A stretch of DNA of 64,000 bases, taken from Tardiphaga alba. Its GTDB lineage: Bacteria; Pseudomonadota; Alphaproteobacteria; Rhizobiales; Xanthobacteraceae. Below, piece by piece: positions 1 through 64,000 of this stretch (position 1 is the stretch's first letter; the number at the start of each line of letters is the position of its first letter). The DNA is taken from the NCBI RefSeq assembly GCF_018279705.1, contig NZ_CP036498.1, positions 3,303,001-3,367,000 of the forward strand, in the 5' to 3' direction. A program made the position numbers and the translations under genes. The notes under the pieces were generated by a model. The model saw nothing but the letters and a program-made list of their open reading frames with translations, made no database searches and was not told the DNA's origin.

Positions 1-2
1 TC

Positions 3-407
3 AAGGACAAAGAGGACATCTTCACCGCTGTCTTCGCGGAATGGCTCGTTTCGCGCCACCCGGCTGCCAAAGCTGCTGTGACCATGCGAGGCACCGCCCA
101 AGATCGGCTCTTTGAGGTCTGCCGCCTGATGGTCATCGAACCATGGTCCGACATGATCGGCGCCCCGATGGCTGGAGAGTTCTTCGACGTATGTGAGCGC
201 ATTGACCCTGAGGTCGAAGCGCTTCACCGGCAGATCGTCATCGAAAGCGCCACTGAAATCCTTGGAGGCGACAGCACATCCGCCGAGGTTTTCACTCTCG
301 CACTCGACGGCCTTCTCACCGACGAGCCCCCAATACCGGTGCTTGAACAGCGCATCCGGCTTCTCGCCGCGCGCTTCGCTCCGTCCAATAAGAAGGAACG
401 TAAGTAG
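3..407 (+). CDS. TetR-family transcriptional regulator, C-terminal part (cut by window start)
   Basis: An open frame enters from the left edge and ends in TAG at 405-407. Its first visible residues (KDKEDIFTAVFAEWL) look like the end of a TetR helix-turn-helix domain, where a 'sKedLf.av' stretch follows the recognition helix. The remaining ~125 residues would be the all-helical ligand and dimer domain. The DNA-binding part lies outside the window, so the family call rests on this junction and on context: the stop is one base before the ATG of a short-chain dehydrogenase, the usual layout for a TetR repressor controlling a dehydrogenase operon. The ligand cannot be predicted. Confidence 0.7.
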   Translation, partial: KDKEDIFTAVFAEWLVSRHPAAKAAVTMRGTAQDRLFEVCRLMVIEPWSDMIGAPMAGEFFDVCERIDPEVEALHRQIVIESATEILGGDSTSAEVFTLALDGLLTDEPPIPVLEQRIRLLAARFAPSNKKERK

Positions 408-408
408 T

Positions 409-1317
409 ATGAGTAAGGAATGGACATTGAAGGATATCCCTTCAATGGCAGGCAAACGCATCATCGTAACCGGTGCGAGTAACGGCATCGGCTGGCACAC
501 GGCCCTTGAATTGGTGCGCGCCGGAGCTGATGTGACGATCGCTTCCCGCAATGAGGGAAAAGCAGCCGACGCCGCTCGTCGCATTCTATCGGCTGTCCCG
601 ACCGCCACCGTTCGATCCGACAAGCTTGATCTCGCGCACCCGGACTCGGTTCAATCATTTGCAGAGCGCCAACTTGCTCTTGGAACGCCCCTCGACATCC
701 TCATCAACAATGCAGGCGTAATGGCGCTACCAGACCGCCGGGAAAGCGTCGATGGTCACGAGATGCAATTTGCCACCAACGTGCTTGGGCCTTATCGCCT
801 CACCGCCTTACTTCTTCCCGCACTGCTGAAATCATCTTCGCCCCGCGTCGTGACGGTGGCTTCTGGGACTCACGCCATGGGCGGTCCAGTTCCTATTCAA
901 GACCTTGATGCAAAGCAGGGCTACAAACCGATCAAGACCTACGCAAAAACGAAGCTCGCAAACATTCTCGTTGCAAGGGAGTTCCAACGACGTGCAGGCG
1001 ACCGGCTCCTTTCAGCTTGCAGCCACCCTGGCGCTGCCAAGACCAATCTCTTTGCAGACACCAGCAAGCTCATGCTGCTCTCCGTTTTCGCGATGTATCC
1101 CTTGATTCAAAGCGCAGCTGCTGGTGCCGAACCAACGCTGATGGTTGCCACATCGAAGGACATCAAGCCGGGCGGCTACTACGGCCCTGGTGGTTTCATG
1201 CGACTTCGTGGCCATCCGGCTGAAGATAAGACCGCACCAATTGCCGACGACATCGAGGCTGGACGTATCCTCGTTGAGCAACTTGAGCACATGACCGGCG
1301 TCAAGTTCGAGTTCTAG
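409..1317 (+). CDS. short-chain dehydrogenase/reductase (SDR)
   Basis: NAD(P)-dependent oxidoreductase of the SDR family, about 302 residues and cytoplasmic. Seen: the Rossmann motif TGASNGIG near residue 22, the NNAG motif, a serine in VASGTHAMGG, and the catalytic pair in YAKTK. The sequence resembles retinol-dehydrogenase/WW-domain-oxidoreductase-like SDRs (LDLAHPDSVQSFA, NVLGPYRLT). The ATG at 409 is chosen because it sits one base after the regulator's stop; the frame stays open upstream but would overlap the regulator almost completely. Translation is probably coupled to the regulator gene. The substrate is unknown. Confidence 0.88.
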   Translation: MSKEWTLKDIPSMAGKRIIVTGASNGIGWHTALELVRAGADVTIASRNEGKAADAARRILSAVPTATVRSDKLDLAHPDSVQSFAERQLALGTPLDILINNAGVMALPDRRESVDGHEMQFATNVLGPYRLTALLLPALLKSSSPRVVTVASGTHAMGGPVPIQDLDAKQGYKPIKTYAKTKLANILVAREFQRRAGDRLLSACSHPGAAKTNLFADTSKLMLLSVFAMYPLIQSAAAGAEPTLMVATSKDIKPGGYYGPGGFMRLRGHPAEDKTAPIADDIEAGRILVEQLEHMTGVKFEF

Positions 1318-1333
1318 CCCTTAGGGAAACACG

Positions 1334-1930
1334 ATGAGCACGACGACCACTTGCAACGATTTCTTTGGGTTCTTCCGCGCCTGGATAGCCAATCCCCGCC
1401 GGGTGTCGGCAGTTGCTCCATCGGGTCAATCTCTGGCAAGGCTCATAACAAGCGAGATAAAACCAGGGGATGGCCCTGTCATCGAGCTTGGACCTGGAAC
1501 TGGAGTCTTCACCAAAGCACTCCTCCAACGCGGCGTCTCGGAATCAGAACTTCTGCTCATTGAGTACGGCTCTGACTTCATGCGCTTGCTGCAACAGCGG
1601 TTTCCAAATGCACGCGTGCTATGGATGGATGCTTCGCAGCTTGCGCAGTATGAGCCCTTCATCGCGCCAGCAGGGTCGGTCGTAAGCGGCCTTCCGCTGC
1701 TTTCTATGACGCCCCGCAAGGTAATGGCCATTCTCACTGGCGCCTTCCGTCATATGCGTGATGGAGGCACATTTTATCAGTTCACTTATGGCATAGGCTG
1801 CCCCGTTCCGCGCCCGATCCTGGACAGGCTAGGTCTCAAGGCCAGCCTGGTTGGACGAACAGCCCGCAACGTGCCGCCCGCCTCTGTCTATCGCATTCGT
1901 CGTCGGCAGCCTGTCGCGTACATGACATGA
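1334..1930 (+). CDS. SAM-dependent methyltransferase, PmtA-like
   Basis: Class I methyltransferase of 198 residues. Motif I is seen as IELGPGTGVFTKALL near residue 48, followed by an acidic residue in LLLIEYGSDF and a post-I region VLWMDASQL. The opening (FFRAWIANPRRVSAVAPSGQSLARLI) is typical of the alphaproteobacterial phosphatidylethanolamine N-methyltransferase (PmtA) and rRNA-dimethylase-like group. It starts 16 bases after the dehydrogenase, so the genes are probably co-transcribed. Whether it methylates a phospholipid or another substrate cannot be told from sequence. Confidence 0.78.
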   Translation: MSTTTTCNDFFGFFRAWIANPRRVSAVAPSGQSLARLITSEIKPGDGPVIELGPGTGVFTKALLQRGVSESELLLIEYGSDFMRLLQQRFPNARVLWMDASQLAQYEPFIAPAGSVVSGLPLLSMTPRKVMAILTGAFRHMRDGGTFYQFTYGIGCPVPRPILDRLGLKASLVGRTARNVPPASVYRIRRRQPVAYMT

Positions 1931-1937
1931 GGTAACC

Positions 1938-2432
1938 ATGAACACGCTTATTGCCCCGATCCTCGCATTACTGGCGCTCCTGACCGGCGCATCAGCGCAG
2001 GAAGTCGGCACCACTTACGCCATACAAAATGTGCTCACTGCCAAAAACATTCGTCCATTCGAAGCCAAGAAAGACGACGGTAACAACATCATTCTCTATG
2101 ATCACTGGAGCTGGAAGTGCATGACCTGGCAGTTTGATCAGGTGCAAGGCAACACCTATCAGCTTCGCAATGTGTACACTTCTAAAACACTGGAGCCATC
2201 AGGCACTCCAGGTGCAATGACGGCACTTTGGCAGCAGCCGCTTGGCAGCAGCAAAACTCAATATTGGGATTTCATTTCAGACGGAGGAGAGACCTACCTC
2301 ATCCGACTTAAGGACACACAACTCTACGTCACCATCTCGTCTGAGAAGACGAACTCCCCAATTGTCCTCAAGCCACTTCAGAACTCAACCGCGCAGAAAT
2401 GGCGTCTGATCAGACAGAATCCTTGGTTCTAG
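1938..2432 (+). CDS. secreted RICIN-type beta-trefoil lectin domain protein
   Basis: A 164-residue protein with a clear signal peptide (MNTLIAPILALLALLTGASAQ) and then one beta-trefoil-sized domain. Three repeats carry the Q/x-W hydrophobic signature (MTWQFDQV, QYWDFISD, QKWRLIRQ), as in ricin B-type carbohydrate-binding modules. No catalytic domain is attached. It begins seven bases after the methyltransferase stop, so it looks like the last gene of the same operon. It is probably exported to the periplasm or cell surface; the ligand is unknown. The link between a secreted lectin and a cytoplasmic SDR/methyltransferase pair is unexplained. Confidence 0.75.
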   Translation: MNTLIAPILALLALLTGASAQEVGTTYAIQNVLTAKNIRPFEAKKDDGNNIILYDHWSWKCMTWQFDQVQGNTYQLRNVYTSKTLEPSGTPGAMTALWQQPLGSSKTQYWDFISDGGETYLIRLKDTQLYVTISSEKTNSPIVLKPLQNSTAQKWRLIRQNPWF

Positions 2433-2721
2433 CCTCACGATATCGAATCAAAGACGCGGATATCGCCGTCGTGGCTCCCATGCCGCCAACGCACCGACGT
2501 CGTTGCATCTGAAGCGCGTTTTCCGGTGCGCGTCGTTCGCGTATACGCTGAGCAAACCCGGTCATCATGTCTCTAAGAGGTATGAGCTAAGGTCTCGTCG
2601 GAGCTAATTCCACGAATAGCCGCGTGCTAGGTCGTCCCGATGGAGTGTGGGCAAACGAAAGCGCTGGGCTTTCGCCCGCGAGGGCAGCATCTAAACCAAC
2701 GCCCTTCAGGCTATGAGCCTT
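2433..2721. other. intergenic stretch between accessory operon and core genes
   Basis: No convincing gene is seen here. A short hairpin (CGAAAGC at 2656-2662 with GCTTTCG at 2668-2674) lacks a T tract. The stretch separates the plus-strand lectin operon from the minus-strand DUF502 pair, so transcription converges here. Confidence 0.5.
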
Positions 2722-3024
2722 CTAGGCCAGCGCTCGCGCAAGCAGGACGCGCCCGGCGGTCCACAACGCACTTGGAATGGTGGGTGCGCCGAGAAATGTC
2801 ATGGTGGCGATGCCTATGGCAACGTTCGCAATCCACCATCCCCGCTCCGGTGTCGAGAACCCAAGTCCCGAACAGGCAACGTTGGCGAAAAAACCGGCAT
2901 AAGCGACCCCGGCAGACAGCGCGACGCTGCCCATCCCGGCGATCCGCATTTCGGTGACGGCGGTTACGATCACGCTGGCGAGGATAACGAGCCCCGCCAG
3001 AGACCAGGAGTTAAGCGGTCGCAT
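2722..3024 (-). CDS. small hypothetical membrane protein
   Basis: A 100-residue hydrophobic protein with three or four predicted membrane segments (around 8-28, 33-52, 63-78 and 80-98). It begins nine bases after the stop of the DUF502 gene on the same strand, so it is likely its operon partner. No motif is recognised. Its low polarity over the full length and tight spacing argue that it is a real gene. Confidence 0.6.
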   Translation of the reverse strand: MRPLNSWSLAGLVILASVIVTAVTEMRIAGMGSVALSAGVAYAGFFANVACSGLGFSTPERGWWIANVAIGIATMTFLGAPTIPSALWTAGRVLLARALA

Positions 3025-3033
3025 CGGCCGCGA

Positions 3034-3798
3034 TCACTCGACCTTGGCCGGCTGCTTCGTCGCGGTCCCGGCGCGTGACGCCTTGGCCATCTCGGCCAGT
3101 GCCGCGATCTTCTTCTGAGGGTCGGATCCGGGCTGCACCACGCCAGCCGACATGATCAGCGTGGCCGCCGCTTCCGCCGACATGTCGATCTCGATCAGCT
3201 TGCTCTTCGGCACGTAGAAGAAGAAGCCGGTGGTCGGGTTCGGTGCGCAAGGCAAGAACACCGAAATGTGCTCCTCCTCGCTCGGGATCTTGGTGGCGAC
3301 CTCGACACTCGGCGGCTGCGAGATCAACACCAGCGACCACATGCCCGGCGATGGAAACTCGACCATGCCGACTTTTCGGAAGCTCGAACCGTTGCCGGAG
3401 AACAGCGTCTCGAACACCTGCTTGAGGCCGCGATAGATCGCGCGCACCACCGGCATGCGGCCGAGCAGGTTTTCACCGAGATCGACCAGCGAACGGCCGA
3501 TGAGATTGGCCGTGAGGAAACCCAGCAGCGTCAGCGCCACGAAGGCGACGACCAGGCCCGAACCTGGAATGCCATAAGGCAGCCATTGCTCCGGCCGATA
3601 GGCTTCGGGCACCAGAGGGCGGACGATGGCGTCCACCCAGGTGACGAACCACCAGGTCAGATAGAAGGTGATGGCGATCGGCCCGGCGACAATCAGGCCG
3701 GTGAGGAAGTAGTTGCGGATGCGCGCCATGAAGCCCCGCGGGGCCTCGGGCGGCAGTTCGCCCAAAGGCGGTGTCGGCGGCAGATTGGTGGGCTGCAT
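3034..3798 (-). CDS. DUF502 family inner-membrane protein
   Basis: A 254-residue protein with two membrane helices (about 30-52 and 75-98) separated by a short periplasmic loop, then a soluble domain with family-typical stretches (IPGSGLVVAFVALTLLGFL, LGRMPVVRAIYRGLKQV, FLPCAPNPTTGFFFYVP). DUF502 proteins are widespread, and their function is poorly defined. The ATG at 3798 is preferred over a TTG one codon upstream. The C-terminus is Lys/Ala-rich and probably disordered. It is followed by a small membrane protein in the same operon. Confidence 0.85.
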   Translation of the reverse strand: MQPTNLPPTPPLGELPPEAPRGFMARIRNYFLTGLIVAGPIAITFYLTWWFVTWVDAIVRPLVPEAYRPEQWLPYGIPGSGLVVAFVALTLLGFLTANLIGRSLVDLGENLLGRMPVVRAIYRGLKQVFETLFSGNGSSFRKVGMVEFPSPGMWSLVLISQPPSVEVATKIPSEEEHISVFLPCAPNPTTGFFFYVPKSKLIEIDMSAEAAATLIMSAGVVQPGSDPQKKIAALAEMAKASRAGTATKQPAKVE

Positions 3799-3924
3799 CA
3801 AACTCTCGGCGTCAGAAACGACAGGTGGCGCACGACTGCGCCTACCCCTTTGATGGGTATCCTAGCAGCATTTCGCCAGTGCGGGGAAAGCCACCTTTCG
3901 GACAAGACGTCGCGGAACACACCG

Positions 3925-4212
3925 TCAGGATGCTGCTTTCAATTTACGAACCTTCCGAAGGTCGGCGTTGATCTGCGACTGCCAGCCGGCGCCAAGCGCC
4001 CGATAGGACTCGAGCACATCGGCATCAAGCCGGAGCGTGACGGACTTTTTCGGTTGATCGCCCAGTGGCGGTCGCCCAGGTCTGATGACTTTATCCCCAT
4101 CGCGCCATTCAGCAGTCCGGAAAAACTCTTCTAGCAATTCCGGAGCATCATCGGGGTCATCAGTCACCGGACTGCCGAAAATAGGCTTGCCAATAGGTTT
4201 CTTCCTTCGCAT
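3925..4212 (-). CDS. brnA: BrnA-type antitoxin of a BrnT/BrnA pair
   Basis: Ribbon-helix-helix antitoxin. The C-terminal half (KKSVTLRLDADVLESYRALG followed by GWQSQINADLRK) is the classic BrnA/CopG-like DNA-binding segment. BrnA neutralises BrnT and represses the operon. The ATG at 4212 gives 95 residues but overlaps the toxin gene by 53 bases. A GTG at 4167 (VTDDPDDAPELLEEFF) would give an eight-base overlap and is a realistic alternative. The toxin lies immediately upstream on the same strand, the usual order for this family. Confidence 0.85.
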   Translation of the reverse strand: MRRKKPIGKPIFGSPVTDDPDDAPELLEEFFRTAEWRDGDKVIRPGRPPLGDQPKKSVTLRLDADVLESYRALGAGWQSQINADLRKVRKLKAAS

Positions 4213-4447
4213 GGCAGTACCTCATCGAGATCACGTGACGATCATCGCCGCGAACAGTCCAAACCATCACAGCCATTCGGCTGCGGACATATCCGGCACT
4301 GATGTAGCGAACCTCGCCATAATCGAACCGGTCATCGACCTTTGTAGCTTTGATGGAGCCGAAGACCTCATCGGCATCGACGGCGAAGTCGAGCCCGCGA
4401 TGCTCGATCGTCCATTTCCGTTTGACAGGATCGAACGTCGTCGCCAT
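4160..4447 (-). CDS. brnT: BrnT-type ribonuclease toxin
   Basis: A 95-residue protein of the BrnT family, whose members are RelE-fold mRNA-cleaving toxins. Family landmarks seen: the FDPVKRKWTIEHRGLDF opening, DDRFDYGEVRYISAG in the middle, and the RHVISMRYCHAKEE segment near the end. It is first in the operon, with the antitoxin overlapping its 3' end. It lies between the DUF502 and glmS genes; such modules are often scattered among core genes in this family of bacteria. Confidence 0.85.
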   Translation of the reverse strand: MATTFDPVKRKWTIEHRGLDFAVDADEVFGSIKATKVDDRFDYGEVRYISAGYVRSRMAVMVWTVRGDDRHVISMRYCHAKEETYWQAYFRQSGD

Positions 4448-4526
4448 GCGCTGCCCGCGTTGCTGCAGTCACCACAGGCATTAATGTAACTACATAATTC
4501 AGCCAGGGCAAGATCAGCGCTTAGCC

Positions 4527-6353
4527 CTACTCCACCGTCACCGATTTCGCGAGATTGCGCGGCTGATCGACGTCCGTGCCCATCACCACGGCGGTGTGAT
4601 AGGCGAGCAACTGCACCGGCACGGCATAGACCAGCGGCGTGAAGGCGGCGGACATGTCGGGCATCACGATGGTCACCATGGAGTCCACGGTCGCCTCCTC
4701 GGCGCCCTTGGCGTCGGTCATCAGGATGATCCGGCCGCCGCGGGCAGCGACTTCCTGCATGTTGGAGACGGTCTTGTCGAACACCTTGTCGTAAGGCGCG
4801 ATCACCACCACCGGCATGGTCTCGTCGATCAGCGCGATCGGGCCATGCTTGAGTTCACCGGCGGCGTAGCCTTCAGCGTGGATGTAGGAGATTTCCTTAA
4901 GCTTCAGCGCGCCTTCCAGCGCCAGCGGATAGCTGGTGCCGCGGCCGAGATAGAGCACGTCCTTCGACTTGGCGATGTCGCGCGCAAGCTTCTCGATCTC
5001 GTGCTCATGGGTGAGCGCTTCGGTCATCAGGCGCGGAATTTCGACCAGCCCATGGACGAGCTTGGCTTCGTCGGCATCCGACAGCACGCCGCGTGCCTTG
5101 CCGGCAGCAACCGCCAGCGCAGCCAGCGTCATCAATTGGCACGTGAAGGCCTTGGTCGAAGCGACGCCGATCTCGGGGCCCGCAAGCGTGGGCATCACGG
5201 TCTCGCTCTCGCGCGCGATCGTCGAGGTCGGGACATTGACCACGGCCAGCGTGTGCATGCCTTCGGCCTTGGCATAGCGCAGCGCTGCCAGGGTATCGGC
5301 GGTCTCGCCCGACTGCGAGATGAAAATCGCCAGATCTCCCTTGCGCACCGGTGCTTCGCGATAACGGAATTCCGAAGCGACATCGACCTCGACCGGCAAG
5401 CGCGCGAAACGCTCGAACCAGTATTTCGCGACGAATCCTGCAAGGCTCGCCGTACCGCATGCAGCGATCGAAATACGCTGAACATCGTTGAAATCGAATG
5501 GCAACTCGGTCGGCAGCGAAATGCGTTCGCTGGCCATATCGACGTAACGCGCCAGCGTATGACCGACGACTTCCGGCTGCTCGTGAATTTCCTTCGCCAT
5601 GAAGTGGCGGTAATTGGCCTTGTCCACCATGAAGGCCGAAGCACCGGATTTCAGCACCTCGCGCTTCGCCGGTTTGCCGGCCTCGTCGAAGATCTCGCAG
5701 CCCTTGTGGTTCATCACCACCCAGTCGCCGTCTTCGAGATAACAGATATCGTCGGTGAACGGCGCAAGTGCGATGGCGTCGGAGCCGAGATACATCTCGC
5801 CATCGCCGAAACCGACGGCCAGCGGCGAGCCCTTGCGGGCGCCGACCATGAGATCATCGTGGTCCTTGAATACGAAAGCGAGCGCGAAGGCGCCTTTCAG
5901 GCGCGGCAGTGCCTGCTTCACGGCATCGACGGGCTTGGCTCCCTTTTTGATGAAGGAGTTGACCAGATGTGCGACTGTCTCGGTGTCGGTCTCGCTGGCG
6001 AACACTGCGCCCTGCTTTTCAAGCTCGATGCGCAGCTCGCGAAAATTCTCGATGATGCCGTTATGGACAACAGCCACGCCATCGGCAGCATGCGGATGCG
6101 CATTGGCTTCGGTGGGCTTGCCATGGGTCGCCCAACGCGTATGTCCGATACCGACATGGCCTGCCAATGGCGACTTAGCCAGCTTGGCTTCGAGGTTCTT
6201 CAGTTTGCCCTCGGCGCGGCGACGCGTCAGTTCACCATTCTCCAGCGTGGCAACGCCGGCGGAATCGTAACCGCGATATTCGAGCCGCTTCAGCGAGTCC
6301 ACGATCTGCTCAGCGACGGGAGCGCGTCCCAGAATTCCGACGATGCCGCACAT
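4527..6353 (-). CDS. glmS: glutamine-fructose-6-phosphate aminotransferase (isomerising)
   Basis: Makes glucosamine-6-phosphate from fructose-6-phosphate and glutamine, the first step towards UDP-GlcNAc for peptidoglycan and LPS. It has 608 residues, the usual length. The start is fixed by MCGIVGILG, since the N-terminal Cys must be the glutaminase nucleophile; a longer in-frame extension to 6434 is therefore rejected. Seen: the GATase domain (about 1-240, with TRWATHGKPTEANAHPH), two SIS sugar-isomerase domains (ISQSGETADTLAAL; SYPLALEGALKLKEISYIHAE) and the standard C-terminus DQPRNLAKSVTVE. It lies downstream of glmU on the same strand, with a 460-base gap. Confidence 0.97.
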   Translation of the reverse strand: MCGIVGILGRAPVAEQIVDSLKRLEYRGYDSAGVATLENGELTRRRAEGKLKNLEAKLAKSPLAGHVGIGHTRWATHGKPTEANAHPHAADGVAVVHNGIIENFRELRIELEKQGAVFASETDTETVAHLVNSFIKKGAKPVDAVKQALPRLKGAFALAFVFKDHDDLMVGARKGSPLAVGFGDGEMYLGSDAIALAPFTDDICYLEDGDWVVMNHKGCEIFDEAGKPAKREVLKSGASAFMVDKANYRHFMAKEIHEQPEVVGHTLARYVDMASERISLPTELPFDFNDVQRISIAACGTASLAGFVAKYWFERFARLPVEVDVASEFRYREAPVRKGDLAIFISQSGETADTLAALRYAKAEGMHTLAVVNVPTSTIARESETVMPTLAGPEIGVASTKAFTCQLMTLAALAVAAGKARGVLSDADEAKLVHGLVEIPRLMTEALTHEHEIEKLARDIAKSKDVLYLGRGTSYPLALEGALKLKEISYIHAEGYAAGELKHGPIALIDETMPVVVIAPYDKVFDKTVSNMQEVAARGGRIILMTDAKGAEEATVDSMVTIVMPDMSAAFTPLVYAVPVQLLAYHTAVVMGTDVDQPRNLAKSVTVE

Positions 6354-6556
6354 GTGCGAATTGATCTCCAGTAAATCGACGATCGGTAACAAGCTGCCAC
6401 AATGGGCGCCGGAACCTCTTAGCGAGAATCGCAAAAGCCTTGATACTCAAGAATTATTGCGGATTGAGACAGTTTGACTGGCCATCCCATGCGATTTTCA
6501 CGGCGGCGTTTAACAAAACGTCAACGCAATTTAGCGACGCTCCAGCTTGAAATGGA

Positions 6557-6784
6557 GTGACGGCCATGTGGGAGCCACGCAATCCACGCGAACCGCGATC
6601 CATCGCTGGGACACGGCTGCGGCATATCGAAATGCATGAGAGCCGCCTCGCCCAGTGGCCACCGCCGATGCGCGACACTGTGACCCCTCCGGCCCACGAA
6701 CCGCCACCGGTCGAACTTCCCGCCGAAATGCCCGTCAAGGCGCCACCCCGGCGGAACTGGTTCCTCAAGGGCTCCGGCAAGTAG
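6557..6784 (+). CDS. possible small proline/arginine-rich protein
   Basis: A 75-codon frame opening with GTG at 6557 (or ATG at 6566) in the gap between glmU and glmS, on the opposite strand. It is rich in Pro, Arg and Glu (WEPRNPREPRS, PPAHEPPPVELPAEMP) and ends RRNWFLKGSGK. A GGAG lies just before the GTG. There is no recognised domain. Codon use looks like that of coding DNA, but an antisense frame is also open here, so this is a tentative gene. Confidence 0.4.
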   Translation: MTAMWEPRNPREPRSIAGTRLRHIEMHESRLAQWPPPMRDTVTPPAHEPPPVELPAEMPVKAPPRRNWFLKGSGK

Positions 6785-6814
6785 CCGGCGGATATCGTCA
6801 CTTGGATTTTTTCA

Positions 6815-8167
6815 TCACTTGGATTTCTTCGATCCGGCGTTCTTGTCGCGGAAACGCTGTCCCCAGCCTTCCTTCACGGATACGTCGTTGCGCTCCACTG
6901 CAAGCGCGTCGTCCGGCACATCGCGCGTGATGACCGAACCGGAACCGATGTACGCACCCGCACCGATCTTGACCGGGGCGACCAGCGATGAATTCGACCC
7001 CACAAACGCGCCGGCGCCGATGATGGTCTTGCTCTTGTTGAAGCCATCGTAATTGCAGGTGATCGTGCCCGCACCGATATTGGCGCCGGCACCGATCTGG
7101 GTGTCGCCGATATAGGTCAGGTGATTGACCTTGACGCCGGCCTCGAGCTTGGCGGCCTTGGTCTCGACGAAGTTGCCGATCCGCGAGCCATCCCCCAGCG
7201 ATGTGCCCGGACGCAGCCGTGCATAGGGACCGACGGATACCTGCTTGCCGATCTCGGCCTGCACGATGTGCGAGAAGGCATGGATGACCGCGCCATCGCC
7301 GATGCTGACGCCGGGACCAATGACCACGAATTGCTCGATCATGACATCCTTGCCGAACGTCGTATCGGCGGACAGATGTACCGTGTCCGGCGCTACGATG
7401 GTGACGCCCGCATCGAGCGCCGCCTTGCGCAGGCGCGCCTGCATGATGGCTTCGGCCTCGGCGAGCTGCGCCTTGGTGTTGATGCCGCGGACCTCGTCCT
7501 CGTCGGTCTCGATCACGGTCGCCTGCAGGCCCATGCCGCGCACGATCTCGACGGCATCGGTCAGGTAATATTCGCCCTTGCTGTTGGCATTGCCGATCTT
7601 CTCGATGACCTCGAGCGCAGTCTTGCCGGCAAAGGCCATGACGCCGGCATTGCAGAGATCGACCTTGCGTTCGGCCTCGGTGGCATCGGCCTGCTCACGA
7701 ATGGCGACGAGTTGACCGCCCTCCACGAGCAATCGTCCGTAACCGGTCGGATCGGCCGCGCGAAAACCCAGCACCGCCAGCGCGGCACCATTCCGGAGTG
7801 GCGCACGCAGCCGCTCGAATGTCGCAGCCGAGATCAACGGCGTGTCGCCGAACGCGACCAAGAGATCGTCGGCGCCTTTCACCATCGCCTCTTTGGCCGC
7901 CAGCACCGCATGCGCCGTGCCGAGCCGCTCGCGCTGGACATAAGTCGCAGCGTCGGCCCGGGCGCGGGTGGCTTCGGCCGCAACATCCTCGCGGTCTGGC
8001 CCGACCACCACCGCCAGCGACGATCCCGCCCCCTGCGGCGCGGCGCGCAGCACATGCGCCAGCAGCGACTGGTTGGCGACCTGATGCAACACTTTCGGCT
8101 GAGACGACCGCATCCGCGTGCCCTCGCCTGCGGCAAGGACGATGGTGAGGCTGGTTCGATCGTTCAT
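6815..8167 (-). CDS. glmU: bifunctional N-acetylglucosamine-1-phosphate uridyltransferase / glucosamine-1-phosphate acetyltransferase
   Basis: Carries out the last two steps of UDP-GlcNAc synthesis. It has 450 residues, as expected. The nucleotidyltransferase domain begins with [18 protein letters not shown], and the C-terminal half is a left-handed beta-helix of hexapeptide repeats ([31 protein letters not shown]), with the acetyltransferase signature in RIGNFVETK. The start at 8167 ([16 protein letters not shown]) is chosen because the frame upstream to 8278 has no family counterpart. glmS follows on the same strand. The sequence just past the stop repeats the last codons (see findings). 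Confidence 0.96.
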
Positions 8168-8337
8168 GGAAGTCCTCGTAGCGTGAAACGCGCGAACGCG
8201 TGCCCCCGTCATAGCCATCTTTCGGCGAAACCGGAAACCAGTTTCCCCTATCACGTGGCTTTCCGGCGTCAGGGTCACAAAGGTTTCCTGATAATGTCAA
8301 AGCGTGATTCGGGGCGACGGGACGACGTAGACGTCGG

Positions 8338-9495
8338 ATGGCTGACAAGCGCGACCAATGGGCGGATTCCTTCTCGGCCGAGCCGCAAGGCTTGCTGACG
8401 GGATTCCTTGCCGATGAAGACAAGGGAGGCCGGCGCCTGATGTGGCGGCTGGGCTCCTGGGGCGTGGCTGCGATCGGCGCAGTCAGCCTCGCCGTGGTCT
8501 CCAGCCAGTATCAGCTCCAGCTGCGCCACGACCAGGTCGTGGCCTCCGATTCGATCGCGCGCCAGGCCCAGCAGCTGCAGCAGCTCACCAAGGAAGCGCA
8601 GGTCGAGAACCGCCGCCTGACCCACGCCATCGAGACCCTGAATGGCGACCGCGACCGGCTGTTTGCGCGCGTGACCTCGATCGAACAGGGGCTGGATTCC
8701 GTGACCGGATCGATCAAGCGGCAGGCGGCCGCCGTGGTCGTTCCGAAACCGGTCACGCCGGAGCCTGCTGCCGAACCGGTCTCCACCGCCGCGATCCCCA
8801 CCGAGCCGGTGCCAGCAACACTCCCGGCGATCCCGTTCGTCCCGGTGGTCGCCCCCGTCGCCTCGACGCCGCCGCAGGACGAGCCCGCCAAGGTTACGAC
8901 CGCGGCGATACTGGCGCCCGAGCCGACGCCTGAAGCGCCCCCTGCGATCGAAGTGGCCGCCACCGCTGTCGTTCAGCCCGAAGTGGTCGCCACGCCGGTG
9001 TCCCGCACCGAATTCGGCGTCGATATCGGCGGCGCGAATTCGGTCGATGGCCTGCGGGCGATCTGGCGCGGCATGTCCAAATCGCGCGCATTGTCCGGCC
9101 TGCGCCCCATCATCACCGTCCGCGAACGCAGCAACGGCCTCGGCATGCAGCTTCGCCTGGTGGCGGGACCGCTGACCGATGCTGCGGCGGCGGCCCAGAT
9201 CTGCGCCGCGCTGATCGAGACCAAACGCCCGTGCGAGACCTCGACCTTCGACGGTCAGCGCCTTGCCCTGAAAAATGAGGCTGAACCGGCAGCTGCCGCT
9301 CCGGTCGTACCCAAGCCGCCGCGCCCGGCCCAGCGGCGCGCAGCGCCCAAGCCGGAACCTGCACCCGCACCAAAGCCCGAACAGCGCTCCGAGCCCTCGC
9401 CGCCACCGCGCCCGGTCGAGGAAGCGCAGGCCCAAGCCCCCGAGCCGAAGCCGACGCCGTCGCTGCGAACATTGCTCGGCTTCAGCCGCGAATGA
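8338..9495 (+). CDS. single-pass membrane protein with coiled coil and SPOR-like C-terminal region
   Basis: 385 residues. Seen: a cytoplasmic N-tail; one membrane helix (about 38-56); a predicted coiled coil (57-130, many Gln/Leu/Arg heptads); a Pro/Ala/Glu/Val-rich linker (about 135-225); a folded segment (about 226-310: LRAIWRGMSKSRALSGLRPI, LVAGPLTDAAAAAQICAAL) that resembles a SPOR peptidoglycan-binding domain; and a Pro/Lys-rich tail. The topology suggests a periplasmic envelope or division-associated protein. It is transcribed divergently from glmU across a 170-base gap. The SPOR call is from pattern only. Confidence 0.7.
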   Translation: MADKRDQWADSFSAEPQGLLTGFLADEDKGGRRLMWRLGSWGVAAIGAVSLAVVSSQYQLQLRHDQVVASDSIARQAQQLQQLTKEAQVENRRLTHAIETLNGDRDRLFARVTSIEQGLDSVTGSIKRQAAAVVVPKPVTPEPAAEPVSTAAIPTEPVPATLPAIPFVPVVAPVASTPPQDEPAKVTTAAILAPEPTPEAPPAIEVAATAVVQPEVVATPVSRTEFGVDIGGANSVDGLRAIWRGMSKSRALSGLRPIITVRERSNGLGMQLRLVAGPLTDAAAAAQICAALIETKRPCETSTFDGQRLALKNEAEPAAAAPVVPKPPRPAQRRAAPKPEPAPAPKPEQRSEPSPPPRPVEEAQAQAPEPKPTPSLRTLLGFSRE

Positions 9496-9610
9496 AAATC
9501 CAGCAATTGAAAACGCTTGGCAGCGAAACCTATATCGTCTTCTAAGCTCAAGCGCGCCCGCGACGGCCTGACGGGTTGTCGTCCGATCCGATCCAAAGCA
9601 TAGTCAGGCC

Positions 9611-9991
9611 ATGAAAAAAGATCCGTTCCGCCTCACCGCTCGCGAAGTCCAGTGGCTCCTGATCGTCGGTTTCGCCACCGTCGGTTATGCGATCTATCTG
9701 CGCTATATGGCGATCGAACTGTCGTCTGCGGCACTCGCCTGCGATGGCGGCTTGCAGACCATGCTGTGCAAAAGCCGACTGACCGCGACCTATCTGTTCA
9801 AGAATTCGGTGTTCGGCATCGCCGCGATCGTGATTGCGACGCTGAACCTGCTGCGGCCATCGATCGTGCTGATCACCGGGGCGTTGATCGCCGCCGGTCT
9901 CGGCATCGTGCTCTACAACGTCGCCCTGTCGGGCATCGCGATCGGGCTGCTTATCCTTGGATTTGCGCGGCCCGCGCCCGCCACAGCGTAA
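9611..9991 (+). CDS. hypothetical integral membrane protein
   Basis: 126 residues with about four membrane helices (17-34, 62-80, 83-100, 104-120) and two cysteines flanking ACDGGLQTMLCKS in the first loop. No family is recognised. Its 3' end overlaps the convergent ndvC-like gene by 41 bases. The position beside the glucan genes may mean a shared envelope role, but that is only context. Confidence 0.7.
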   Translation: MKKDPFRLTAREVQWLLIVGFATVGYAIYLRYMAIELSSAALACDGGLQTMLCKSRLTATYLFKNSVFGIAAIVIATLNLLRPSIVLITGALIAAGLGIVLYNVALSGIAIGLLILGFARPAPATA

Positions 9992-11570
9992 GAGCGAACA
10001 GCAGGTAGACCGCACAGGTCCAGACCGACTGCCAGTTCTCCGGCCCTTCGTTGAAGCCGATATAGACGACGGCCGCGGCAAGCAGGCCGGCGAAGGTGGC
10101 CTCGGCAATCGGCCGCGTCCCGTCGGCGCGGCGATTGACCGTCATCAGGCCGGCGAATGGCACAACGGCCATCGAGAGCGCAGCGAACGGGAAATCGCGA
10201 TAGCGCGGATCGAACACGAAGCCGAGCGCGGTCTGCGCTGCGATCAGGGCCGTGACGATCACGGTCAGGCCCAGCAGAACGGTCGCAAACGAGCGATTCT
10301 GGTAGGGCTGCGGACCCAGCAGCTCCAGGAATGTCGGCAGCGAACGGCCGGACATGGTGGCGTAGGCACACAAGATCGGTGACAGTACGCCTGCGGCAAG
10401 CAGAGCGGCCCACTGGATCGACCGGCCGCTGCCGTAGCTCTCGTAAATCAGCTTGTCGATGGCCACGCCGAGCAGTGCGCCGGCGACCGTTGCGGACACC
10501 GCTACCGTCAGCCACGCCGAAAAACGCGGCATCCACGGCTTGCGGCGCAGCGTCAGCATACCCGTGAGGAACACGACGATGCTGAGGCCCATGCCAAGCC
10601 CCATCTGCAGCTTCCAGGTCGGATAATTGCTGACAGGAATGCCGGCCGGATACTTCAGATCGCGGGCATCGGCGTCATAAAGCCCCCAATAGCCGCCAAC
10701 CGTTCCTTCCAGATCGCGCTTCCACGGCTGGTCATAGGCCTCGATCAGATTGACCCGGAAGCCTTCACGCTTGGCGAGATCGAGCAGTTCCGACACCACC
10801 CGCGCCTGATTGGCCCGCGACGGCAGTGCACCTTCGCGCATGCGACCCGCGCTCGGCCAGCCGGTCTCGCCGATCAGGATTTCCTTGGCGGGGAATGCCA
10901 CTGCAACCCGCTTACGGATCGAATCGATATGCGCCGCCGCGTTCCGGGCACGGATCGGCAGGTCCTCCCAATATGGAAGGATGTGAATCGTGACGAAATC
11001 GACGGCGTCATAGAGTTCGCGATTCTTCAGCCAGAACTCCCAGACATCGGCATAGGTCACAGGGACCTGCCCGACCTGCGCCTTCACCGACCGGATATTG
11101 CCGACGAGATCGGCGGCAGTCATCTCGCCGCGCAGCAACACTTCGTTGCCGACTACGACGCCGGTGATGACGCTGGGATAGCGCTTGGTCAAATCGACCA
11201 CGCCCGCGATCTGTGCCAGGTTCTTTGCCCGGTTGCTGCCGAGCCAGACGCCCTGCAAGACCTTGAGACCGACCTTCCCGGCCAGCTCCGGCACCTGATC
11301 GAGACCATTGTCGATCGAATAGGTCCGCACGCATTTCGAGATCTGCGCCAGTTGCGCCATGTCGGCGGCAATCTGCGCGGCAGGAATGATGGCCGTCGAA
11401 TTGAGCGGCGTCTGCTCGCCGCGGAACGGCGCGTAGGACACGCATTCCAGCTTGGCGGCGGGATCGATCGGGGCACGCGCGAGCGAAACCGGCGTGGCGA
11501 GCCACCACCACACCGCTGCGATCGTACCGAGTGAGATTAGGAGAAGCGCCAGCGGCGTGCGGTAGGAAAT
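9951..11570 (-). CDS. ndvC: NdvC-like beta-(1,3)/(1,6)-glucan protein: GH17 domain plus membrane domain
   Basis: 539 residues if started at an ATT codon at 11570. Seen: an N-terminal signal-anchor (LALLLISLGTIAAVWWWL); a glycoside hydrolase family 17 domain (about 40-310) with the acid/base glutamate in VVVGNEVLLRGE and the nucleophile in LIGETGWPSAG; then six or seven membrane helices. The first GTG (11513) would start inside the anchor helix. The ATT at 11570 has GGAGGA eight bases upstream and restores the helix; no ATG, GTG or TTG occurs before the stop codon upstream. Known: B. japonicum NdvC (about 62 kDa) is needed for beta-1,6 linkages in cyclic glucan. Divergent from the NdvD/NdvB-like genes. 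Confidence 0.8.
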   Translation of the reverse strand: MSYRTPLALLLISLGTIAAVWWWLATPVSLARAPIDPAAKLECVSYAPFRGEQTPLNSTAIIPAAQIAADMAQLAQISKCVRTYSIDNGLDQVPELAGKVGLKVLQGVWLGSNRAKNLAQIAGVVDLTKRYPSVITGVVVGNEVLLRGEMTAADLVGNIRSVKAQVGQVPVTYADVWEFWLKNRELYDAVDFVTIHILPYWEDLPIRARNAAAHIDSIRKRVAVAFPAKEILIGETGWPSAGRMREGALPSRANQARVVSELLDLAKREGFRVNLIEAYDQPWKRDLEGTVGGYWGLYDADARDLKYPAGIPVSNYPTWKLQMGLGMGLSIVVFLTGMLTLRRKPWMPRFSAWLTVAVSATVAGALLGVAIDKLIYESYGSGRSIQWAALLAAGVLSPILCAYATMSGRSLPTFLELLGPQPYQNRSFATVLLGLTVIVTALIAAQTALGFVFDPRYRDFPFAALSMAVVPFAGLMTVNRRADGTRPIAEATFAGLLAAAVVYIGFNEGPENWQSVWTCAVYLLFALTLWRARAAQIQG

Positions 11571-11818
11571 TGGTTCCGTCCTCCAAAAGACGCTCGTCGA
11601 TTAGCCCGTCATCGCCGATCTGCCAAGCCCGCCAACCGGCGCTGCGGCGAATGTTCACCGTCACGCCACGAAAATGAGACGAACTTCCGGCGTTGCTGGA
11701 CAAAATCCAAAATAACAGTCATGGGATTCACCCGAGGTCTTCGCCGTAATGGAGACCCATTTGCGCGGCATCTGGCGAGGACGTCAGGGGCTGACAGCTA
11801 ACTTTTATCGGGGACTTT

Positions 11819-12385
11819 ATGGGTCGACTGGTGTTCGGGTTCCAAACTTCGGTTCTGCGTCGTTGCGCCGTTCCGGCACTCGCTTTGCTGCTGGGTGTGA
11901 GCGCGACAATCATGCCGGTCAGTGCCGTCCTCGCGCAGGATCAGAAACCTGCGGCAAATGCGCCTGTCACCCCTGCCGACGTCGCCCGTGAGAGCCAGAA
12001 GAAGGCCGACGAATTCGTCGAGGCGACTCAGGCGATCAATGGCCCGGGCGGCAATCCGGAATGTGTCTGGCTCGGCCGCCGCGTCGTCGTCCTGATGTGG
12101 CGCGACGATCTCGACACGGCTTTCCGTCACCTCGACCTCTATGACCGCTTCGGCTGCCCCGGCGGCCACGTGCAGGCGACGTTCCGTTGCCTCGTGAAAT
12201 TCGGCCCGGCGATCGACCCGAAAGTGGCCGACAGCCTGAACCGTCACGTCCATGCCTGCTGGATCAATCCGAACGCCACGCCGCAGCCGGCCGCGCTCAC
12301 CCAGCCGCCCGTGCCGTCCCCTGCTCCTCCGGCTGCCCAGCCTGAGGCGAAGCCGGATGCCAAGCCGGCAGAGGCGCCAAAGTAA
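11819..12385 (+). CDS. ndvD: exported NdvD-like protein of the glucan locus
   Basis: 188 residues with a signal peptide (about 1-39, ending VSAVLAQ), a central region with four cysteines (NPECVWLGRRVVVLMW, DRFGCPGGHVQATFRCLV, VHACWINPN) that could form two disulfides, and a Pro/Ala/Lys-rich tail. It lies between the ndvC-like and ndvB-like genes. Known: a third gene, ndvD, between ndvB and ndvC contributes to cyclic beta-glucan synthesis in B. japonicum. The assignment here rests on position, export signal and size, because I cannot align the sequences; treat the symbol as tentative. Confidence 0.55.
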   Translation: MGRLVFGFQTSVLRRCAVPALALLLGVSATIMPVSAVLAQDQKPAANAPVTPADVARESQKKADEFVEATQAINGPGGNPECVWLGRRVVVLMWRDDLDTAFRHLDLYDRFGCPGGHVQATFRCLVKFGPAIDPKVADSLNRHVHACWINPNATPQPAALTQPPVPSPAPPAAQPEAKPDAKPAEAPK

Positions 12386-12585
12386 GTCTAGCTTCGCGCG
12401 ACCGGCCCAAGCCGGTCGTGCACCGCAAACGTCTCCACAGAGATCGGTCGTCGCCCTCAAAACGCCACGGCCGCAGTTGAGTTGTTCACTCGTGTGGCAG
12501 ATATAATCGGCCACGATCGCTACTGGCCGGACCTCGGGGACAGGTCCGCTTCCCGGCCTCGCTCGCCCCGTATGGTTTCCTCGCG

Positions 12586-15255
12586 ATGCGCGTCGTCGTC
12601 GCCGTAATATTTCTCGTCACTGCCATTCATGCCGGTCTCTGGGCCCTCCTGCGCGAGAAGCAGGACGCCCCGGATTTCCGGGGCATGATCCCCAGCATGT
12701 CCTATGCGCCGTTCGAAGGAACGGCACATCCGGACATCGACAATATCCCGACCGTCGACAAGGTACGCGCCGACCTCAAGAAGCTCGCGACCATGACGCG
12801 GGCGATTCGTCTCTATTCGTCGACCGGCGGCGTCGAAATCGTTCCGGCCATTGCCGCCGAATTCGGTCTCAAGGTCACGCTCGGCGTCTGGATCGACAAG
12901 AATGCCGATCGCAATGAGCGCGAAATCGTCTCCGCGGTCGATCTGGCGAAAAAGAACTCGAACGTCATCGGCGTCGTGGTCGGCAACGAAACGCTCTATC
13001 GCGACGAACTCAAGATCCAGGACCTGATCGAGTATATCCGCAAGGTGAAGAGGCAGGTCTCCGTTCCGGTGACCACCGGTGAAATCTGGAACATCTGGCG
13101 CGACAACCCGCAGCTCGCATCCTCCGTCGATTTCATCGCCGCGCATATCCTGCCTTATTGGGAAAACTTCAAGGACACCCAGGCCGTCGATCAGGCCGTG
13201 TATATCTACGGCCTCCTCCGCGAGACTTTCCCAGGCAAGCGCATCGTGGTCGCCGAATTCGGCTGGCCGAGCGAGGGCTACAATCTCCGCAATGCCGAGC
13301 CCGGCCCGTTCAAGCAGGCGGTGGTGATCCGCAATTTCGTGACCCGCGCCGAAGCCATCGGCATGGATTACAACATCGTCGAAGCTATCGATCAGCCCTG
13401 GAAGTTCTTCGAAGGCGGCGTCGGCCCGTATTGGGGCATGCTCAACGCGTCGCGCGAACCGAAATTTCCCTGGACCGGTCCAGTGGTGAACCCAGACTAC
13501 TGGAAGAACGCCAGCATCGCCCTGCTCGTTGGCATTCTGCTGTCGCTACCGATCCTGCAGATCGTCGCCCCGACCGCGCTGCAGGCCTTCGTGCTGGCGG
13601 TGGCTGCCAATGCGGTCGGCGCCTGGGCGGCAACGATCTTTGCCTATCAGCAAACTCATTACTTCGTCTGGGGCTCGGCTTTCGCCCTCACGCTCGGCTG
13701 TATTCTCCTGATTCCGCTGATCTTGATCGCACTTGCCCGCATCGAGGAAATCGCGGCCATTGCATTCGGGAAGAAGCCACTCCGGCTGCTGACAGCCGAA
13801 CGTAGCGAAGTGCTGCGCGCGGCGGCCGATGCCGAGCAGAAATATCCGAAGGTCTCGATTCATATCCCGGCCTATCGCGAACAGCCGGACATGCTGAAGC
13901 TGACGCTGGATGCGGTGGCAGCCCTCGATTACCCGAATTTCGAATGCGTGGTGATCATCAACAACACCCCGGATCCCGCCCATTGGCAGCCGATCCAGGA
14001 TCATTGCCGGATGCTCGGCGAGCGCTTCATCTTCATCAATGCGGAGAAGGTCGAGGGCTTCAAGGCCGGCGCGCTGCGCATTGCCATGGATCGCACCGCG
14101 GCCGATGCAGAGGTGATCGGCATCATCGATGCCGACTATGTTGTGGAGCCGAACTGGCTCAAGGACCTTGTCCCTGCCTTCAACGACCCGCGCGTCGGTC
14201 TCGTGCAGGCGCCGCAGGACCATCGCGACGAAGACCGTTCACTGATGCACTACATCATGAACGGCGAATATGCCGGCTTCTTCGACATCGGCATGGTCCA
14301 GCGCAACGAGGCCAATGCGATCATCGTCCACGGCACCATGTGCCTGATCCGTCGCGAGGCGATGGACATGGCGGGTGGCTGGGCCGGCGACACCATCTGC
14401 GAGGACAGTGATCTCGGTCTCGCGATCATGCAGCATGGCTGGCTGACCCATTACACCAAGGAGCGCTACGGCTACGGCGTGCTTCCGGACACCTATGAGG
14501 CGTTCAGGAAGCAACGGCATCGCTGGGCCTATGGTGGCTTCCAGATCATCAAGAAGCACTGGCGCCGTTTCATGCCAGGCGCGAGCCGGATGACGCAGGA
14601 CCAGAAGCGAGAATTCGGGCTCGGCTGGCTCAACTGGCTCGGTGCCGAGAGCCTCGGCGTCGTCGTGGCGATCCTCAACATCATCTGGGTGCCGATCATC
14701 GCCTTTGCCGATATCTCGATCCCAGACACGATCCTGACACTGCCGATCATCGTCTCCTTCGTGATTTCGCTGGCGCACTTCCTGATCCTGTACCGGCTGC
14801 GCGTGAAGATCGGCCTATGGCAGATGCTCGGCGCCATGGTCGCCGCCATGTCCGTGCAATGGACGGTGTCACGGGCCGTCGCCGACGGCCTCATCAAGGA
14901 TCACCTGCCCTTCACCGTGACGTCGAAGGGCGGCAAATCGACCATGTCGATCGAATTCCAGGCGTTCTGGGAGGCGGTGATCGGCGTCTTGCTGCTGATC
15001 AGCGCCGGCGTGCTGGTGTTTTCGAACAACGACAAGCAGGTCACGGAAATCTACATCTTCGCCGGCGTGCTCATACTGCAGAGCCTGCCATTCCTGTCGG
15101 CGGTGCTGATCGCCATTCTGGAAAATTCGCGCGCCAATCAGTTCCAGTGGTGGACAGACACCACGGTGCGCACCGCCGAGCTGATCGGCCTGCGCCCCGT
15201 GCGGATGCCGCAGCTGGACATTTCCCGGCCCGAGCCGCAGCGCGAGGCCAGCTGA
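12586..15255 (+). CDS. ndvB: NdvB-like cyclic beta-glucan synthase: GH17 domain fused to GT2 glycosyltransferase
   Basis: 889 residues (about 100 kDa, matching the 102 kDa NdvB of B. japonicum). Order seen: a signal-anchor (1-20); a GH17 domain (about 30-300; VVVGNETLYRDE and VVAEFGWPSEG carry the two catalytic glutamates); two or three membrane helices (about 310-385); a GT2 domain (about 420-650) with the IIDADYV metal-binding aspartates, the TICEDSDLG acceptor motif and the QRHRW product-binding motif; then C-terminal helices. It polymerises glucose from UDP-glucose into a membrane-spanning glucan, and the periplasmic GH17 domain probably acts as a transglycosylase in branching or cyclisation. 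It sits 200 bases after the NdvD-like gene. Confidence 0.88.
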   Translation: MRVVVAVIFLVTAIHAGLWALLREKQDAPDFRGMIPSMSYAPFEGTAHPDIDNIPTVDKVRADLKKLATMTRAIRLYSSTGGVEIVPAIAAEFGLKVTLGVWIDKNADRNEREIVSAVDLAKKNSNVIGVVVGNETLYRDELKIQDLIEYIRKVKRQVSVPVTTGEIWNIWRDNPQLASSVDFIAAHILPYWENFKDTQAVDQAVYIYGLLRETFPGKRIVVAEFGWPSEGYNLRNAEPGPFKQAVVIRNFVTRAEAIGMDYNIVEAIDQPWKFFEGGVGPYWGMLNASREPKFPWTGPVVNPDYWKNASIALLVGILLSLPILQIVAPTALQAFVLAVAANAVGAWAATIFAYQQTHYFVWGSAFALTLGCILLIPLILIALARIEEIAAIAFGKKPLRLLTAERSEVLRAAADAEQKYPKVSIHIPAYREQPDMLKLTLDAVAALDYPNFECVVIINNTPDPAHWQPIQDHCRMLGERFIFINAEKVEGFKAGALRIAMDRTAADAEVIGIIDADYVVEPNWLKDLVPAFNDPRVGLVQAPQDHRDEDRSLMHYIMNGEYAGFFDIGMVQRNEANAIIVHGTMCLIRREAMDMAGGWAGDTICEDSDLGLAIMQHGWLTHYTKERYGYGVLPDTYEAFRKQRHRWAYGGFQIIKKHWRRFMPGASRMTQDQKREFGLGWLNWLGAESLGVVVAILNIIWVPIIAFADISIPDTILTLPIIVSFVISLAHFLILYRLRVKIGLWQMLGAMVAAMSVQWTVSRAVADGLIKDHLPFTVTSKGGKSTMSIEFQAFWEAVIGVLLLISAGVLVFSNNDKQVTEIYIFAGVLILQSLPFLSAVLIAILENSRANQFQWWTDTTVRTAELIGLRPVRMPQLDISRPEPQREAS

Positions 15256-15437
15256 CCTGCGTTTACCGTCCGCCGGTTCATGTCCACAACCAGCGGGCTC
15301 GCCCTTGACCCCGGCGGACCCGCCTTTTACACAGCGTCCCAACGCGATACGCTGCATCGCAAGCGGCATGGCGGACGGACTGTCTCTCCCCAGGGTTGGG
15401 CATCAGCCGTCGGACCGCAAAATCTTACGGCATCTTC

Positions 15438-15512
15438 GGGCGGGTAGCTCAGCGGTAGAGCATTCGACTTTTAATCGACTGGTCATGGGTTCGATCCCCA
15501 TCCCGCCCACCA
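15438..15512 (+). tRNA. tRNA-Lys (anticodon TTT)
   Basis: Complete cloverleaf: acceptor GGGCGGG pairs with CCCGCCC (15502-15508); D stem GCTC/GAGC; anticodon loop CTTTTAA with anticodon TTT; T stem ATGGG/CCCAT around TTCGATC. A CCA end is encoded at 15510-15512. The outermost anticodon-stem pair is a T-C mismatch. Nothing nearby looks like an integrated element using this gene as an attachment site. Confidence 0.97.
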
Positions 15513-15581
15513 CTTTCGCAATCAACGACGCCGGGCCAACCGGCTTCTGTCCCTCCAGCCTCTGATCACCGGACACATACC

Positions 15582-16169
15582 ATGCGGATTACGCTCGTCG
15601 GCTCCCGTCACTTCGGCGTCACGACCTTCGATATGCTGAAGACCCACAAGGTCGAGATCATCAGCGTGGTCGTGGCGGATGCAGAGGACCGACTGGCCGC
15701 TGCAGCCAAGGCCGCAGGGATTCCGGTGACCGTGCAGGCCAATCCGAAGCTCGTGGTCGCCTCAGAAATCGCCGATGGCACCGATCTGATCATCACCGCC
15801 CACAGCCACGCCCGCATCGGCAAGGATGCACTGGCCAAGTCCAAGCTCGGCGGGATCGGCTATCACCCGTCGCTGCTTCCGCGTCACCGGGGAATCGCAG
15901 CGGTGGAATGGACCATCAAGGAAGGCGACCCGATCGCCGGCGGCACCGTGTACCATCTGGCCGACGTGATGGACGGCGGCGCCATTGCGGCCCAGGAATT
16001 CTGCTTCGTGAAGAAGGGCGAAACCGCTCGCGAACTATGGGAACGCGCCCTCGCCCCGCTCGGCTACAAGCTGCTCGGCGAAGTCGTCGATTATGCCATT
16101 GCAAACAATAGCTTGCCGGCCACCTATCAGGACGAGCAATTCGCCACGAAGGCGCCGAAGCTGAGCTGA
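15582..16169 (+). CDS. formyltransferase-family protein (Fmt/PurN-like catalytic domain)
   Basis: 195 residues consisting only of the formyl_transf_N fold. The hallmark YHPSLLPRHRG (about 91-101) matches the H-x-SLLP-x-xRG motif of methionyl-tRNA formyltransferase and relatives, and the downstream VMDGGAI carries the usual aspartate. It lacks the C-terminal tRNA-binding domain of Fmt, so it is not the initiator-tRNA enzyme. It probably uses 10-formyl-THF to formylate a small substrate or sugar nucleotide. It stands alone, 69 bases after tRNA-Lys. Confidence 0.8.
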   Translation: MRITLVGSRHFGVTTFDMLKTHKVEIISVVVADAEDRLAAAAKAAGIPVTVQANPKLVVASEIADGTDLIITAHSHARIGKDALAKSKLGGIGYHPSLLPRHRGIAAVEWTIKEGDPIAGGTVYHLADVMDGGAIAAQEFCFVKKGETARELWERALAPLGYKLLGEVVDYAIANNSLPATYQDEQFATKAPKLS

Positions 16170-16329
16170 TTTTTCGGACGAGCCGAAAATAATACCGGCT
16201 CCCGGGGAACGAAACCGGGGACCGTGCGTTGCGCCATGCAGATGTTTTGGGTCAATGCGCACCGCACAAATTTTGGACACATTAGTCGCGAATAACGCGA
16301 CCCATCACAACATCAAAGGATTTGATTCA

Positions 16330-16689
16330 ATGCGTTTCGACCGCATGCGCGTGTTCCTGTCCGCCTCCTTGCTGGCCGGTGCCACGCTTGCCGCCACCGT
16401 CCCTGCCTCCGCCCAGCACCCTTATGACGGTCTTTGGAACGTCACCATTTTCACGCAGACTGGCAGCTGCGACCGTACGGCCAGCTATCCGCTGACGGTG
16501 ACCGACGGCCGGGTGACTGCACCTGGTGCTGACGTTTCCGGCAAGATCGCGAGCACCGGCCTCGTGCGCGTCTCGATCGGCCCCGCATTCGCGAACGGCC
16601 AGCTCACCGGCAATGCCGGCTCCGGCAAATGGAACGGCGCCTCGGGTGGCGTCCCCTGCAGCGGGCGCTGGGAAGCTTCTCGTCAATAA
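16330..16689 (+). CDS. small exported protein, function unknown
   Basis: 119 residues with a signal peptide (about 1-28, VPASAQ). The mature part begins HPYDGLWNVTIFTQTGSCD and ends GVPCSGRWEASRQ; the two cysteines may pair, and the repeated G-x-W suggests a small beta-barrel. An in-frame ATG at 16255 would bury the signal peptide, so 16330 is preferred. The next gene, 19 bases on, is also exported and of similar style; the two are probably co-transcribed paralogues. Confidence 0.65.
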   Translation: MRFDRMRVFLSASLLAGATLAATVPASAQHPYDGLWNVTIFTQTGSCDRTASYPLTVTDGRVTAPGADVSGKIASTGLVRVSIGPAFANGQLTGNAGSGKWNGASGGVPCSGRWEASRQ

Positions 16690-16708
16690 CCCGCATCAGG
16701 AACTGCCC

Positions 16709-17206
16709 ATGACCGCCGTCTCGACCTTCCCGCGCGCCTTTGCCCGGACCGCTATTTTCGCCGCCGCCATTGCGGTGCCGTCCATTGCGGCGTTCGCCCA
16801 GTCCGCGCCCTTCGCGGGAATGGCGGGTGTCTGGTCGGGCCAGGGCAACATCTCGCTCGATGGCGGCGCCAAGGAGCGCATCCGTTGCAAGGCGACGTAT
16901 GCGGTCAGCGGCGACGGCAACGGGCTCAACCAGTCGCTGCTCTGCGCCAGCGACAGCTACAAGTTCGAGCTGAAGAGCAATGTGATCGCCAAGGGCAATA
17001 CGCTGTCGGGTAACTGGTCCGAGACCACCCGCAATGTCAGCGGCGAACTCCAGGGCACCTCTTCGGCTGGCAAGTTCAACGTCAATGTCTCGGCACCGGG
17101 CTTCGATGCCAAACTGACGCTGACGACCACCGGCAACAAGCAGGCGGTCTCCATCGCATCCGATGGCCAGTTCAAGGGCGTGAACATCACGCTGACGCGC
17201 AGCTAA
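16709..17206 (+). CDS. exported protein, function unknown
   Basis: 165 residues; signal peptide about 1-32 (ending IAAFAQ). The mature part has the same kind of opening as its upstream neighbour (FAGMAGVWSGQGNISL), a two-cysteine pattern, and beta-rich alternation up to the VNITLTRS end. No catalytic motif is seen. The ATG at 16709 is selected because it directly precedes the signal peptide; the open frame upstream overlaps the preceding gene. A good terminator hairpin follows at 17231. Confidence 0.65.
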   Translation: MTAVSTFPRAFARTAIFAAAIAVPSIAAFAQSAPFAGMAGVWSGQGNISLDGGAKERIRCKATYAVSGDGNGLNQSLLCASDSYKFELKSNVIAKGNTLSGNWSETTRNVSGELQGTSSAGKFNVNVSAPGFDAKLTLTTTGNKQAVSIASDGQFKGVNITLTRS

Positions 17207-17230
17207 GCCTGTCATCCCATCCGTGATCCT

Positions 17231-17263
17231 AACCCCGGTGGCGCCCTGCGCTGCCGGGGTTTT
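17231..17263 (+). terminator. rho-independent terminator after the exported-protein pair
   Basis: Stem AACCCCGG (17231-17238) with CCGGGGTT (17254-17261), with extra GC pairing inside the loop, followed by TTTTGTTTT. It lies 25 bases after the stop of the 16709 gene. Confidence 0.75.
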
Positions 17264-17392
17264 GTTTTGCGCGCGCATTGCTGCTTCGGCGAATTCGCGC
17301 GTTGCAAAGCCCGGATATCTCGCCGATACAGCGGCGAGATGGCAATCGCCGACCATAACGGTGCATGCCCTGCAGGAAACAAGCTCGTCTTC

Positions 17393-18271
17393 ATGGACCG
17401 CCAGCCCTCCAAAATTCGCGCCGCCTTCTGGATGTCCGGCTGGCTGCTCTTGATGCTGTTCGTGGCCATCGGCGGTCGCGAGACGCTGCGCGAACTCGGC
17501 GTGTTTCAGGTAATGGAAATCCGCTCGCTGTTCGGTTTCGTTTTCCTTGTACCGATCGTCCTGATGAATGGTGGTTGCAGAGCCATGGCGACCACGCGGC
17601 CGATGGCGCATGTCACGCGCAATCTGGTGCACTACGCATCGCAGCTCGGCTGGTTTTATGCGCTGACCCTGATCCCGCTCAGCCAACTCGTATCGATTGA
17701 ATTCACGATGCCGATCTGGATCGCCATCATGGCCGCGATCTTTCTCGGTGAGCGCATCACGCGCTGGAAGGTGATCGCGATCGTCCTCGGCTTGATCGGC
17801 GTCATCGTGATCGTGCGGCCGACGACAGGCGAGCTGAATGTCGGACAACTGATCTCGCTCGCCTCGGCTTTTGGATTTGGTATTTCGGTGACCTTGATCA
17901 AGTCGCTGACGCGCACCGACAGCGCGCTCAAGATCATCTTCTGGATGATCGTGGTCCAGTCGACGGCAGGTCTCATTCCCGCGATAGCCACATGGGAATG
18001 GCCATCGGCCTATGTGTGGTTCTGGCTGGTCGTCGTCGGCTTCTGCGGCACCTTCTCGCACTTCTGCATGGCGCGCGCGATGCTCTATGCCGATGCGACA
18101 GTCGTCGTGCCGATGGATTTCCTGCGCGTGCCGTTGAGCGCCATGATCGGATGGTTACTATACTCTGAACAGCTGGACATGTTCACGGTGCTCGGCGCCA
18201 CGCTGATCCTCGCCGGTAATACGCTGAACCTGCGCAGCCCCGATCGCGCACCGGCGCGCGCGACCACCTGA
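17393..18271 (+). CDS. EamA/DMT-family transporter
   Basis: 292 residues with about ten membrane helices arranged as two EamA repeats; each repeat has the family-typical end (MPIWIAIMAAIFLGERIT, and PMDFLRVPLSAMIGWLLYSE). The DMT superfamily includes exporters of metabolites and drugs, so the substrate cannot be named. The start at 17393 (MDRQPSKIRAAFWM) is chosen because the frame upstream to 17267 overlaps the preceding terminator. Confidence 0.85.
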   Translation: MDRQPSKIRAAFWMSGWLLLMLFVAIGGRETLRELGVFQVMEIRSLFGFVFLVPIVLMNGGCRAMATTRPMAHVTRNLVHYASQLGWFYALTLIPLSQLVSIEFTMPIWIAIMAAIFLGERITRWKVIAIVLGLIGVIVIVRPTTGELNVGQLISLASAFGFGISVTLIKSLTRTDSALKIIFWMIVVQSTAGLIPAIATWEWPSAYVWFWLVVVGFCGTFSHFCMARAMLYADATVVVPMDFLRVPLSAMIGWLLYSEQLDMFTVLGATLILAGNTLNLRSPDRAPARATT

Positions 18272-18390
18272 GTTCCATTTTCGTTTTTATTCCTGCAGTG
18301 CGCGTCTCGCCATTTTGGCGCGGGCACACCCTTGATAGTTTCTCCTCTGCCAGTGGTCGAACGACCGGATTCGATTAGGGGAGATTTGCC

Positions 18391-19810
18391 GTGCGCCAGC
18401 TCGTATTCGCTTTGTCTGCGCTGTCTGTGGTCTTCAGCGCCGACGTTGCGCTCGCCGACAAACGCGTGGCGTTTGTCGTCGGTAACGGCGCCTACAAGAA
18501 TGTCGATCCGCTGCCGAACCCGCCGATCGACGCCAAGGCCATGGCCAGCACGCTGCGCAATGTCGGCTTCGAGGTCATCGAAGGTTCCAACCTCACCCGC
18601 GACGGCATGACCGAACGCCTGCTCGAATTCGGGCGCAAGGCACAGGGGCGGATGTCGCCCTCTTCTTCTACGCCGGTCACGGTATCTCGGTGAACAACGT
18701 CAACTACCTCTTGCCGGTCGATGCCAATCTGAAATCGGAAATGGACGTCAAGCTCGGTGCCGCCATCAATGTCGAGATGACGCTCGAACAGACCATGGGC
18801 GACGCCAAGGTCAAACTGGTGTTTCTCGACGCCTGCCGTGACAATCCATTCGCCGCCAAGATCCGCTCCAGCGGATCGGCAACGCGCAGCGTCGCCGTAT
18901 CGTCCGGCCTGGCCGAAATGAAGTCTGGCGAAGGTACCCTGATCGCTTTCGCGACCAGCCCGGGCCAGACCGCGCTCGACGGCAAGAGCGGCGGCAACAG
19001 CCCGTTCACCCGCGCGCTGTTGAACAACATCACCACGCCCGGCGCCGAGATCCAGCAGGCCATGACCAAGGTCCGCGCGCAGGTGCAGGACGAAACCAAC
19101 AAGGGACAGCTGCCCTGGGGCCACACCAACCTGATCGGCGCCGTCTACCTCAATCCGGATGTCCAGACGCAGGTACAGGTCGCCGCTGCCAGCCCGACCG
19201 CCACGATGCCTGCGGCAGCGACACCCGGCTCCGATGTCGAGCTTGAATTCTGGCGCTCAATCAAGGACTCCAACCGTCCCGAAGAACTCAACGCCTATAT
19301 CACCATGTATCCGAACGGCCAGTTCAAGCCGCTCGCCCTCGCCCGCATCGCGGCGCTGCAGGAAGCCGCCACAGCGCCGCGCACCGCGGCCCCGGCGGTG
19401 ACAAAGCCGTGTTCACCGAACAGGCCAACCAGCTCACCGAAGACAAGATCGGCCTCAACCAGGCCAAGCGCCGCGACGTGCAGCGCCGCCTCAACGGGCT
19501 CGGCTTCGACACCAAGGCGACCGGCAGCTTTGACGCCGGAACCCGCGGCGTCATCACCCGCTGGCAGGCCGCGCGCGGCTATCCGACCTCGGGTTACCTG
19601 AACAAGGTCCAGCACGTCGCATTATTGGCCGAACCTGTGACCTTGGCCGAAGAGCCCGCGCCGGCACCGAAGCCGGTGCGCCGTCAGGTACAGACCTATG
19701 AGGAAGCACCCGCGCCTGTGGTAAGGCGCCAGGCGCCGCCGCCTTCGGTCGATCCCGCACTGCCGGGCCGGTTCATCGGCGGCGTTGTGGGCGGCATTCT
19801 CGGGCGCTGA
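18391..19810 (+). CDS. caspase-family (orthocaspase) protein with peptidoglycan-binding domain; two apparent frameshifts
   Basis: Reading through two -1 shifts gives about 473 residues: signal peptide (LVFALSALSVVFSADVALA); C14 caspase-like domain beginning KRVAFVVGNGAYKNV, with the catalytic His in FFYAGHG (restored by the frame correction) and Cys in VFLDACRDNPF; a linker; a putative peptidoglycan-binding_1 domain (RRDVQRRLNGLGFDTKATGS); and a Pro/Arg-rich tail ending in a glycine-rich segment (RFIGGVVGGILGR). The breaks are near GGGG at 18645-18648 and CCCC at 19390-19393; one added base at each restores the family sequence. The rest shows no decay, so I think this is a sequence error rather than a pseudogene. 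Confidence 0.75.
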
Positions 19811-19817
19811 TCATGTG

Positions 19818-19848
19818 AAAAGGCTGCGGGGCTATTTTCCCGCAGCCT
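19818..19848 (-). terminator. terminator for the orphan brnA-like gene
   Basis: On the minus strand, GGCTGCGGG and CCCGCAGCC form a stem around a short A-rich loop and are followed by TTTT. The left arm overlaps the end of the minus-strand gene (stop at 19832). On the plus strand it also sits just after the caspase gene, so it may stop transcription from both sides. Confidence 0.6.
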
Positions 19849-20071
19849 TGCGCAGCGCATCATTGATCCGGTCCTGCCAGCCTGGACCGGCTTCCTGGAA
19901 ATATTCGAGCACGTCCTGATCGATCCGCAGCGACACCACCTCGCGAACACCAGGAATGGCTTTCGCCTTGGCCGGTGCTTCCGCAACCGGCGCGGTGACC
20001 TTCTTGAAAGCTGATTCAGCCTCGGTGCGGGCGTCCTGGAGCGTGCGTGGTCGGCGTGGGGGCTGGGCCAT
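19832..20071 (-). CDS. orphan BrnA-like antitoxin / ribbon-helix-helix protein
   Basis: 79 residues starting MAQPPRRPRTLQDARTE. The end (VVSLRIDQDVLEYFQEAGPG then WQDRINDALRKAAGK) is the BrnA DNA-binding pattern. Unlike the pair at 3.9-4.4 kb, no BrnT frame is present on either side. The start is set at 20071 because upstream codons extend into a stretch without coding character. It may be a stand-alone regulator or the survivor of a lost toxin pair. Confidence 0.72.
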   Translation of the reverse strand: MAQPPRRPRTLQDARTEAESAFKKVTAPVAEAPAKAKAIPGVREVVSLRIDQDVLEYFQEAGPGWQDRINDALRKAAGK

Positions 20072-20414
20072 CGAGGCGAATCCTTGCAGGTGTGAGACGC
20101 GCCCAAGAGCTACGGCAAGGCCCCCGCAATTGCCAGCAGGCATCCTGCTGGGTGTCACGTTAATCGCTGCATATCCGTAACCGATCCGTCTGGTAACGAA
20201 ACGGAGAGGGTCGCCTGCGAACATTGAAAAGCGTGACACTGCGTCGCAATTGCCCGCAGTGCACAACGTCGTAACGCGCTGCATCGCAAAATCGCGATGG
20301 GAATATCACCGGATCAACGCATTTGTGTTGCGCCGAGGTCAAACAAATCAGTTTTGGTCGGGCAAATCAGGATAATCTCATCGCGGGTCAAATCAGATGG
20401 TGAAGGAGGTCACG

Positions 20415-20642
20415 ATGGCAGCTGCTGCTGAAATCCATACGACCACGACGTCCCATCAGACTACGTCGAGCACGACACCACGTGTCGATCTTCCCACTTG
20501 TCCGGTCTGCGCCGACAGCATGATCGCCGCAGAGTCTTCCGCGTTTCTCGCTGAAAATGTGGTGAGCTATCTCTGGACCTGCGACACCTGCGGCTACGGC
20601 TTCGTCACCAATCACACGATGAAGAAGATCACCTGTAGTTAA
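20415..20642 (+). CDS. small zinc-ribbon protein
   Basis: 75 residues: a Thr/Ser-rich N-terminus, then CPVC (Cys29, Cys32) and CDTC (Cys56, Cys59), arranged as a four-cysteine zinc ribbon. AAGGAGG lies six bases before the ATG at 20415, so that start is preferred over an in-frame ATG at 20397. It ends THMKKITCS-like without further domain. The function is unknown; similar small ribbons bind nucleic acid or protein partners. Confidence 0.7.
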   Translation: MAAAAEIHTTTTSHQTTSSTTPRVDLPTCPVCADSMIAAESSAFLAENVVSYLWTCDTCGYGFVTNHTMKKITCS

Positions 20643-20678
20643 ACGGGCGGCGGTCGCGGTGTTCGCGGCCTGAAAACT

Positions 20679-21809
20679 CTACCTCGGCAAAATTTGTTCG
20701 TTGTGCTCGCCCAGGCGTGGAGCTGGCCGATCTGGTGCTGGCTGCGATTTCGACCAACGCCCCGTCGATCGCATGGCCCTGATCGGACCTTCGCTGGGAT
20801 GCTCGACCTCGTCGAAGAAGCCGACCGCCTTCAGATGCGGATCGTCGATCAGGCTGTCGATGGTCGCCAGCGGCACTGCGGGAATATCGACACGCTCCAG
20901 TTCCTGCATCCACCAGTCGGTCGTGCGCGTCGCGACGAGTTCGGCGACGATCTTGTAGAGCGCTGTCGTGTTATGCGTGCGCCCTGATACTGTGGAGAAA
21001 CGTTCGTCCTCGAGAACATTGCCGCGATCGACGAGATCAAAGAATGCCTTCCACTGTTTGTCGGTGACGAGCAGCAAGCAAACCACGCCGTCCAACGTCG
21101 GGAATGGTCGGCGCACCGACGCATATCGTTCGAACACGGTCGGGCCGAGTTGAGGCTGATAGGTGCGACCGCCCATGTGATCGGACAGCACCATGAAGGC
21201 CATCGTCTCGAACATCGCGACCTCGACATGCTGGCCCTCACCCGTCCTGAGACGGTGATACAGCGCACCCAGCGCCGCATTGGCCGCATTCATGCCGGTG
21301 ACACGATCCGCAACAGCGATCGGCGCGTAGCGCGCGCCGCCTTCCTGCGACGCGCCAAGCGACGGAATGCCGACGGCCGCCTGAATGAGATCATCATAAG
21401 CTGGCCGATCCGAATAAGGCCCACCGCTGCCATAGCCAACGATGCTCACATAGATCAGGGTCGGGTTGATCGCGCGCAAATCATCGTAAGCGAGGCGCAG
21501 ACGCTGCATCGCCTTGGTCCTGACATTGCAGATCAGGACATCGGCATCCTTGATCAGACCTATAAATGCGTTGCGCCCATCCTCGCTCTTGAGATCGAGC
21601 GCGACGCTGCGCTTGCCGCGATTGGCATGAAGATGCATCGGCCCCATCCCGCCGCTGCGGGACTGGCCGATATTGCGGAGATTGTCGCCCTCGGGCGTCT
21701 CGACCTTGGTGACGTCGGCGCCCATCTCGGCAAGGGTCTGCGCAGCACATGGCCCCGACAACATCGTGGTGAGATCGACAACTCGAACACCATGTAGCGG
21801 ACCCGTCAT
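20679..21809 (-). CDS. class III CoA-transferase (CaiB/BaiF family)
   Basis: 376 residues. Seen: the family opening (LHGVRVVDLTTMLSGPCAAQTLAEMGADV), RNIGQSRSG near the CoA site, the catalytic aspartate in RPAYDDLIQAAVG, and the GEGQHVEVAMFETMAFM segment. These enzymes move CoA between carboxylic acids (formyl-CoA/oxalate, carnitine, succinate and others). There is no neighbouring acyl-CoA dehydrogenase or hydratase to hint at the substrate. It is convergent with the zinc-ribbon gene. Confidence 0.9.
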   Translation of the reverse strand: MTGPLHGVRVVDLTTMLSGPCAAQTLAEMGADVTKVETPEGDNLRNIGQSRSGGMGPMHLHANRGKRSVALDLKSEDGRNAFIGLIKDADVLICNVRTKAMQRLRLAYDDLRAINPTLIYVSIVGYGSGGPYSDRPAYDDLIQAAVGIPSLGASQEGGARYAPIAVADRVTGMNAANAALGALYHRLRTGEGQHVEVAMFETMAFMVLSDHMGGRTYQPQLGPTVFERYASVRRPFPTLDGVVCLLLVTDKQWKAFFDLVDRGNVLEDERFSTVSGRTHNTTALYKIVAELVATRTTDWWMQELERVDIPAVPLATIDSLIDDPHLKAVGFFDEVEHPSEGPIRAMRSTGRWSKSQPAPDRPAPRLGEHNEQILPR

Positions 21810-21978
21810 GACAAACTCCCCGATCGATCATTGAGACAGCGCTCTGTGCGGCGCGTTGATTTTCTGTGGTGCGGACTATTCGGATTCAGTGAAATCCAGT
21901 GTCTCAAACACACCAGCGAATGACTACCAGTATTCGCCCGACACTGAGAAGTTCGGGGCGGACATGGCCGCCCCTCGT

Positions 21979-24900
21979 TCAATACTCGATCTCGGTCCCG
22001 ATCCCGATCGATGTCGCGCCGGTGCCCGAGGCCTCGCCCTGCAGGCGCAGGCGGCGGGTGAGATCGATATCGAGCGTGACGGCGGAATCCTTGGCGGCAG
22101 CTGCGCCTTTCACGCCGACGCTGACGCGGCTGTTGATGGCGCGCGCGGCGCCGACGCTGGGGCCGCCGGCACCGCCGGCCGAAATATCCAGCGCATCAAC
22201 GCCGAGCGAGCGACGCAGGCGCTCCATCGTGTCCGGTCCGCCATCGCCCGAGAACTGCGCCACCATCTGCGCAAGCTGCACCGCCTGGAACGGCGACAAC
22301 CCACCGGATGCCTTCGAGAACATGATGCGCGACAGCACCTCGTCTTGCGGCAGGTCGGGCGACGAGCTGAACGCGAATGTCGGCGCCGAGGCGATGCCGC
22401 TGACCGTGATCTGTGCGGTCACATCGCCCGCCTGGGTCTGCGCGACAAAATCGAGTTCCGGCGTCACCTCGCCGCTGAAGGTCGCGCGGCCACGGCTGAA
22501 ATCAAGCCGCGTGCCGGCCACCTGCAGCTTCCCACGCCGCATCTCGAACGCACCGATGGTCACCGGTGACGCCAGCCGGCCGGTCAGGCGCATGTCGCCG
22601 CCGAGCTCGGCATCGATGCCACGACCGCGCACGAAGACGCGATTGGGTGCCGCGATGGTGAGGTCGAGCCCCGCGTCGAAAGGCGGCGCCCGCTTGGTGC
22701 GCTTTCGGGCCTTCTCTTCTTTCTCAATTGCCTGCCGAACATGTTCGGGCGCATCCACATGGCGTGTACCAGCCAGCGGCTTCAACGTGGATGGCAGCCG
22801 CTCCGGGACATTGACGTCGAGGCCATCGACATCAATGCGCCCGGTGATCCGGGGATCGCGCATCAGCGGGCCCGCAATGCGCAGGTTCGGGCTGGCGCGC
22901 ATCTTCATGATGGCGTTCGACGCCAGCAGCACGTCGCGGCCGGAGACCTGGATCGAACCGGGCAGACCGGCGTCGGGATCGATGCGGATATTGCCGCTGG
23001 CATTCAGGCTGCCGCCATTGGCGCTGGTCGCGGTGAAGCGCTCGATCACCACGTCTTCGTTACGCGCGGCGATCCGTGCGGCGATGCCAGTGAGCTTGGT
23101 GCCAAGTTCGACATCGTCGAACGTGCCGCCCGACAGCGTCGCCGCACCATTGAGCTTGGGCTTGTCGAGCGCACCGGTCACGCGCAGGTCGATATCCGAG
23201 CGCCCCGACAGCCGACGTCCCTGCGGCGACAGATGGCCGTTGGCCGCGGCAAGATCGAGCGATCCCTTCACCGCGAGATCGAGCGCTCCACGCTGTAGCG
23301 GGATCTTCCCGGCGGCGCGCAACTGGCCGAGGCGCGGCGCGCTGACCTGCGCATCCAGTGTAGTCTGCCCCTCGCTCAGGCGACCGCTGGCCTGAATGCC
23401 CATCGGCGCCAGTGCGAATTCACGCGTCTGCGCCGCTGCGAGCCCCGCGATGGCCACGCGCCAGTCTCCGCTCGGCGCCTGCGCGGTCCCGGTGACGCGG
23501 GCCTGCGCATCGAGCGTCCCCGCAAGCCCGAGCTGCGGCGCCACGGCATTGGCGACGGCGAGCGGCACGGCCTTGGCCGACAGCGTCAGATCGAGCGTGT
23601 CACCAGCCGTCCCATTCACGCTGAGCACACCGCGATCCAGCGCCAGCGCGAAGTCGCGGATATCAATGGCCGAGCCACGCAGCGTGAACGATGCCGGTCG
23701 TGCCAGCGCGATGCGACTGCTCTCGTAGCGCGCTGTCAGCGCCGAGAGATCGAGGCGGATGTCGTTGGCCGGCACCAGCATGGCCCGCAGATCGGCCCCG
23801 ACACGCTTGCCGTTCAGCTTCAGCGTGATGTCGCTGCCCGATGTCGTGCTGCGCGAGGCCACGCGGACGCTCTGGACCACCTCGCCCGCGATGCTCGCAT
23901 TGTCGATGGCGACATTGCCGTCCGCCATCGGACGTCGCCAGATGTCGCGCAACGCCGCTTGCACATCGACCTTGCCGATCGCATCGCTCGCATATTTGAG
24001 CCCCTGTCCGCGCAATGCGATCTGTGCATTCTGCGCGCCTGCCTCGGTGGTGAAGTTCAGACTGGCATCGAAGGCGCCGGCCAGTTTGGCCAGCAGCAGT
24101 GGCGACAGGTCATCGAGATTGCCGGCAGACGCCGCAAGCTGCCCCGACAGCAGATGCTCCGCATCCAGCGCGATGACACCGCGCGCAGCGACGGAACCGA
24201 CGCGCAAATCGAGATCATCGACCCGCCAGCCGCCGTCACTCTGCTTCGCCACATGCAGACGCCCATTCGCGGAGTTGCGATCGATGATGCCATCGAGCGT
24301 CGCCTTGGCGTCGAGCGCACCGGTGACGTCGGTTGCGGCGAGTTCAAGCGTGACGCGCGGCACTGGACGGCCGGAAGCCCGCACATCGTTCAGTGCCATC
24401 GCGACATGGGCATTAAGCTTGCCGAGCGATCCACTGAGCTGCGCATTTGCCTCGGCCTGCCCGCTCAGTGTCTTGTCGGCATGTGACAGCTGCGGGATCT
24501 GCACGACGGCGCTGATCGCAGCGTTTTCTCTGGTGGCATCGCCATGCACGCGTGCACCAATATGGCGGCCGGCAATGCGCAGATCGTCGAAGCCGTACCC
24601 TGCACCGGGCAGCGTGCGGACGGTGCCCGCGAGATCGACCGTTCCGCCGGTAAGTCCATCGACCTGTCCGATCCCGGTCGAGAGACCAGTCAGCTTGCCA
24701 TCGAGCCGCGCGTCGATCCGTCCGGCGTCGGGGCTGCCATCGAGTTGCGCTCCGAATGCCAACGCACCGCGGAGCTTGAGGCCAGCCAATGCGCCAAAAC
24801 GCGCGAGATCGGACGAGGTGATATCGGCCCGGCCTTTCAGTAAGGGACCGCCGACCTGTCCGGCGAACGAAGCGGCTGCGGTTTCCGTCTGCAGCTGCAA

Positions 24901-26313
24901 CGTCTGCACATCGACGATGCCCGCACGGCTCGTACCCGCGAACATCAGCGAAAGTGACGACCCGACAGCGCTGTCGATAGCCGCGTCACTCGCATGCAAG
25001 CCCGTTGCCTTGACCTGCCCCGTCAGTTTGACCGTCGTGTCCTTTTCAAGCAGCGAGCCCGCCGGCGTTGCGTTGAACGACGCGTCGATCTGCCCGAAAC
25101 GGCCCTGCGGTAATTTTGCGTCGCGCAGCGCGGCTGTGGCGGCGACCTGCGGTCCTGACAGCGCGCCCTTCACCGTGGCATCAAAGGCCAACGTCTTGAT
25201 GCCGATATCGTTGACCTCGGTGGCGTCGCCCGTATTCGGCAAAGCGCGCATGCGGATGGTGAGATCGGCGACCTGCTCCGCATCGACGGAGCCGCCGATA
25301 TCCATGCGCGCCAGTTTCGACACCACTGACAACGGCTCGATGCGGATGCCGCCGTCCGGCGCGAAACCGATACTGCTGTTCAGCCGGGTGGTGCCGGCGA
25401 AGATCGGCTGGATCACCGACGGCAACAGCCCCTCGATGCGCGCACCGAGATCGAGGCTCAGCCGACGTCCATCGGCCTGTCTGGTCAGTTGCGCAGCGCC
25501 ATCGGCACCTGTGCTCGGTCCGGCATCGAAAGCCAGCTTTGCATCGAACGCATCCAGCGTGCCGGTGCCGCGCAGGTCCAGTTTGGCGGCCGGGAGATCA
25601 GCAACCTTGAGCAACCGCACCACGATGCCGCCAGGCGCTTCGTCGAGGGTCAGCATGGTCTGCAGCCGTCCGCTCGCCGGGATGTAATCAAGCTTTGCTG
25701 CAAACACGCCCTGCGCATCGAGCCGTCGCGCATCGAGCGTCAGCGCGAGGCCTTCGGCGGGATTGCCAAGCACGGCCTGGCCGGCTGCCGTGAGCCGGGA
25801 GGCAACGCCGAGCAGCGGCTCGCCGAGGGACAGTTCCGCCAGCGCAAAGGATTTCAGCTCCACCTTGACGGGGATGGTGGGCAGCAGCGGCTCATCGGGC
25901 TGTGCTGTCTGACCGGGCGGCGATTGTTCGGGAACAATCGTTGCAGGTGTCGGCAGCGGCTTGCGATGGATGGCGAGACGGCCGACATCGAGCTTGTCGA
26001 TCTCAAGCCTGCCCGCCAGCAGCGCCGTGCGGCGCCACACCAGCCTGATCTTGTCGAGCTTGAGCCAGACGCCATCCTGATCGGCGATCGAGACATCGCT
26101 GACGGTGACATCCGATGTCAGCACGCCCGAGACGTCACCGATCGAGATTTGCGCCGCCGGTGTCGATAGTGCGCGCGAGATCAGATTGGCGAGCAGCCCC
26201 TTGTCGTCGCCCTGCCCGCGCAATGTGAAATGGAGAAACGCATAGCCCGCGACGCCGAGCAACAGCACGAATGCGGCAAGACCAATGAATATGGTTCTGC
26301 GGCGTAACCGCAT
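21979..26313 (-). CDS. tamB: TamB-like translocation and assembly module protein
   Basis: 1444 residues. An N-terminal signal-anchor (RTIFIGLAAFVLLLGVAGYA) is followed by a very long repetitive beta-rich body, as in bridge-like AsmA/TamB proteins that span the periplasm, and by the conserved C-terminal DUF490 region (FMFSKASGGLSPFQAVQLAQ-like, then RLRLQGEASGTGATSIGIG). It works with TamA in inserting outer-membrane proteins and/or moving phospholipids. The start at 26313 (MRLRRRTIF) lies one base after the tamA stop, so the pair is translationally linked. The antisense strand also has long open frames, an effect of GC-rich codon use. Confidence 0.92.
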   Translation of the reverse strand: MRLRRRTIFIGLAAFVLLLGVAGYAFLHFTLRGQGDDKGLLANLISRALSTPAAQISIGDVSGVLTSDVTVSDVSIADQDGVWLKLDKIRLVWRRTALLAGRLEIDKLDVGRLAIHRKPLPTPATIVPEQSPPGQTAQPDEPLLPTIPVKVELKSFALAELSLGEPLLGVASRLTAAGQAVLGNPAEGLALTLDARRLDAQGVFAAKLDYIPASGRLQTMLTLDEAPGGIVVRLLKVADLPAAKLDLRGTGTLDAFDAKLAFDAGPSTGADGAAQLTRQADGRRLSLDLGARIEGLLPSVIQPIFAGTTRLNSSIGFAPDGGIRIEPLSVVSKLARMDIGGSVDAEQVADLTIRMRALPNTGDATEVNDIGIKTLAFDATVKGALSGPQVAATAALRDAKLPQGRFGQIDASFNATPAGSLLEKDTTVKLTGQVKATGLHASDAAIDSAVGSSLSLMFAGTSRAGIVDVQTLQLQTETAAASFAGQVGGPLLKGRADITSSDLARFGALAGLKLRGALAFGAQLDGSPDAGRIDARLDGKLTGLSTGIGQVDGLTGGTVDLAGTVRTLPGAGYGFDDLRIAGRHIGARVHGDATRENAAISAVVQIPQLSHADKTLSGQAEANAQLSGSLGKLNAHVAMALNDVRASGRPVPRVTLELAATDVTGALDAKATLDGIIDRNSANGRLHVAKQSDGGWRVDDLDLRVGSVAARGVIALDAEHLLSGQLAASAGNLDDLSPLLLAKLAGAFDASLNFTTEAGAQNAQIALRGQGLKYASDAIGKVDVQAALRDIWRRPMADGNVAIDNASIAGEVVQSVRVASRSTTSGSDITLKLNGKRVGADLRAMLVPANDIRLDLSALTARYESSRIALARPASFTLRGSAIDIRDFALALDRGVLSVNGTAGDTLDLTLSAKAVPLAVANAVAPQLGLAGTLDAQARVTGTAQAPSGDWRVAIAGLAAAQTREFALAPMGIQASGRLSEGQTTLDAQVSAPRLGQLRAAGKIPLQRGALDLAVKGSLDLAAANGHLSPQGRRLSGRSDIDLRVTGALDKPKLNGAATLSGGTFDDVELGTKLTGIAARIAARNEDVVIERFTATSANGGSLNASGNIRIDPDAGLPGSIQVSGRDVLLASNAIMKMRASPNLRIAGPLMRDPRITGRIDVDGLDVNVPERLPSTLKPLAGTRHVDAPEHVRQAIEKEEKARKRTKRAPPFDAGLDLTIAAPNRVFVRGRGIDAELGGDMRLTGRLASPVTIGAFEMRRGKLQVAGTRLDFSRGRATFSGEVTPELDFVAQTQAGDVTAQITVSGIASAPTFAFSSSPDLPQDEVLSRIMFSKASGGLSPFQAVQLAQMVAQFSGDGGPDTMERLRRSLGVDALDISAGGAGGPSVGAARAINSRVSVGVKGAAAAKDSAVTLDIDLTRRLRLQGEASGTGATSIGIGTEIEY

Positions 26314-26314
26314 G

Positions 26315-28291
26315 TCAGAACGCCTGGCCGATGCCGACGTAAAACGCATAGGCGGATTCGCCCGGTCGCTTGTTGATCGGCAAAGCGACATCGAGGCGGA
26401 TCGGCCCGATGGCGGTGTAATAACGCAGGCCGACACCCGCCGCGACGCGCATCTCCTCGCCAAAGTTCGAATAGCCCGAATTGAACGCGCCGCCGACATC
26501 GACGAAAGGCACGATGCCGATCGTATCGGTCACCTTGATGCGCGCCTCGAACGAGGCTTCCAGCAGATTGCTGCCGCCGACCACTTCACCGGTCGGGCCG
26601 AGCGGACTGATGCTGCGATAGCGGAAACCGCGCACCGAGCCGCCGCCGCCCGCATAGAAGCGGTGATTAGCGGGGATCAGCGCGGTGTCGGCGCCGAACA
26701 GCGAACCGGCCGCCACACGGCCGGCCAACACGTATCGCGCGGACTCGTCGAGCGCGCGATAGACCGAGGCCTGCGCGCGCGTTTCGGTAAAACTGACCGA
26801 CGAGCCCAGCCAGTCCGGATAGGTCGCGGCAAAGCCTTGCAGACGGATGCCCTTGGTCGGGTCGAGCGCATGATCCGTGGTGTCGTAGGAGACCTGCACG
26901 GGAATGCCGACCAGGTGATAATCGACTGTGCCAAGCGTATCGGTGGTGCGGCCGACGTCACCTGCAATGCCGATCTGTGCAGAGAACGTATCGCTGAAGC
27001 GATGGCGGATCGATGCGCTCGCAGTCGCGCGCTCGCTCTCATAGCCGCCATAGCGGTCGCCACCTGTGCGGTCCCGCTCGACCATGCCATCCAGCAGCAG
27101 ATCGTTGCGCGAGCCGTTCAGCGCCGGTTTGATGAACGTGGTGCGCAGACGTCCACCGAGGTCGGAGAAGCCGAAATCGCGCAGCGTATCCAGTGCGCTT
27201 TGATTGGTGCGCGGCGGCACGAAGATGTCGGCCTCGACTCGCAGGCTCTCGGCGCCGCCGAACAGGTTGCGGTGCTGCCAGTAGCTGCGGAGGCTCGGCC
27301 CATCCAGCGTCGAGAACCGGGCGGATGCACCCAGCACATTGTTGGGACGTTCGGTCACCTCGGCCGTGAACGGCAACTGCCCGGCGCTGTTGAGGTCGCG
27401 CGCCTCGCGCACGCGGACCGTCTGGATCGCCGGCACCTGCAGAACCGATTTGCGAATACGCGCGATCTGGTCTGGCGAATAGGGATCGCCCGGTGCCGGA
27501 TAGATATACGACTGCACCACGCGTGGATCGACATTCGTCGTGCCGCTGACCGTGACCTCGCCGAAGCCGGCGCGCGGACCGCGATCGATCACGAAGGTGA
27601 TGTCCATGGTGCGGTTGCGATGATCGACCAGCGGCTCGGCATCGCGCGCCCGCACCAGCGGATAGGACTGCGCGCGGAAATAATCGACGATGGCTCCCTG
27701 CGCCGCCTGCAAGTCCCCTGCACTTGCCCCCATCCCAGGCGCGATCTTCATCACATGGGGCGGCAGTGTCTGCGCATCGAACGGCCGCATGGTGGCGGCA
27801 TCGACCACCGAGATGTTGCGCAGTTTGAACAGGGAGCCCGGCGCTACCCGCACCTTGATGGGAACGAGGCCGCTATTGCGGAATTCTTCTGCCTTTTGCG
27901 CGGCCGTTGCGCCGTCTTCACGCAGCGGCACTGATGCAATCTCGATCGTCACCGATGCATCGTAATAACCGGAGCCCCACAGTGCCCGCAGCATCGGCTC
28001 GGCATCGAGCTGCGCACGCCGCACCAGCATCTCGCCATCGGCAGGCGGATCGGTGCGCAGCTTGTGCAGATTGGAGACGTCCTTCAATGCCTGCACGGCA
28101 GTCTTATCGACACCATCGGCATCGAATTCGACCTTGTATGGCAACGTGTTCGGCGAAACTTTCGGCGTATCGTCGCCGGTGACCCATGCAATCGGGTCGA
28201 ACGCCAGCGCGTCGGCTGGATGAACGGCAACAACCAAAGCAGCAGCAGAGAAACAAACCAATAGATCGGAAGAAAATTTCCGCAGTCGCAT
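26315..28291 (-). CDS. tamA: TamA-like BamA-superfamily outer-membrane protein
   Basis: 658 residues: signal peptide (about 1-30), N-terminal POTRA domains (SVVDAATMRPFDAQTLPPH; FGEVTVSGTTNVDPRVVQSY; YSPDQIARIRKSVLQVPAIQ), then a C-terminal 16-strand barrel region with the RFYAGGGGSVRGFRYRSISP loop motif and the terminal phenylalanine (YVGIGQAF) recognised by the Bam machinery. It is first gene of the tamA-tamB operon. ATG at 28291 is taken; a GTG one codon upstream is equally open. Confidence 0.92.
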   Translation of the reverse strand: MRLRKFSSDLLVCFSAAALVVAVHPADALAFDPIAWVTGDDTPKVSPNTLPYKVEFDADGVDKTAVQALKDVSNLHKLRTDPPADGEMLVRRAQLDAEPMLRALWGSGYYDASVTIEIASVPLREDGATAAQKAEEFRNSGLVPIKVRVAPGSLFKLRNISVVDAATMRPFDAQTLPPHVMKIAPGMGASAGDLQAAQGAIVDYFRAQSYPLVRARDAEPLVDHRNRTMDITFVIDRGPRAGFGEVTVSGTTNVDPRVVQSYIYPAPGDPYSPDQIARIRKSVLQVPAIQTVRVREARDLNSAGQLPFTAEVTERPNNVLGASARFSTLDGPSLRSYWQHRNLFGGAESLRVEADIFVPPRTNQSALDTLRDFGFSDLGGRLRTTFIKPALNGSRNDLLLDGMVERDRTGGDRYGGYESERATASASIRHRFSDTFSAQIGIAGDVGRTTDTLGTVDYHLVGIPVQVSYDTTDHALDPTKGIRLQGFAATYPDWLGSSVSFTETRAQASVYRALDESARYVLAGRVAAGSLFGADTALIPANHRFYAGGGGSVRGFRYRSISPLGPTGEVVGGSNLLEASFEARIKVTDTIGIVPFVDVGGAFNSGYSNFGEEMRVAAGVGLRYYTAIGPIRLDVALPINKRPGESAYAFYVGIGQAF

Positions 28292-28901
28292 CACATTCCA
28301 AAGACGATTGCGCGCTCAACCCCGAGACATCTAAAGAGCGCTTTCGGACATAGTTCGGCCAAATACGGCGAAGGTGTGAGCCAAACAAGAACGCGATTTC
28401 GCCAAAATCTCGCTGGGGTCGCGTGGCGCATCGATGCAACGTAGGCGCATCGTCGAGATCGCGGATCGTCCTTTATTTATAGGGTTCCCGCGTCTCAAAC
28501 TACGTATTGTCATATTGCCGCATGCGGAGATTTATTTGCGCAGATGCTGGAACATTGCGGGTTCCCGCATCGTGCCGACGCAGCGCGCGTTTATCTCGCT
28601 TGCAAGATGCAACCGGCGACGAGCGATCAGGGGCCGATTCCCTGAGACTTCACCGGCCGAATGCGCACCACTGGTTACTTCGCATCCGCAACACACGTGC
28701 CTGTGAAGTCCGCTCGTCCGCTGCTCTGCTAGCATTTCGTCACTCACCATGGAGGGCATCACCCCCACCACATCCGATCATCCAGATGACATCTGCTCAT
28801 CCGGCCTTGCGGGCGCGCAAGAGCTGCCGGGGAGCCGAGACCGGGACGCATGCGATGCGCTCCCGTCCACCATCGAAGCTTACAAAGAGCGAGGAACGAT
28901 C
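28292..28901. other. 610-base divergent region between tamA and iorA-like gene
   Basis: Must hold the promoters for tamA (leftward) and the molybdoenzyme island (rightward). I find no convincing small gene, RNA or terminator. Several short frames are open on both strands but have no start signals or recognisable products. Confidence 0.5.
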
Positions 28902-29354
28902 ATGGTCACACTCAATATCAACGGAAAATCGCAGACATGGGACGGAGATCCCGATCTCCCTTTGCTCTGGTATCTGCGCGACGAGCTCGGGCTCACAGGC
29001 ACCAAATATGGCTGCGGCCAGGCTCTGTGCGGCGCCTGCACCGTGATGATGGACAAACAGGCGATCCGCGCCTGTATCACATCCGTCTCCGATGCCGCCG
29101 GCCAGCCGATCACCACCATCGAGGGCCTGCATCCAACCGGTGATCACGTGGTGCAGAAAGCTTGGCGTCAGGAGAACGTGCCGCAATGCGGTTTCTGCCA
29201 GGCCGGCCAGATCATGCAGGCCGCAGCCCTGCTCGCCGAAAATCCAAAACCGTCAGGCGACCAGATCCGCGAGGCGATGTCCGGCAACATCTGCCGCTGC
29301 GGCTGCTACCAGCGCATCCAGAACGCCGTTCATCTCGCATCCACGGGGGCCTGA
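28902..29354 (+). CDS. iorA: [2Fe-2S] subunit of an isoquinoline 1-oxidoreductase / aldehyde dehydrogenase-type molybdoenzyme
   Basis: 150 residues. The plant-type [2Fe-2S] cluster is seen as [16 protein letters not shown] and C-RACITSV, and the second cluster as [10 protein letters not shown] and ICRCGCYQR, the two-cluster pattern of xanthine-oxidase-family small subunits. It passes electrons from the molybdenum subunit to an outside acceptor. GAGGAA lies just before the ATG at 28902; an upstream in-frame extension to 28749 has no family counterpart. The large subunit starts one base after this stop. Confidence 0.9.
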
Positions 29355-29355
29355 C

Positions 29356-31673
29356 ATGAACATCGCTTTCGACCCAGCCAGCACGCGCAGCTCAGCGCCA
29401 CACGCCAGCAAGGTAGAAAACCTCTCCCGTCGCAGCATCCTGAAAGGTCTCGGGATCGCCGGAAGTTTTGTTCTTGCCTCGCCCCTCCTTTCGCGCCCGT
29501 CCTTTGCCTATGAGACCGGCGCCAGCAAGATGCCGCACGGCGTCGTCGTCGATCCAAAAATCTTTGTGGCCATCGCGCCCGACGGCAAGGTGACGATCCT
29601 CGCGCATCGCGCCGAGATGGGCACCGGTATCCGCACCAGCCTGCCCCTCGTCGTGGCCGAAGAGATGGAGGCCGACTGGACCCGTGTGACCGTCCAGCAG
29701 GCCCATGGCGATGAAGCGCGCTTCGGCAATCAGGACACCGACGGTTCGCGCAGCACGCGTCACTATCTGATCCCGATGCGCCAGATCGGCGCCTGTGCCC
29801 GCTTCATGCTCGAAAACGCCGCCGCCAAGAAATGGGGCGTCGCGCGCGCCGAGGTGAAAGCCGTCAATCACACCGTGACCCATCCCGCGACTGGCCGCAG
29901 CCTCGGCTTCGGCGATCTCGCGGATGCCGCAGCGAAGGAGCCGGTGCCTGCCCTCACCGAGATCACGCTGAAAGATCCCAAGGACTTCAAATATCTCGGC
30001 AAGGGCACCGTCAGCATCGTCGATCTTCACGACATCACCACGGGTGCCGCGCATTACGGTGCGGACATCCGCCTCCCCGGCATGAAATACGCCGTCATCG
30101 CCCGCCCGCCGGTAACTGGCGGCACGCTTGCATCATTCGATGCGACAGATGCGATGAAGGTCCCGGGCGTCGAGAAAGTCATGGAGGTCAAAGGGTGGCC
30201 GTGGCCTTCGAAATTCCAGCCGCTCGGCGGCGTGGCGGTGATCGCGCGCAACACCGGCGCGGCGATCAAGGGCCGCGATGCGCTCAAGATCAAATGGAAT
30301 GACGGCGCCAATGCCAGCTACGATTCCGCAGCATTCCGCACGACCCTCGAGGCGGCGACACGCCAACCTGGCCTTGTCGTCCGCAAGGAAGGTGATGCGG
30401 ATGCGGCATTGAAAGGCGCGGACAAGGTGCTGGTCGGCGAATATTACGCGCCGCATCTCGCTCATGCGAGCATGGAGCCGCCGGTCGCCGTCGCGCATGT
30501 CCAGGGGACAAGGTGGAGATCTGGGCACCCGTGCAAAGCCCTGGCGGCACTCGCGGCGATGTCGCCAAGACCCTCGGAATCCCTGAGGAGAACGTCACCG
30601 TCAACGTGACGCTGCTCGGCGGTGGTTTCGGACGAAAATCGAAATGCGATTTCGCGCAGGAAGCTGTGCTGCTGTCGAAGGAACTTGGCGCCCCCGTCAA
30701 AGTGCAATGGACGCGTGAGGACGATGTCCAGCACGACTTCTATCACACCGTCTCGATGGAGCGGATCGAGGCCGGCCTCGACAAGAGCGGCAAGGTTATC
30801 GCCTGGCGTCATCGTAGCGCCGCGCCCAGCATCGCATCGACCTTCGCCGCTGGTGCCGTGCATGAGCTTGGCCTCGAACTCGGCATGGGCCTGATCGACG
30901 TGCCGTTCGAGATCGCCAATCTGCAATGCGAGAATCCGGAAGCAAAGGCACAGACGCGGATCGGATGGTTCCGCTCGGTGTCCAATATACCGCGCGCCTT
31001 TGCCGTGCAGTCCATGGTCGGCGAAATCGCCTATGCCACCGGTCGCGATCAGAAGGATGTGTTGCTCGACCTGATCGGCAAGCCGCGCATCGTCGACCTG
31101 TCCTCGGTCAAGGAGCCGTGGAATTACGGCGAGCCCTATAGCAGCTATCCCATCGACACCGGCCGTCTCCGCCGCGTCGTCGAGCATGTGGCGGAGAAAG
31201 GCAAATGGGGGCGGTCAGTGCCGAAAGGCCATGGCCTCGGCATCGCCGTGCACCGCAGCTTTGTCGCCTATGTCGCGACCATCGTCGAGGTCGCCATCGA
31301 CGACAAGGGCAAGCTAAGCGTCCCTCAGGTCGATACGGCCATCGATTGCGGCACCTTTATCAATCCCGAGCGCATCCGCTCGCAGATCGAGGGCGCTGCG
31401 ATCATGGGGCTCAGCCTCGCCAAATATGGTGAGATCAGCTTCAAGGATGGCCGCGTGCAGCAGAAGAACTTTGACGACTATCAGGTCGTCCGGATCGATG
31501 ATGCACCGGCCATCACCAATGTGCACATCGTGCCCGCCGATCCCGATGCGCCGCCCAGCGGTGTCGGCGAACCCGGCGTGCCGCCATTCGCACCGGCACT
31601 GATGAATGCGATCTTTGCGGCCACTGGGAAACGCATCCGCAGCCTGCCGATCGGCAAGCAGCTGGAGGCGTAA
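29356..31673 (+). CDS. iorB: molybdopterin-binding large subunit (IorB-like), Tat-exported; one apparent frameshift
   Basis: About 772 residues when read through a -1 shift near GGGG at 30504-30507 (one added G gives [20 protein letters not shown]). A Tat signal (RRSILKGLG) lies about 30 residues in, so the IorAB complex is probably periplasmic. Moco-binding motif GGGFGRK and the catalytic glutamate loop [10 protein letters not shown] are present. The IorB/NicB-type family hydroxylates N-heteroaromatics or oxidises aldehydes using water and donates to a cytochrome. The substrate is unknown. Flanked by iorA and by mog, needed for the cofactor. Apart from the shift, nothing suggests decay. Confidence 0.82.
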
Positions 31674-31685
31674 CCGACGCAAACA

Positions 31686-31721
31686 TCACGCAGGATGGAG
31701 CCCACATTCCATCCTGCGTGA
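31686..31721. terminator. hairpin between convergent iorB and mog
   Basis: A perfect 14-base stem, TCACGCAGGATGGA (31686-31699) with TCCATCCTGCGTGA (31708-31721). It has no T tract but sits exactly between two converging genes, so it could end transcription from both sides. Confidence 0.5.
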
Positions 31722-31727
31722 CGCGCG

Positions 31728-32246
31728 CTACGCCGGTCTGAAACTGGCAAGCACAGCGGGATCGGTCTCGATCCGGCCGGCTCCGATGAGATCAAGGCAG
31801 TAAGGCACGGCGGGAAACACCGCTCGCAAGCATATGTCGATAGCCGCTGGTCGCCCCGGCAGATTGATGATCAAGGTCTGCCCACGAATACCCGCGGTTT
31901 GACGTGAGAGAATCGCAGTCGGCGTCTGTTCCAGACTGACGCGACGCATCAGCTCACCGAAACCGGCCAGCTCTTTCTCCATCACCGACTGCATCGCTTC
32001 TGGCGTTTCGTCACGCGGTGCCGGGCCCGTCCCGCCGGTGGTGAGGATTAGATCCACGGGATCGCGATCGCAATATTCCATCAGCGCGTCTGCAACCAGA
32101 GCACGTCCATCGGCGACCACACGGCGGACGAGTTCGAAGTCCGATGTCACAAAGCCGCGCAGGCACGCTTCGATCGCCGGTCCGCTGATATCTTCATAGT
32201 CTCCGCGGGCAGCCCTGTCCGATATCGTGATGATGGCAATGCGCAT
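31728..32246 (-). CDS. mog: molybdopterin adenylyltransferase (MogA/MoaB fold)
   Basis: 172 residues. MogA-type features: [22 protein letters not shown] opening in style, the [16 protein letters not shown] motif that binds molybdopterin, and [20 protein letters not shown] near the end. It adenylylates molybdopterin before molybdenum insertion. Placed inside the island between two molybdoenzymes, on the opposite strand to both, it probably supports their maturation. Confidence 0.9.
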
Positions 32247-32570
32247 TCTTCGTCTCCAACGCGATCAGCCGGTGCGAAATCCTTGGCGACGCCACGTATC
32301 TCACCTGACGCAACGCACGCGAAAGTTGTAGATCTACTTAAATTCCTACCAAAGCGCTCGCCCTTTCGACATTGATGTGCCGCAATGCGATACAAGCACC
32401 ATTACCACACCATAGCACCACCGTCGCGCAAGCCACTGACCTGATTCGTAAAATCGCGTCCCAGTTCGCATGCACGATCGGTTGGAGTGCAACGCCGCAT
32501 TTCCTGATCAACGGCCCAGCACCGCCAAAACACAACCTTGCCGCGAATATGTCGCGAGAAAGGATCGACA
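32247..32570. other. divergent promoter region between mog and the cytochrome gene
   Basis: 324 bases without a gene, holding promoters for both sides. The only motif I can name is a FixK-like box at 32372-32385. No RNA gene or hairpin terminator is seen. Confidence 0.5.
32372..32385. promoter_or_regulatory. candidate FixK/FNR-family binding site
   Basis: TTGATGTGCCGCAA fits the Bradyrhizobium FixK2 pattern TTG(A/C)-N6-(T/G)CAA. It lies 186 bases upstream of the cytochrome start and 126 from mog. Oxygen-limited expression would suit a TMAO/DMSO-type reductase operon. One short degenerate motif can occur by chance in several hundred bases. Confidence 0.35.
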
Positions 32571-34211
32571 GTGTCAGGACCTCGCAAGACCAGGAAAGCT
32601 CTGCTGACGAAGGGAATTGCCATAACGGCTCTCCTCGGCGTTGCAGGCTTTTTCACTCTCACATCTCCGTGGGCGTGGTCGCTCATCCATCCGTCGCGCG
32701 ACGTCGCCGATAGCGGACCGGCCGATCTCAAGAACGGCCGCGACGTGTTCGTCGCGAGCGATTGCGCGACATGTCACGCCACACCGAACCAGCCGGACCA
32801 TCTCAAGCTCGGCGGTGGCCGGGTTCTCGATACCGAGTTCGGCAAGTTTCGCATGCCGAACATCTCGTCCGATCCGAAGGACGGCATCGGCGGCTGGACC
32901 CTCGCACAATTCACGCGCGCGGTGCGCGAAGGCGTCGGTCCCGCAAAATTCCTGCCGGATGGGCAGAACCTCTATCCGTCCTTCCCCTACACGTCCTATC
33001 AGCGCCTGAGCGCCAATGACGTGCGCGACATGTTTGCCTTCATGAAGACCCTGCCGGCCGTCGCCGGGAAGGTACCCGACCACGAGCTGAAGTTTCCCTA
33101 CAATATCCGCCGCGGCATCGGCGTCTGGCGTCTTGCCTTCCTCGACGGCAAGCCGCTCGACGACAACGCGGCACAGGCCGGCAAGACGGGAGCCCCGCTT
33201 TCGCAGGCCGACCTCGTCGCGCGCGGCCGCTATCTGGTGGAAGGCGCGGGCCACTGTGCCGAGTGTCACTCGCCGCGCAACTTCATGGGCGTGATTGCCG
33301 ATGCCAAGCGCTATGGCGGCGGACAGGCGCCCGATGGCAAATCATTCTTCCCCAATATCAGCCAGCATGACACCGGCATCAACTTCTGGGCCGAGGCATC
33401 TATCGTCTCGTACCTGAAGACCGGCATCAGCCCACTCGGCAAGACGGCGGGCGGCGACATGGCCGAGGTCATCGCCAACACCAAGCAGCTTCCGGACCGT
33501 GATCTCAAGGCCATTGCGGCCTATCTGAAGACGCTGCCAGGTGTCGATAATCCCGCACCGGGCCAGCCATCGCCGAACTACACGGCGAAGGTCGTCACGA
33601 TCCCCGTACAGAAGAACGAGGTGCCGCTGCCGACATCGACTGCTGCCGACATCGCGAAATCTCCGGTGCTGTTCACCACGGCGACCAAGCCGCTTTATCT
33701 CGACCAGGCCGCGATGAGGGATGCCACCAAGAGCAGCGGCAAGCTGCTCGGCGCCGCCAAGCTCATGGTTGAAGAACGCCAGGGCGATCGGATCAAGGTC
33801 CGTCTCGACGGCTGGCAGCCGGAAGGCGTCACCTCGGTTGTCTATGCCGCGCGCGGCAAGCGCATCGTGGCCGCCGTCCTCGACGAGGATGCCATCGCCA
33901 AGGTCGAGCGGGGTGCGTTCGAAACCGACAAGGACTCTGGCGCCCGCTGGGCCCAGGTGAAGGCAAGCATCTGGATCGACAGCGCCGGCCTCAACGTGAA
34001 GCAGGAAAATCTGTGGCAGTTCTCATCGAACCTGCTGTCGAGCAGTTGTTCAACTTGCCACTCGCTGAATACGCCGGAGCATTTTACGGCCAATCAGTGG
34101 ATCGGCACACTCGGCGCAATGCGGCGCTACACGTCGCTCAGCAATGATGAGTACCGCCTGCTCCTCGCTTATGTACAGAACCACGCGAAGGACATGGGGG
34201 GACATCACTGA
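32571..34211 (+). CDS. triheme cytochrome c: di-heme dehydrogenase-type part fused to TorC C-terminal monoheme domain
   Basis: 546 residues. An N-terminal signal-anchor (15-35) is followed by two class-I-like hemes (CATCH at 65-69, CAECH at 229-233) with spacing and motifs (NISSDPKDGIGGWT, GRYLVEGAGHCAECHSPR) of cytochrome subunits of gluconate, alcohol and aldehyde dehydrogenases. Residues about 370-546 match the TorC C-terminal region instead (GKRIVAAVL, CSTCH at 493-497, HFTANQWIG, NHAKDM). The tetraheme NapC half of normal TorC is absent. GTG at 32571 is chosen (AAAGGA six bases before it). The stop overlaps the torD-like start (TGATG). Probably a membrane-anchored periplasmic electron carrier to the TorA-like enzyme. 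Confidence 0.85.
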   Translation: MSGPRKTRKALLTKGIAITALLGVAGFFTLTSPWAWSLIHPSRDVADSGPADLKNGRDVFVASDCATCHATPNQPDHLKLGGGRVLDTEFGKFRMPNISSDPKDGIGGWTLAQFTRAVREGVGPAKFLPDGQNLYPSFPYTSYQRLSANDVRDMFAFMKTLPAVAGKVPDHELKFPYNIRRGIGVWRLAFLDGKPLDDNAAQAGKTGAPLSQADLVARGRYLVEGAGHCAECHSPRNFMGVIADAKRYGGGQAPDGKSFFPNISQHDTGINFWAEASIVSYLKTGISPLGKTAGGDMAEVIANTKQLPDRDLKAIAAYLKTLPGVDNPAPGQPSPNYTAKVVTIPVQKNEVPLPTSTAADIAKSPVLFTTATKPLYLDQAAMRDATKSSGKLLGAAKLMVEERQGDRIKVRLDGWQPEGVTSVVYAARGKRIVAAVLDEDAIAKVERGAFETDKDSGARWAQVKASIWIDSAGLNVKQENLWQFSSNLLSSSCSTCHSLNTPEHFTANQWIGTLGAMRRYTSLSNDEYRLLLAYVQNHAKDMGGHH

Positions 34212-34909
34212 TGCCGATGACCGCCCAAACCCGCGGCGCCGGCAGCCTTGCTGCCTGTCCCGCGAGGGCGGAGGTCGATGCCTCTGCCCTCCTCGCCGAC
34301 TGGTTCGCCCACCGCCTGCTGGCACCGATGCAGGCCTGCGACGTCAAGCAATTGCAAACCGCCGAAGGCCGGCACTTTGTCCGCAGCCTTGGCGACGCGC
34401 TGGACTGCGAAGCCGCAGCCCATGCCTTGCTCGCCGCGGCCGGTGATGCGCCAGCGGTGGCCGAAGTCCGATTGTCCCGCGACTATCTGCTGCTGTTCGA
34501 GGGTATCAACGGGCCGAAGTCGATCTCGCTCTATGAGAGTAGTCATTGCGGCAACGGAGTTGGCTTGTTTGGCGCGCCGTTCGTCGAGATGCAGGAAATC
34601 CTGCGCGCGCTCGACATCCGCCTCGACGATCCCTGCCGCGAGCCGCCGGACCATCTCGCCATCGAACTCGCCGCATTGGCCAAGGCGCTACGCCTCGGCA
34701 AACGCGACATCGCCGATGGGCTCGTCACGCGGCTGTGCCGCTGGACACCCTCAATCGGCGGCGCGGTGACGACCAGTCCTCACTGCGGCTTCTATCGCCA
34801 CCTCTTCGCGCTGCTCGATGCGTTCCTCGTTGCAACGGCGTCGCTGCTCCGGCCGACAGCCGACCGCGCTCCCCATGCCTATCAGGAGGCAGATCATGCC
34901 CGTCACTAA
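34211..34909 (+). CDS. torD: TorD-like molybdoenzyme chaperone
   Basis: 232 residues; a mostly helical TorD/DmsD-family protein that binds the Tat signal and immature form of a TorA-type reductase until the cofactor is inserted. Seen: LSRDYLLLFEGI, SLYESSHCGNGVGLFG, the hallmark PPDHLAIELAAL, and the FYRHLFALLDAF end. Its ATG overlaps the cytochrome stop by one base, and its 3' end overlaps the reductase by 14 bases, so the three genes form one tightly coupled operon. Confidence 0.85.
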   Translation: MPMTAQTRGAGSLAACPARAEVDASALLADWFAHRLLAPMQACDVKQLQTAEGRHFVRSLGDALDCEAAAHALLAAAGDAPAVAEVRLSRDYLLLFEGINGPKSISLYESSHCGNGVGLFGAPFVEMQEILRALDIRLDDPCREPPDHLAIELAALAKALRLGKRDIADGLVTRLCRWTPSIGGAVTTSPHCGFYRHLFALLDAFLVATASLLRPTADRAPHAYQEADHARH

Positions 34910-37406
34910 TGTTCGCACATCCTCGCATCTCGATCGTCGCTCATTCCTCAAGAGCGCAGCTGCGCTGGCCGCGCTTGGCGTCGGCGGCACGCCCCTATTC
35001 ACCAGAGGCGCGCTGGCCGCAGCACCGGAGACGCTGCCGCTTTCAGCATCGCATTGGGGCGTGTTCCGCGCCCGTGTGAAGAACGGCCGCTTCGAGGAAG
35101 TCATCCCGTGGGAAGGCGACAAGCATCCAAGCGTCATGCTCCAGGGCATGCGCGACTCCATCTACTCGCCGACCCGCATCAAGTATCCAATGGTACGCCG
35201 CGCCTGGCTCGAAAAAGGACCGGGTGCCGATCCCGAAGGACGCGGCACCGGCGATTTCGTCCGCGTCAGTTGGGACAAGGCGCTCGACCTCGTTGCGGCC
35301 GAGATGCAGCGGGTCCGAAAGGCCCATGGCAACACCGCCATCTATGGCGGTTCCTATGGCTGGAAGAGCGTCGGCAAGGTGCATAGCTGCCGCGTGCTGC
35401 TGTGGCGCATGCTGAAGCTCACCGGTGGCTTCGTCAGTTCGGTCGGCAACTATTCGAATGCCGCCGCCTCGGTGATCCTGCCCCATGTCATCGGCTCGGC
35501 CGGCGTCGTCGATCAGTGCACCACCTATGAGATGCTGGCCAAGCACTGCAAGGTGCTGGTGATGTGGGGATGCAACCCCATGAACACCTCCAACATCGCC
35601 TGGATGGTCCCCGATCACGGCTACATGAAGCATCTGGACGAGGTGAAGAAGGCCGGCGTCAAGCTGATCTGCATCGACCCCGTCCGCACCGAAACCTGCC
35701 AGCATTTCGGCGGCGAATGGGTCGCGGTGAAGCCGCAGACCGACGTGGCGATGATGCTCGGCATCGCCCATGTCCTTTATTCCGAGAAGCTGCATGACGA
35801 GGCGTTCCTGAAGAAGTACGCCACCGGCTTCGAGGACTTCCGCAAATATCTCGTCGGCGAAACTGACGGCGTCGCGAAGACAGCAGACTGGGCAGCGGCG
35901 ATCTGCGGCGTGCCTGCGGACAAGCTGCGCGAGCTTGCCCATACCTTCGCCAAGAACCGCACCATGCTCTCCATGGGCTGGTCGACGCAGCGCCAGCATC
36001 ACGGCGAGCAGCCGCCATGGATGATGGTGACGCTGGCGGCCATGCTCGGCCAGATCGGCCTGCCCGGCGGTGGCTTCGCCTTCTCCTATCACTACAATGC
36101 CGGCGTGCCCTCGCACAATTCGCCGAGCGTCCCCGGCATGACCGACGGCCGCGGCCGTTCGCTCGCCGACCTGCCTCCGGGCTGCACGCCGGGCAACACC
36201 ACCTCCTACTGCATGGGTGATGCCGGCGTCTCGATCCCGGTCTCGCGCATCGTGGAAATGCTGCTCAATCCCGGCATGACCATCGATTTCAACGGCAGCA
36301 AGGTGAAGTATCCCGACATCAAGATGGCGTTCTGGGCCGGCGGCAATCCGTTCGCGCATCACCAGGACCGCAACGAGATGCTGCGGGCCTGGCGGAAGAT
36401 CGAGACCTTCGTCGTGAACGACTTCCAGTGGACAGCGACGGCGCGCCACGCCGACATCGTGCTGCCCGTCACCACCTCCTATGAGCGCAACGACATCGAG
36501 CAGGTCGGCGATTTCGCCCTCAGCCATATCGTGCCGATGCGCAAGATCGTGGAGCCGCTGTTCGAGGCCCGTTCGGACTACGACATCTATGCAGGCATCT
36601 GCGAACGGCTCGGGCTCAAGGAGCAGTACACCGAAGGCCTGACCGAGATGGACTGGATCCGGAACTTCTACGAAAAGGCCCGCATGACGGCCCGCTCCAA
36701 GGGCCAGGAACTGCCGGTGTTCAACGCATTCTGGAACAGCAATGACGCGCTAGCCTTCCCACTCGAGAAGCCGCAACGGGATTATGTGTCGTATGCTGCA
36801 TACCGCAACGATCCACTGCTCAGCGCGCTGGGCACGCCTTCGGGGAAGATCGAGATATTCTCCAAGGCGATCGCCAAGATGAAGTATGACGACTGCCCGG
36901 CCCATCCGACCTGGATGGAGCCGATCGAACGCCTCGACGGCCCGACGACGAAGTATCCGCTGCACATCGCGTCGAACCATCCGATCTACCGCCTGCATTC
37001 GCAGCTCTGCGGCACATCGTTACGGGAGAAGTATGCAGTCGCGGGTCGTGAGCCCTGCTGGATCAATCCGGTCGATGCCGACAAGCGCGGCCTGAAGGAC
37101 GGCGATGTCGCCCGCGCCTTCAACGATCGTGGCCAAATCCTGGTCGGTATCAAGATCTCGAAGGACATTCGCCCCGGCGTGATCCGCATCGACGAAGGCG
37201 GCTGGTATGATCCGGAGAACCCGCGCGAGGCTGGCACGCTGTGTCGCTACGGCGACGTCAACAACCTGACGCCGAGCGTGGCGACCTCCAAGCTCGCACA
37301 GGGCACCTCAGGACAGACCGGCAGCTGCGAGCTGGAGAAATATCAGGGCACGCCGCCGAAGGTGGCCGTGTTCGACGAACCGGCGAAGCAGGCCAGCGCC
37401 GGCTGA
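34896..37406 (+). CDS. torA: Tat-exported molybdopterin S/N-oxide reductase (TorA/DorA/BisC family)
   Basis: 836 residues. A Tat signal (LDRRSFLKSAA) is followed by the TMAO/DMSO reductase fold: WGVFRARVKNGR, RIKYPMVRRAWL, the molybdenum-ligand serine 153 in YGGSYGWKSVGKVHS, the MWGCNPMNTSNI and WAGGNPFAHHQDRNE pterin-binding stretches, and a C-terminal cap (SNHPIYRLHSQL, GREPCWINPVDA). It has no N-terminal Fe-S cysteine motif, as expected for this group. It reduces TMAO, DMSO or a similar oxide in the periplasm; sequence alone does not say which. AGGAGG precedes the ATG at 34896. A strong terminator follows. Confidence 0.9.
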   Translation: MPVTNVRTSSHLDRRSFLKSAAALAALGVGGTPLFTRGALAAAPETLPLSASHWGVFRARVKNGRFEEVIPWEGDKHPSVMLQGMRDSIYSPTRIKYPMVRRAWLEKGPGADPEGRGTGDFVRVSWDKALDLVAAEMQRVRKAHGNTAIYGGSYGWKSVGKVHSCRVLLWRMLKLTGGFVSSVGNYSNAAASVILPHVIGSAGVVDQCTTYEMLAKHCKVLVMWGCNPMNTSNIAWMVPDHGYMKHLDEVKKAGVKLICIDPVRTETCQHFGGEWVAVKPQTDVAMMLGIAHVLYSEKLHDEAFLKKYATGFEDFRKYLVGETDGVAKTADWAAAICGVPADKLRELAHTFAKNRTMLSMGWSTQRQHHGEQPPWMMVTLAAMLGQIGLPGGGFAFSYHYNAGVPSHNSPSVPGMTDGRGRSLADLPPGCTPGNTTSYCMGDAGVSIPVSRIVEMLLNPGMTIDFNGSKVKYPDIKMAFWAGGNPFAHHQDRNEMLRAWRKIETFVVNDFQWTATARHADIVLPVTTSYERNDIEQVGDFALSHIVPMRKIVEPLFEARSDYDIYAGICERLGLKEQYTEGLTEMDWIRNFYEKARMTARSKGQELPVFNAFWNSNDALAFPLEKPQRDYVSYAAYRNDPLLSALGTPSGKIEIFSKAIAKMKYDDCPAHPTWMEPIERLDGPTTKYPLHIASNHPIYRLHSQLCGTSLREKYAVAGREPCWINPVDADKRGLKDGDVARAFNDRGQILVGIKISKDIRPGVIRIDEGGWYDPENPREAGTLCRYGDVNNLTPSVATSKLAQGTSGQTGSCELEKYQGTPPKVAVFDEPAKQASAG

Positions 37407-37428
37407 TGCGACACTGACAAACAACAAA

Positions 37429-37454
37429 CCCCGCCGGGCGACCGGCGGGGTTTT
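37429..37454 (+). terminator. rho-independent terminator of the torA operon
   Basis: CCCCGCCGG (37429-37437), loop GCGA, CCGGCGGGG (37442-37450), then TTTT. It begins 22 bases after the torA stop. Confidence 0.85.
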
Positions 37455-37500
37455 GCGTTCATGGGTAACCGGTTTCGCAGGATGGGTTGAGCGAAGCACC

Positions 37501-38634
37501 TCAACGCGGCGCGATATCGCCTTTCGCCCAGCCTTCTTTCGTCGCGACGCGAAATTCCTCGAAGGTCCCGGCTTCGATCGCGGCGCGGATGCCCCGCATC
37601 AGGGTCTGGTAGTAGGCGATATTGATCTCCGACAGCAGCATCGCGCCCAGCGTCTCGTTGGCGCGCACGAGATGGTGCAGATAGGCGCGCGAATAGTTAC
37701 GCGCCGCCGGCCACGGGCTTTCTTCATCCAGCGGACGCGGATCGTCCTGATGCCGGGCATTGCGGATATTGATCTGGCCGTGGCGCGTGAAGGCCATGCC
37801 GTGGCGACCGTTGCGGGTCGGCATCACGCAGTCGAACATATCGACGCCGCGCGCGACAGCTTCCAGAATATCCTCGGGCGTACCGACGCCCATCAGATAG
37901 CGCGGCCGATCCGTCGGCAGGATCGGCGCGACTTCCTCGATCATCGCCAGCATGACCTCTTGCGGCTCGCCAACCGCGAGACCACCGATGGCATAGCCGT
38001 GGAAACCGATATCGATCAGCCCGCGCGCGCTCGCATGCCGCAGCGCCGGCACGTCACCGCCCTGTGCGATGCCGAACAGCATATAGCCGTCCGGCGCGCT
38101 CTCGAAGGCGCGCTTGCTGCGCTCGGCCCAGCGCAACGACAATTGCATGGCGCGCTCGATCTCGACAGGCTCCGCCGGCAGCCGCACGCATTCGTCGAGT
38201 TGCATGGCGATGTCAGAATTCAGCAGCCGCTGAATCTCCACCGCGCGCTCCGGCGTCAGCTCATATTTCGCGCCGTCGATATGCGAGCGGAAGGTGACTC
38301 CCTGCTCCGTGACCTTCCGCAGCTGCGCCAGCGACATCACCTGAAAGCCGCCGCTGTCGGTCAGCATCGGCCCATTCCACGTCGTGAACTTCTGCAGGCC
38401 ACCGAGTGCCGCAATGCGCTCGGCGCCCGGCCGCAGCATCAAATGATAGGTGTTGCCCAGCACGATATCCGCGCCGGCATCGCGCACCTCACGCCAGTGC
38501 AGCCCCTTCATGGCGCCGATGGTACCCACCGGCATGAAGGCCGGCGTCCGCACCACACCATGCGGCGTGGTCAGGCGACCGAGGCGCGCGGCGCCATTCG
38601 AGCCGAGCAGTTCAAAGTGATTGGCGACGGTCAT
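37501..38634 (-). CDS. tgt: queuine tRNA-guanine transglycosylase, lacking the zinc ligands
   Basis: 377 residues, normal length. It exchanges G34 for preQ1 in GUN-anticodon tRNAs. Catalytic parts are intact: TDSGGFQ with Asp93, GGLAVGE, and [13 protein letters not shown] with the nucleophile Asp268. The usual zinc site is gone: the C-x-C-x2-C segment reads ESPWPAARN (Ser306, Trp308, Ala311) and the later histidine of 'IHNL' is Ile337. The surrounding fold sequence ([16 protein letters not shown]) is well kept, so this is a substitution of the site and not decay. The start overlaps the queA stop by four bases (ATGA). Confidence 0.95.
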
Positions 38635-39713
38635 TGCGGGCTTTCGTTACGGAACAGCAGGCTGGCATCGCCATAGGAGTAGAAGCGGTAGCCCGTGGAA
38701 ATGGCATGCGCGTAAGCGGCTTTCATGGTGTCGAGCCCGGCAAAGGCCGAGACCAGCATGAACAGCGTCGAACGCGGCAGATGGAAGTTGGTGAGCAGGA
38801 TATCGACGGCACGGAAACGATAGCCCGGCGTGATGAAGATCGCGGTGTCATCGGCAAACGGTTTGATGACGTCATCCTCACCGGTCGCGCTTTCGAGCAG
38901 GCGCATCGACGTCGTGCCGACAGCGACGATGCGGCCACCGGCAGCATGTGCGGCATTCAACGCATCGGCGGTCTCGCGCGAGATCGATCCCCACTCGGAA
39001 TGCATCTTGTGTTCGGTCGTGTCGTCGACCTTTACGGGCAAAAACGTGCCCGCACCCACATGCAACGTCACGCGATGCAAGCCGACGCCGCGTTCCTTCA
39101 GCTTCGCTTCCAGCGCGGGCGTGAAATGCAAGCCGGCAGTAGGCGCGGCAACGGCGCCTTCATTGACGGCAAACATGGTCTGATAGTCCGCCGCGTCCTG
39201 CTCGTCGGCATCGCGCTTGGACGCGATGTAAGGCGGCAACGGCGGCGCACCGAGTTCGGCGATGGCCTGATCCAGTGCCGGGCCATGAAAGGTGAACGCA
39301 AACGTCACCTCGCCCGCCTCACCCTTGGCTTCCACCGTGGCGTCGAGATGCCCGAGCAGGCAGACGCGGCCTTCATTGCCGAAGCGCACGATATCGCCGG
39401 GCGCGAGCTTCTTCGCGGGCTTCACAAAAGCCTGCCAACGCGAGCCATCGACGCGCTTGATCAGTGTCGCCTCGATCTTCGGTTCGGTCTCGCGCGAGAT
39501 GCGACGGCCCGTGAGCGATGCAGCAATCACCTTGGTGTCGTTGACGACGAGCTGATCGCCCGGCTTCAGCCAGTCCGGCAGATCGCCGACGGTGTGATCT
39601 TCCACCCCACATCCCGGCTGCACCACGAGAAGACGCGCAGCCTCACGCGGCGACGCGGGGCGAAGCGCGATATTGTCGGATGGAAGCTCGAAGTCGAACA
39701 GGTCGGTGCGCAT
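38631..39713 (-). CDS. queA: S-adenosylmethionine:tRNA ribosyltransferase-isomerase
   Basis: 360 residues. It adds the cyclopentene ring precursor from SAM to preQ1 in tRNA, the step after Tgt; the two genes overlap by four bases. Family motifs: [19 protein letters not shown] opening in style, [21 protein letters not shown], and the [17 protein letters not shown] segment. The start at 39713 is fixed by the opening; the frame extending to 39785 includes a palindromic repeat and has no counterpart. Confidence 0.96.
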
Positions 39714-39737
39714 GGTCTCAACGGCTATAAAACGTGG

Positions 39738-39785
39738 ATGCCCGGGACATCCAGCGAAGCAACGCTTCGCGTATGGCCCGGGCAT
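39738..39785. repeat. palindromic intergenic element upstream of queA
   Basis: Outer arms ATGCCCGGG (39738-39746) and CCCGGGCAT (39777-39785), with inner arms GCGAAGC (39754-39760) and GCTTCGC (39764-39770). This two-tier palindrome resembles the REP/BIME-type elements scattered in Bradyrhizobium-group genomes. Only one copy of this type is seen in the window. Confidence 0.55.
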
Positions 39786-39814
39786 GACGTCGTCAGGAAA
39801 AACGAAGGCGTCGA

Positions 39815-40282
39815 TTACTCAGCCTTGTCGGCAGCCATGTACGCCTTCACGATCTTGTCCGGGTTCTGCACGGGTTCGCCGCGCTTGATCTTGTCGACAT
39901 TCTCCATGCCTTCGGTGACCTTGCCCCAGACGGTGTACTGCTTGTTCAGGAACGACGCATCGTCGAAGCAGATGAAGAACTGGCTGTCGCCGGAATCCGG
40001 GCTGGCGGCGCGGGCCATCGAGGTGGTGCCGCGCACATGCGGTTCGGCGTTGAATTCGGCCTTCAGCTTTTTGCCCGAGCCGCCGGTGCCGGTGCCCTGC
40101 GGGCAGCCGGTCTGCGCCATGAAGCCGTCGATGACGCGATGGAACACGATGCCATCGTAAAAGCCTTCGCGCACCAGTTCCTGGATGCGGGCGACGTGGC
40201 CGGGAGCCAGGTCCGGGCGCATCTCGATGGTGACGTTGCCCTGGGTGGTTTCGAGGATCAGAGTATTTTCGGTGACAGCCAT
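39815..40282 (-). CDS. ppiB: cyclophilin-type peptidyl-prolyl isomerase, cytoplasmic
   Basis: 155 residues with no signal peptide. Cyclophilin active-site landmarks: [37 protein letters not shown], and the loop around [12 protein letters not shown]. It catalyses proline cis/trans isomerisation in folding. It is paired with an exported paralogue 420 bases upstream; the TonB-like gene between them overlaps this start by 25 bases. Confidence 0.93.
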
Positions 40283-40698
40283 GCTTTTCTCTCGACTGGT
40301 TTGGGTTGGTTTCGGCGGTCGTCGAACCGCACTCGGAACGGGCGTCCAGCGACAGCGTCGCCTAGTCCCCCGCTAAATGGCATCGGTGAGCACCGTTGCA
40401 AAGTCTCCATCACCGCCGTTCGGTAGGCGATGCTGTCGGTATCGGACGCACCCGGTGTCTCAAAGGTAATCCGCGGCCGGCCAAGAAGTTCGCCGTCGCG
40501 TTTGAAGCTGAACAGCACAGTGATCTGCATACCGAGATGGCCGCGCGGCAATTCCGGTCCGCGCCAGCATCCCTTCAGCTTTTCGAACATCCCATCCAGC
40601 GTACTCACCGTCCCCTCCTGCGCGAGAGCAGTATGCACACGAGCGGGCCCGATCAGCATCAATGCTGCGAGCAGGACGATATGTCCGCGCCGCAGCAT
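40258..40698 (-). CDS. exported protein resembling a TonB C-terminal domain
   Basis: 146 residues with a signal peptide (about 1-26, VHTALAQ) and a C-terminal region (LLGRPRITFETPGASDTDSI ... LQRCSPMPFSGGLGDAVAGR ... FRVRFDDRR) whose pattern of beta strands and Cys-Pro resembles the TonB C-terminal fold. There is no membrane anchor or Pro-rich spacer, so it is not a working TonB. It lies between two cyclophilin genes, overlapping the downstream one by 25 bases. Function unknown. Confidence 0.6.
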   Translation of the reverse strand: MLRRGHIVLLAALMLIGPARVHTALAQEGTVSTLDGMFEKLKGCWRGPELPRGHLGMQITVLFSFKRDGELLGRPRITFETPGASDTDSIAYRTAVMETLQRCSPMPFSGGLGDAVAGRPFRVRFDDRRNQPKPVERKAWLSPKIL

Positions 40699-40705
40699 CG
40701 CTGCC

Positions 40706-41296
40706 TTACTTGATGTCGGAGGCGACCTGGACTTTCACCATCTTGTCCGGATCGGTGACGGCGCCCGACGCCGAGCCCGGAGGTGCCTTCTTCAGCTTGT
40801 CCACCACATCCATGCCCTGCACGACATCGCCGACCACGGTGTATTTGCCGTTCAGCGACGAGCCGTCAGCGAACATGATGAAGAACTGCGAATTCGCCGA
40901 ATCCGGATCGCCAGCGCGTGCCATGCCGACCACGCCACGCTTGTACGGCACCTGCGAAAACTCGGCCTTCAGGTTGGGATATTTCGAGCCGCCGGTGCCG
41001 TTGAAATTCTTGCCGTCGCCGGTCTGGGCCATGAAGCCATCCATCACGCGGTGGAACGGCACATTGTTGTAATAGCCCTCGCGCGCCAGCAGCTTGATGC
41101 GCTCGGCATGCTGCGGGGCGATATCCGGACGCAGCTTGAAGACGATGCGACCCTTGGTGCTGTCGATGACGATGGCATTGGCCTTGTCGAGGCCGGCCGG
41201 CAGCGCTGCTGCGGCTGGAGCCTGCGCAGCGGGCGCCTGCGCAAAAGCGGGAGCGGCCGATAGTAGCACGGCAGCGATGGCGAGGGTACGGATCAT
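40706..41296 (-). CDS. cyclophilin-type peptidyl-prolyl isomerase, periplasmic
   Basis: 196 residues from MIRTLAIAAVLLS; signal peptide about 1-20 (APAFAQ), an Ala/Pro-rich linker, then a cyclophilin domain ([54 protein letters not shown]). It is the exported counterpart of the downstream cytoplasmic enzyme and probably assists folding of periplasmic or outer-membrane proteins. The longer frame to 41323 is rejected because the signal peptide begins at 41296. Confidence 0.92.
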   Translation of the reverse strand: MIRTLAIAAVLLSAAPAFAQAPAAQAPAAAALPAGLDKANAIVIDSTKGRIVFKLRPDIAPQHAERIKLLAREGYYNNVPFHRVMDGFMAQTGDGKNFNGTGGSKYPNLKAEFSQVPYKRGVVGMARAGDPDSANSQFFIMFADGSSLNGKYTVVGDVVQGMDVVDKLKKAPPGSASGAVTDPDKMVKVQVASDIK

Positions 41297-41335
41297 GGAA
41301 ACTCCGGATGCAGCAATGCCCAAAGGGCGTTCAGT

Positions 41336-41833
41336 TCAGGTCGCGAATTTGGTCTTCAGGCTGTTGGCGACAGCCTCCGGCACGAAGGCCGAGACATCGC
41401 CGCCCATGGCAGCGATCTGCCGGACCAGTGTGGCGGTGATCGGGCGGACGCCGACCGATGCCGGCAGGAAGACGGTCTTCACATCCGGCGCCATGGTCTG
41501 GTTCATGCCGGCGATCTGCATCTCGTAATCGAGATCGGTACCGTCGCGCAGGCCGCGGATCATGATGGTTGCGCCGATCTTTTCGGCGGCCGTGATGGTG
41601 AGGTTGTCATAGGTCGTGCAGTCGAAGTCGCAGCCGGCGGCTTTCGCCGCTGGGCCGAACACGTCTTTCACCATCGCCAGCCGTTCTTCGGTCGTGAACA
41701 GCGGCTTCTTGCCAGGATGGACGCCGATGGCGACGACGAGCTTGTCGCAGAGGCCGACGGCGTTGCGGACCACATCGAGGTGGCCATTGGTCACGGGATC
41801 GAACGATCCGGGATAGAGCGCGATACGGGTCAT
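41336..41833 (-). CDS. coaD: phosphopantetheine adenylyltransferase
   Basis: 165 residues. It makes dephospho-CoA from 4'-phosphopantetheine and ATP. The opening [18 protein letters not shown] carries the T-x-G-H nucleotidyltransferase motif, and the [19 protein letters not shown] segment matches the family's ISSSxVR region in position. 40 bases upstream of the periplasmic cyclophilin on the same strand, as in related genomes. Confidence 0.95.
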
Positions 41834-42154
41834 GCCCCCGTCCTAGCCTGCCCAAGGTAGCCCCGCAAGCGCCGTTGGTTCCCTTCGGGACGCCCCGCCC
41901 CGGCCACAATATTTTTTGCGTTCGTTCGAACCGGAATGCCGGTCACCGCGTCTATTGGGCATCTGGGACGGCACTGAAAACACACGCTTTTCAGCGGATT
42001 GTGTCGTCGCGGACGGATGGATGAAACACAGGCCGGGCGGGATGAAACCAGTTTGCCCGGCCACGACAATCTCCCGAAACCGGCCCTGATTAATCAGGCA
42101 GGCACAGGGACCACAAACAACCGGGGCAAAATGCCCCAAATGACAGGGACCGTC
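41834..42154. other. intergenic region between coaD and a small exported protein
   Basis: No gene is seen. It holds an inverted repeat, GGCCGGGC (42030-42037) with GCCCGGCC (42054-42061), and promoters for both divergent genes. Confidence 0.5.
42030..42061. repeat. GC-rich inverted repeat
   Basis: GGCCGGGC at 42030-42037 and GCCCGGCC at 42054-42061 with a 16-base loop and no T tract. It could be a degraded palindromic element or an mRNA hairpin. Confidence 0.4.
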
Positions 42155-42412
42155 ATGATCAAGGCTCTTTCCGCAATCGCGATTGCCGCTTTCATTGCCG
42201 CCGCCGTCACCGTTCTCCCCGGCTTCGCACCGCGGGTCGAAGCGTCGGTTCCGGTGGCGCTCGCCAAGGCCGACCGCCTGGACGTCAAGCAAGTCGGTCG
42301 CGCCTGTTCCGAACAGGCCTGGCCGAACTTCGAAGCCTCGTGCCTGCGCAACGCCGCGACCAAGGTCATCAATATCCGCGAAGTGCGCGTGGTCAGCACC
42401 GATCGCCACTAG
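42155..42412 (+). CDS. small exported protein
   Basis: 85 residues: signal peptide (MIKALSAIAIAAFIAAAVTV) and a short mature part with two cysteines (VGRACSEQAWPNFEASCLRN) likely to form a disulfide. AGGGA lies seven bases before the ATG at 42155, and a strong terminator follows the stop. Small proteins of this type are common in the Bradyrhizobium group; the function is unknown. Confidence 0.68.
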   Translation: MIKALSAIAIAAFIAAAVTVLPGFAPRVEASVPVALAKADRLDVKQVGRACSEQAWPNFEASCLRNAATKVINIREVRVVSTDRH

Positions 42413-42436
42413 ACGTTCCAGCGATCCGAACACATC

Positions 42437-42467
42437 AAAAAGCCCGCGGCATGTCCGCGGGCTTTTT
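42437..42467 (+). terminator. rho-independent terminator
   Basis: GCCCGCGG (42442-42449), loop CATGT, CCGCGGGC (42455-42462), flanked by A5 and T5, so it can work in both directions. Almost identical to the hairpin at 48167-48198. Confidence 0.85.
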
Positions 42468-42538
42468 GATTCGATGACGCCGCTGGCCGGAGATCTGGCA
42501 AGCTTGTTGCTTTGTCCTCAGCGATCAGAGGACTCCAG

Positions 42539-42772
42539 ATGACGCTTATTCCCGTACGCTACAGCCACCTCACCTTCGGTGTGATCCAGTCTGGTCTGAC
42601 CAGTGGCATATCGGCGGCCGTCGCCAGCGTGCCATTCTGGCAGCAGCGGTCATTTCTCGCGCATTGGCTGTCGGCCTGGTCGATCTCCTGGCTGATCATG
42701 CTGCCGATCGTGGTTTTTGCCGCCCCCTTCATCAAAGCGCTCGTTCACCGCATGACACACGACGTTGGCTGA
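42539..42772 (+). CDS. DUF2798 family two-helix membrane protein
   Basis: 77 residues with two membrane segments (about 10-33 and 45-66) and the family pattern SHLTFGVIQSGLTSGISAAVAS ... WLSAWSISWLIMLPIVVFAAP read in two parts. The start at 42539 fits the domain opening. Function unknown. Confidence 0.75.
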   Translation: MTLIPVRYSHLTFGVIQSGLTSGISAAVASVPFWQQRSFLAHWLSAWSISWLIMLPIVVFAAPFIKALVHRMTHDVG

Positions 42773-42784
42773 TCTTCAACGCCG

Positions 42785-43696
42785 CTAGCGACCAACACCC
42801 GCACGGCCTTGCGCCGCCTTGCCGAAGCAATCGATCAGCATCTCGGTGAGCACCCTCACCTTTCGCGCCGGATGCTGGCTGGGCGGGCGGATGACATAGA
42901 CCCCGGCCGGCGGCGGCGGATAGCGCGTCATCACCGGAACAAGCGCACCGGAGGCGACATGTTCGCCGGTGATGGCATCGGGAAGCCATGCGACGCCGAG
43001 GCCTGCCAGGGCCGCTGCCATCAGCGCGGTCCCGTTGTCGGCCTTGAAACGACCCTGCGGGCGAACCGTCACGATCTTGTCGCCATCCGTGAACTGCCAG
43101 GCCTCCGTGCCCTGCATGAGCGCCTGATGGTCGGACAGGTCGTCCGGTTTCTCGGGAGATCCATGCGCCCTGATGTAGTCGGGACTCGCGACGAGCTTCC
43201 CAAGGAAAGGTCCGACGTGGCGCGCAATCAGGTTGGAGTCCTGCAGATAGCCGAAACGGATCGCGCAATCGAACCCCTCGGTGATGAGATCCACGAAGCG
43301 ATCGCTGTAGACGGTGTGCATGTGGAGCTGCGGATGTTTCTGCGCCATCTCCGCGAGCACGGGCGCGAGATGTGTGGGGCCGAAAGTCAGCGGCGCAGCG
43401 ATGCGTAACCGGCCGCGCAATTCGCCATCCGGCAGGATCAGTTCGCGCGCGGAGTCGATCTCGGCGCAGGCGCGAGCGGCATGATCGCGAAACAGGGTGC
43501 CGGCTTCGGTAAGCGCGGCACCGCGCGTGCTGCGTGCAAGCAGTTGAACGCCGAGTTCCGCTTCAAGCCGAGCAAGCTGCCGACTGACGATGGACTTGGA
43601 AACGCCGAGCCGGCGGGCGGCAGATGACACACCGCCCGCGTCGGCGACTTCCACGAATGTCCTGAGCTCTTCGATATCCAATCCGGCGTTCCCCAT
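42785..43696 (-). CDS. LysR-family transcriptional regulator
   Basis: 303 residues. The N-terminal winged helix is seen in LDIEELRTFVEVADAGGVSS and RRLGVSKSIVSRQLARLEAE, followed by a substrate-binding domain (GRLRIAAPLTFGPTHLAP; AIRFGYLQDSNLIARHVGP), and it resembles the AaeR/YhjC-like cluster. It is divergent from an isochorismatase-family hydrolase across 128 bases, the standard layout for LysR control of its neighbour. The start at 43696 matches the domain start; the longer frame to 43849 overlaps the neighbour's promoter and gene. Confidence 0.9.
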   Translation of the reverse strand: MGNAGLDIEELRTFVEVADAGGVSSAARRLGVSKSIVSRQLARLEAELGVQLLARSTRGAALTEAGTLFRDHAARACAEIDSARELILPDGELRGRLRIAAPLTFGPTHLAPVLAEMAQKHPQLHMHTVYSDRFVDLITEGFDCAIRFGYLQDSNLIARHVGPFLGKLVASPDYIRAHGSPEKPDDLSDHQALMQGTEAWQFTDGDKIVTVRPQGRFKADNGTALMAAALAGLGVAWLPDAITGEHVASGALVPVMTRYPPPPAGVYVIRPPSQHPARKVRVLTEMLIDCFGKAAQGRAGVGR

Positions 43697-43735
43697 GTTG
43701 CGACACAGCTTGGCACCCGAGAGCCCTACCGCACA

Positions 43736-43757
43736 GGAAACCGGAATGACAGTTTCC
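43736..43757. promoter_or_regulatory. candidate LysR operator in the divergent promoter
   Basis: Inverted repeat GGAAAC-N10-GTTTCC at 43736-43757, midway between the lysR and hydrolase starts. LysR regulators usually bind dyads of this kind in the gap they share with their target. Confidence 0.5.
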
Positions 43758-43824
43758 GTCGCGCTGCCGGCGCATGTCTTCCGGCCAACCAAACTTACAC
43801 ACACCGGCAGCAGAGGATGAATAC

Positions 43825-44472
43825 ATGACCTTTCGTAACGGCCTTGCATCGCTTCTTCGCCCCGAAGACTCGGTCCTCGTTCTGATCGACCACCAGCCCT
43901 ACCAGCTTGCCAACGTGAACAGCCACGAGCCGCAGATGGTGATCAACAATACGGCTGGGTTGGCCAAGGCCGCGAAGGCCTTCAATGTTCCCACCATCCT
44001 GACCTCGGTGATCGCCGAGCGCGGCGGCCTCCTGTTTCCGCAGATCACCGACGTATTCCCTGGTCAGGAGGTGATCGACCGCACCTTCATCAACACCTGG
44101 GAAGATCCGAAGGTTGTGGATGCGGTCAAGGCCACCGGCCGCAAGCAGCTGATCATCGCCGGACTGTGGACCGAGATCTGCGTCGCAATGCCTGCGATTC
44201 AAGCGCTTGGCGAAGGCTGGGATGTCACCGTCGTCACCGATGCATCGGGCGCCGTGTCTGTCGAGGCGCATAACGTCGCCATCCAGCGCATGATTTCAGC
44301 CGGCGCTAATGTGATGACCTGGCTCGTCGTCGCAGCCGAATGGCAGCGCGACTGGGCAAGGACCGACAGTGCCGCCAAGCTCACCGAAGTCATCGTGCAG
44401 CATGCAGGCGGCAGCGGCATTGCCTTCCTGTGGGAGCAGCAACTGCTCAACACGCCGGTGCCCAAGACCTGA
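43825..44472 (+). CDS. isochorismatase-family (YcaC-like) cysteine hydrolase
   Basis: 215 residues. Seen: the catalytic aspartate in VLVLIDHQPYQ, and the nucleophile cysteine in AGLWTEICVAMPA with the cis-peptide type neighbourhood. YcaC-like proteins are cytoplasmic hydrolases of uncertain substrate. ATG at 43825 is chosen by the fold start. Probably controlled by the divergent LysR. A hairpin follows at 44494. Confidence 0.88.
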   Translation: MTFRNGLASLLRPEDSVLVLIDHQPYQLANVNSHEPQMVINNTAGLAKAAKAFNVPTILTSVIAERGGLLFPQITDVFPGQEVIDRTFINTWEDPKVVDAVKATGRKQLIIAGLWTEICVAMPAIQALGEGWDVTVVTDASGAVSVEAHNVAIQRMISAGANVMTWLVVAAEWQRDWARTDSAAKLTEVIVQHAGGSGIAFLWEQQLLNTPVPKT

Positions 44473-44493
44473 CCGAAGCGGAACCAACGATTG

Positions 44494-44530
44494 GGATGGC
44501 GCGTGCGGCAGAACAACGCACGCGCCATCC
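44494..44530. terminator. hairpin after the isochorismatase gene
   Basis: Perfect 14-base stem GGATGGCGCGTGCG (44494-44507) with CGCACGCGCCATCC (44517-44530); no T tract follows. Confidence 0.55.
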
Positions 44531-44607
44531 TGCGTCGTCATCCCGGTCTATTCTCATTTAACCCGACGGCATCAGCCACATCGATACGTCAATCCGGAGA
44601 CATAGTG

Positions 44608-45641
44608 ATGGAAATCGGCATCGACAGTTTTGCCGCCATTCTCCCAGATCCCGCGACCCGCCAACTACCCTCAGCGACTGACCGCATGGCCGACCTCCTC
44701 GACGAGGTCGAAGTCGCCGACCGTGCCGGGCTCGACGTGTTCGGCATCGGCGAGCATCACCGCGCCGAGTTTCTCGATTCCGCGCCCGCCATCATTCTCG
44801 CCGCCGCGGCAGCGCGCACCGAGCAGATCCGACTGACCAGCGCCGTGACCGTGCTGAGCGCCGCCGACCCTGTGCGGGTGTTTCAGGAATTCGCGACGCT
44901 TGACCTGATTTCAAAGGGCCGCGCCGAACTCGTCGTCGGCCGCGGCTCGTTCGGCGAGGCCTATCCGCTATTCGGCATGGATCCCCGCGACTATGACGAA
45001 CTGTTCGCGGAGAAGCTTGATCTGTTCCTGAAGCTTGGCGCGAGCAAACATCCGATCTGGAAGGGCCGTTTCCGCGCAGCGCTTGAAGGCCAGGGTGTCT
45101 ATCCCCGCCCCATCAGCCCAAACTGCCGGTCTGGATCGGCGTCGGCGGCACGCCGGAATCCTTCGTCCGCGCCGGCACTCTTGGCCTGCCGCTGATGGTC
45201 GCCATCATCGGCGGAACGTTCGAGCGGTTTCGCCCGCTCGTCGATCTCTATCGCGAAGCCGGTAGCAAAGCCGGGCACAGCCCGGACAAACTCAAGGTGG
45301 GCGTGCATGCGATGGGCTTTGTCGGCGAGACGGACGCCGCCGCCCGAGACGCCTTCTTCCCCGGCTGGGCGCATCTGACCGCGAAGATCGGTCGCGAACG
45401 CGGCTGGTCGCCGCCGTCGCGCCAGCAATTCGATGCCATGGCCGGGCCTGAAGGCGCTTTCCTCGTTGGCGCCCCCAACACCGTCGCAGCCAAGATGCGC
45501 CATGCCAATGACGCACTGGGCGGCGTGTCGCGCATCACCTTCCAGATGAGCACTGCCTCGCTCGAGACGGCCGCCATGAAGCGCTCGATCGAACTGCTCG
45601 GCACCGAAGTGGCGCCAGTCATACGTGCTGCCCAGGCGTAA
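44608..45641 (+). CDS. LLM-class flavin-dependent oxidoreductase; one apparent frameshift
   Basis: About 344 residues if one C is added at CCCC 45108-45111 (or 45103-45106), which restores [18 protein letters not shown], a canonical luciferase-like motif. Seen otherwise: [36 protein letters not shown] and [13 protein letters not shown]. It is a TIM-barrel flavin-dependent monooxygenase of unknown substrate. Start at 44608 (GGAGA eight bases upstream). Both halves are well preserved, so the break looks like a missing base in the sequence. It may be co-regulated with the hydrolase upstream. Confidence 0.78.
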
Positions 45642-45755
45642 CCGCGGCCGGTTCCATCTCCGGCACCTTGCCCGCCGCGCAGCACGCAGGCATATGCAAC
45701 CACGGTGCTGCGCGCGCCGGACCGGGCTGTCCGGTGCATCAACGAAAGAGGTTTC

Positions 45756-47585
45756 ATGGCGGACGCTTCCGGTTTCAACTTGGGACACGCAATCGTCCTG
45801 CTGGGTGCGGCCACCGTCGCGGTACCATTGTTCAAGCGTCTGGGGCTCGGCTCGGTCCTGGGCTACCTCACCGCCGGCCTTGCCGTGGGACCATTCGGCC
45901 TTGGCCTGTTCAACGATCCCGAGACCCTGCTCCACACCGCCGAACTCGGCGTGGTCATGTTCCTGTTCATCATCGGGCTGGAAATGCGCCCGTCGAAACT
46001 GTGGAAGCTGCGGCGGCAAATTTTTGGCCTCGGCGCCGCGCAGGTCGTCACCTGCGGCTTTCTGCTCACGCTGGTGGGCATGGCTGCCGGCCTCTCTTTC
46101 CCCGTGGCCATGATCGGCGCCATGGGCTTTGTGCTGTCCTCCACCGCCGTCATCATGCAGCTGCTGGAGGAGCAGGACGAGACCTCCTCGCCCGAAGGCC
46201 AGCGCGCGATCGCGATCCTGCTGCTGGAGGATCTCGCCATCGTCCCGTTGCTGGCGCTGGTCGCCGTCTGGGGCGCTGCCGGCGCGCCTGCTGCCGCCAA
46301 TGCGAAGCCGATGTGGCAGAGCGCCATGATCGCGCTGGCCGGCCTCGCAGCCCTGCTGGCCGCCGGCCGCTGGCTGCTCGATCCGTTCTTTCGCATCATC
46401 GCGCGCGCGGGCGCCCGCGAAGTGCTGACCGCCGCAGCACTGCTCGTCGTGCTCGGCTCCGCCGTGTTCATGCAGAGCGTCGGGCTATCGATGGCGATGG
46501 GCGCCTTCCTCGCCGGCGTCCTCCTATCGGAATCCAACTTCCGGCATCAGCTGGAAGCCGACATCGAGCCGTTCCGCGGCATTCTGCTCGGCCTGTTCTT
46601 CCTCAGCGTCGGCATGTCGCTGAATCTCACCATCGTCATCAGCGAATGGATCATCGTGCTGGGCGGTGTCGTCGCCTTCATGATCGTCAAGGCGATCGGC
46701 ATCTATGTCATCGCACGCCTCGCGAAATCCGATCACGCTGCCGCCACCCATCGCGCAGCCCTGTTCGCGCAAGGCGGCGAATTCGCCTTCGTGCTCTATG
46801 CAGCCGCCGGCACCGCCGGCATCTTCGATACCCGCGTCTCCGCCGTCATGAGCGCCATCGTCATTCTCTCAATGGCGCTGACGCCCATCGTGCTGCTGAT
46901 CCATGCGCAGATGCGCCAGAGCACGCCGGTCTCCATGGACGGCATCGACAAGGCCGAAGGCCTGAGCGGCAAGGTGCTGTTCATCGGCTTCGGCCGCTTC
47001 GCCCAGGTGGCGAGCCAGGCGCTGCTGGCGCGCAACATCGAACTGTCGCTGATCGAGACCGATGTGGACATGATCCGCGCCGCCGGCAATTTCGGCTTCA
47101 AGATACATTATGGCGACGGCACCCGCCTCGACGTGCTGCACGCCTCGGGCGCGGCCACCGCCGAGGCGATCCTGGTCTGTATCGACAAGCCGGAGGCCGC
47201 CGATCACATCGTCGAACTCTGCAAGTCGGAATTCCCGCTGGCCAAACTCTATGTCCGCTCCTACGACCGCGGCCATTCGCTGCGCCTCATCCATGCCGGC
47301 GTCGATTTCCAGATCCGCGAAACCTTTGAATCAGCGCTGCTGTTCAGCGAAGCCGTGTTGACCGGCCTCGGCCTCGACGAAGACGAAGCCCGCGAAGCCA
47401 TCGCCGACGTCCGCGAACGCGACGCCCAGCGTGTCGAGCTGGAAGTGATCGGCGGGCTTGAGGCCGGGCGAAAACTGCTGCGCGGCAATGCCGAGACGCC
47501 GGAGCCGAGCCCGTTCTTCAAGACGAAGGCGGTGAAGGCGGAGGATGCGGGCGCAGGCGCGGCGGGAGCGGCTGCAAAACCGTAG
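45756..47585 (+). CDS. monovalent cation:proton antiporter-2 (KefB/KefC-type) with RCK domain
   Basis: 609 residues: about 12 membrane helices (to residue 385) with the family's FLFIIGLEMRPSKLW and LSSTAVIMQLLEEQ stretches, then a TrkA_N/RCK nucleotide-binding domain beginning KVLFIGFGRFAQVASQALL, and a disordered Ala/Lys-rich tail. It probably exports K+ in exchange for H+ under electrophile or pH stress. GAAAGAGG precedes the ATG at 45756. There is no KefF/KefG-like partner beside it. Confidence 0.9.
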   Translation: MADASGFNLGHAIVLLGAATVAVPLFKRLGLGSVLGYLTAGLAVGPFGLGLFNDPETLLHTAELGVVMFLFIIGLEMRPSKLWKLRRQIFGLGAAQVVTCGFLLTLVGMAAGLSFPVAMIGAMGFVLSSTAVIMQLLEEQDETSSPEGQRAIAILLLEDLAIVPLLALVAVWGAAGAPAAANAKPMWQSAMIALAGLAALLAAGRWLLDPFFRIIARAGAREVLTAAALLVVLGSAVFMQSVGLSMAMGAFLAGVLLSESNFRHQLEADIEPFRGILLGLFFLSVGMSLNLTIVISEWIIVLGGVVAFMIVKAIGIYVIARLAKSDHAAATHRAALFAQGGEFAFVLYAAAGTAGIFDTRVSAVMSAIVILSMALTPIVLLIHAQMRQSTPVSMDGIDKAEGLSGKVLFIGFGRFAQVASQALLARNIELSLIETDVDMIRAAGNFGFKIHYGDGTRLDVLHASGAATAEAILVCIDKPEAADHIVELCKSEFPLAKLYVRSYDRGHSLRLIHAGVDFQIRETFESALLFSEAVLTGLGLDEDEAREAIADVRERDAQRVELEVIGGLEAGRKLLRGNAETPEPSPFFKTKAVKAEDAGAGAAGAAAKP

Positions 47586-47649
47586 TGAAGATAAAGCACT
47601 GTGCGATCGATGCATCGAATTACCCGTCCATCGCAATAGGAGTGCCCAT

Positions 47650-47841
47650 GTGAGGGCTTTGAAGATTGCAATCCAGGTCGTTTGGACAGTGGTCATTGTA
47701 GGCGGGGCGACAAGCATTGGAGTCCTCTATGGCTGGCAGCAGTCCGGTCCGTTCGGCGCAATTGCGCTCGGTTTGGTCGGGTTCGCTGCTGGGGCCATTG
47801 CCGCTGCCAGCCCGGCTTTGGTGTTCCAGTTTTTGCGTTGA
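47650..47841 (+). CDS. small two-helix membrane protein
   Basis: 63 residues from GTG at 47650 with AGGAG nine bases upstream. Two hydrophobic segments (about 6-24 and 33-58) are joined by a short polar turn (YGWQQSGP). The open frame continues upstream but the extension overlaps the antiporter's end. No family recognised. Confidence 0.55.
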   Translation: MRALKIAIQVVWTVVIVGGATSIGVLYGWQQSGPFGAIALGLVGFAAGAIAAASPALVFQFLR

Positions 47842-47898
47842 GGCTTTAATCCACTCTAACGCATCAACAGTGACGACACCGCAGATGAGAGCGTTGAT

Positions 47899-48078
47899 TT
47901 GAAATCCTCACGATTGAAGTGGGTCGCAATTGTACTCACCGCACTGCTCGTGCTGGCAGCTTGGAGAATTTATTCGTTCGCTATCTATGACGACTGCCTT
48001 GACCGCATAGACTACGATAGGACACGCAAGCACCTCTGCGATTCCGCTCCAACGAAGAACTATCCTCGGACGCCCTAG
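47899..48078 (+). CDS. small signal-anchored protein with a TTG start (tentative)
   Basis: A 59-codon frame opening with TTG at 47899 and closing at TAG 48076-48078. The product begins MKSSRLKWVAIVLTALLVLA (a clear signal-anchor) and continues YSFAIYDDCLDR ... KHLCDSAP, with two cysteines in the outer part. Small Bradyrhizobium-type proteins with a similar YDDCLDR motif are familiar to me. There is no strong ribosome site and no ATG. Confidence 0.45.
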   Translation: MKSSRLKWVAIVLTALLVLAAWRIYSFAIYDDCLDRIDYDRTRKHLCDSAPTKNYPRTP

Positions 48079-48166
48079 AGATCATCAGACAGCGAACATG
48101 ACTTGAGTTTTGCTGTCGTGGTTACTTGGTTCAGCACCTTTTTGCTCGTCTTGTCACCGCAAGCAT

Positions 48167-48198
48167 AAAAAAGCCCGCGGCATGACCGCGGGCTTTTT
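48167..48198. terminator. bidirectional rho-independent terminator downstream of gyrA
   Basis: A6, GCCCGCGG (48173-48180), loop CATGA, CCGCGGGC (48186-48193), T5. On the minus strand it ends gyrA, 33 bases past its stop; on the plus strand it ends the small genes. Confidence 0.85.
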
Positions 48199-48230
48199 AA
48201 CTCACGTCTCAGAGACTAACACGAAGAGCC

Positions 48231-50999
48231 TCAGCCCTCCGCCACCGGCACATCCCCACCAGCCTCAGGCTCATCGCCCTCGCCGGCTTCGCCGATATGC
48301 TCCACCGAGACCACATGCTCGTCATCGGCTGTGTTGAACACGATGACGCCCTGGGTCGAGCGGCCGGCGACGCGGATGCCTTCCACCGGGCAGCGGATCA
48401 GCTGGCCCTTGTCGGTGACCAGCATGATCTGGTCCGAGTCTTCCACCGGGAATGAGGCGATCAGCTTGCCGTTGCGGTTGTTCACCGACATGGCGACGAT
48501 GCCCTTACCGCCGCGGCCGGTGGTGCGATACTCATAGGACGAGGTACGCTTGCCATAGCCGTTGATGGAGATGGTCAGCACCACCTGCTCGGCGGCGGAC
48601 AGTTCGACATAGCGTTCCTGAGTCAGCTGGATCGCGCCGGACGTCTCGCCCGAAGCCTCTTCCGCCTCGGCCTCGAGCACGGACTCGTCGGTCACCGCCG
48701 CCTCGCCTGCCACTGCGCGGCGCATCTTCAGATAGGCCGTGCGCTCGTCGGACGTCGTTTCCACATGGCGCAGGATCGATAGCGAGATCAGCTTGTCGCC
48801 TTCGGCGAGGGCAATGCCGCGCACGCCCATGGAGCTGCGGCCCTGGAACACGCGCACATCGGTCACCGGGAAGCGGATGCACTGGCCGCCGGCGGCGGTC
48901 AGCAGCACGTCGTCATGCTCGGTGGCGATCTGCACATCGACGATGGCCTCGCCCTCGTCCAGCTTCATGGCGATAATGCCGGAGCGGCGCACGTCGGAGA
49001 AATCCGAAAGCTTGTTGCGCCGGACATTGCCGCCGGTGGTCGCGAACATCACGTCCAGCGTATCCCAGGTGCTCTCGTCCTCGGGCAGCGGCATGATGGT
49101 GGTGATGCGCTCGCCTTGCTCCAGCGGCAGGATGTTGATCATCGCCTTGCCGCGGCCGTTCGGCGGCGCGATTGGCAGGCGCCAGACCTTTTCCTTGTAG
49201 ACCTGGCCGTGCGACGAGAAGAACAGCACCGGCGTATGCGTGGAGGCCACGAACAGGCGGCTGACAAAATCTTCATCACGCGTCGCCATGCCGGAGCGGC
49301 CCTTGCCGCCGCGGCGCTGCGCCCGATAGGTCGAGAGCGGCACGCGCTTCACATAGCCATGATGCGACACCGTCACCACCATGTCCTCGCGCTGGATCAG
49401 GTCCTCGTCCTCGACCTCGCCTTCCTGCTCCATGATCACGGTGCGGCGCGGCGTGGCGAATTCGGACTTCACGGCGCCGAGCTCGTCCTTGACGATGCCC
49501 TGCACGCGCGCACGCGAACGCAGGATGTCGAGATAGTCGGCTATCTCGATGGCGAGCTTGTCGAGTTCGTCGGAAATTTCCTCACGGCCGAGAGCCGTGA
49601 GGCGGGCCAAACGCAGATCGAGAATGGCCTTGGCCTGTTCGAAGGACAGGCGCGCGGTGCCGTCTTCCTCGAGACGATGACGCGGGTCGTCGATCAGCGT
49701 GATCATCGCCGCAACGTCCTGTGCCGGCCAGCGGCGCTCCATCAGGATATCGCGCGCAGTGGTCGGATCCGGCGAGGTGCGGATCACGCGAATGATTTCA
49801 TCGATATTGGCGACGGCGATCGCGAGACCGACGAGGATATGCGCGCGGTCGCGTGCCTTGTTGAGCAGGAATTTGGTGCGGCGGGTGACGACCTGCTCGC
49901 GGAAGGCGACGAAGATCGTCAGCAGGTCCTTCAAATTCATCAGCAGCGGACGACCGGCATCCAGCGCCACCATATTGGCACCGAAATTGGTCTGCAGCGG
50001 CGTGAACTTGTAGAGCTGGTTGAGCACGATCTCAGGCACGACATCGCGCTTCAGCTCGACGACCACGCGATAGCCGTCACGATCGGATTCGTCGCGCAGG
50101 TCGGAAATGCCTTCGATCTTCTTGTCGCGCACGAGTTCAGCGATGCGCTCGACCATGGTGGCCTTGTTCACCTGATACGGAATTTCCGAGATGATGATCG
50201 CTTCGCGATCCTTGCGCGTCGGCTCGATCGCCACCTTGCCGCGCATCACGATGGAGCCGCGGCCGGTGTTATAGGCCGAGCGGATGCCGGCGCGCCCGAG
50301 GATGATGCCACCGGTCGGGAAATCCGGCCCCGGAATGATCTTGTTGAGATCGTCGATGGTCAGCGAGGGATCGTCGATCAGCGCGATACAGGCGTCGATG
50401 GTTTCGCCGAGATTGTGTGGCGGGATATTGGTCGCCATGCCCACGGCGATGCCGCCGCCGCCATTGACCAAGAGGTTCGGGAATTTTGCCGGAAGAACTT
50501 TTGGCTCTTTCTCCGACGAGTCGTAGTTGTCCTGATAGTCGACGGTGTCCTTGTCGATATCGTCGAGCAGCGTCTGCGCGATCTTGGTGAGGCGCGATTC
50601 CGTATAACGCATCGCCGCCGGTTGATCGCCGTCGACTGAGCCGAAATTGCCCTGACCATCGATCAGCGGCACGCGCATGGAAAAGTCCTGCGCCATGCGA
50701 ACCATGGCGTCATAGACCGACTGGTCGCCATGCGGATGATACTTACCGATCACGTCACCGACGGTGCGCGCCGACTTGCGGAACGGCTTATTCCATTCGA
50801 AGCCGTTCTCGTACATCGCGTAGAGAATGCGCCGATGCACCGGCTTGAGGCCGTCGCGTGCGTCGGGCAGCGCACGCGCCACGATCACGCTCATGGCGTA
50901 ATCGAGATACGAGCGCTTCATCTCGTCGAGGATGGATACGGGACGGATATCCGAGGGAACCGGCGGCTCCCCGGGCTTCTGGTCTTCGTTGTCGGACAA
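48231..50999 (-). CDS. gyrA: DNA gyrase subunit A
   Basis: 922 residues. It is the breakage-rejoining subunit of gyrase, which introduces negative supercoils with GyrB. Seen: the N-terminal [21 protein letters not shown]; the quinolone-pocket helix with [12 protein letters not shown]; the catalytic tyrosine in [11 protein letters not shown]; a C-terminal beta-pinwheel with the GyrA box [13 protein letters not shown]; and an acidic tail. At the residue equivalent to E. coli Ser83 this protein has Gln93; the Asp87 equivalent is kept. The start at 50999 agrees with family length. Confidence 0.97.
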
Positions 51000-51167
51000 G
51001 GTCGTTTCCGGTCAGATTCGGGTGCGACTCATATAGCGCAACATGCACGCACAGGCCACCCCGAGGCGGTTTGCGGCGGGCGATTTTCCACCTTGTTTTT
51101 CAATTGGTTACAACGCTCACCCCAAGAACGCCAAATCGCGCGGACGGGGCAAAAATCCTGCGGCGAT

Positions 51168-51572
51168 TCAGCGACCGAACACCACCATATGCATCACCCG
51201 CCCCGGCACCAGCGTGAACACGCCGGCGACGACCAGCGCCCCAACAAAGATCGACACCATGGTGATCGCATGCGCCCTGACGCGATGTCGGCGCGCCCTG
51301 AGAACGCCAATGACGAGCATCACGGGCGCAAAGATTGACAGAAGATGGATCGGACCAAAGTCGCGCCACAGCCGAAAACCGTGGCTGTGAATCCAGAACG
51401 AACTGATCGCCGTAACGGCAAGCAGCAGCACCCACGCCCAGCCGATCACGCGATGCGACAGCGTTCCCTTCGGCGCGATGAGCTGGACAATGCCGAGCAC
51501 AAAGCCAGCCATGGCCGCAGAGGCATGGAGGGGAATGGGCGCAGCGGAGTCGAGCAAAGGTGACAGGTTCAT
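51168..51572 (-). CDS. DUF2306 family membrane protein
   Basis: 134 residues with four membrane helices (about 17-33, 44-63, 75-90, 105-123) and the family pattern LHASAAMAGFVLGIVQLIAP, KGTLSHRVIGWAWV and HAITMVSIFVGALVVAGVF. Function unknown; likely an inner-membrane protein. It is 168 bases past the gyrA start, on the same strand. Confidence 0.8.
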   Translation of the reverse strand: MNLSPLLDSAAPIPLHASAAMAGFVLGIVQLIAPKGTLSHRVIGWAWVLLLAVTAISSFWIHSHGFRLWRDFGPIHLLSIFAPVMLVIGVLRARRHRVRAHAITMVSIFVGALVVAGVFTLVPGRVMHMVVFGR

Positions 51573-51894
51573 GTGCAGCCCCGCTCGGGTCGGCTCCGCC
51601 CCGTGACCGATCAGTCGCTTTCAGCCCAATAACTTCAGACTATTTGGCATCGCCGCGCCGACGCAATCTAAGAATAGCATCTTGTATTGATGCAACCAAA
51701 AAGATATTCGTATCAGATGTCCAATGCTCTGTGCATCGTCAACCGCAAACCAATGACCCGCTACTCTGGCTGGGCCATGGACGGAGTCGTGCGCTAGGAC
51801 ATCTGACGACACGATTTTTTCCAAGAAGCCCCGCCGGCACCGGACGGGGCTTTTTGTTGGCCTCTCCTGCCGCGCGCAACAGCAGGAGCATCCG
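51573..51894. other. 322-base region with an unassigned terminator
   Basis: No coding frame is supported. Its right end has a strong hairpin-T tract (51826-51855) on the plus strand with no gene in front of it. A short transcript ending there (small RNA or attenuated leader of the DUF1127 gene) is possible. Confidence 0.45.
51826..51855 (+). terminator. terminator or attenuator before the DUF1127 gene
   Basis: AAGCCCCG (51826-51833) pairs with CGGGGC (51845-51850) and the following Ts, with additional CCGG/CCGG pairing inside; T5 at 51851-51855. It lies 40 bases before the DUF1127 ATG. Confidence 0.7.
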
Positions 51895-52185
51895 ATGCCG
51901 ACACACCATCACCACTTCGTATCCGAGGCCAAGCGCGGCACGGCACGCCCTGCCGCTTACACCTCGGCAGCGACGCGGTTCATCTATGCACTGATTAGTT
52001 ACTGGCGAGCATTCCAGGAGCAGCGCCAGCGCGAAAACGTCCGCATGGCGCTGCGCGACCTCAGCGACAGGGAGCTGACCGATATCGGAGTGACGCCCGC
52101 CGAGATCGAATACATCGCCGCTTACCGCGCTCACGACACGCTGAGGGACAATTCACGTAACCTCGGAATGCACTCAGGAACATGA
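51895..52185 (+). CDS. DUF1127 (YjiS-like) small protein
   Basis: 96 residues. The conserved core is seen in RMALRDLSDRELTDIGVTPA (about 50-69) with an amphipathic helix before it (ALISYWRAFQEQRQRE). DUF1127 proteins are abundant in alphaproteobacteria, and some are linked to RNA metabolism and nutrient or stress responses. The His-rich opening MPTHHHHF is natural here. It is preceded by a strong hairpin-T tract. Confidence 0.85.
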   Translation: MPTHHHHFVSEAKRGTARPAAYTSAATRFIYALISYWRAFQEQRQRENVRMALRDLSDRELTDIGVTPAEIEYIAAYRAHDTLRDNSRNLGMHSGT

Positions 52186-52301
52186 GCAGTCGAAGGGTGG
52201 GCAAATCGGTGTGCCCACTCTTCTTGCCCCGCCGAGAGCCATAACCAATGCGCAAAAGCGCCGTTGCCTACCTGGCAGTTCTGTTGCCTTCCGAGTGCCG
52301 A

Positions 52302-52802
52302 TCAAAACGGAATGTCGTCATCCATATCGCTGCGACCGCCGGCCGGCGCAGCCGCTACGCGGCGCTGCGGCGGGCTGGATTGGCCACCGCCAAAGCTGTC
52401 GCCCATGTCGTCGCCGCCATAGCCGCCACCGCCGCCCGAGCCACCGCCGCTGCGACCATCGAGCATGGTCAGGGTCGAGTTGAAACCCTGCAGCACGATT
52501 TCCGTCGAATACTTCTCGACGCCCTGCGGGTCAGTCCATTTACGAGTCTGGAGCGCGCCTTCGATGTAAACCTTGGCGCCCTTCTTCAGATACTGCTCGG
52601 CCACCTTGGCGAGACCTTCGCTGAAGATCACCACACGATGCCACTCGGTCTTTTCCTTGCGCTCACCGGTGCCCTTGTCGCGCCAGGTGTCCGACGTCGC
52701 GACCGTGAGATTGACCACCGGGTTGCCATTCTGCATGCGGCGAACCTCGGGATCCTTGCCGAGATTGCCGACCAAAATCACCTTGTTGACGCTACCCGCC
52801 AT
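52302..52802 (-). CDS. ssb: single-stranded DNA-binding protein
   Basis: 166 residues. OB-fold opening ([20 protein letters not shown]), [19 protein letters not shown], then a Gly-rich linker and the acidic tip MDDDIPF that binds partner proteins. It protects ssDNA in replication and repair. A LexA-type box lies 167 bases upstream at 52969. In many proteobacteria ssb is divergent from uvrA; here two porin genes lie between. Confidence 0.96.
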
Positions 52803-53247
52803 ATCACGCTCCTACGCTCTCATCTGAATTGCTGATCGGATGCTGCCATCAAAGCCCGACACCAAGTGTACCGGGCCGCGCGCAACCGTGCTGAAATTGA
52901 CCCTATACGGTCCGCGCTGACCGGACGTCCCCGCACCGCAGGTTATCCACGGTCACGTAACCTAGCACGTTCCCTTTACGTTCTCAACATCAGGCGTATG
53001 ACGGTATCCCGTAGTGGAGGCCGGCATAACCAACCGGCGAACTCTTCTCCACCTCTCTGCCGGCTGGCATAGCGGCTTGATTTTACTTACGCATTTTTAA
53101 CCTCGAAAGCTCGGTAGAACGCGATCAAGTGTGACTTTTGAGAGACTGCTTTTTGAGCGAACTCGCGTATATTTTGACCATCGAATTCATTCGGCGTCCG
53201 CGCCGAACATTGGCTTCATGATGGAAGCCGGATCTGGGGAGATCACC
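52803..53247. other. 445-base divergent promoter region between ssb and porin gene
   Basis: No gene seen. It contains the SOS box at 52969 for ssb and must also contain the promoter and a long leader for the strong porin gene on the right. Confidence 0.5.
52969..52983. promoter_or_regulatory. LexA (SOS) box upstream of ssb
   Basis: GTTC-CCTTTAC-GTTC, an exact match to the alphaproteobacterial LexA consensus GTTC-N7-GTTC, 167 bases upstream of ssb. Confidence 0.75.
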
Positions 53248-53985
53248 ATGAAGAAGTTCCTGCTGGGCACCGCTGCCCTCCTCGCGATGGGCGCTTCGGC
53301 TTCGGCCGCTGACCTCGCCGCTCGTCCCTACACCAAGGCTCCGGCTTACGTCGCTGCCCCGATCTACAACTGGACCGGCTTCTACATCGGCGGTCACGTC
53401 GGTGGCGCCTTCAACGGCAACAACGGCTTCGGCGGCACCACCGACAACTCGGATGGTCGCTTCCTCGGCGGTGTGCAGATCGGCGCTGACTACCAGTTCG
53501 CTCCGAACTGGGTGATCGGTGTTGAAGGTCAGTACAGCTGGCTCGGCAACAACAACACGAACGTTGCTTTCCAGCCCGCTCCTCCGGCGACCTTCTCGAC
53601 CTACAACCTGAACCAGAAGGCTATCGCCTCGGTGACCGGCCGTCTCGGCTACACCTGGGGTCCCGCACTGCTCTACGTGAAGGGCGGCTGGGCTTATCAG
53701 GACGTCAGCGAAACCCTGGTGGCTGGCGTTGCCGGCGCTCCGATCGCATTCGACGGCGGCACCAAGAAGAACGGCTACACCGTTGGCGCCGGTCTCGAAT
53801 ACCTGTTCACCCAGAACTGGTCGGGCAAGGTTGAATACCAGTACTACGATTTCGGCAGCACCACCCTGCAGCCGGCTGTCACTGGTCTCGGCACCGCCGT
53901 TTCGTCCAAGAACGACACCCACACCGTCAAGGCCGGCCTGAACTACCGTTTCAACTGGGGCGGCCCGGTTGTCGCGAAGTACTAA
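53248..53985 (+). CDS. Omp25/Omp31-like outer-membrane beta-barrel protein, copy 1
   Basis: 245 residues; signal peptide MKKFLLGTAALLAMGASASA, mature start ADLAARPYTKAPAY. Eight-stranded porin-like barrel with WTGFYIGGHVGG, alternating strands, and a C-terminal aromatic end (NYRFNWGGPVVAKY). A family of major surface proteins in Rhizobiales. GGGGAG precedes ATG 53248. High use of preferred codons suggests strong expression. Followed by its own terminator and by a paralogue. Confidence 0.88.
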   Translation: MKKFLLGTAALLAMGASASAADLAARPYTKAPAYVAAPIYNWTGFYIGGHVGGAFNGNNGFGGTTDNSDGRFLGGVQIGADYQFAPNWVIGVEGQYSWLGNNNTNVAFQPAPPATFSTYNLNQKAIASVTGRLGYTWGPALLYVKGGWAYQDVSETLVAGVAGAPIAFDGGTKKNGYTVGAGLEYLFTQNWSGKVEYQYYDFGSTTLQPAVTGLGTAVSSKNDTHTVKAGLNYRFNWGGPVVAKY

Positions 53986-54021
53986 GTTTCGCGCCTGATT
54001 TCAGGCTCAGACTTGCGGAAC

Positions 54022-54046
54022 GGCCGGCGGAAACGCCGGCCTTTTT
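54022..54046 (+). terminator. terminator of porin copy 1
   Basis: GGCCGGCG (54022-54029), loop GAAA, CGCCGGCC (54034-54041), T5. Confidence 0.85.
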
Positions 54047-54201
54047 GTTTTGCGAATAGAGCCCCTCGCAACAAGAGTGCCCTGGGGTGTGCGACATGAA
54101 TATTCGCGCAACTAGTGCGTTTGTTTTTCGTCGTTGCACCAAAGGCACAGCCAAACTCAATGAATCTCGCTAAGGTTGCATTGTCATTTGGGAGCTACGC
54201 C

Positions 54202-54969
54202 ATGAAGAACATCCTTCTTGCGACTGTTGCGATCAGCACATTGGGTACCATGACAGCTGCTTCGGCAGCGGATCTGGCCGCAAGGCCCTACACCAAAGCA
54301 CCACCGATGATCGCCGCAGTCTATGACTGGAGCGGCTTTTACATCGGCGCCAATGGCGGCTGGGGCACGACCCGCAAATGCTGGGACTTGAACAATCTCG
54401 TCGGCATACCCGTCGCGCCCGCGCTCGGCGAAGGCTGCCATGACGCGAACGGCGGCACGGTCGGCGGCCAGATCGGCTATCGCTGGCAGTCCAGCGCATG
54501 GGTGTTCGGCCTCGAGGCGCAGGGCAACTGGGCCGACTTCAAGGGCTCCAATACAAGCCTGCAACTGCTCTCCACCAACGAGTCGAAGGTGGATGCGTTC
54601 GGGCTTTTTACCGGCCAGCTGGGCTATGCTTGGAACAACACGCTGCTCTATGTGAAGGGCGGCGCCGGCGTCACCTCCGACAAATACACCGGCTACACTC
54701 TGGCCGGCGCAGCCTTCGACGGCGGCCGCGAAACCCGCTGGGGCGGAACGGTTGGCGTTGGCCTCGAGTATGGCTTTACGCCGAACTGGTCATTTGGCGT
54801 CGAATACAACCATATATTTCTTGGCGACCGAGATGTCGGCCTGACCTCCACTGGCCTCCTGTTTGCGGCTGGCACACCGAGCCGTACCGAACGCATCAGC
54901 CAGGACGTCGATATCGTTACCGCCCGCATCAACTACCGCTTCGGCGGTCCCGTGGTTGCAAGATACTAG
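54202..54969 (+). CDS. Omp25/Omp31-like outer-membrane beta-barrel protein, copy 2
   Basis: 255 residues; signal peptide MKNILLATVAISTLGTMTAASA, mature start ADLAARPYTKAPPM nearly identical to copy 1, then SGFYIGANGGWG and a barrel ending INYRFGGPVVARY. The loops differ and carry two cysteines (KCWDLNN, GEGCHDANG) absent from copy 1. Codon use is less biased than in copy 1, suggesting lower expression. Own promoter gap and terminator. Confidence 0.88.
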   Translation: MKNILLATVAISTLGTMTAASAADLAARPYTKAPPMIAAVYDWSGFYIGANGGWGTTRKCWDLNNLVGIPVAPALGEGCHDANGGTVGGQIGYRWQSSAWVFGLEAQGNWADFKGSNTSLQLLSTNESKVDAFGLFTGQLGYAWNNTLLYVKGGAGVTSDKYTGYTLAGAAFDGGRETRWGGTVGVGLEYGFTPNWSFGVEYNHIFLGDRDVGLTSTGLLFAAGTPSRTERISQDVDIVTARINYRFGGPVVARY

Positions 54970-55002
54970 CTTGATCGTTTATTTCGACTCCAGAACAACT
55001 CA

Positions 55003-55025
55003 GCCCGGCTTCGTGCCGGGCTTTT
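55003..55025 (+). terminator. terminator of porin copy 2
   Basis: GCCCGGC (55003-55009), loop TTCGT, GCCGGGC (55015-55021), T4. Confidence 0.8.
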
Positions 55026-55159
55026 CTCCGTCGCGATGAAAGAGCGTTCGAGCCAAAAGAGCGCAGCGCCCCGTGCCCTTCGTGGGTTGCCGCGGCGGCG
55101 CAACCACTCCGCCAACAAACCGTTGAAAGGTTGATGCGGAGCACTGGAAATCCCTTCCC

Positions 55160-55174
55160 GTTCTTCCTATGTTC
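55160..55174. promoter_or_regulatory. LexA (SOS) box upstream of uvrA
   Basis: GTTC-TTCCTAT-GTTC, an exact GTTC-N7-GTTC match, 89 bases upstream of the uvrA ATG. Confidence 0.8.
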
Positions 55175-55263
55175 CGAGCAAAGCCAATTGGCGTTCGATC
55201 CCGGTCTGGCCGGCGGTCTTCGCCCGGATGTGGCGCGCCTCACGCGCCGGGGAATTGCCCGCT

Positions 55264-58248
<2,985 letters not shown>

Positions 58249-58278
58249 ACGTCCGCAAGCGCGGCGCGAGGGGCGATT

Positions 58279-58611
58279 CTACTTTGCAAGCTCCACGATC
58301 ATATCGCCGCGCTTCAATGCTTTAAGCAATTTGGACATCGATTGCAGGACGGCAGCAATCAATGCACCGTTGCCAGTGTTACCGACACGGATCCAAACAA
58401 TGGAGGGTCCATTGCGTCGTGCCGCGCGAAGCAAAGTGAAATCACGATCCTTGGTCACCAACGTTGCGGACGCCGTGATCGCCTGATCCCATATCGCCGC
58501 GTCTGTGGCGGCAAGCATGTTTAGATCGGCCACATGTATTGCGTCATGCCCTTCGGCTCGCAAAGCGTCGGCCAGTGCTGGTGGAAACTGAGCATCCACC
58601 AGGAAGCGCAT
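58279..58611 (-). CDS. DUF5615 PIN-like toxin
   Basis: 110 residues; a VapC-like PIN nuclease fold is suggested by MRFLVDAQFPPALADAL (Asp6), the HDAIHVADL stretch and the TKDRDF pair (Asp55, Asp57). Such proteins are toxins paired with DUF433 antitoxins. The antitoxin gene is directly upstream, ending three bases before this start. Confidence 0.82.
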   Translation of the reverse strand: MRFLVDAQFPPALADALRAEGHDAIHVADLNMLAATDAAIWDQAITASATLVTKDRDFTLLRAARRNGPSIVWIRVGNTGNGALIAAVLQSMSKLLKALKRGDMIVELAK

Positions 58612-58613
58612 GA

Positions 58614-58841
58614 TTATTCCGCCGCGATGATGGATCGATCGGCGAGACTGGCAGCAAATGCCAATGCAGCGTCGATGTCCGGACTTTCAAGATAGGGATA
58701 GTCAGCCAGAATTTGCTCGCGCGTTTCTCCGGCAGCGAGAAGCGATAAAATATCAGCGACGGTGACCCGTAGACCGCGGATGCAGGGCCTTCCGTGCATG
58801 CGCTCGGGATCAATCGTGATCCGCTCCAGCAAATCTGACAT
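58614..58841 (-). CDS. DUF433 antitoxin
   Basis: 75 residues with the DUF433 core ERITIDPERMHGRPCIRGLR and VADILSLLAAGETREQIL, a winged-helix-like DNA-binding antitoxin. It starts the two-gene operon with the DUF5615 toxin. Confidence 0.85.
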   Translation of the reverse strand: MSDLLERITIDPERMHGRPCIRGLRVTVADILSLLAAGETREQILADYPYLESPDIDAALAFAASLADRSIIAAE

Positions 58842-58943
58842 TTTACACCTCTTAGGTGAGTTTATCAGCCAATTGACAAAATGTCATTGGCGACCTGCGT
58901 ACCAATGCTACCGGGCACATCCCCTCATAACGATCTCGTCGCA

Positions 58944-59525
58944 CTATCCACCAACCCTTTCGGGATGCTTGCGTGCGTAGCGCGTCCAAAATCCGAACAG
59001 TCCGCCGTCAATTTCCTGCAAGTCCCACATTTTCTTCGTCAGTGGCAGCATCAGTCGTTCGAGTTCGGAATTTCCGTACCACGCCACGAAGTCCTCGAAG
59101 TCTCGTGAGCAGCGTATGCCGATCTCATCCCAGAATGGCAGCACCCGCCGATAGGCCTCGCCGAAGAGCCCAGCATGGTCGTGCGCACCAAGTTCGCCGA
59201 GCGCCCATAGCGTCATGTCGCAATAGCCGCGATGGTGCCAGTTGGCGAAGTGCCAGCCAAGATTATCCAGCGTCAGGCTCACGTCGAGTTGGTAGACCGC
59301 CGCCATCGCACGGAGGCCAACGGGGATTTGCGAAATCCGGTTCAAAAACAGGTCGAGATCGTCGCCCTCTTCCGGGCCGAGGCGCTCCGTCAGTTCAGCT
59401 GCCAACAGCTTGAACAGCGCGTTGTCGTCGAAGCAAACCTCGATCTGTTCCGCACGCAGAGGCACTGTGTGTTTCTCCGACGCTGACGAGCCAGCGTAGC
59501 GGAGATCAGGCGTCGCGCAATCCAT
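58944..59525 (-). CDS. hypothetical protein, DMP19-like in part
   Basis: 193 residues, soluble and acidic. The central region (DNLGWHFANWHHRGYCDMTL then LGELGAHDHAGLF) resembles the DMP19/DUF4375 pattern in which a 'nGG/hhrG' turn precedes an 'AL..iGA' helix, but the match is loose. Start uncertain: ATG at 59525 or a GTG around 59465. No operon partner. Confidence 0.55.
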   Translation of the reverse strand: MDCATPDLRYAGSSASEKHTVPLRAEQIEVCFDDNALFKLLAAELTERLGPEEGDDLDLFLNRISQIPVGLRAMAAVYQLDVSLTLDNLGWHFANWHHRGYCDMTLWALGELGAHDHAGLFGEAYRRVLPFWDEIGIRCSRDFEDFVAWYGNSELERLMLPLTKKMWDLQEIDGGLFGFWTRYARKHPERVGG

Positions 59526-59692
59526 TTACGCAAAAGAGTGGTCGGCGGACACCGTGCATCCTTTCGCCGCGTCCCTTCGACTTGCTGTCGTCCCCCAATC
59601 CGGTCATCCTGCTCTCAGCGGGCGGCCTCGATTCCACCGCCTTTTCATGACCAGTTGCACGGCGAACCTCCCTCGCCGCTTTTTCCAGTGAC

Positions 59693-60328
59693 ATGCCGTA
59701 TAAACTCGCCATTTTTGACATGGATGGAACGCTGTCTGACAGCTTTCCGTGGTTTCTCAGCGTCATCAATGCCGTGGCTGACAAGCACAAGTTTCAGCGT
59801 GTCACCAAGGATCGCGTCGAGGACATGCGGAGCGTCGGCGCCAATGAGCTGATCCGTATGCTCGGCGTCGCGCGGTGGCGCATTCCGCTGATCGCGCGCG
59901 ACATGCGCAAGATGAAAGCGGAGCAGATCGATCGCATCGCGCTGTTTCCCGGCGTCGATCGCATGTTCGATGAGCTGAAGGCGCGAGGTGTGACCATTGC
60001 CGTGGTCTCCTCCGACACCGAGGACAATGTGCGCGCCGTGCTCGACCAGCTCGAGGACCAGGTGTCTTATTTCGCCTGCGCCGCCGGCCTGTTCGGCAAG
60101 ACCGCGAAATTCCAGCGCATCCTCGATCTGACCGGCATTTCGGTGGACGATACGCTGTCCATCGGTGACGAGATCCGCGACATCGAAGCCGCCCGCGAGG
60201 CTGGCGTCGATTTCGGTGCGGTGTCATGGGGCTATACAAGCGCCGCGGCGCTCAATGCACGCGCGCCGACTTTCATGTTCTCGCGGATGGACGACGTCAC
60301 TGTCGCCTTGACGTCGCCGCGGGGCTGA
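59693..60328 (+). CDS. HAD-family hydrolase (phosphoglycolate phosphatase-like)
   Basis: 211 residues. All four HAD motifs are seen: IFDMDGTLSDS (motif I), VVSSDT (II), a lysine in GKTAKFQRIL (III) and SIGDEIRDIEAA (IV). Probably a small-molecule phosphatase; the nearest style is Gph-like. The substrate is not predictable. Start fits the motif I position. Confidence 0.88.
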   Translation: MPYKLAIFDMDGTLSDSFPWFLSVINAVADKHKFQRVTKDRVEDMRSVGANELIRMLGVARWRIPLIARDMRKMKAEQIDRIALFPGVDRMFDELKARGVTIAVVSSDTEDNVRAVLDQLEDQVSYFACAAGLFGKTAKFQRILDLTGISVDDTLSIGDEIRDIEAAREAGVDFGAVSWGYTSAAALNARAPTFMFSRMDDVTVALTSPRG

Positions 60329-60409
60329 TCATCACCCAGCCGCATTGCCCGCGGATGCGAGGATGCTTACGTTTTCGATCACGCATCTATCATTGATTGG
60401 GACGCCATC

Positions 60410-60700
60410 ATGACCGACACCCTCACCGCCTCCGCCGTACGCGACAACAAGAGCGCCAACCGCTTCGAGCTGCCTGTGGATGGCAGCATCGCCTTTGCCA
60501 ATTATCGCACGGCCGGCGATCGCGTGATCATCACGCATACGGAGACGCCGCCGGCTTTGCGTGGTCGCGGTATCGCATCGGAGCTGGTCAAAGGCGCCCT
60601 GGGATTGATCCGGGCGGATGGAAACAAGGTCGTGGCTGGATGCAGTTTTGTAGTCGATTATCTCGAGCAGCATCCTGAATACGCGGATATCAAGGGCTGA
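60410..60700 (+). CDS. short GNAT-type N-acetyltransferase (YjdJ/GTL3-like)
   Basis: 96 residues, about half the length of a standard GNAT. Acetyl-CoA-binding motif seen as PALRGRGIASELVKGAL, followed by VAGCSFVVDYLEQHPEY, a hallmark of the small GCN5-like group. The substrate is unknown. Confidence 0.85.
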   Translation: MTDTLTASAVRDNKSANRFELPVDGSIAFANYRTAGDRVIITHTETPPALRGRGIASELVKGALGLIRADGNKVVAGCSFVVDYLEQHPEYADIKG

Positions 60701-60716
60701 CCGACAAACACAGTCC

Positions 60717-60821
60717 GTCATTGCGAGCCCAAAGAATTGGCGAAGCCAATTCTTTGGGCGAAGCAATCCAGCCTTTGCTTGTTGCCCTGGATTGCTTCGT
60801 CGCTATGCTCCTCGCAATGAC
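60717..60821. repeat. REP/BIME-like palindromic element
   Basis: Outer arms GTCATTGCGAG (60717-60727) and CTCGCAATGAC (60811-60821); middle arms GAAGCAATCCAG (60760-60771) and CTGGATTGCTTC (60787-60798); an inner hairpin CCCAAAGAATTGGC/GCCAATTCTTTGGG (60728-60758). This 'GTCATTGCGAG...GAAGCAATCCAG' sequence type is widespread between genes in alphaproteobacterial genomes. Confidence 0.8.
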
Positions 60822-60844
60822 GTCTGGAGACTTGGCGTCCTTGC

Positions 60845-61636
60845 TCAGACAATCTTGATCGACATATCCGGCAGGCCCTGCAGCTTGCACAGCAGCACAT
60901 CGCCTTTCACCACCGGACCGACATTCTCCGGCGTGCCGGAATAGATGATATCACCGGCCTTCAGTTCGAACGCTTCCGACAGTTTCGAGATCTGCTCGGC
61001 GACGCTCCAGATCATCTTGTCGAGATCCGAGCTCTGCTTCACGGCACCATTCACCGCCAGCGAGATCGGTCCCTTCGCCATGTGCCCTGTCTTGCTCACC
61101 GGATGCAGCGGACCGATCACCGCACCATGATCAAAACTCTTGCCGATCTCCCACGGCTTCTTCTCGTCTCCCATCGCACGCTGAAGATCCCGACGCGTCA
61201 TGTCGAGGCCGAGAGCGTAGCCATAGACGTGATCGAGCGCTTTATCGACCGGGATATTGGTGCCTCCGGATTTCAGCGCAGCAACGAGCTCAACCTCATA
61301 GTGATAGTTCTTGGTCAGTGACGGATAAGGGTGATCAGCCACCTCGCCGGTCTTCACGTTCTGGATCGCATCGGTCGGCTTCTGGAAGAAGAACGGTGGC
61401 TCGCGCGTGGGGTCGGATCCCATCTCGCGCGAATGCGCTGCGTAGTTGCGGCCGATGCAATAGATACGCCGGACCGGAAAGACATCGGTTTCGCCAACGA
61501 TGGGGATCGTGATGGCATCGACCTTGAAGATGCTTTTGGGGCCGGCCTGTGCCTGCGCGGCCTCTCCGCCCATGGCACTTGCGGTCAGCGCGACAGCACC
61601 GCCGGCGACGAGTGTCCGACGATCAATCAGATCCAT
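60845..61636 (-). CDS. fumarylacetoacetate hydrolase-family protein with a Tat-like N-terminus
   Basis: 263 residues. The FAH catalytic core is seen in IYCIGRNYAAHSREMG, the metal ligands in YHYEVELVAAL, LGLDMTRRDLQ, KSFDHGAVIGP and DIIYSGTPENVGPV. Members hydrolyse or decarboxylate 2-oxo acids. Unusually it opens DRRTLVAGGAVALTASA with an AQA-type end near residue 31, a twin-arginine-like leader, while most FAH proteins are cytoplasmic. ATG at 61636 is taken. Upstream on the same strand is DUF3597, separated by a terminator. Confidence 0.88.
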   Translation of the reverse strand: MDLIDRRTLVAGGAVALTASAMGGEAAQAQAGPKSIFKVDAITIPIVGETDVFPVRRIYCIGRNYAAHSREMGSDPTREPPFFFQKPTDAIQNVKTGEVADHPYPSLTKNYHYEVELVAALKSGGTNIPVDKALDHVYGYALGLDMTRRDLQRAMGDEKKPWEIGKSFDHGAVIGPLHPVSKTGHMAKGPISLAVNGAVKQSSDLDKMIWSVAEQISKLSEAFELKAGDIIYSGTPENVGPVVKGDVLLCKLQGLPDMSIKIV

Positions 61637-61695
61637 GATAGCCTCCCTTATCCGCTCTTGGATGAGCGGTTCTGGTCTGCTGGCATACCACAACA

Positions 61696-61722
61696 AAAAG
61701 GCCCGCGCGAGCGCGGGCCTTT
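61696..61722 (-). terminator. rho-independent terminator of the DUF3597 gene
   Basis: AAAGGCCCGCGC and GCGCGGGCCTTT form a nearly perfect stem; on the minus strand five Ts follow. It lies between the DUF3597 stop and the FAH gene. Confidence 0.8.
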
Positions 61723-61744
61723 CGTTTCGCGAGAGAGCGAAGAG

Positions 61745-62122
61745 TTACTTGAGATCGTCCGGCAGCTTGCCGCCATTGGCCGCGAGTTTGGTCATTACCT
61801 GCTTGTGCAGCCAGATATTCATGCTGGCACTGTCGCTGGTGTCACCAGTATAGCCGAGTTCCTTGGCCAGCTCCTTGCGCGCGCTGAGGCTGCTGTCGAT
61901 GTCCAGCGCCTTCATCAGATCGACAATGGAGGTGCGCCATTCCAGCTTCTCGCCCTTGGCCTTCACAGCGGCATCGAGAATTGGCGCCACGTCCACGGTC
62001 GCCGCCGGTGCCGCGCCTCCGGCCGGGGCCGCCGCACCGCCAGCGGCGGGGGCAGCGCCGGGAGCTGCAGCGCTGGCGCTGCTGCCGAAAATCGCGCCCA
62101 TGATCTTTCCAAAAATGCTCAT
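61745..62122 (-). CDS. DUF3597 family protein
   Basis: 125 residues: a short hydrophobic opening (MSIFGKIMGAIFGSSAS), an Ala/Pro/Gly-rich linker, then the conserved domain (VAPILDAAVKAKGEKLEWRT, SIVDLMKALDIDSS, ARKELAKELGYTGDT). It resembles the single-domain LysM-less relatives of YjbJ-like stress proteins only in style; the function is unknown. ATG at 62122 is chosen by the domain layout. Confidence 0.83.
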   Translation of the reverse strand: MSIFGKIMGAIFGSSASAAAPGAAPAAGGAAAPAGGAAPAATVDVAPILDAAVKAKGEKLEWRTSIVDLMKALDIDSSLSARKELAKELGYTGDTSDSASMNIWLHKQVMTKLAANGGKLPDDLK

Positions 62123-62492
62123 TTTGTCGCTCCCAATAACTATGATGATGGCTGCAAGAATTGCCGCAAGACATGACCGGCGAATGACCGCCGGATAGCA
62201 GTATGTCCCCGCTGCCCACCGCTGCCAATGCGGCAACGGCGACAAGCAAATAGACTCGCTCAAACTCCGCTCCAATTGCGGCGAAACGCCGACTGCACTG
62301 CACCCCAGGCGCACGCGCTGCACCCTCACCCAAGCGTGAGAGCGGCAATGCGCATCGCGCGCTAGGATGATGCCACAGGTCGCGGCAAGTCAGTTCTTTC
62401 TGAAAGCGCGTCTGACTTCGTCGTGATGGTTTCCGAGCGGCTCCCGCGCCTGGCGCGCGTGATGATGCCGCGTGCAAATGGGAGCAACGACC

Positions 62493-63395
62493 ATGGCCTC
62501 TTCTTATACTGGCAATACCACCGACCTCGTCCGTCTCGACGATGTCCGCACGGCGCCCCGCGTCTACGCCATCACGCCCTCGGATCTCGCCGATGCCCTG
62601 CGGCTCGGCTGGGAGGATTTCAAGGCGGTGCCGAGCCACGCCATCATGCTGTGCCTGATCTATCCCGCGATCGGCATCGTGCTGGCGCGCACGGTGCTCG
62701 GCTATTCGATCCTGCCGCTGCTGTTTCCCCTCGCGGCAGGTTTCGCACTGCTCGGGCCGTTCGCAGCCATCGGCCTCTATGAACTCAGCCGCCGCCGCGA
62801 GACGGGCGAGGATGCATCGGCCTGGCATGCGCTTGACGTGACGCGTTCGCCGTCCTTCGGCGCCATGCTTGCACTCGGCCTCGCATTGCTGGTGCTGTTC
62901 CTGACCTGGATCGCCACGGCGCAGGCGATCTACGTTTCCACTTTCGGCAATGCCCCCGCCTCGGAAATTCCGAGCTTCCTGTCGCAAGTGCTGACGACAT
63001 CGCAAGGCTGGCAGCTCATCTTCGTCGGCTGCGGCACCGGTCTGATGTTCGCGCTTGTCGCCTTGGGCGTCAGCGCCGTGTCATTTCCGCTAATGCTCGA
63101 TCGCCATGCGAGCGTGATGGACGCCGTGACCACATCGCTGCGCGTGGTCGCGCGCAATCCGGCGACGATGGCCATATGGGGCGTCATCGTGGCCGCCCTG
63201 CTTGTGCTGGGCTCGCTGCCCTTCTTCCTTGGACTCGCCGTCGTGATCCCGCTGCTCGGTCACGCCACCTGGCGTCTCTATCGCATGGTGGTCGAGCGCA
63301 ATCCGAATCCGCCGATCCTGCCGGAGCGCAGCACGACCAGGCGACACGCAGCCGATTTCCCGGTTTCACTGTTCAAGGGACGTCGTGAAACCTGA
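62493..63395 (+). CDS. DUF2189 family integral membrane protein
   Basis: 300 residues with about six membrane helices. Family opening: ITPSDLADALRLGWEDFKAV and the HAIMLCLIYPAIGIVLARTV stretch; later FAALGLYELSRRRE-like and the DAVTTSLRVVARNPATM region. Start at ATG 62493 (GGAG nine bases upstream); upstream in-frame ATG 62478 and GTG 62472 are also open. Function unknown. Confidence 0.83.
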   Translation: MASSYTGNTTDLVRLDDVRTAPRVYAITPSDLADALRLGWEDFKAVPSHAIMLCLIYPAIGIVLARTVLGYSILPLLFPLAAGFALLGPFAAIGLYELSRRRETGEDASAWHALDVTRSPSFGAMLALGLALLVLFLTWIATAQAIYVSTFGNAPASEIPSFLSQVLTTSQGWQLIFVGCGTGLMFALVALGVSAVSFPLMLDRHASVMDAVTTSLRVVARNPATMAIWGVIVAALLVLGSLPFFLGLAVVIPLLGHATWRLYRMVVERNPNPPILPERSTTRRHAADFPVSLFKGRRET

Positions 63396-64000
63396 AAGGC
63401 TGTACGCCTGCTTCCGCGCCCGCCGATTCCCGGGCGGGCGCCGGTGGTTCCAGCCCGCGACATGGTTCAGTCTTTGCGACCAACACACGCATGACGCGGT
63501 AACCGCCGCACAAGAAAACTTAAGAGAGAAGGGAAAGACACCGGTTGTCGAAGAACAAAGCAGGAAATTGTTAGACTACGACGAACGGATTTGACGCAAA
63601 TCCATGCTTCAAGATGTCGATGACTGATGTGAATTACGATTCATATCCATATGAACATGCGATTCGCGCATGCCTGAACCTAGGCTGCTTAACGTCCGAC
63701 ACCCTGCCAACAGCTTCGCGCCGCCATCGTGCCATCGCGTCGCCATGCGTTGTAGAACCCCTTTAAAAACGTCGTTTAATCGACTAACTAACCTCTCCGG
63801 TATTGGCTTCGGTGTCCGGATACGCACCCTGCCCGAACGGACGCCAATCGACGGCGAAAGGTTAATCACTTCTTGCCAGAGGCATGCATAAATCGCTTAG
63901 CTGCACCGCAACATCTGAACTGCTGCATCGCGAAGCGGTCATCTATATTCACTTCAACGGCGAGACACTCCCAAGAGATGAATCGCTAGATTGAAGGAGA
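63396..64000. other. 605-base region to the window end
   Basis: No convincing gene. It is less GC-rich than its surroundings. It holds a dyad, TTCATAT-CC-ATATGAA (63640-63655), and ends with GAAGGAGA at 63993-64000, a ribosome-binding site for a gene that should start just past the edge. Confidence 0.5.

Follow-up and report, generated by a model that had tools for sequence, protein, structure and literature searches.

Cytochrome subunits of the alcohol, aldehyde and fructose dehydrogenases are triheme proteins. TorC, as described in section 2.7 of PMC11727998 (a paper accessible in part), begins with a tetraheme domain, which a hinge connects to a C-terminal heme domain (TorCC), and the model given there lets the latter swing on the hinge from the N-terminal domain to the funnel of TorA and back. 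TorCC is proposed as the electron donor to TorA, and the accessible part of the same paper attributes strong TorA binding only to TorC and its N-terminal half; the contact with TorA that a preliminary description of the present locus ascribed to the C-terminal domain should accordingly be taken with caution. According to the same partly accessible source, TMAO is the sole substrate of Escherichia coli TorA, unlike R. capsulatus DorA.

The window, i.e., the whole stretch of 64,000 nucleotides of Tardiphaga alba DNA analysed here, contains a gene for a cytochrome in which a di-heme module of the dehydrogenase type is joined to the C-terminal part of TorC. The fusion is real and conserved. As a naturally occurring domain swap, in which the input half of TorC is parted from the TorA-facing arm, it has a bearing on the question of what in TorC is essential; it is informative on this point because the TorA-binding N-terminal half (PMC11727998, in its accessible part) is missing and only the C-terminal part is kept. 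A search of the literature by title and by the start of the abstract, with subscription journals mostly outside reach, found no prior description of the fusion, and in plasmid records its genes are annotated merely as "cytochrome c" or "diheme cytochrome".

Architecture of the fusion cytochrome

The gene (32571..34211, forward strand, as are all the features of the protein given below) was delineated as an ORF with a GTG start at 32571 and a stop at 34209-34211 and assigned by profile and sequence matches. It encodes 546 amino acids with three c-type hemes, the CxxCH motifs lying at residues 65, 229 and 493. An N-terminal hydrophobic helix, predicted by AlphaFold 2 at residues 6-30 (32586..32660), is a probable uncleaved membrane anchor, and is followed by a juxtamembrane motif of the approximate form TSPWxWSxxHP, which includes the fusion-specific Trp36 and His40. 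Sequence, fold and Pfam matches define a di-heme module at residues 51-327 (32721..33551) of the type found in CycG and in the cytochrome subunits of aldehyde, alcohol and fructose dehydrogenases (ALDH, ADH, FDH). The TorC hinge region (residues ~360-475, 33648..33995), named after section 2.7 of PMC11727998, is beta-rich and mostly of high confidence in the AlphaFold 2 model, its limits being approximate; the TorCC-type monoheme domain (residues ~476-546, 33996..34208), recognised by TIGR02162, by the match to E. coli TorC and by conservation, carries the heme-3 site CSTCH (34047-34061) and the candidate axial ligand Met517 (34119-34121).

The matches of residues 51-325 and 360-545 bear out the preliminary description, which had proposed a dehydrogenase-type di-heme module fused to the TorC C-terminal domain. 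In sequence searches, residues 51-325 matched the fructose dehydrogenase cytochrome subunit 7w2j_C (E 7.4e-45), the stretch 46-327 the alcohol dehydrogenase subunit 8gy2_B (E 8.8e-43) and the stretch 17-322 the aldehyde dehydrogenase subunit 8gy3_A (E 2.7e-40). A fold search with the AlphaFold 2 model (heme-free, mean pLDDT 75.9, pTM 0.62, with residues 126-139 near heme 1 below 50) gave as matches for the di-heme module 8gy3_A (E 7.2e-17), 8jej_C (6.7e-16), 8gy2_B (1.8e-15) and 7w2j_C (4.6e-15), and the alignments with the Gluconobacter dehydrogenase cytochromes cover 274-315 columns, corresponding to their two N-terminal heme domains; a fold search in BFVD gave no match at E 0.001. Matches to class-I Cytochrom_C Pfam models fall within residues 1-330. 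The QcrC model (a di-heme bc1 subunit) was matched by 8 of 41 fusions at E up to 1e-5, with the window protein scoring 20 bits against a cut-off of 200. The best matches of the N-terminal module in the genomes of 60 relatives are standalone di-heme cytochromes (43-52% identity), closer than the solved dehydrogenase subunits.

Residues 360-545 align with positions 202-385 of the 387-position NCBIfam torC model TIGR02162 (E 3.1e-41) and with residues 205-380 of E. coli TorC (32% identity, E 2e-27). The score of 141.9 bits lies far under the model cut-off of 478.2, and no match of the whole protein to TorC was obtained. TIGR02162 was matched at E up to 1e-5 by all 41 members of the family alignment, which comprises 40 of the 45 intact fusions and the window protein. 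Scanned alone, the C-terminal 186 residues passed no Pfam cut-off (best DHC, E 0.064), so that this part is not closer to class-I cytochromes, and the motifs HFTANQWIG, CSTCH and NHAKDM, by which the domain had been recognised, are all present. The absence of a NapC half, also put forward earlier, was confirmed: the Pfam search for PF03264 gave no match at E up to 1, and there are only three CxxCH motifs. By position, the hinge and the heme domain of TorC are kept in the fusion and the tetraheme domain is gone. Judged by sequence, the fusion cytochrome is probably a TorC analogue with an exchanged input half, which works like TorC without being a member of the pentaheme TorC family.

The heme-1 site of the di-heme module, a CxxCH motif, is CATCH at residues 65-69 (32763..32777). 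Phe138 (32982-32984) replaces here the Met of the YPAMPY motif of fructose, alcohol and gluconate dehydrogenases (FDH, ADH, GDH), a residue which we take to be the axial heme-1 ligand in those proteins; all 45 fusions and all 52 standalone modules show this replacement, which is not unique to them, since the aldehyde dehydrogenase subunit 8gy3 likewise has Phe at this position. Three other residues mark the fusions: Met95 (32853-32855) is present in 45/45 fusions and in 0/52 standalone modules, which have Val, Ala or another residue there, Trp36 in 55 of 57 fusion rows versus 2 of 60 standalone rows, and His40 in 52 of 57 versus 1 of 60. The location of Trp36 and His40 beside the membrane helix and of Met95 near heme 1 suggests a rebuilt heme-1 region, with all three residues as candidate heme ligands or quinol-site residues. 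The heme-2 site, assigned by CxxCH and conservation, is CAECH at residues 229-233 (33255..33269), together with Met297 (33459-33461), conserved in 45/45 fusions and 52/52 standalone modules. In the arm, Met517, Trp460 and Trp510 are invariant in the 81 rows compared (47/47 fusions, 29/29 TorCs, 3/3 free second copies and 2/2 others).

The operon, its reductase and its surroundings

Downstream of the cytochrome, which is the first gene of the series cyt-torD-torA, lies a gene for a TorD-like molybdoenzyme chaperone (34211..34909, forward strand; PF02613, E 2.1e-15; TorD model, E 1.1e-12 and 48.3 bits, under the cut-off of 132), followed by one for a TorA/DorA-type S/N-oxide reductase (34896..37406, forward strand). 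The cytochrome stop and the torD start share the sequence TGATG (34209-34213), and the ATG of torA (34896) lies inside torD; the three genes are read as a single overlapping operon. A search for FNR boxes with up to two mismatches found one upstream of the operon (32372-32385), but such sites are frequent window-wide (33 versus 16.6 expected) and no conclusion is drawn from it.

The reductase has a twin-arginine-like signal region (PF10518 just under cut-off) and scored 1099.6 bits with TIGR00509, the S/N-oxide reductase model, above the cut-off of 1017.55; the nearest solved structure is Rhodobacter DMSO reductase 1e18_A (1058.8 bits), the best TMAO reductase reaching 840.7. It contains the DMSO-reductase motif GGSYGWKS, and the row of E. 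coli TorA has a gap at SYGWKS. The Tyr/Trp motif SYGW plays a role in substrate choice. SYGW[KQR]S occurs in all 54 fusion-linked reductase rows and in many pentaheme-linked ones as well; among the 28 pentaheme-linked or E. coli rows there are 16 that are not recorded with the exact sequence AGSYGWKS or TGTYGW, and the motif is therefore exclusive to neither group. By this motif the window reductase would be classed as DorA-like and not E. coli TorA-like, and a broad range of S/N-oxide substrates is likely.

The operon is part of a ~15.6-kb stretch (21883..37502) that also includes tamAB-like and iorAB-like genes and mogA, and is missing in the congener G012, where the regions corresponding to window positions 20704-21882 and 37503-39918 are only 93 bases apart. 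This is a clean empty site in one of the four congener stretches compared; of the others, G017 carries ~11 kb without a match between the two flanking regions, and G013 and G009 yielded the right flank alone. The TamA-like gene of the stretch (TamA/TamB-like calls were made by Pfam) was matched in none of the 17 congeners at E 1e-50, and in these congeners, some of which are incomplete drafts, no match reached the TorC arm. G+C content is 0.59-0.68 over positions 20000-44000, with no sign of foreign origin. The IorB/aldehyde-oxidoreductase-like large subunit is encoded in two overlapping ORFs on the forward strand (29353-30609 and 30513-31673) beside an intact 2Fe-2S subunit gene (28893-29354), probably owing to a frameshift or an assembly error. 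The nearest relative, Azorhizobium oxalatiphilum (L069), resembles the window in having a mogA (84% identical) close to the fusion, but gave no IorAB-like match.

Distribution and origin of the fusion

Genome contigs were scanned with seven fusion proteins, the scan being driven by two peptide patterns; 491 relatives were obtained and the best 80 of the 491 kept. Of these 80 loci, 49 (L069-L117) showed matches to the two modules together, a lower bound in view of the pattern-driven scan, and the remaining 31 to nothing but the di-heme part. Forty-five of the 49 are intact, with three hemes in a single frame, and belong to many genera, while four (L077, L098, L113 and L117) are interrupted in frame. 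Carriers include Azorhizobium (79% identical), Bradyrhizobium, Rhodopseudomonas, Azospirillum, Rhodovulum and Cereibacter, also Bartonella (apis, apihabitans, choladocola and uncultured) and Commensalibacter, and further Halomonas, Marinobacter, Lautropia, Paraburkholderia and Cupriavidus. Six plasmid loci, from 29 plasmid records with a TorC arm, and one more genome locus, L192, add to these, so the same fusion does recur in other genomes, as the preliminary description had asked. As for the number of such genes adjoining TorA, which it also asked for, torA lies directly downstream, within 1.5 kb, in all 56 fusion loci besides the window. A torD gene is located between fusion and torA in 52 of the 56 (it is missing in L063, L067, L078 and L086), and a divergent histidine kinase is found in 18. 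No TorA match was found at any of the 31 di-heme-only loci (4.8-21 kb).

The TorC arm was found in 25 of 397 genomes of the order sample, where the 30 arm loci examined, of 38 matches, comprise two fusions (the window and L034, which is probably the same locus as L084), 27 pentaheme proteins and one other architecture (L057). In the phylum sample the arm occurs in 24 of 398 genomes; the 16 arm carriers examined besides the window comprise one fusion (L192), 14 proteins with a NapC half and one with neither.

Several arm proteins of other make-up were encountered. In genome G122 (L191, 5675-6649), a gene adjoining a torA-like gene encodes a 324-aa protein with a TorC arm and a C-terminal class-I heme domain (PF13442, PF00034), by its sequence a further architecture of the arm. 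At L176, L177 and L185 a second, separate TorC-arm protein is encoded behind torC-torD-torA (33, 35 and 31% identical to the window arm, respectively); these proteins may be TorB-like partners in organisms that also have TorC. Among the 31 standalone di-heme loci (L118-L148), 10 are preceded by a cytochrome c' gene and 12 by a molybdenum-hydroxylase gene, with one representative of each confirmed by Pfam.

Three quick LG+G4 trees were built. In the TorA tree (74 rows, leaving out L110, L117, L188 and L204 with short or missing TorA, one duplicate and nine near-copies), the 45 fusion-linked rows lie on one side of a branch with SH-aLRT 99, and their sister group under midpoint rooting consists of 13 pentaheme-linked TorAs sharing order or class with the window. 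The di-heme tree, built without near-copies and without matches that were shorter than 250 residues or contained stops, separates the 45 fusions from the 52 standalone modules with support 100. In the TorC-arm tree (without L077, which has a stop, and the same nine near-copies) a single branch likewise sets the fusions apart, its support being as low as 32. Because the fusion-linked TorAs and the di-heme modules each form one clade, with weak agreement from the TorC-arm tree, the NapC half of a dorCDA-type operon was probably replaced once by a CycG-like di-heme module, with subsequent horizontal spread.

Electron input and comparison with known systems

The proposed mechanism builds on the architecture, the operon and the clade structure, which are evident in the sequences. 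The membrane-anchored CycG-like di-heme module would oxidise ubiquinol at the membrane face, and electrons would pass from heme 1 to heme 2, to the swinging TorCC heme and to the Mo of the periplasmic DorA-like reductase, which would reduce an S- or N-oxide of the TMAO, DMSO or methionine-sulfoxide class. The hinge and TorCC arm would move between heme 2 and the reductase, like the TorC arm in the published model. We infer the direct oxidation of ubiquinol, the order of the hemes, the docking of the arm and the substrate. The reading of the protein as a TorC analogue as a whole, direct ubiquinol path included, seems to us somewhat better than an even bet. Against it speak the dehydrogenase relatives of the module, in which electrons flow the other way, from substrate to quinone, as well as the QcrC matches, the low support in the TorC-arm tree and the moderate quality of the AlphaFold 2 model.

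Quinone and cytochrome markers were searched in 50 carrier genomes (that of the window and 49 others), among which are drafts and MAGs, so that absences may reflect missing data. The NapC/NirT family was not found in 30 of the 50, including two Bartonella chromosomes titled complete, and nothing NapC-like was therefore seen to feed the reductase there; the window genome has one tetraheme NapC-like protein. The earlier expectation that the donor differs from the textbook route accordingly holds for the protein that accepts the electrons; the pool that supplies them may be quinol all the same. MenD exceeded the cut-off in one carrier (G447), the sub-cut-off matches present in all 50 being read as related thiamine enzymes, and MqnA/D exceeded it marginally in another (G471, 27.3 bits versus 26); by these two markers no menaquinone pathway was seen in 48 of the 50 carriers.

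The main alternative is that the di-heme module is fed by the bc1 complex, directly or via a soluble cytochrome c, and passes electrons on to the TorCC arm, comparable to the chain QcrABC-TorB-TorA proposed for Campylobacter. Cytochrome c1 of bc1 was found in 48 of the 50 carriers, the two without it being MAGs, and this would suit such a feed, but it is weak evidence, given that bc1 is to our knowledge near-universal in the carrier lineages. The presence of bc1 was also considered as a discriminator between the routes and discarded, as it does not separate them. The G122 protein, with TorCC and a different class-I heme beside a TorA-like gene, would fit a feed by cytochrome c, the weak QcrC matches of 8 of 41 fusions point the same way, and Campylobacter TorB, a free TorCC homologue, is proposed to be Qcr-fed in the accessible part of PMC6195509. 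According to the same source, however, it is thermodynamically unfavourable to reduce TMAO with ubiquinol against the proton-motive force; together with the lack of menaquinone markers in 48 of the 50 carriers, this favours direct, non-electrogenic oxidation of ubiquinol, and we regard the feed by bc1 as possible but rather unlikely.

A quinone-free chain, in which electrons from a periplasmic dehydrogenase would reach the reductase via the cytochrome, is suggested by the best structural match (the Gluconobacter aldehyde dehydrogenase cytochrome 8gy3_A), by the molybdenum-hydroxylase genes upstream of 12 of the 31 standalone loci and, in the window, by the IorAB/aldehyde-oxidoreductase-like molybdenum hydroxylase genes (28893-31673) just upstream of the operon, whose IorB weakly matches three di-heme-only loci (L126, L133 and L135, with the complexity filter off). 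These genes are, however, separated from the operon by mogA on the opposite strand, IorB is split over two frames, and no IorA or IorB match was found at 55 fusion loci (49 genome and 6 plasmid loci, some ending at a contig edge), on which ground the IorAB link was rejected as a family-wide function; for the window such a chain appears improbable. Hardly more credible, and if anything less so, is a reductase running in reverse (e.g., in sulfide oxidation), with the di-heme module passing electrons to quinone. The known ADH, ALDH and FDH cytochromes do run in that direction, from substrate to quinone, but the downstream enzyme exceeds the cut-off of the S/N-oxide reductase model, and the arm is that of TorC, which is proposed to deliver electrons to TorA (PMC11727998, accessible part). 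A chance fusion, an assembly error or a decaying, functionless gene, which the in-frame interruptions in 4 of 49 relatives might recall, can practically be dismissed for the window and is ruled out for the family by conservation, 45 of 49 loci from many genera having all three hemes in one frame and a conserved operon order.

If the di-heme module does oxidise ubiquinol, as in the mechanism preferred here, it would be a quinol dehydrogenase of a non-NapC type, and a role in respiring S/N-oxides or in repairing methionine sulfoxide would then fall to genes annotated simply as "cytochrome c" or "diheme cytochrome". Quinone appears in the name of one of the module's solved relatives, 'alcohol dehydrogenase (quinone), cytochrome c subunit'. 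A more general picture, to which we give about equal chances of being right or wrong, would be that of a quinol dehydrogenase unrelated to NapC/NrfH, in which a dehydrogenase-type class-I di-heme module, ordinarily reducing quinone, is run backwards as a ubiquinol oxidiser on a mobile TorC arm. The arm would then serve TorA-type reductases as an all-purpose adaptor, its four known inputs being NapC (in TorC), no module at all (TorB-like), CycG-type di-heme (the fusion) and another class-I heme (G122).

The CycG-like standalone di-heme cytochromes share with the fusion 43-52% identity, a hydrophobic N-terminus and Phe at the heme-1 Met position, but lack the TorCC domain, a torA neighbour (31 loci) and Met95 (0/52). 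The name CycG goes back to the annotation of the fusion in Rhodovulum and to the cycFG operon. The Gluconobacter aldehyde (8gy3), alcohol (8gy2) and fructose (7w2j) dehydrogenase cytochromes have in common with the fusion the two N-terminal class-I heme domains; their third domain, however, carries another class-I heme (their triheme nature is taken in part from the accessible text of PMC6472588) and they conduct electrons away from a dehydrogenase, whereas the third domain of the fusion is TorCC and its partner is a reductase. Campylobacter jejuni TorB (Cj0265) likewise has a TorCC domain without a NapC half, but exists as a free and soluble protein with one heme, for which a feed by menaquinol and Qcr is proposed (PMC6195509, accessible part), while the TorCC of the fusion is attached to a di-heme module that has a membrane helix, and most of the organisms concerned show no menaquinone markers. 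With TorC/DorC of E. coli and Rhodobacter (TIGR02162) the fusion shares the hinge and the monoheme C-terminal half, the neighbouring torA and often torD, and the presumed job of feeding a periplasmic S/N-oxide reductase; it differs from them in having a class-I di-heme module instead of the NapC-like tetraheme half, three hemes instead of five, and a score under the TorC cut-off.
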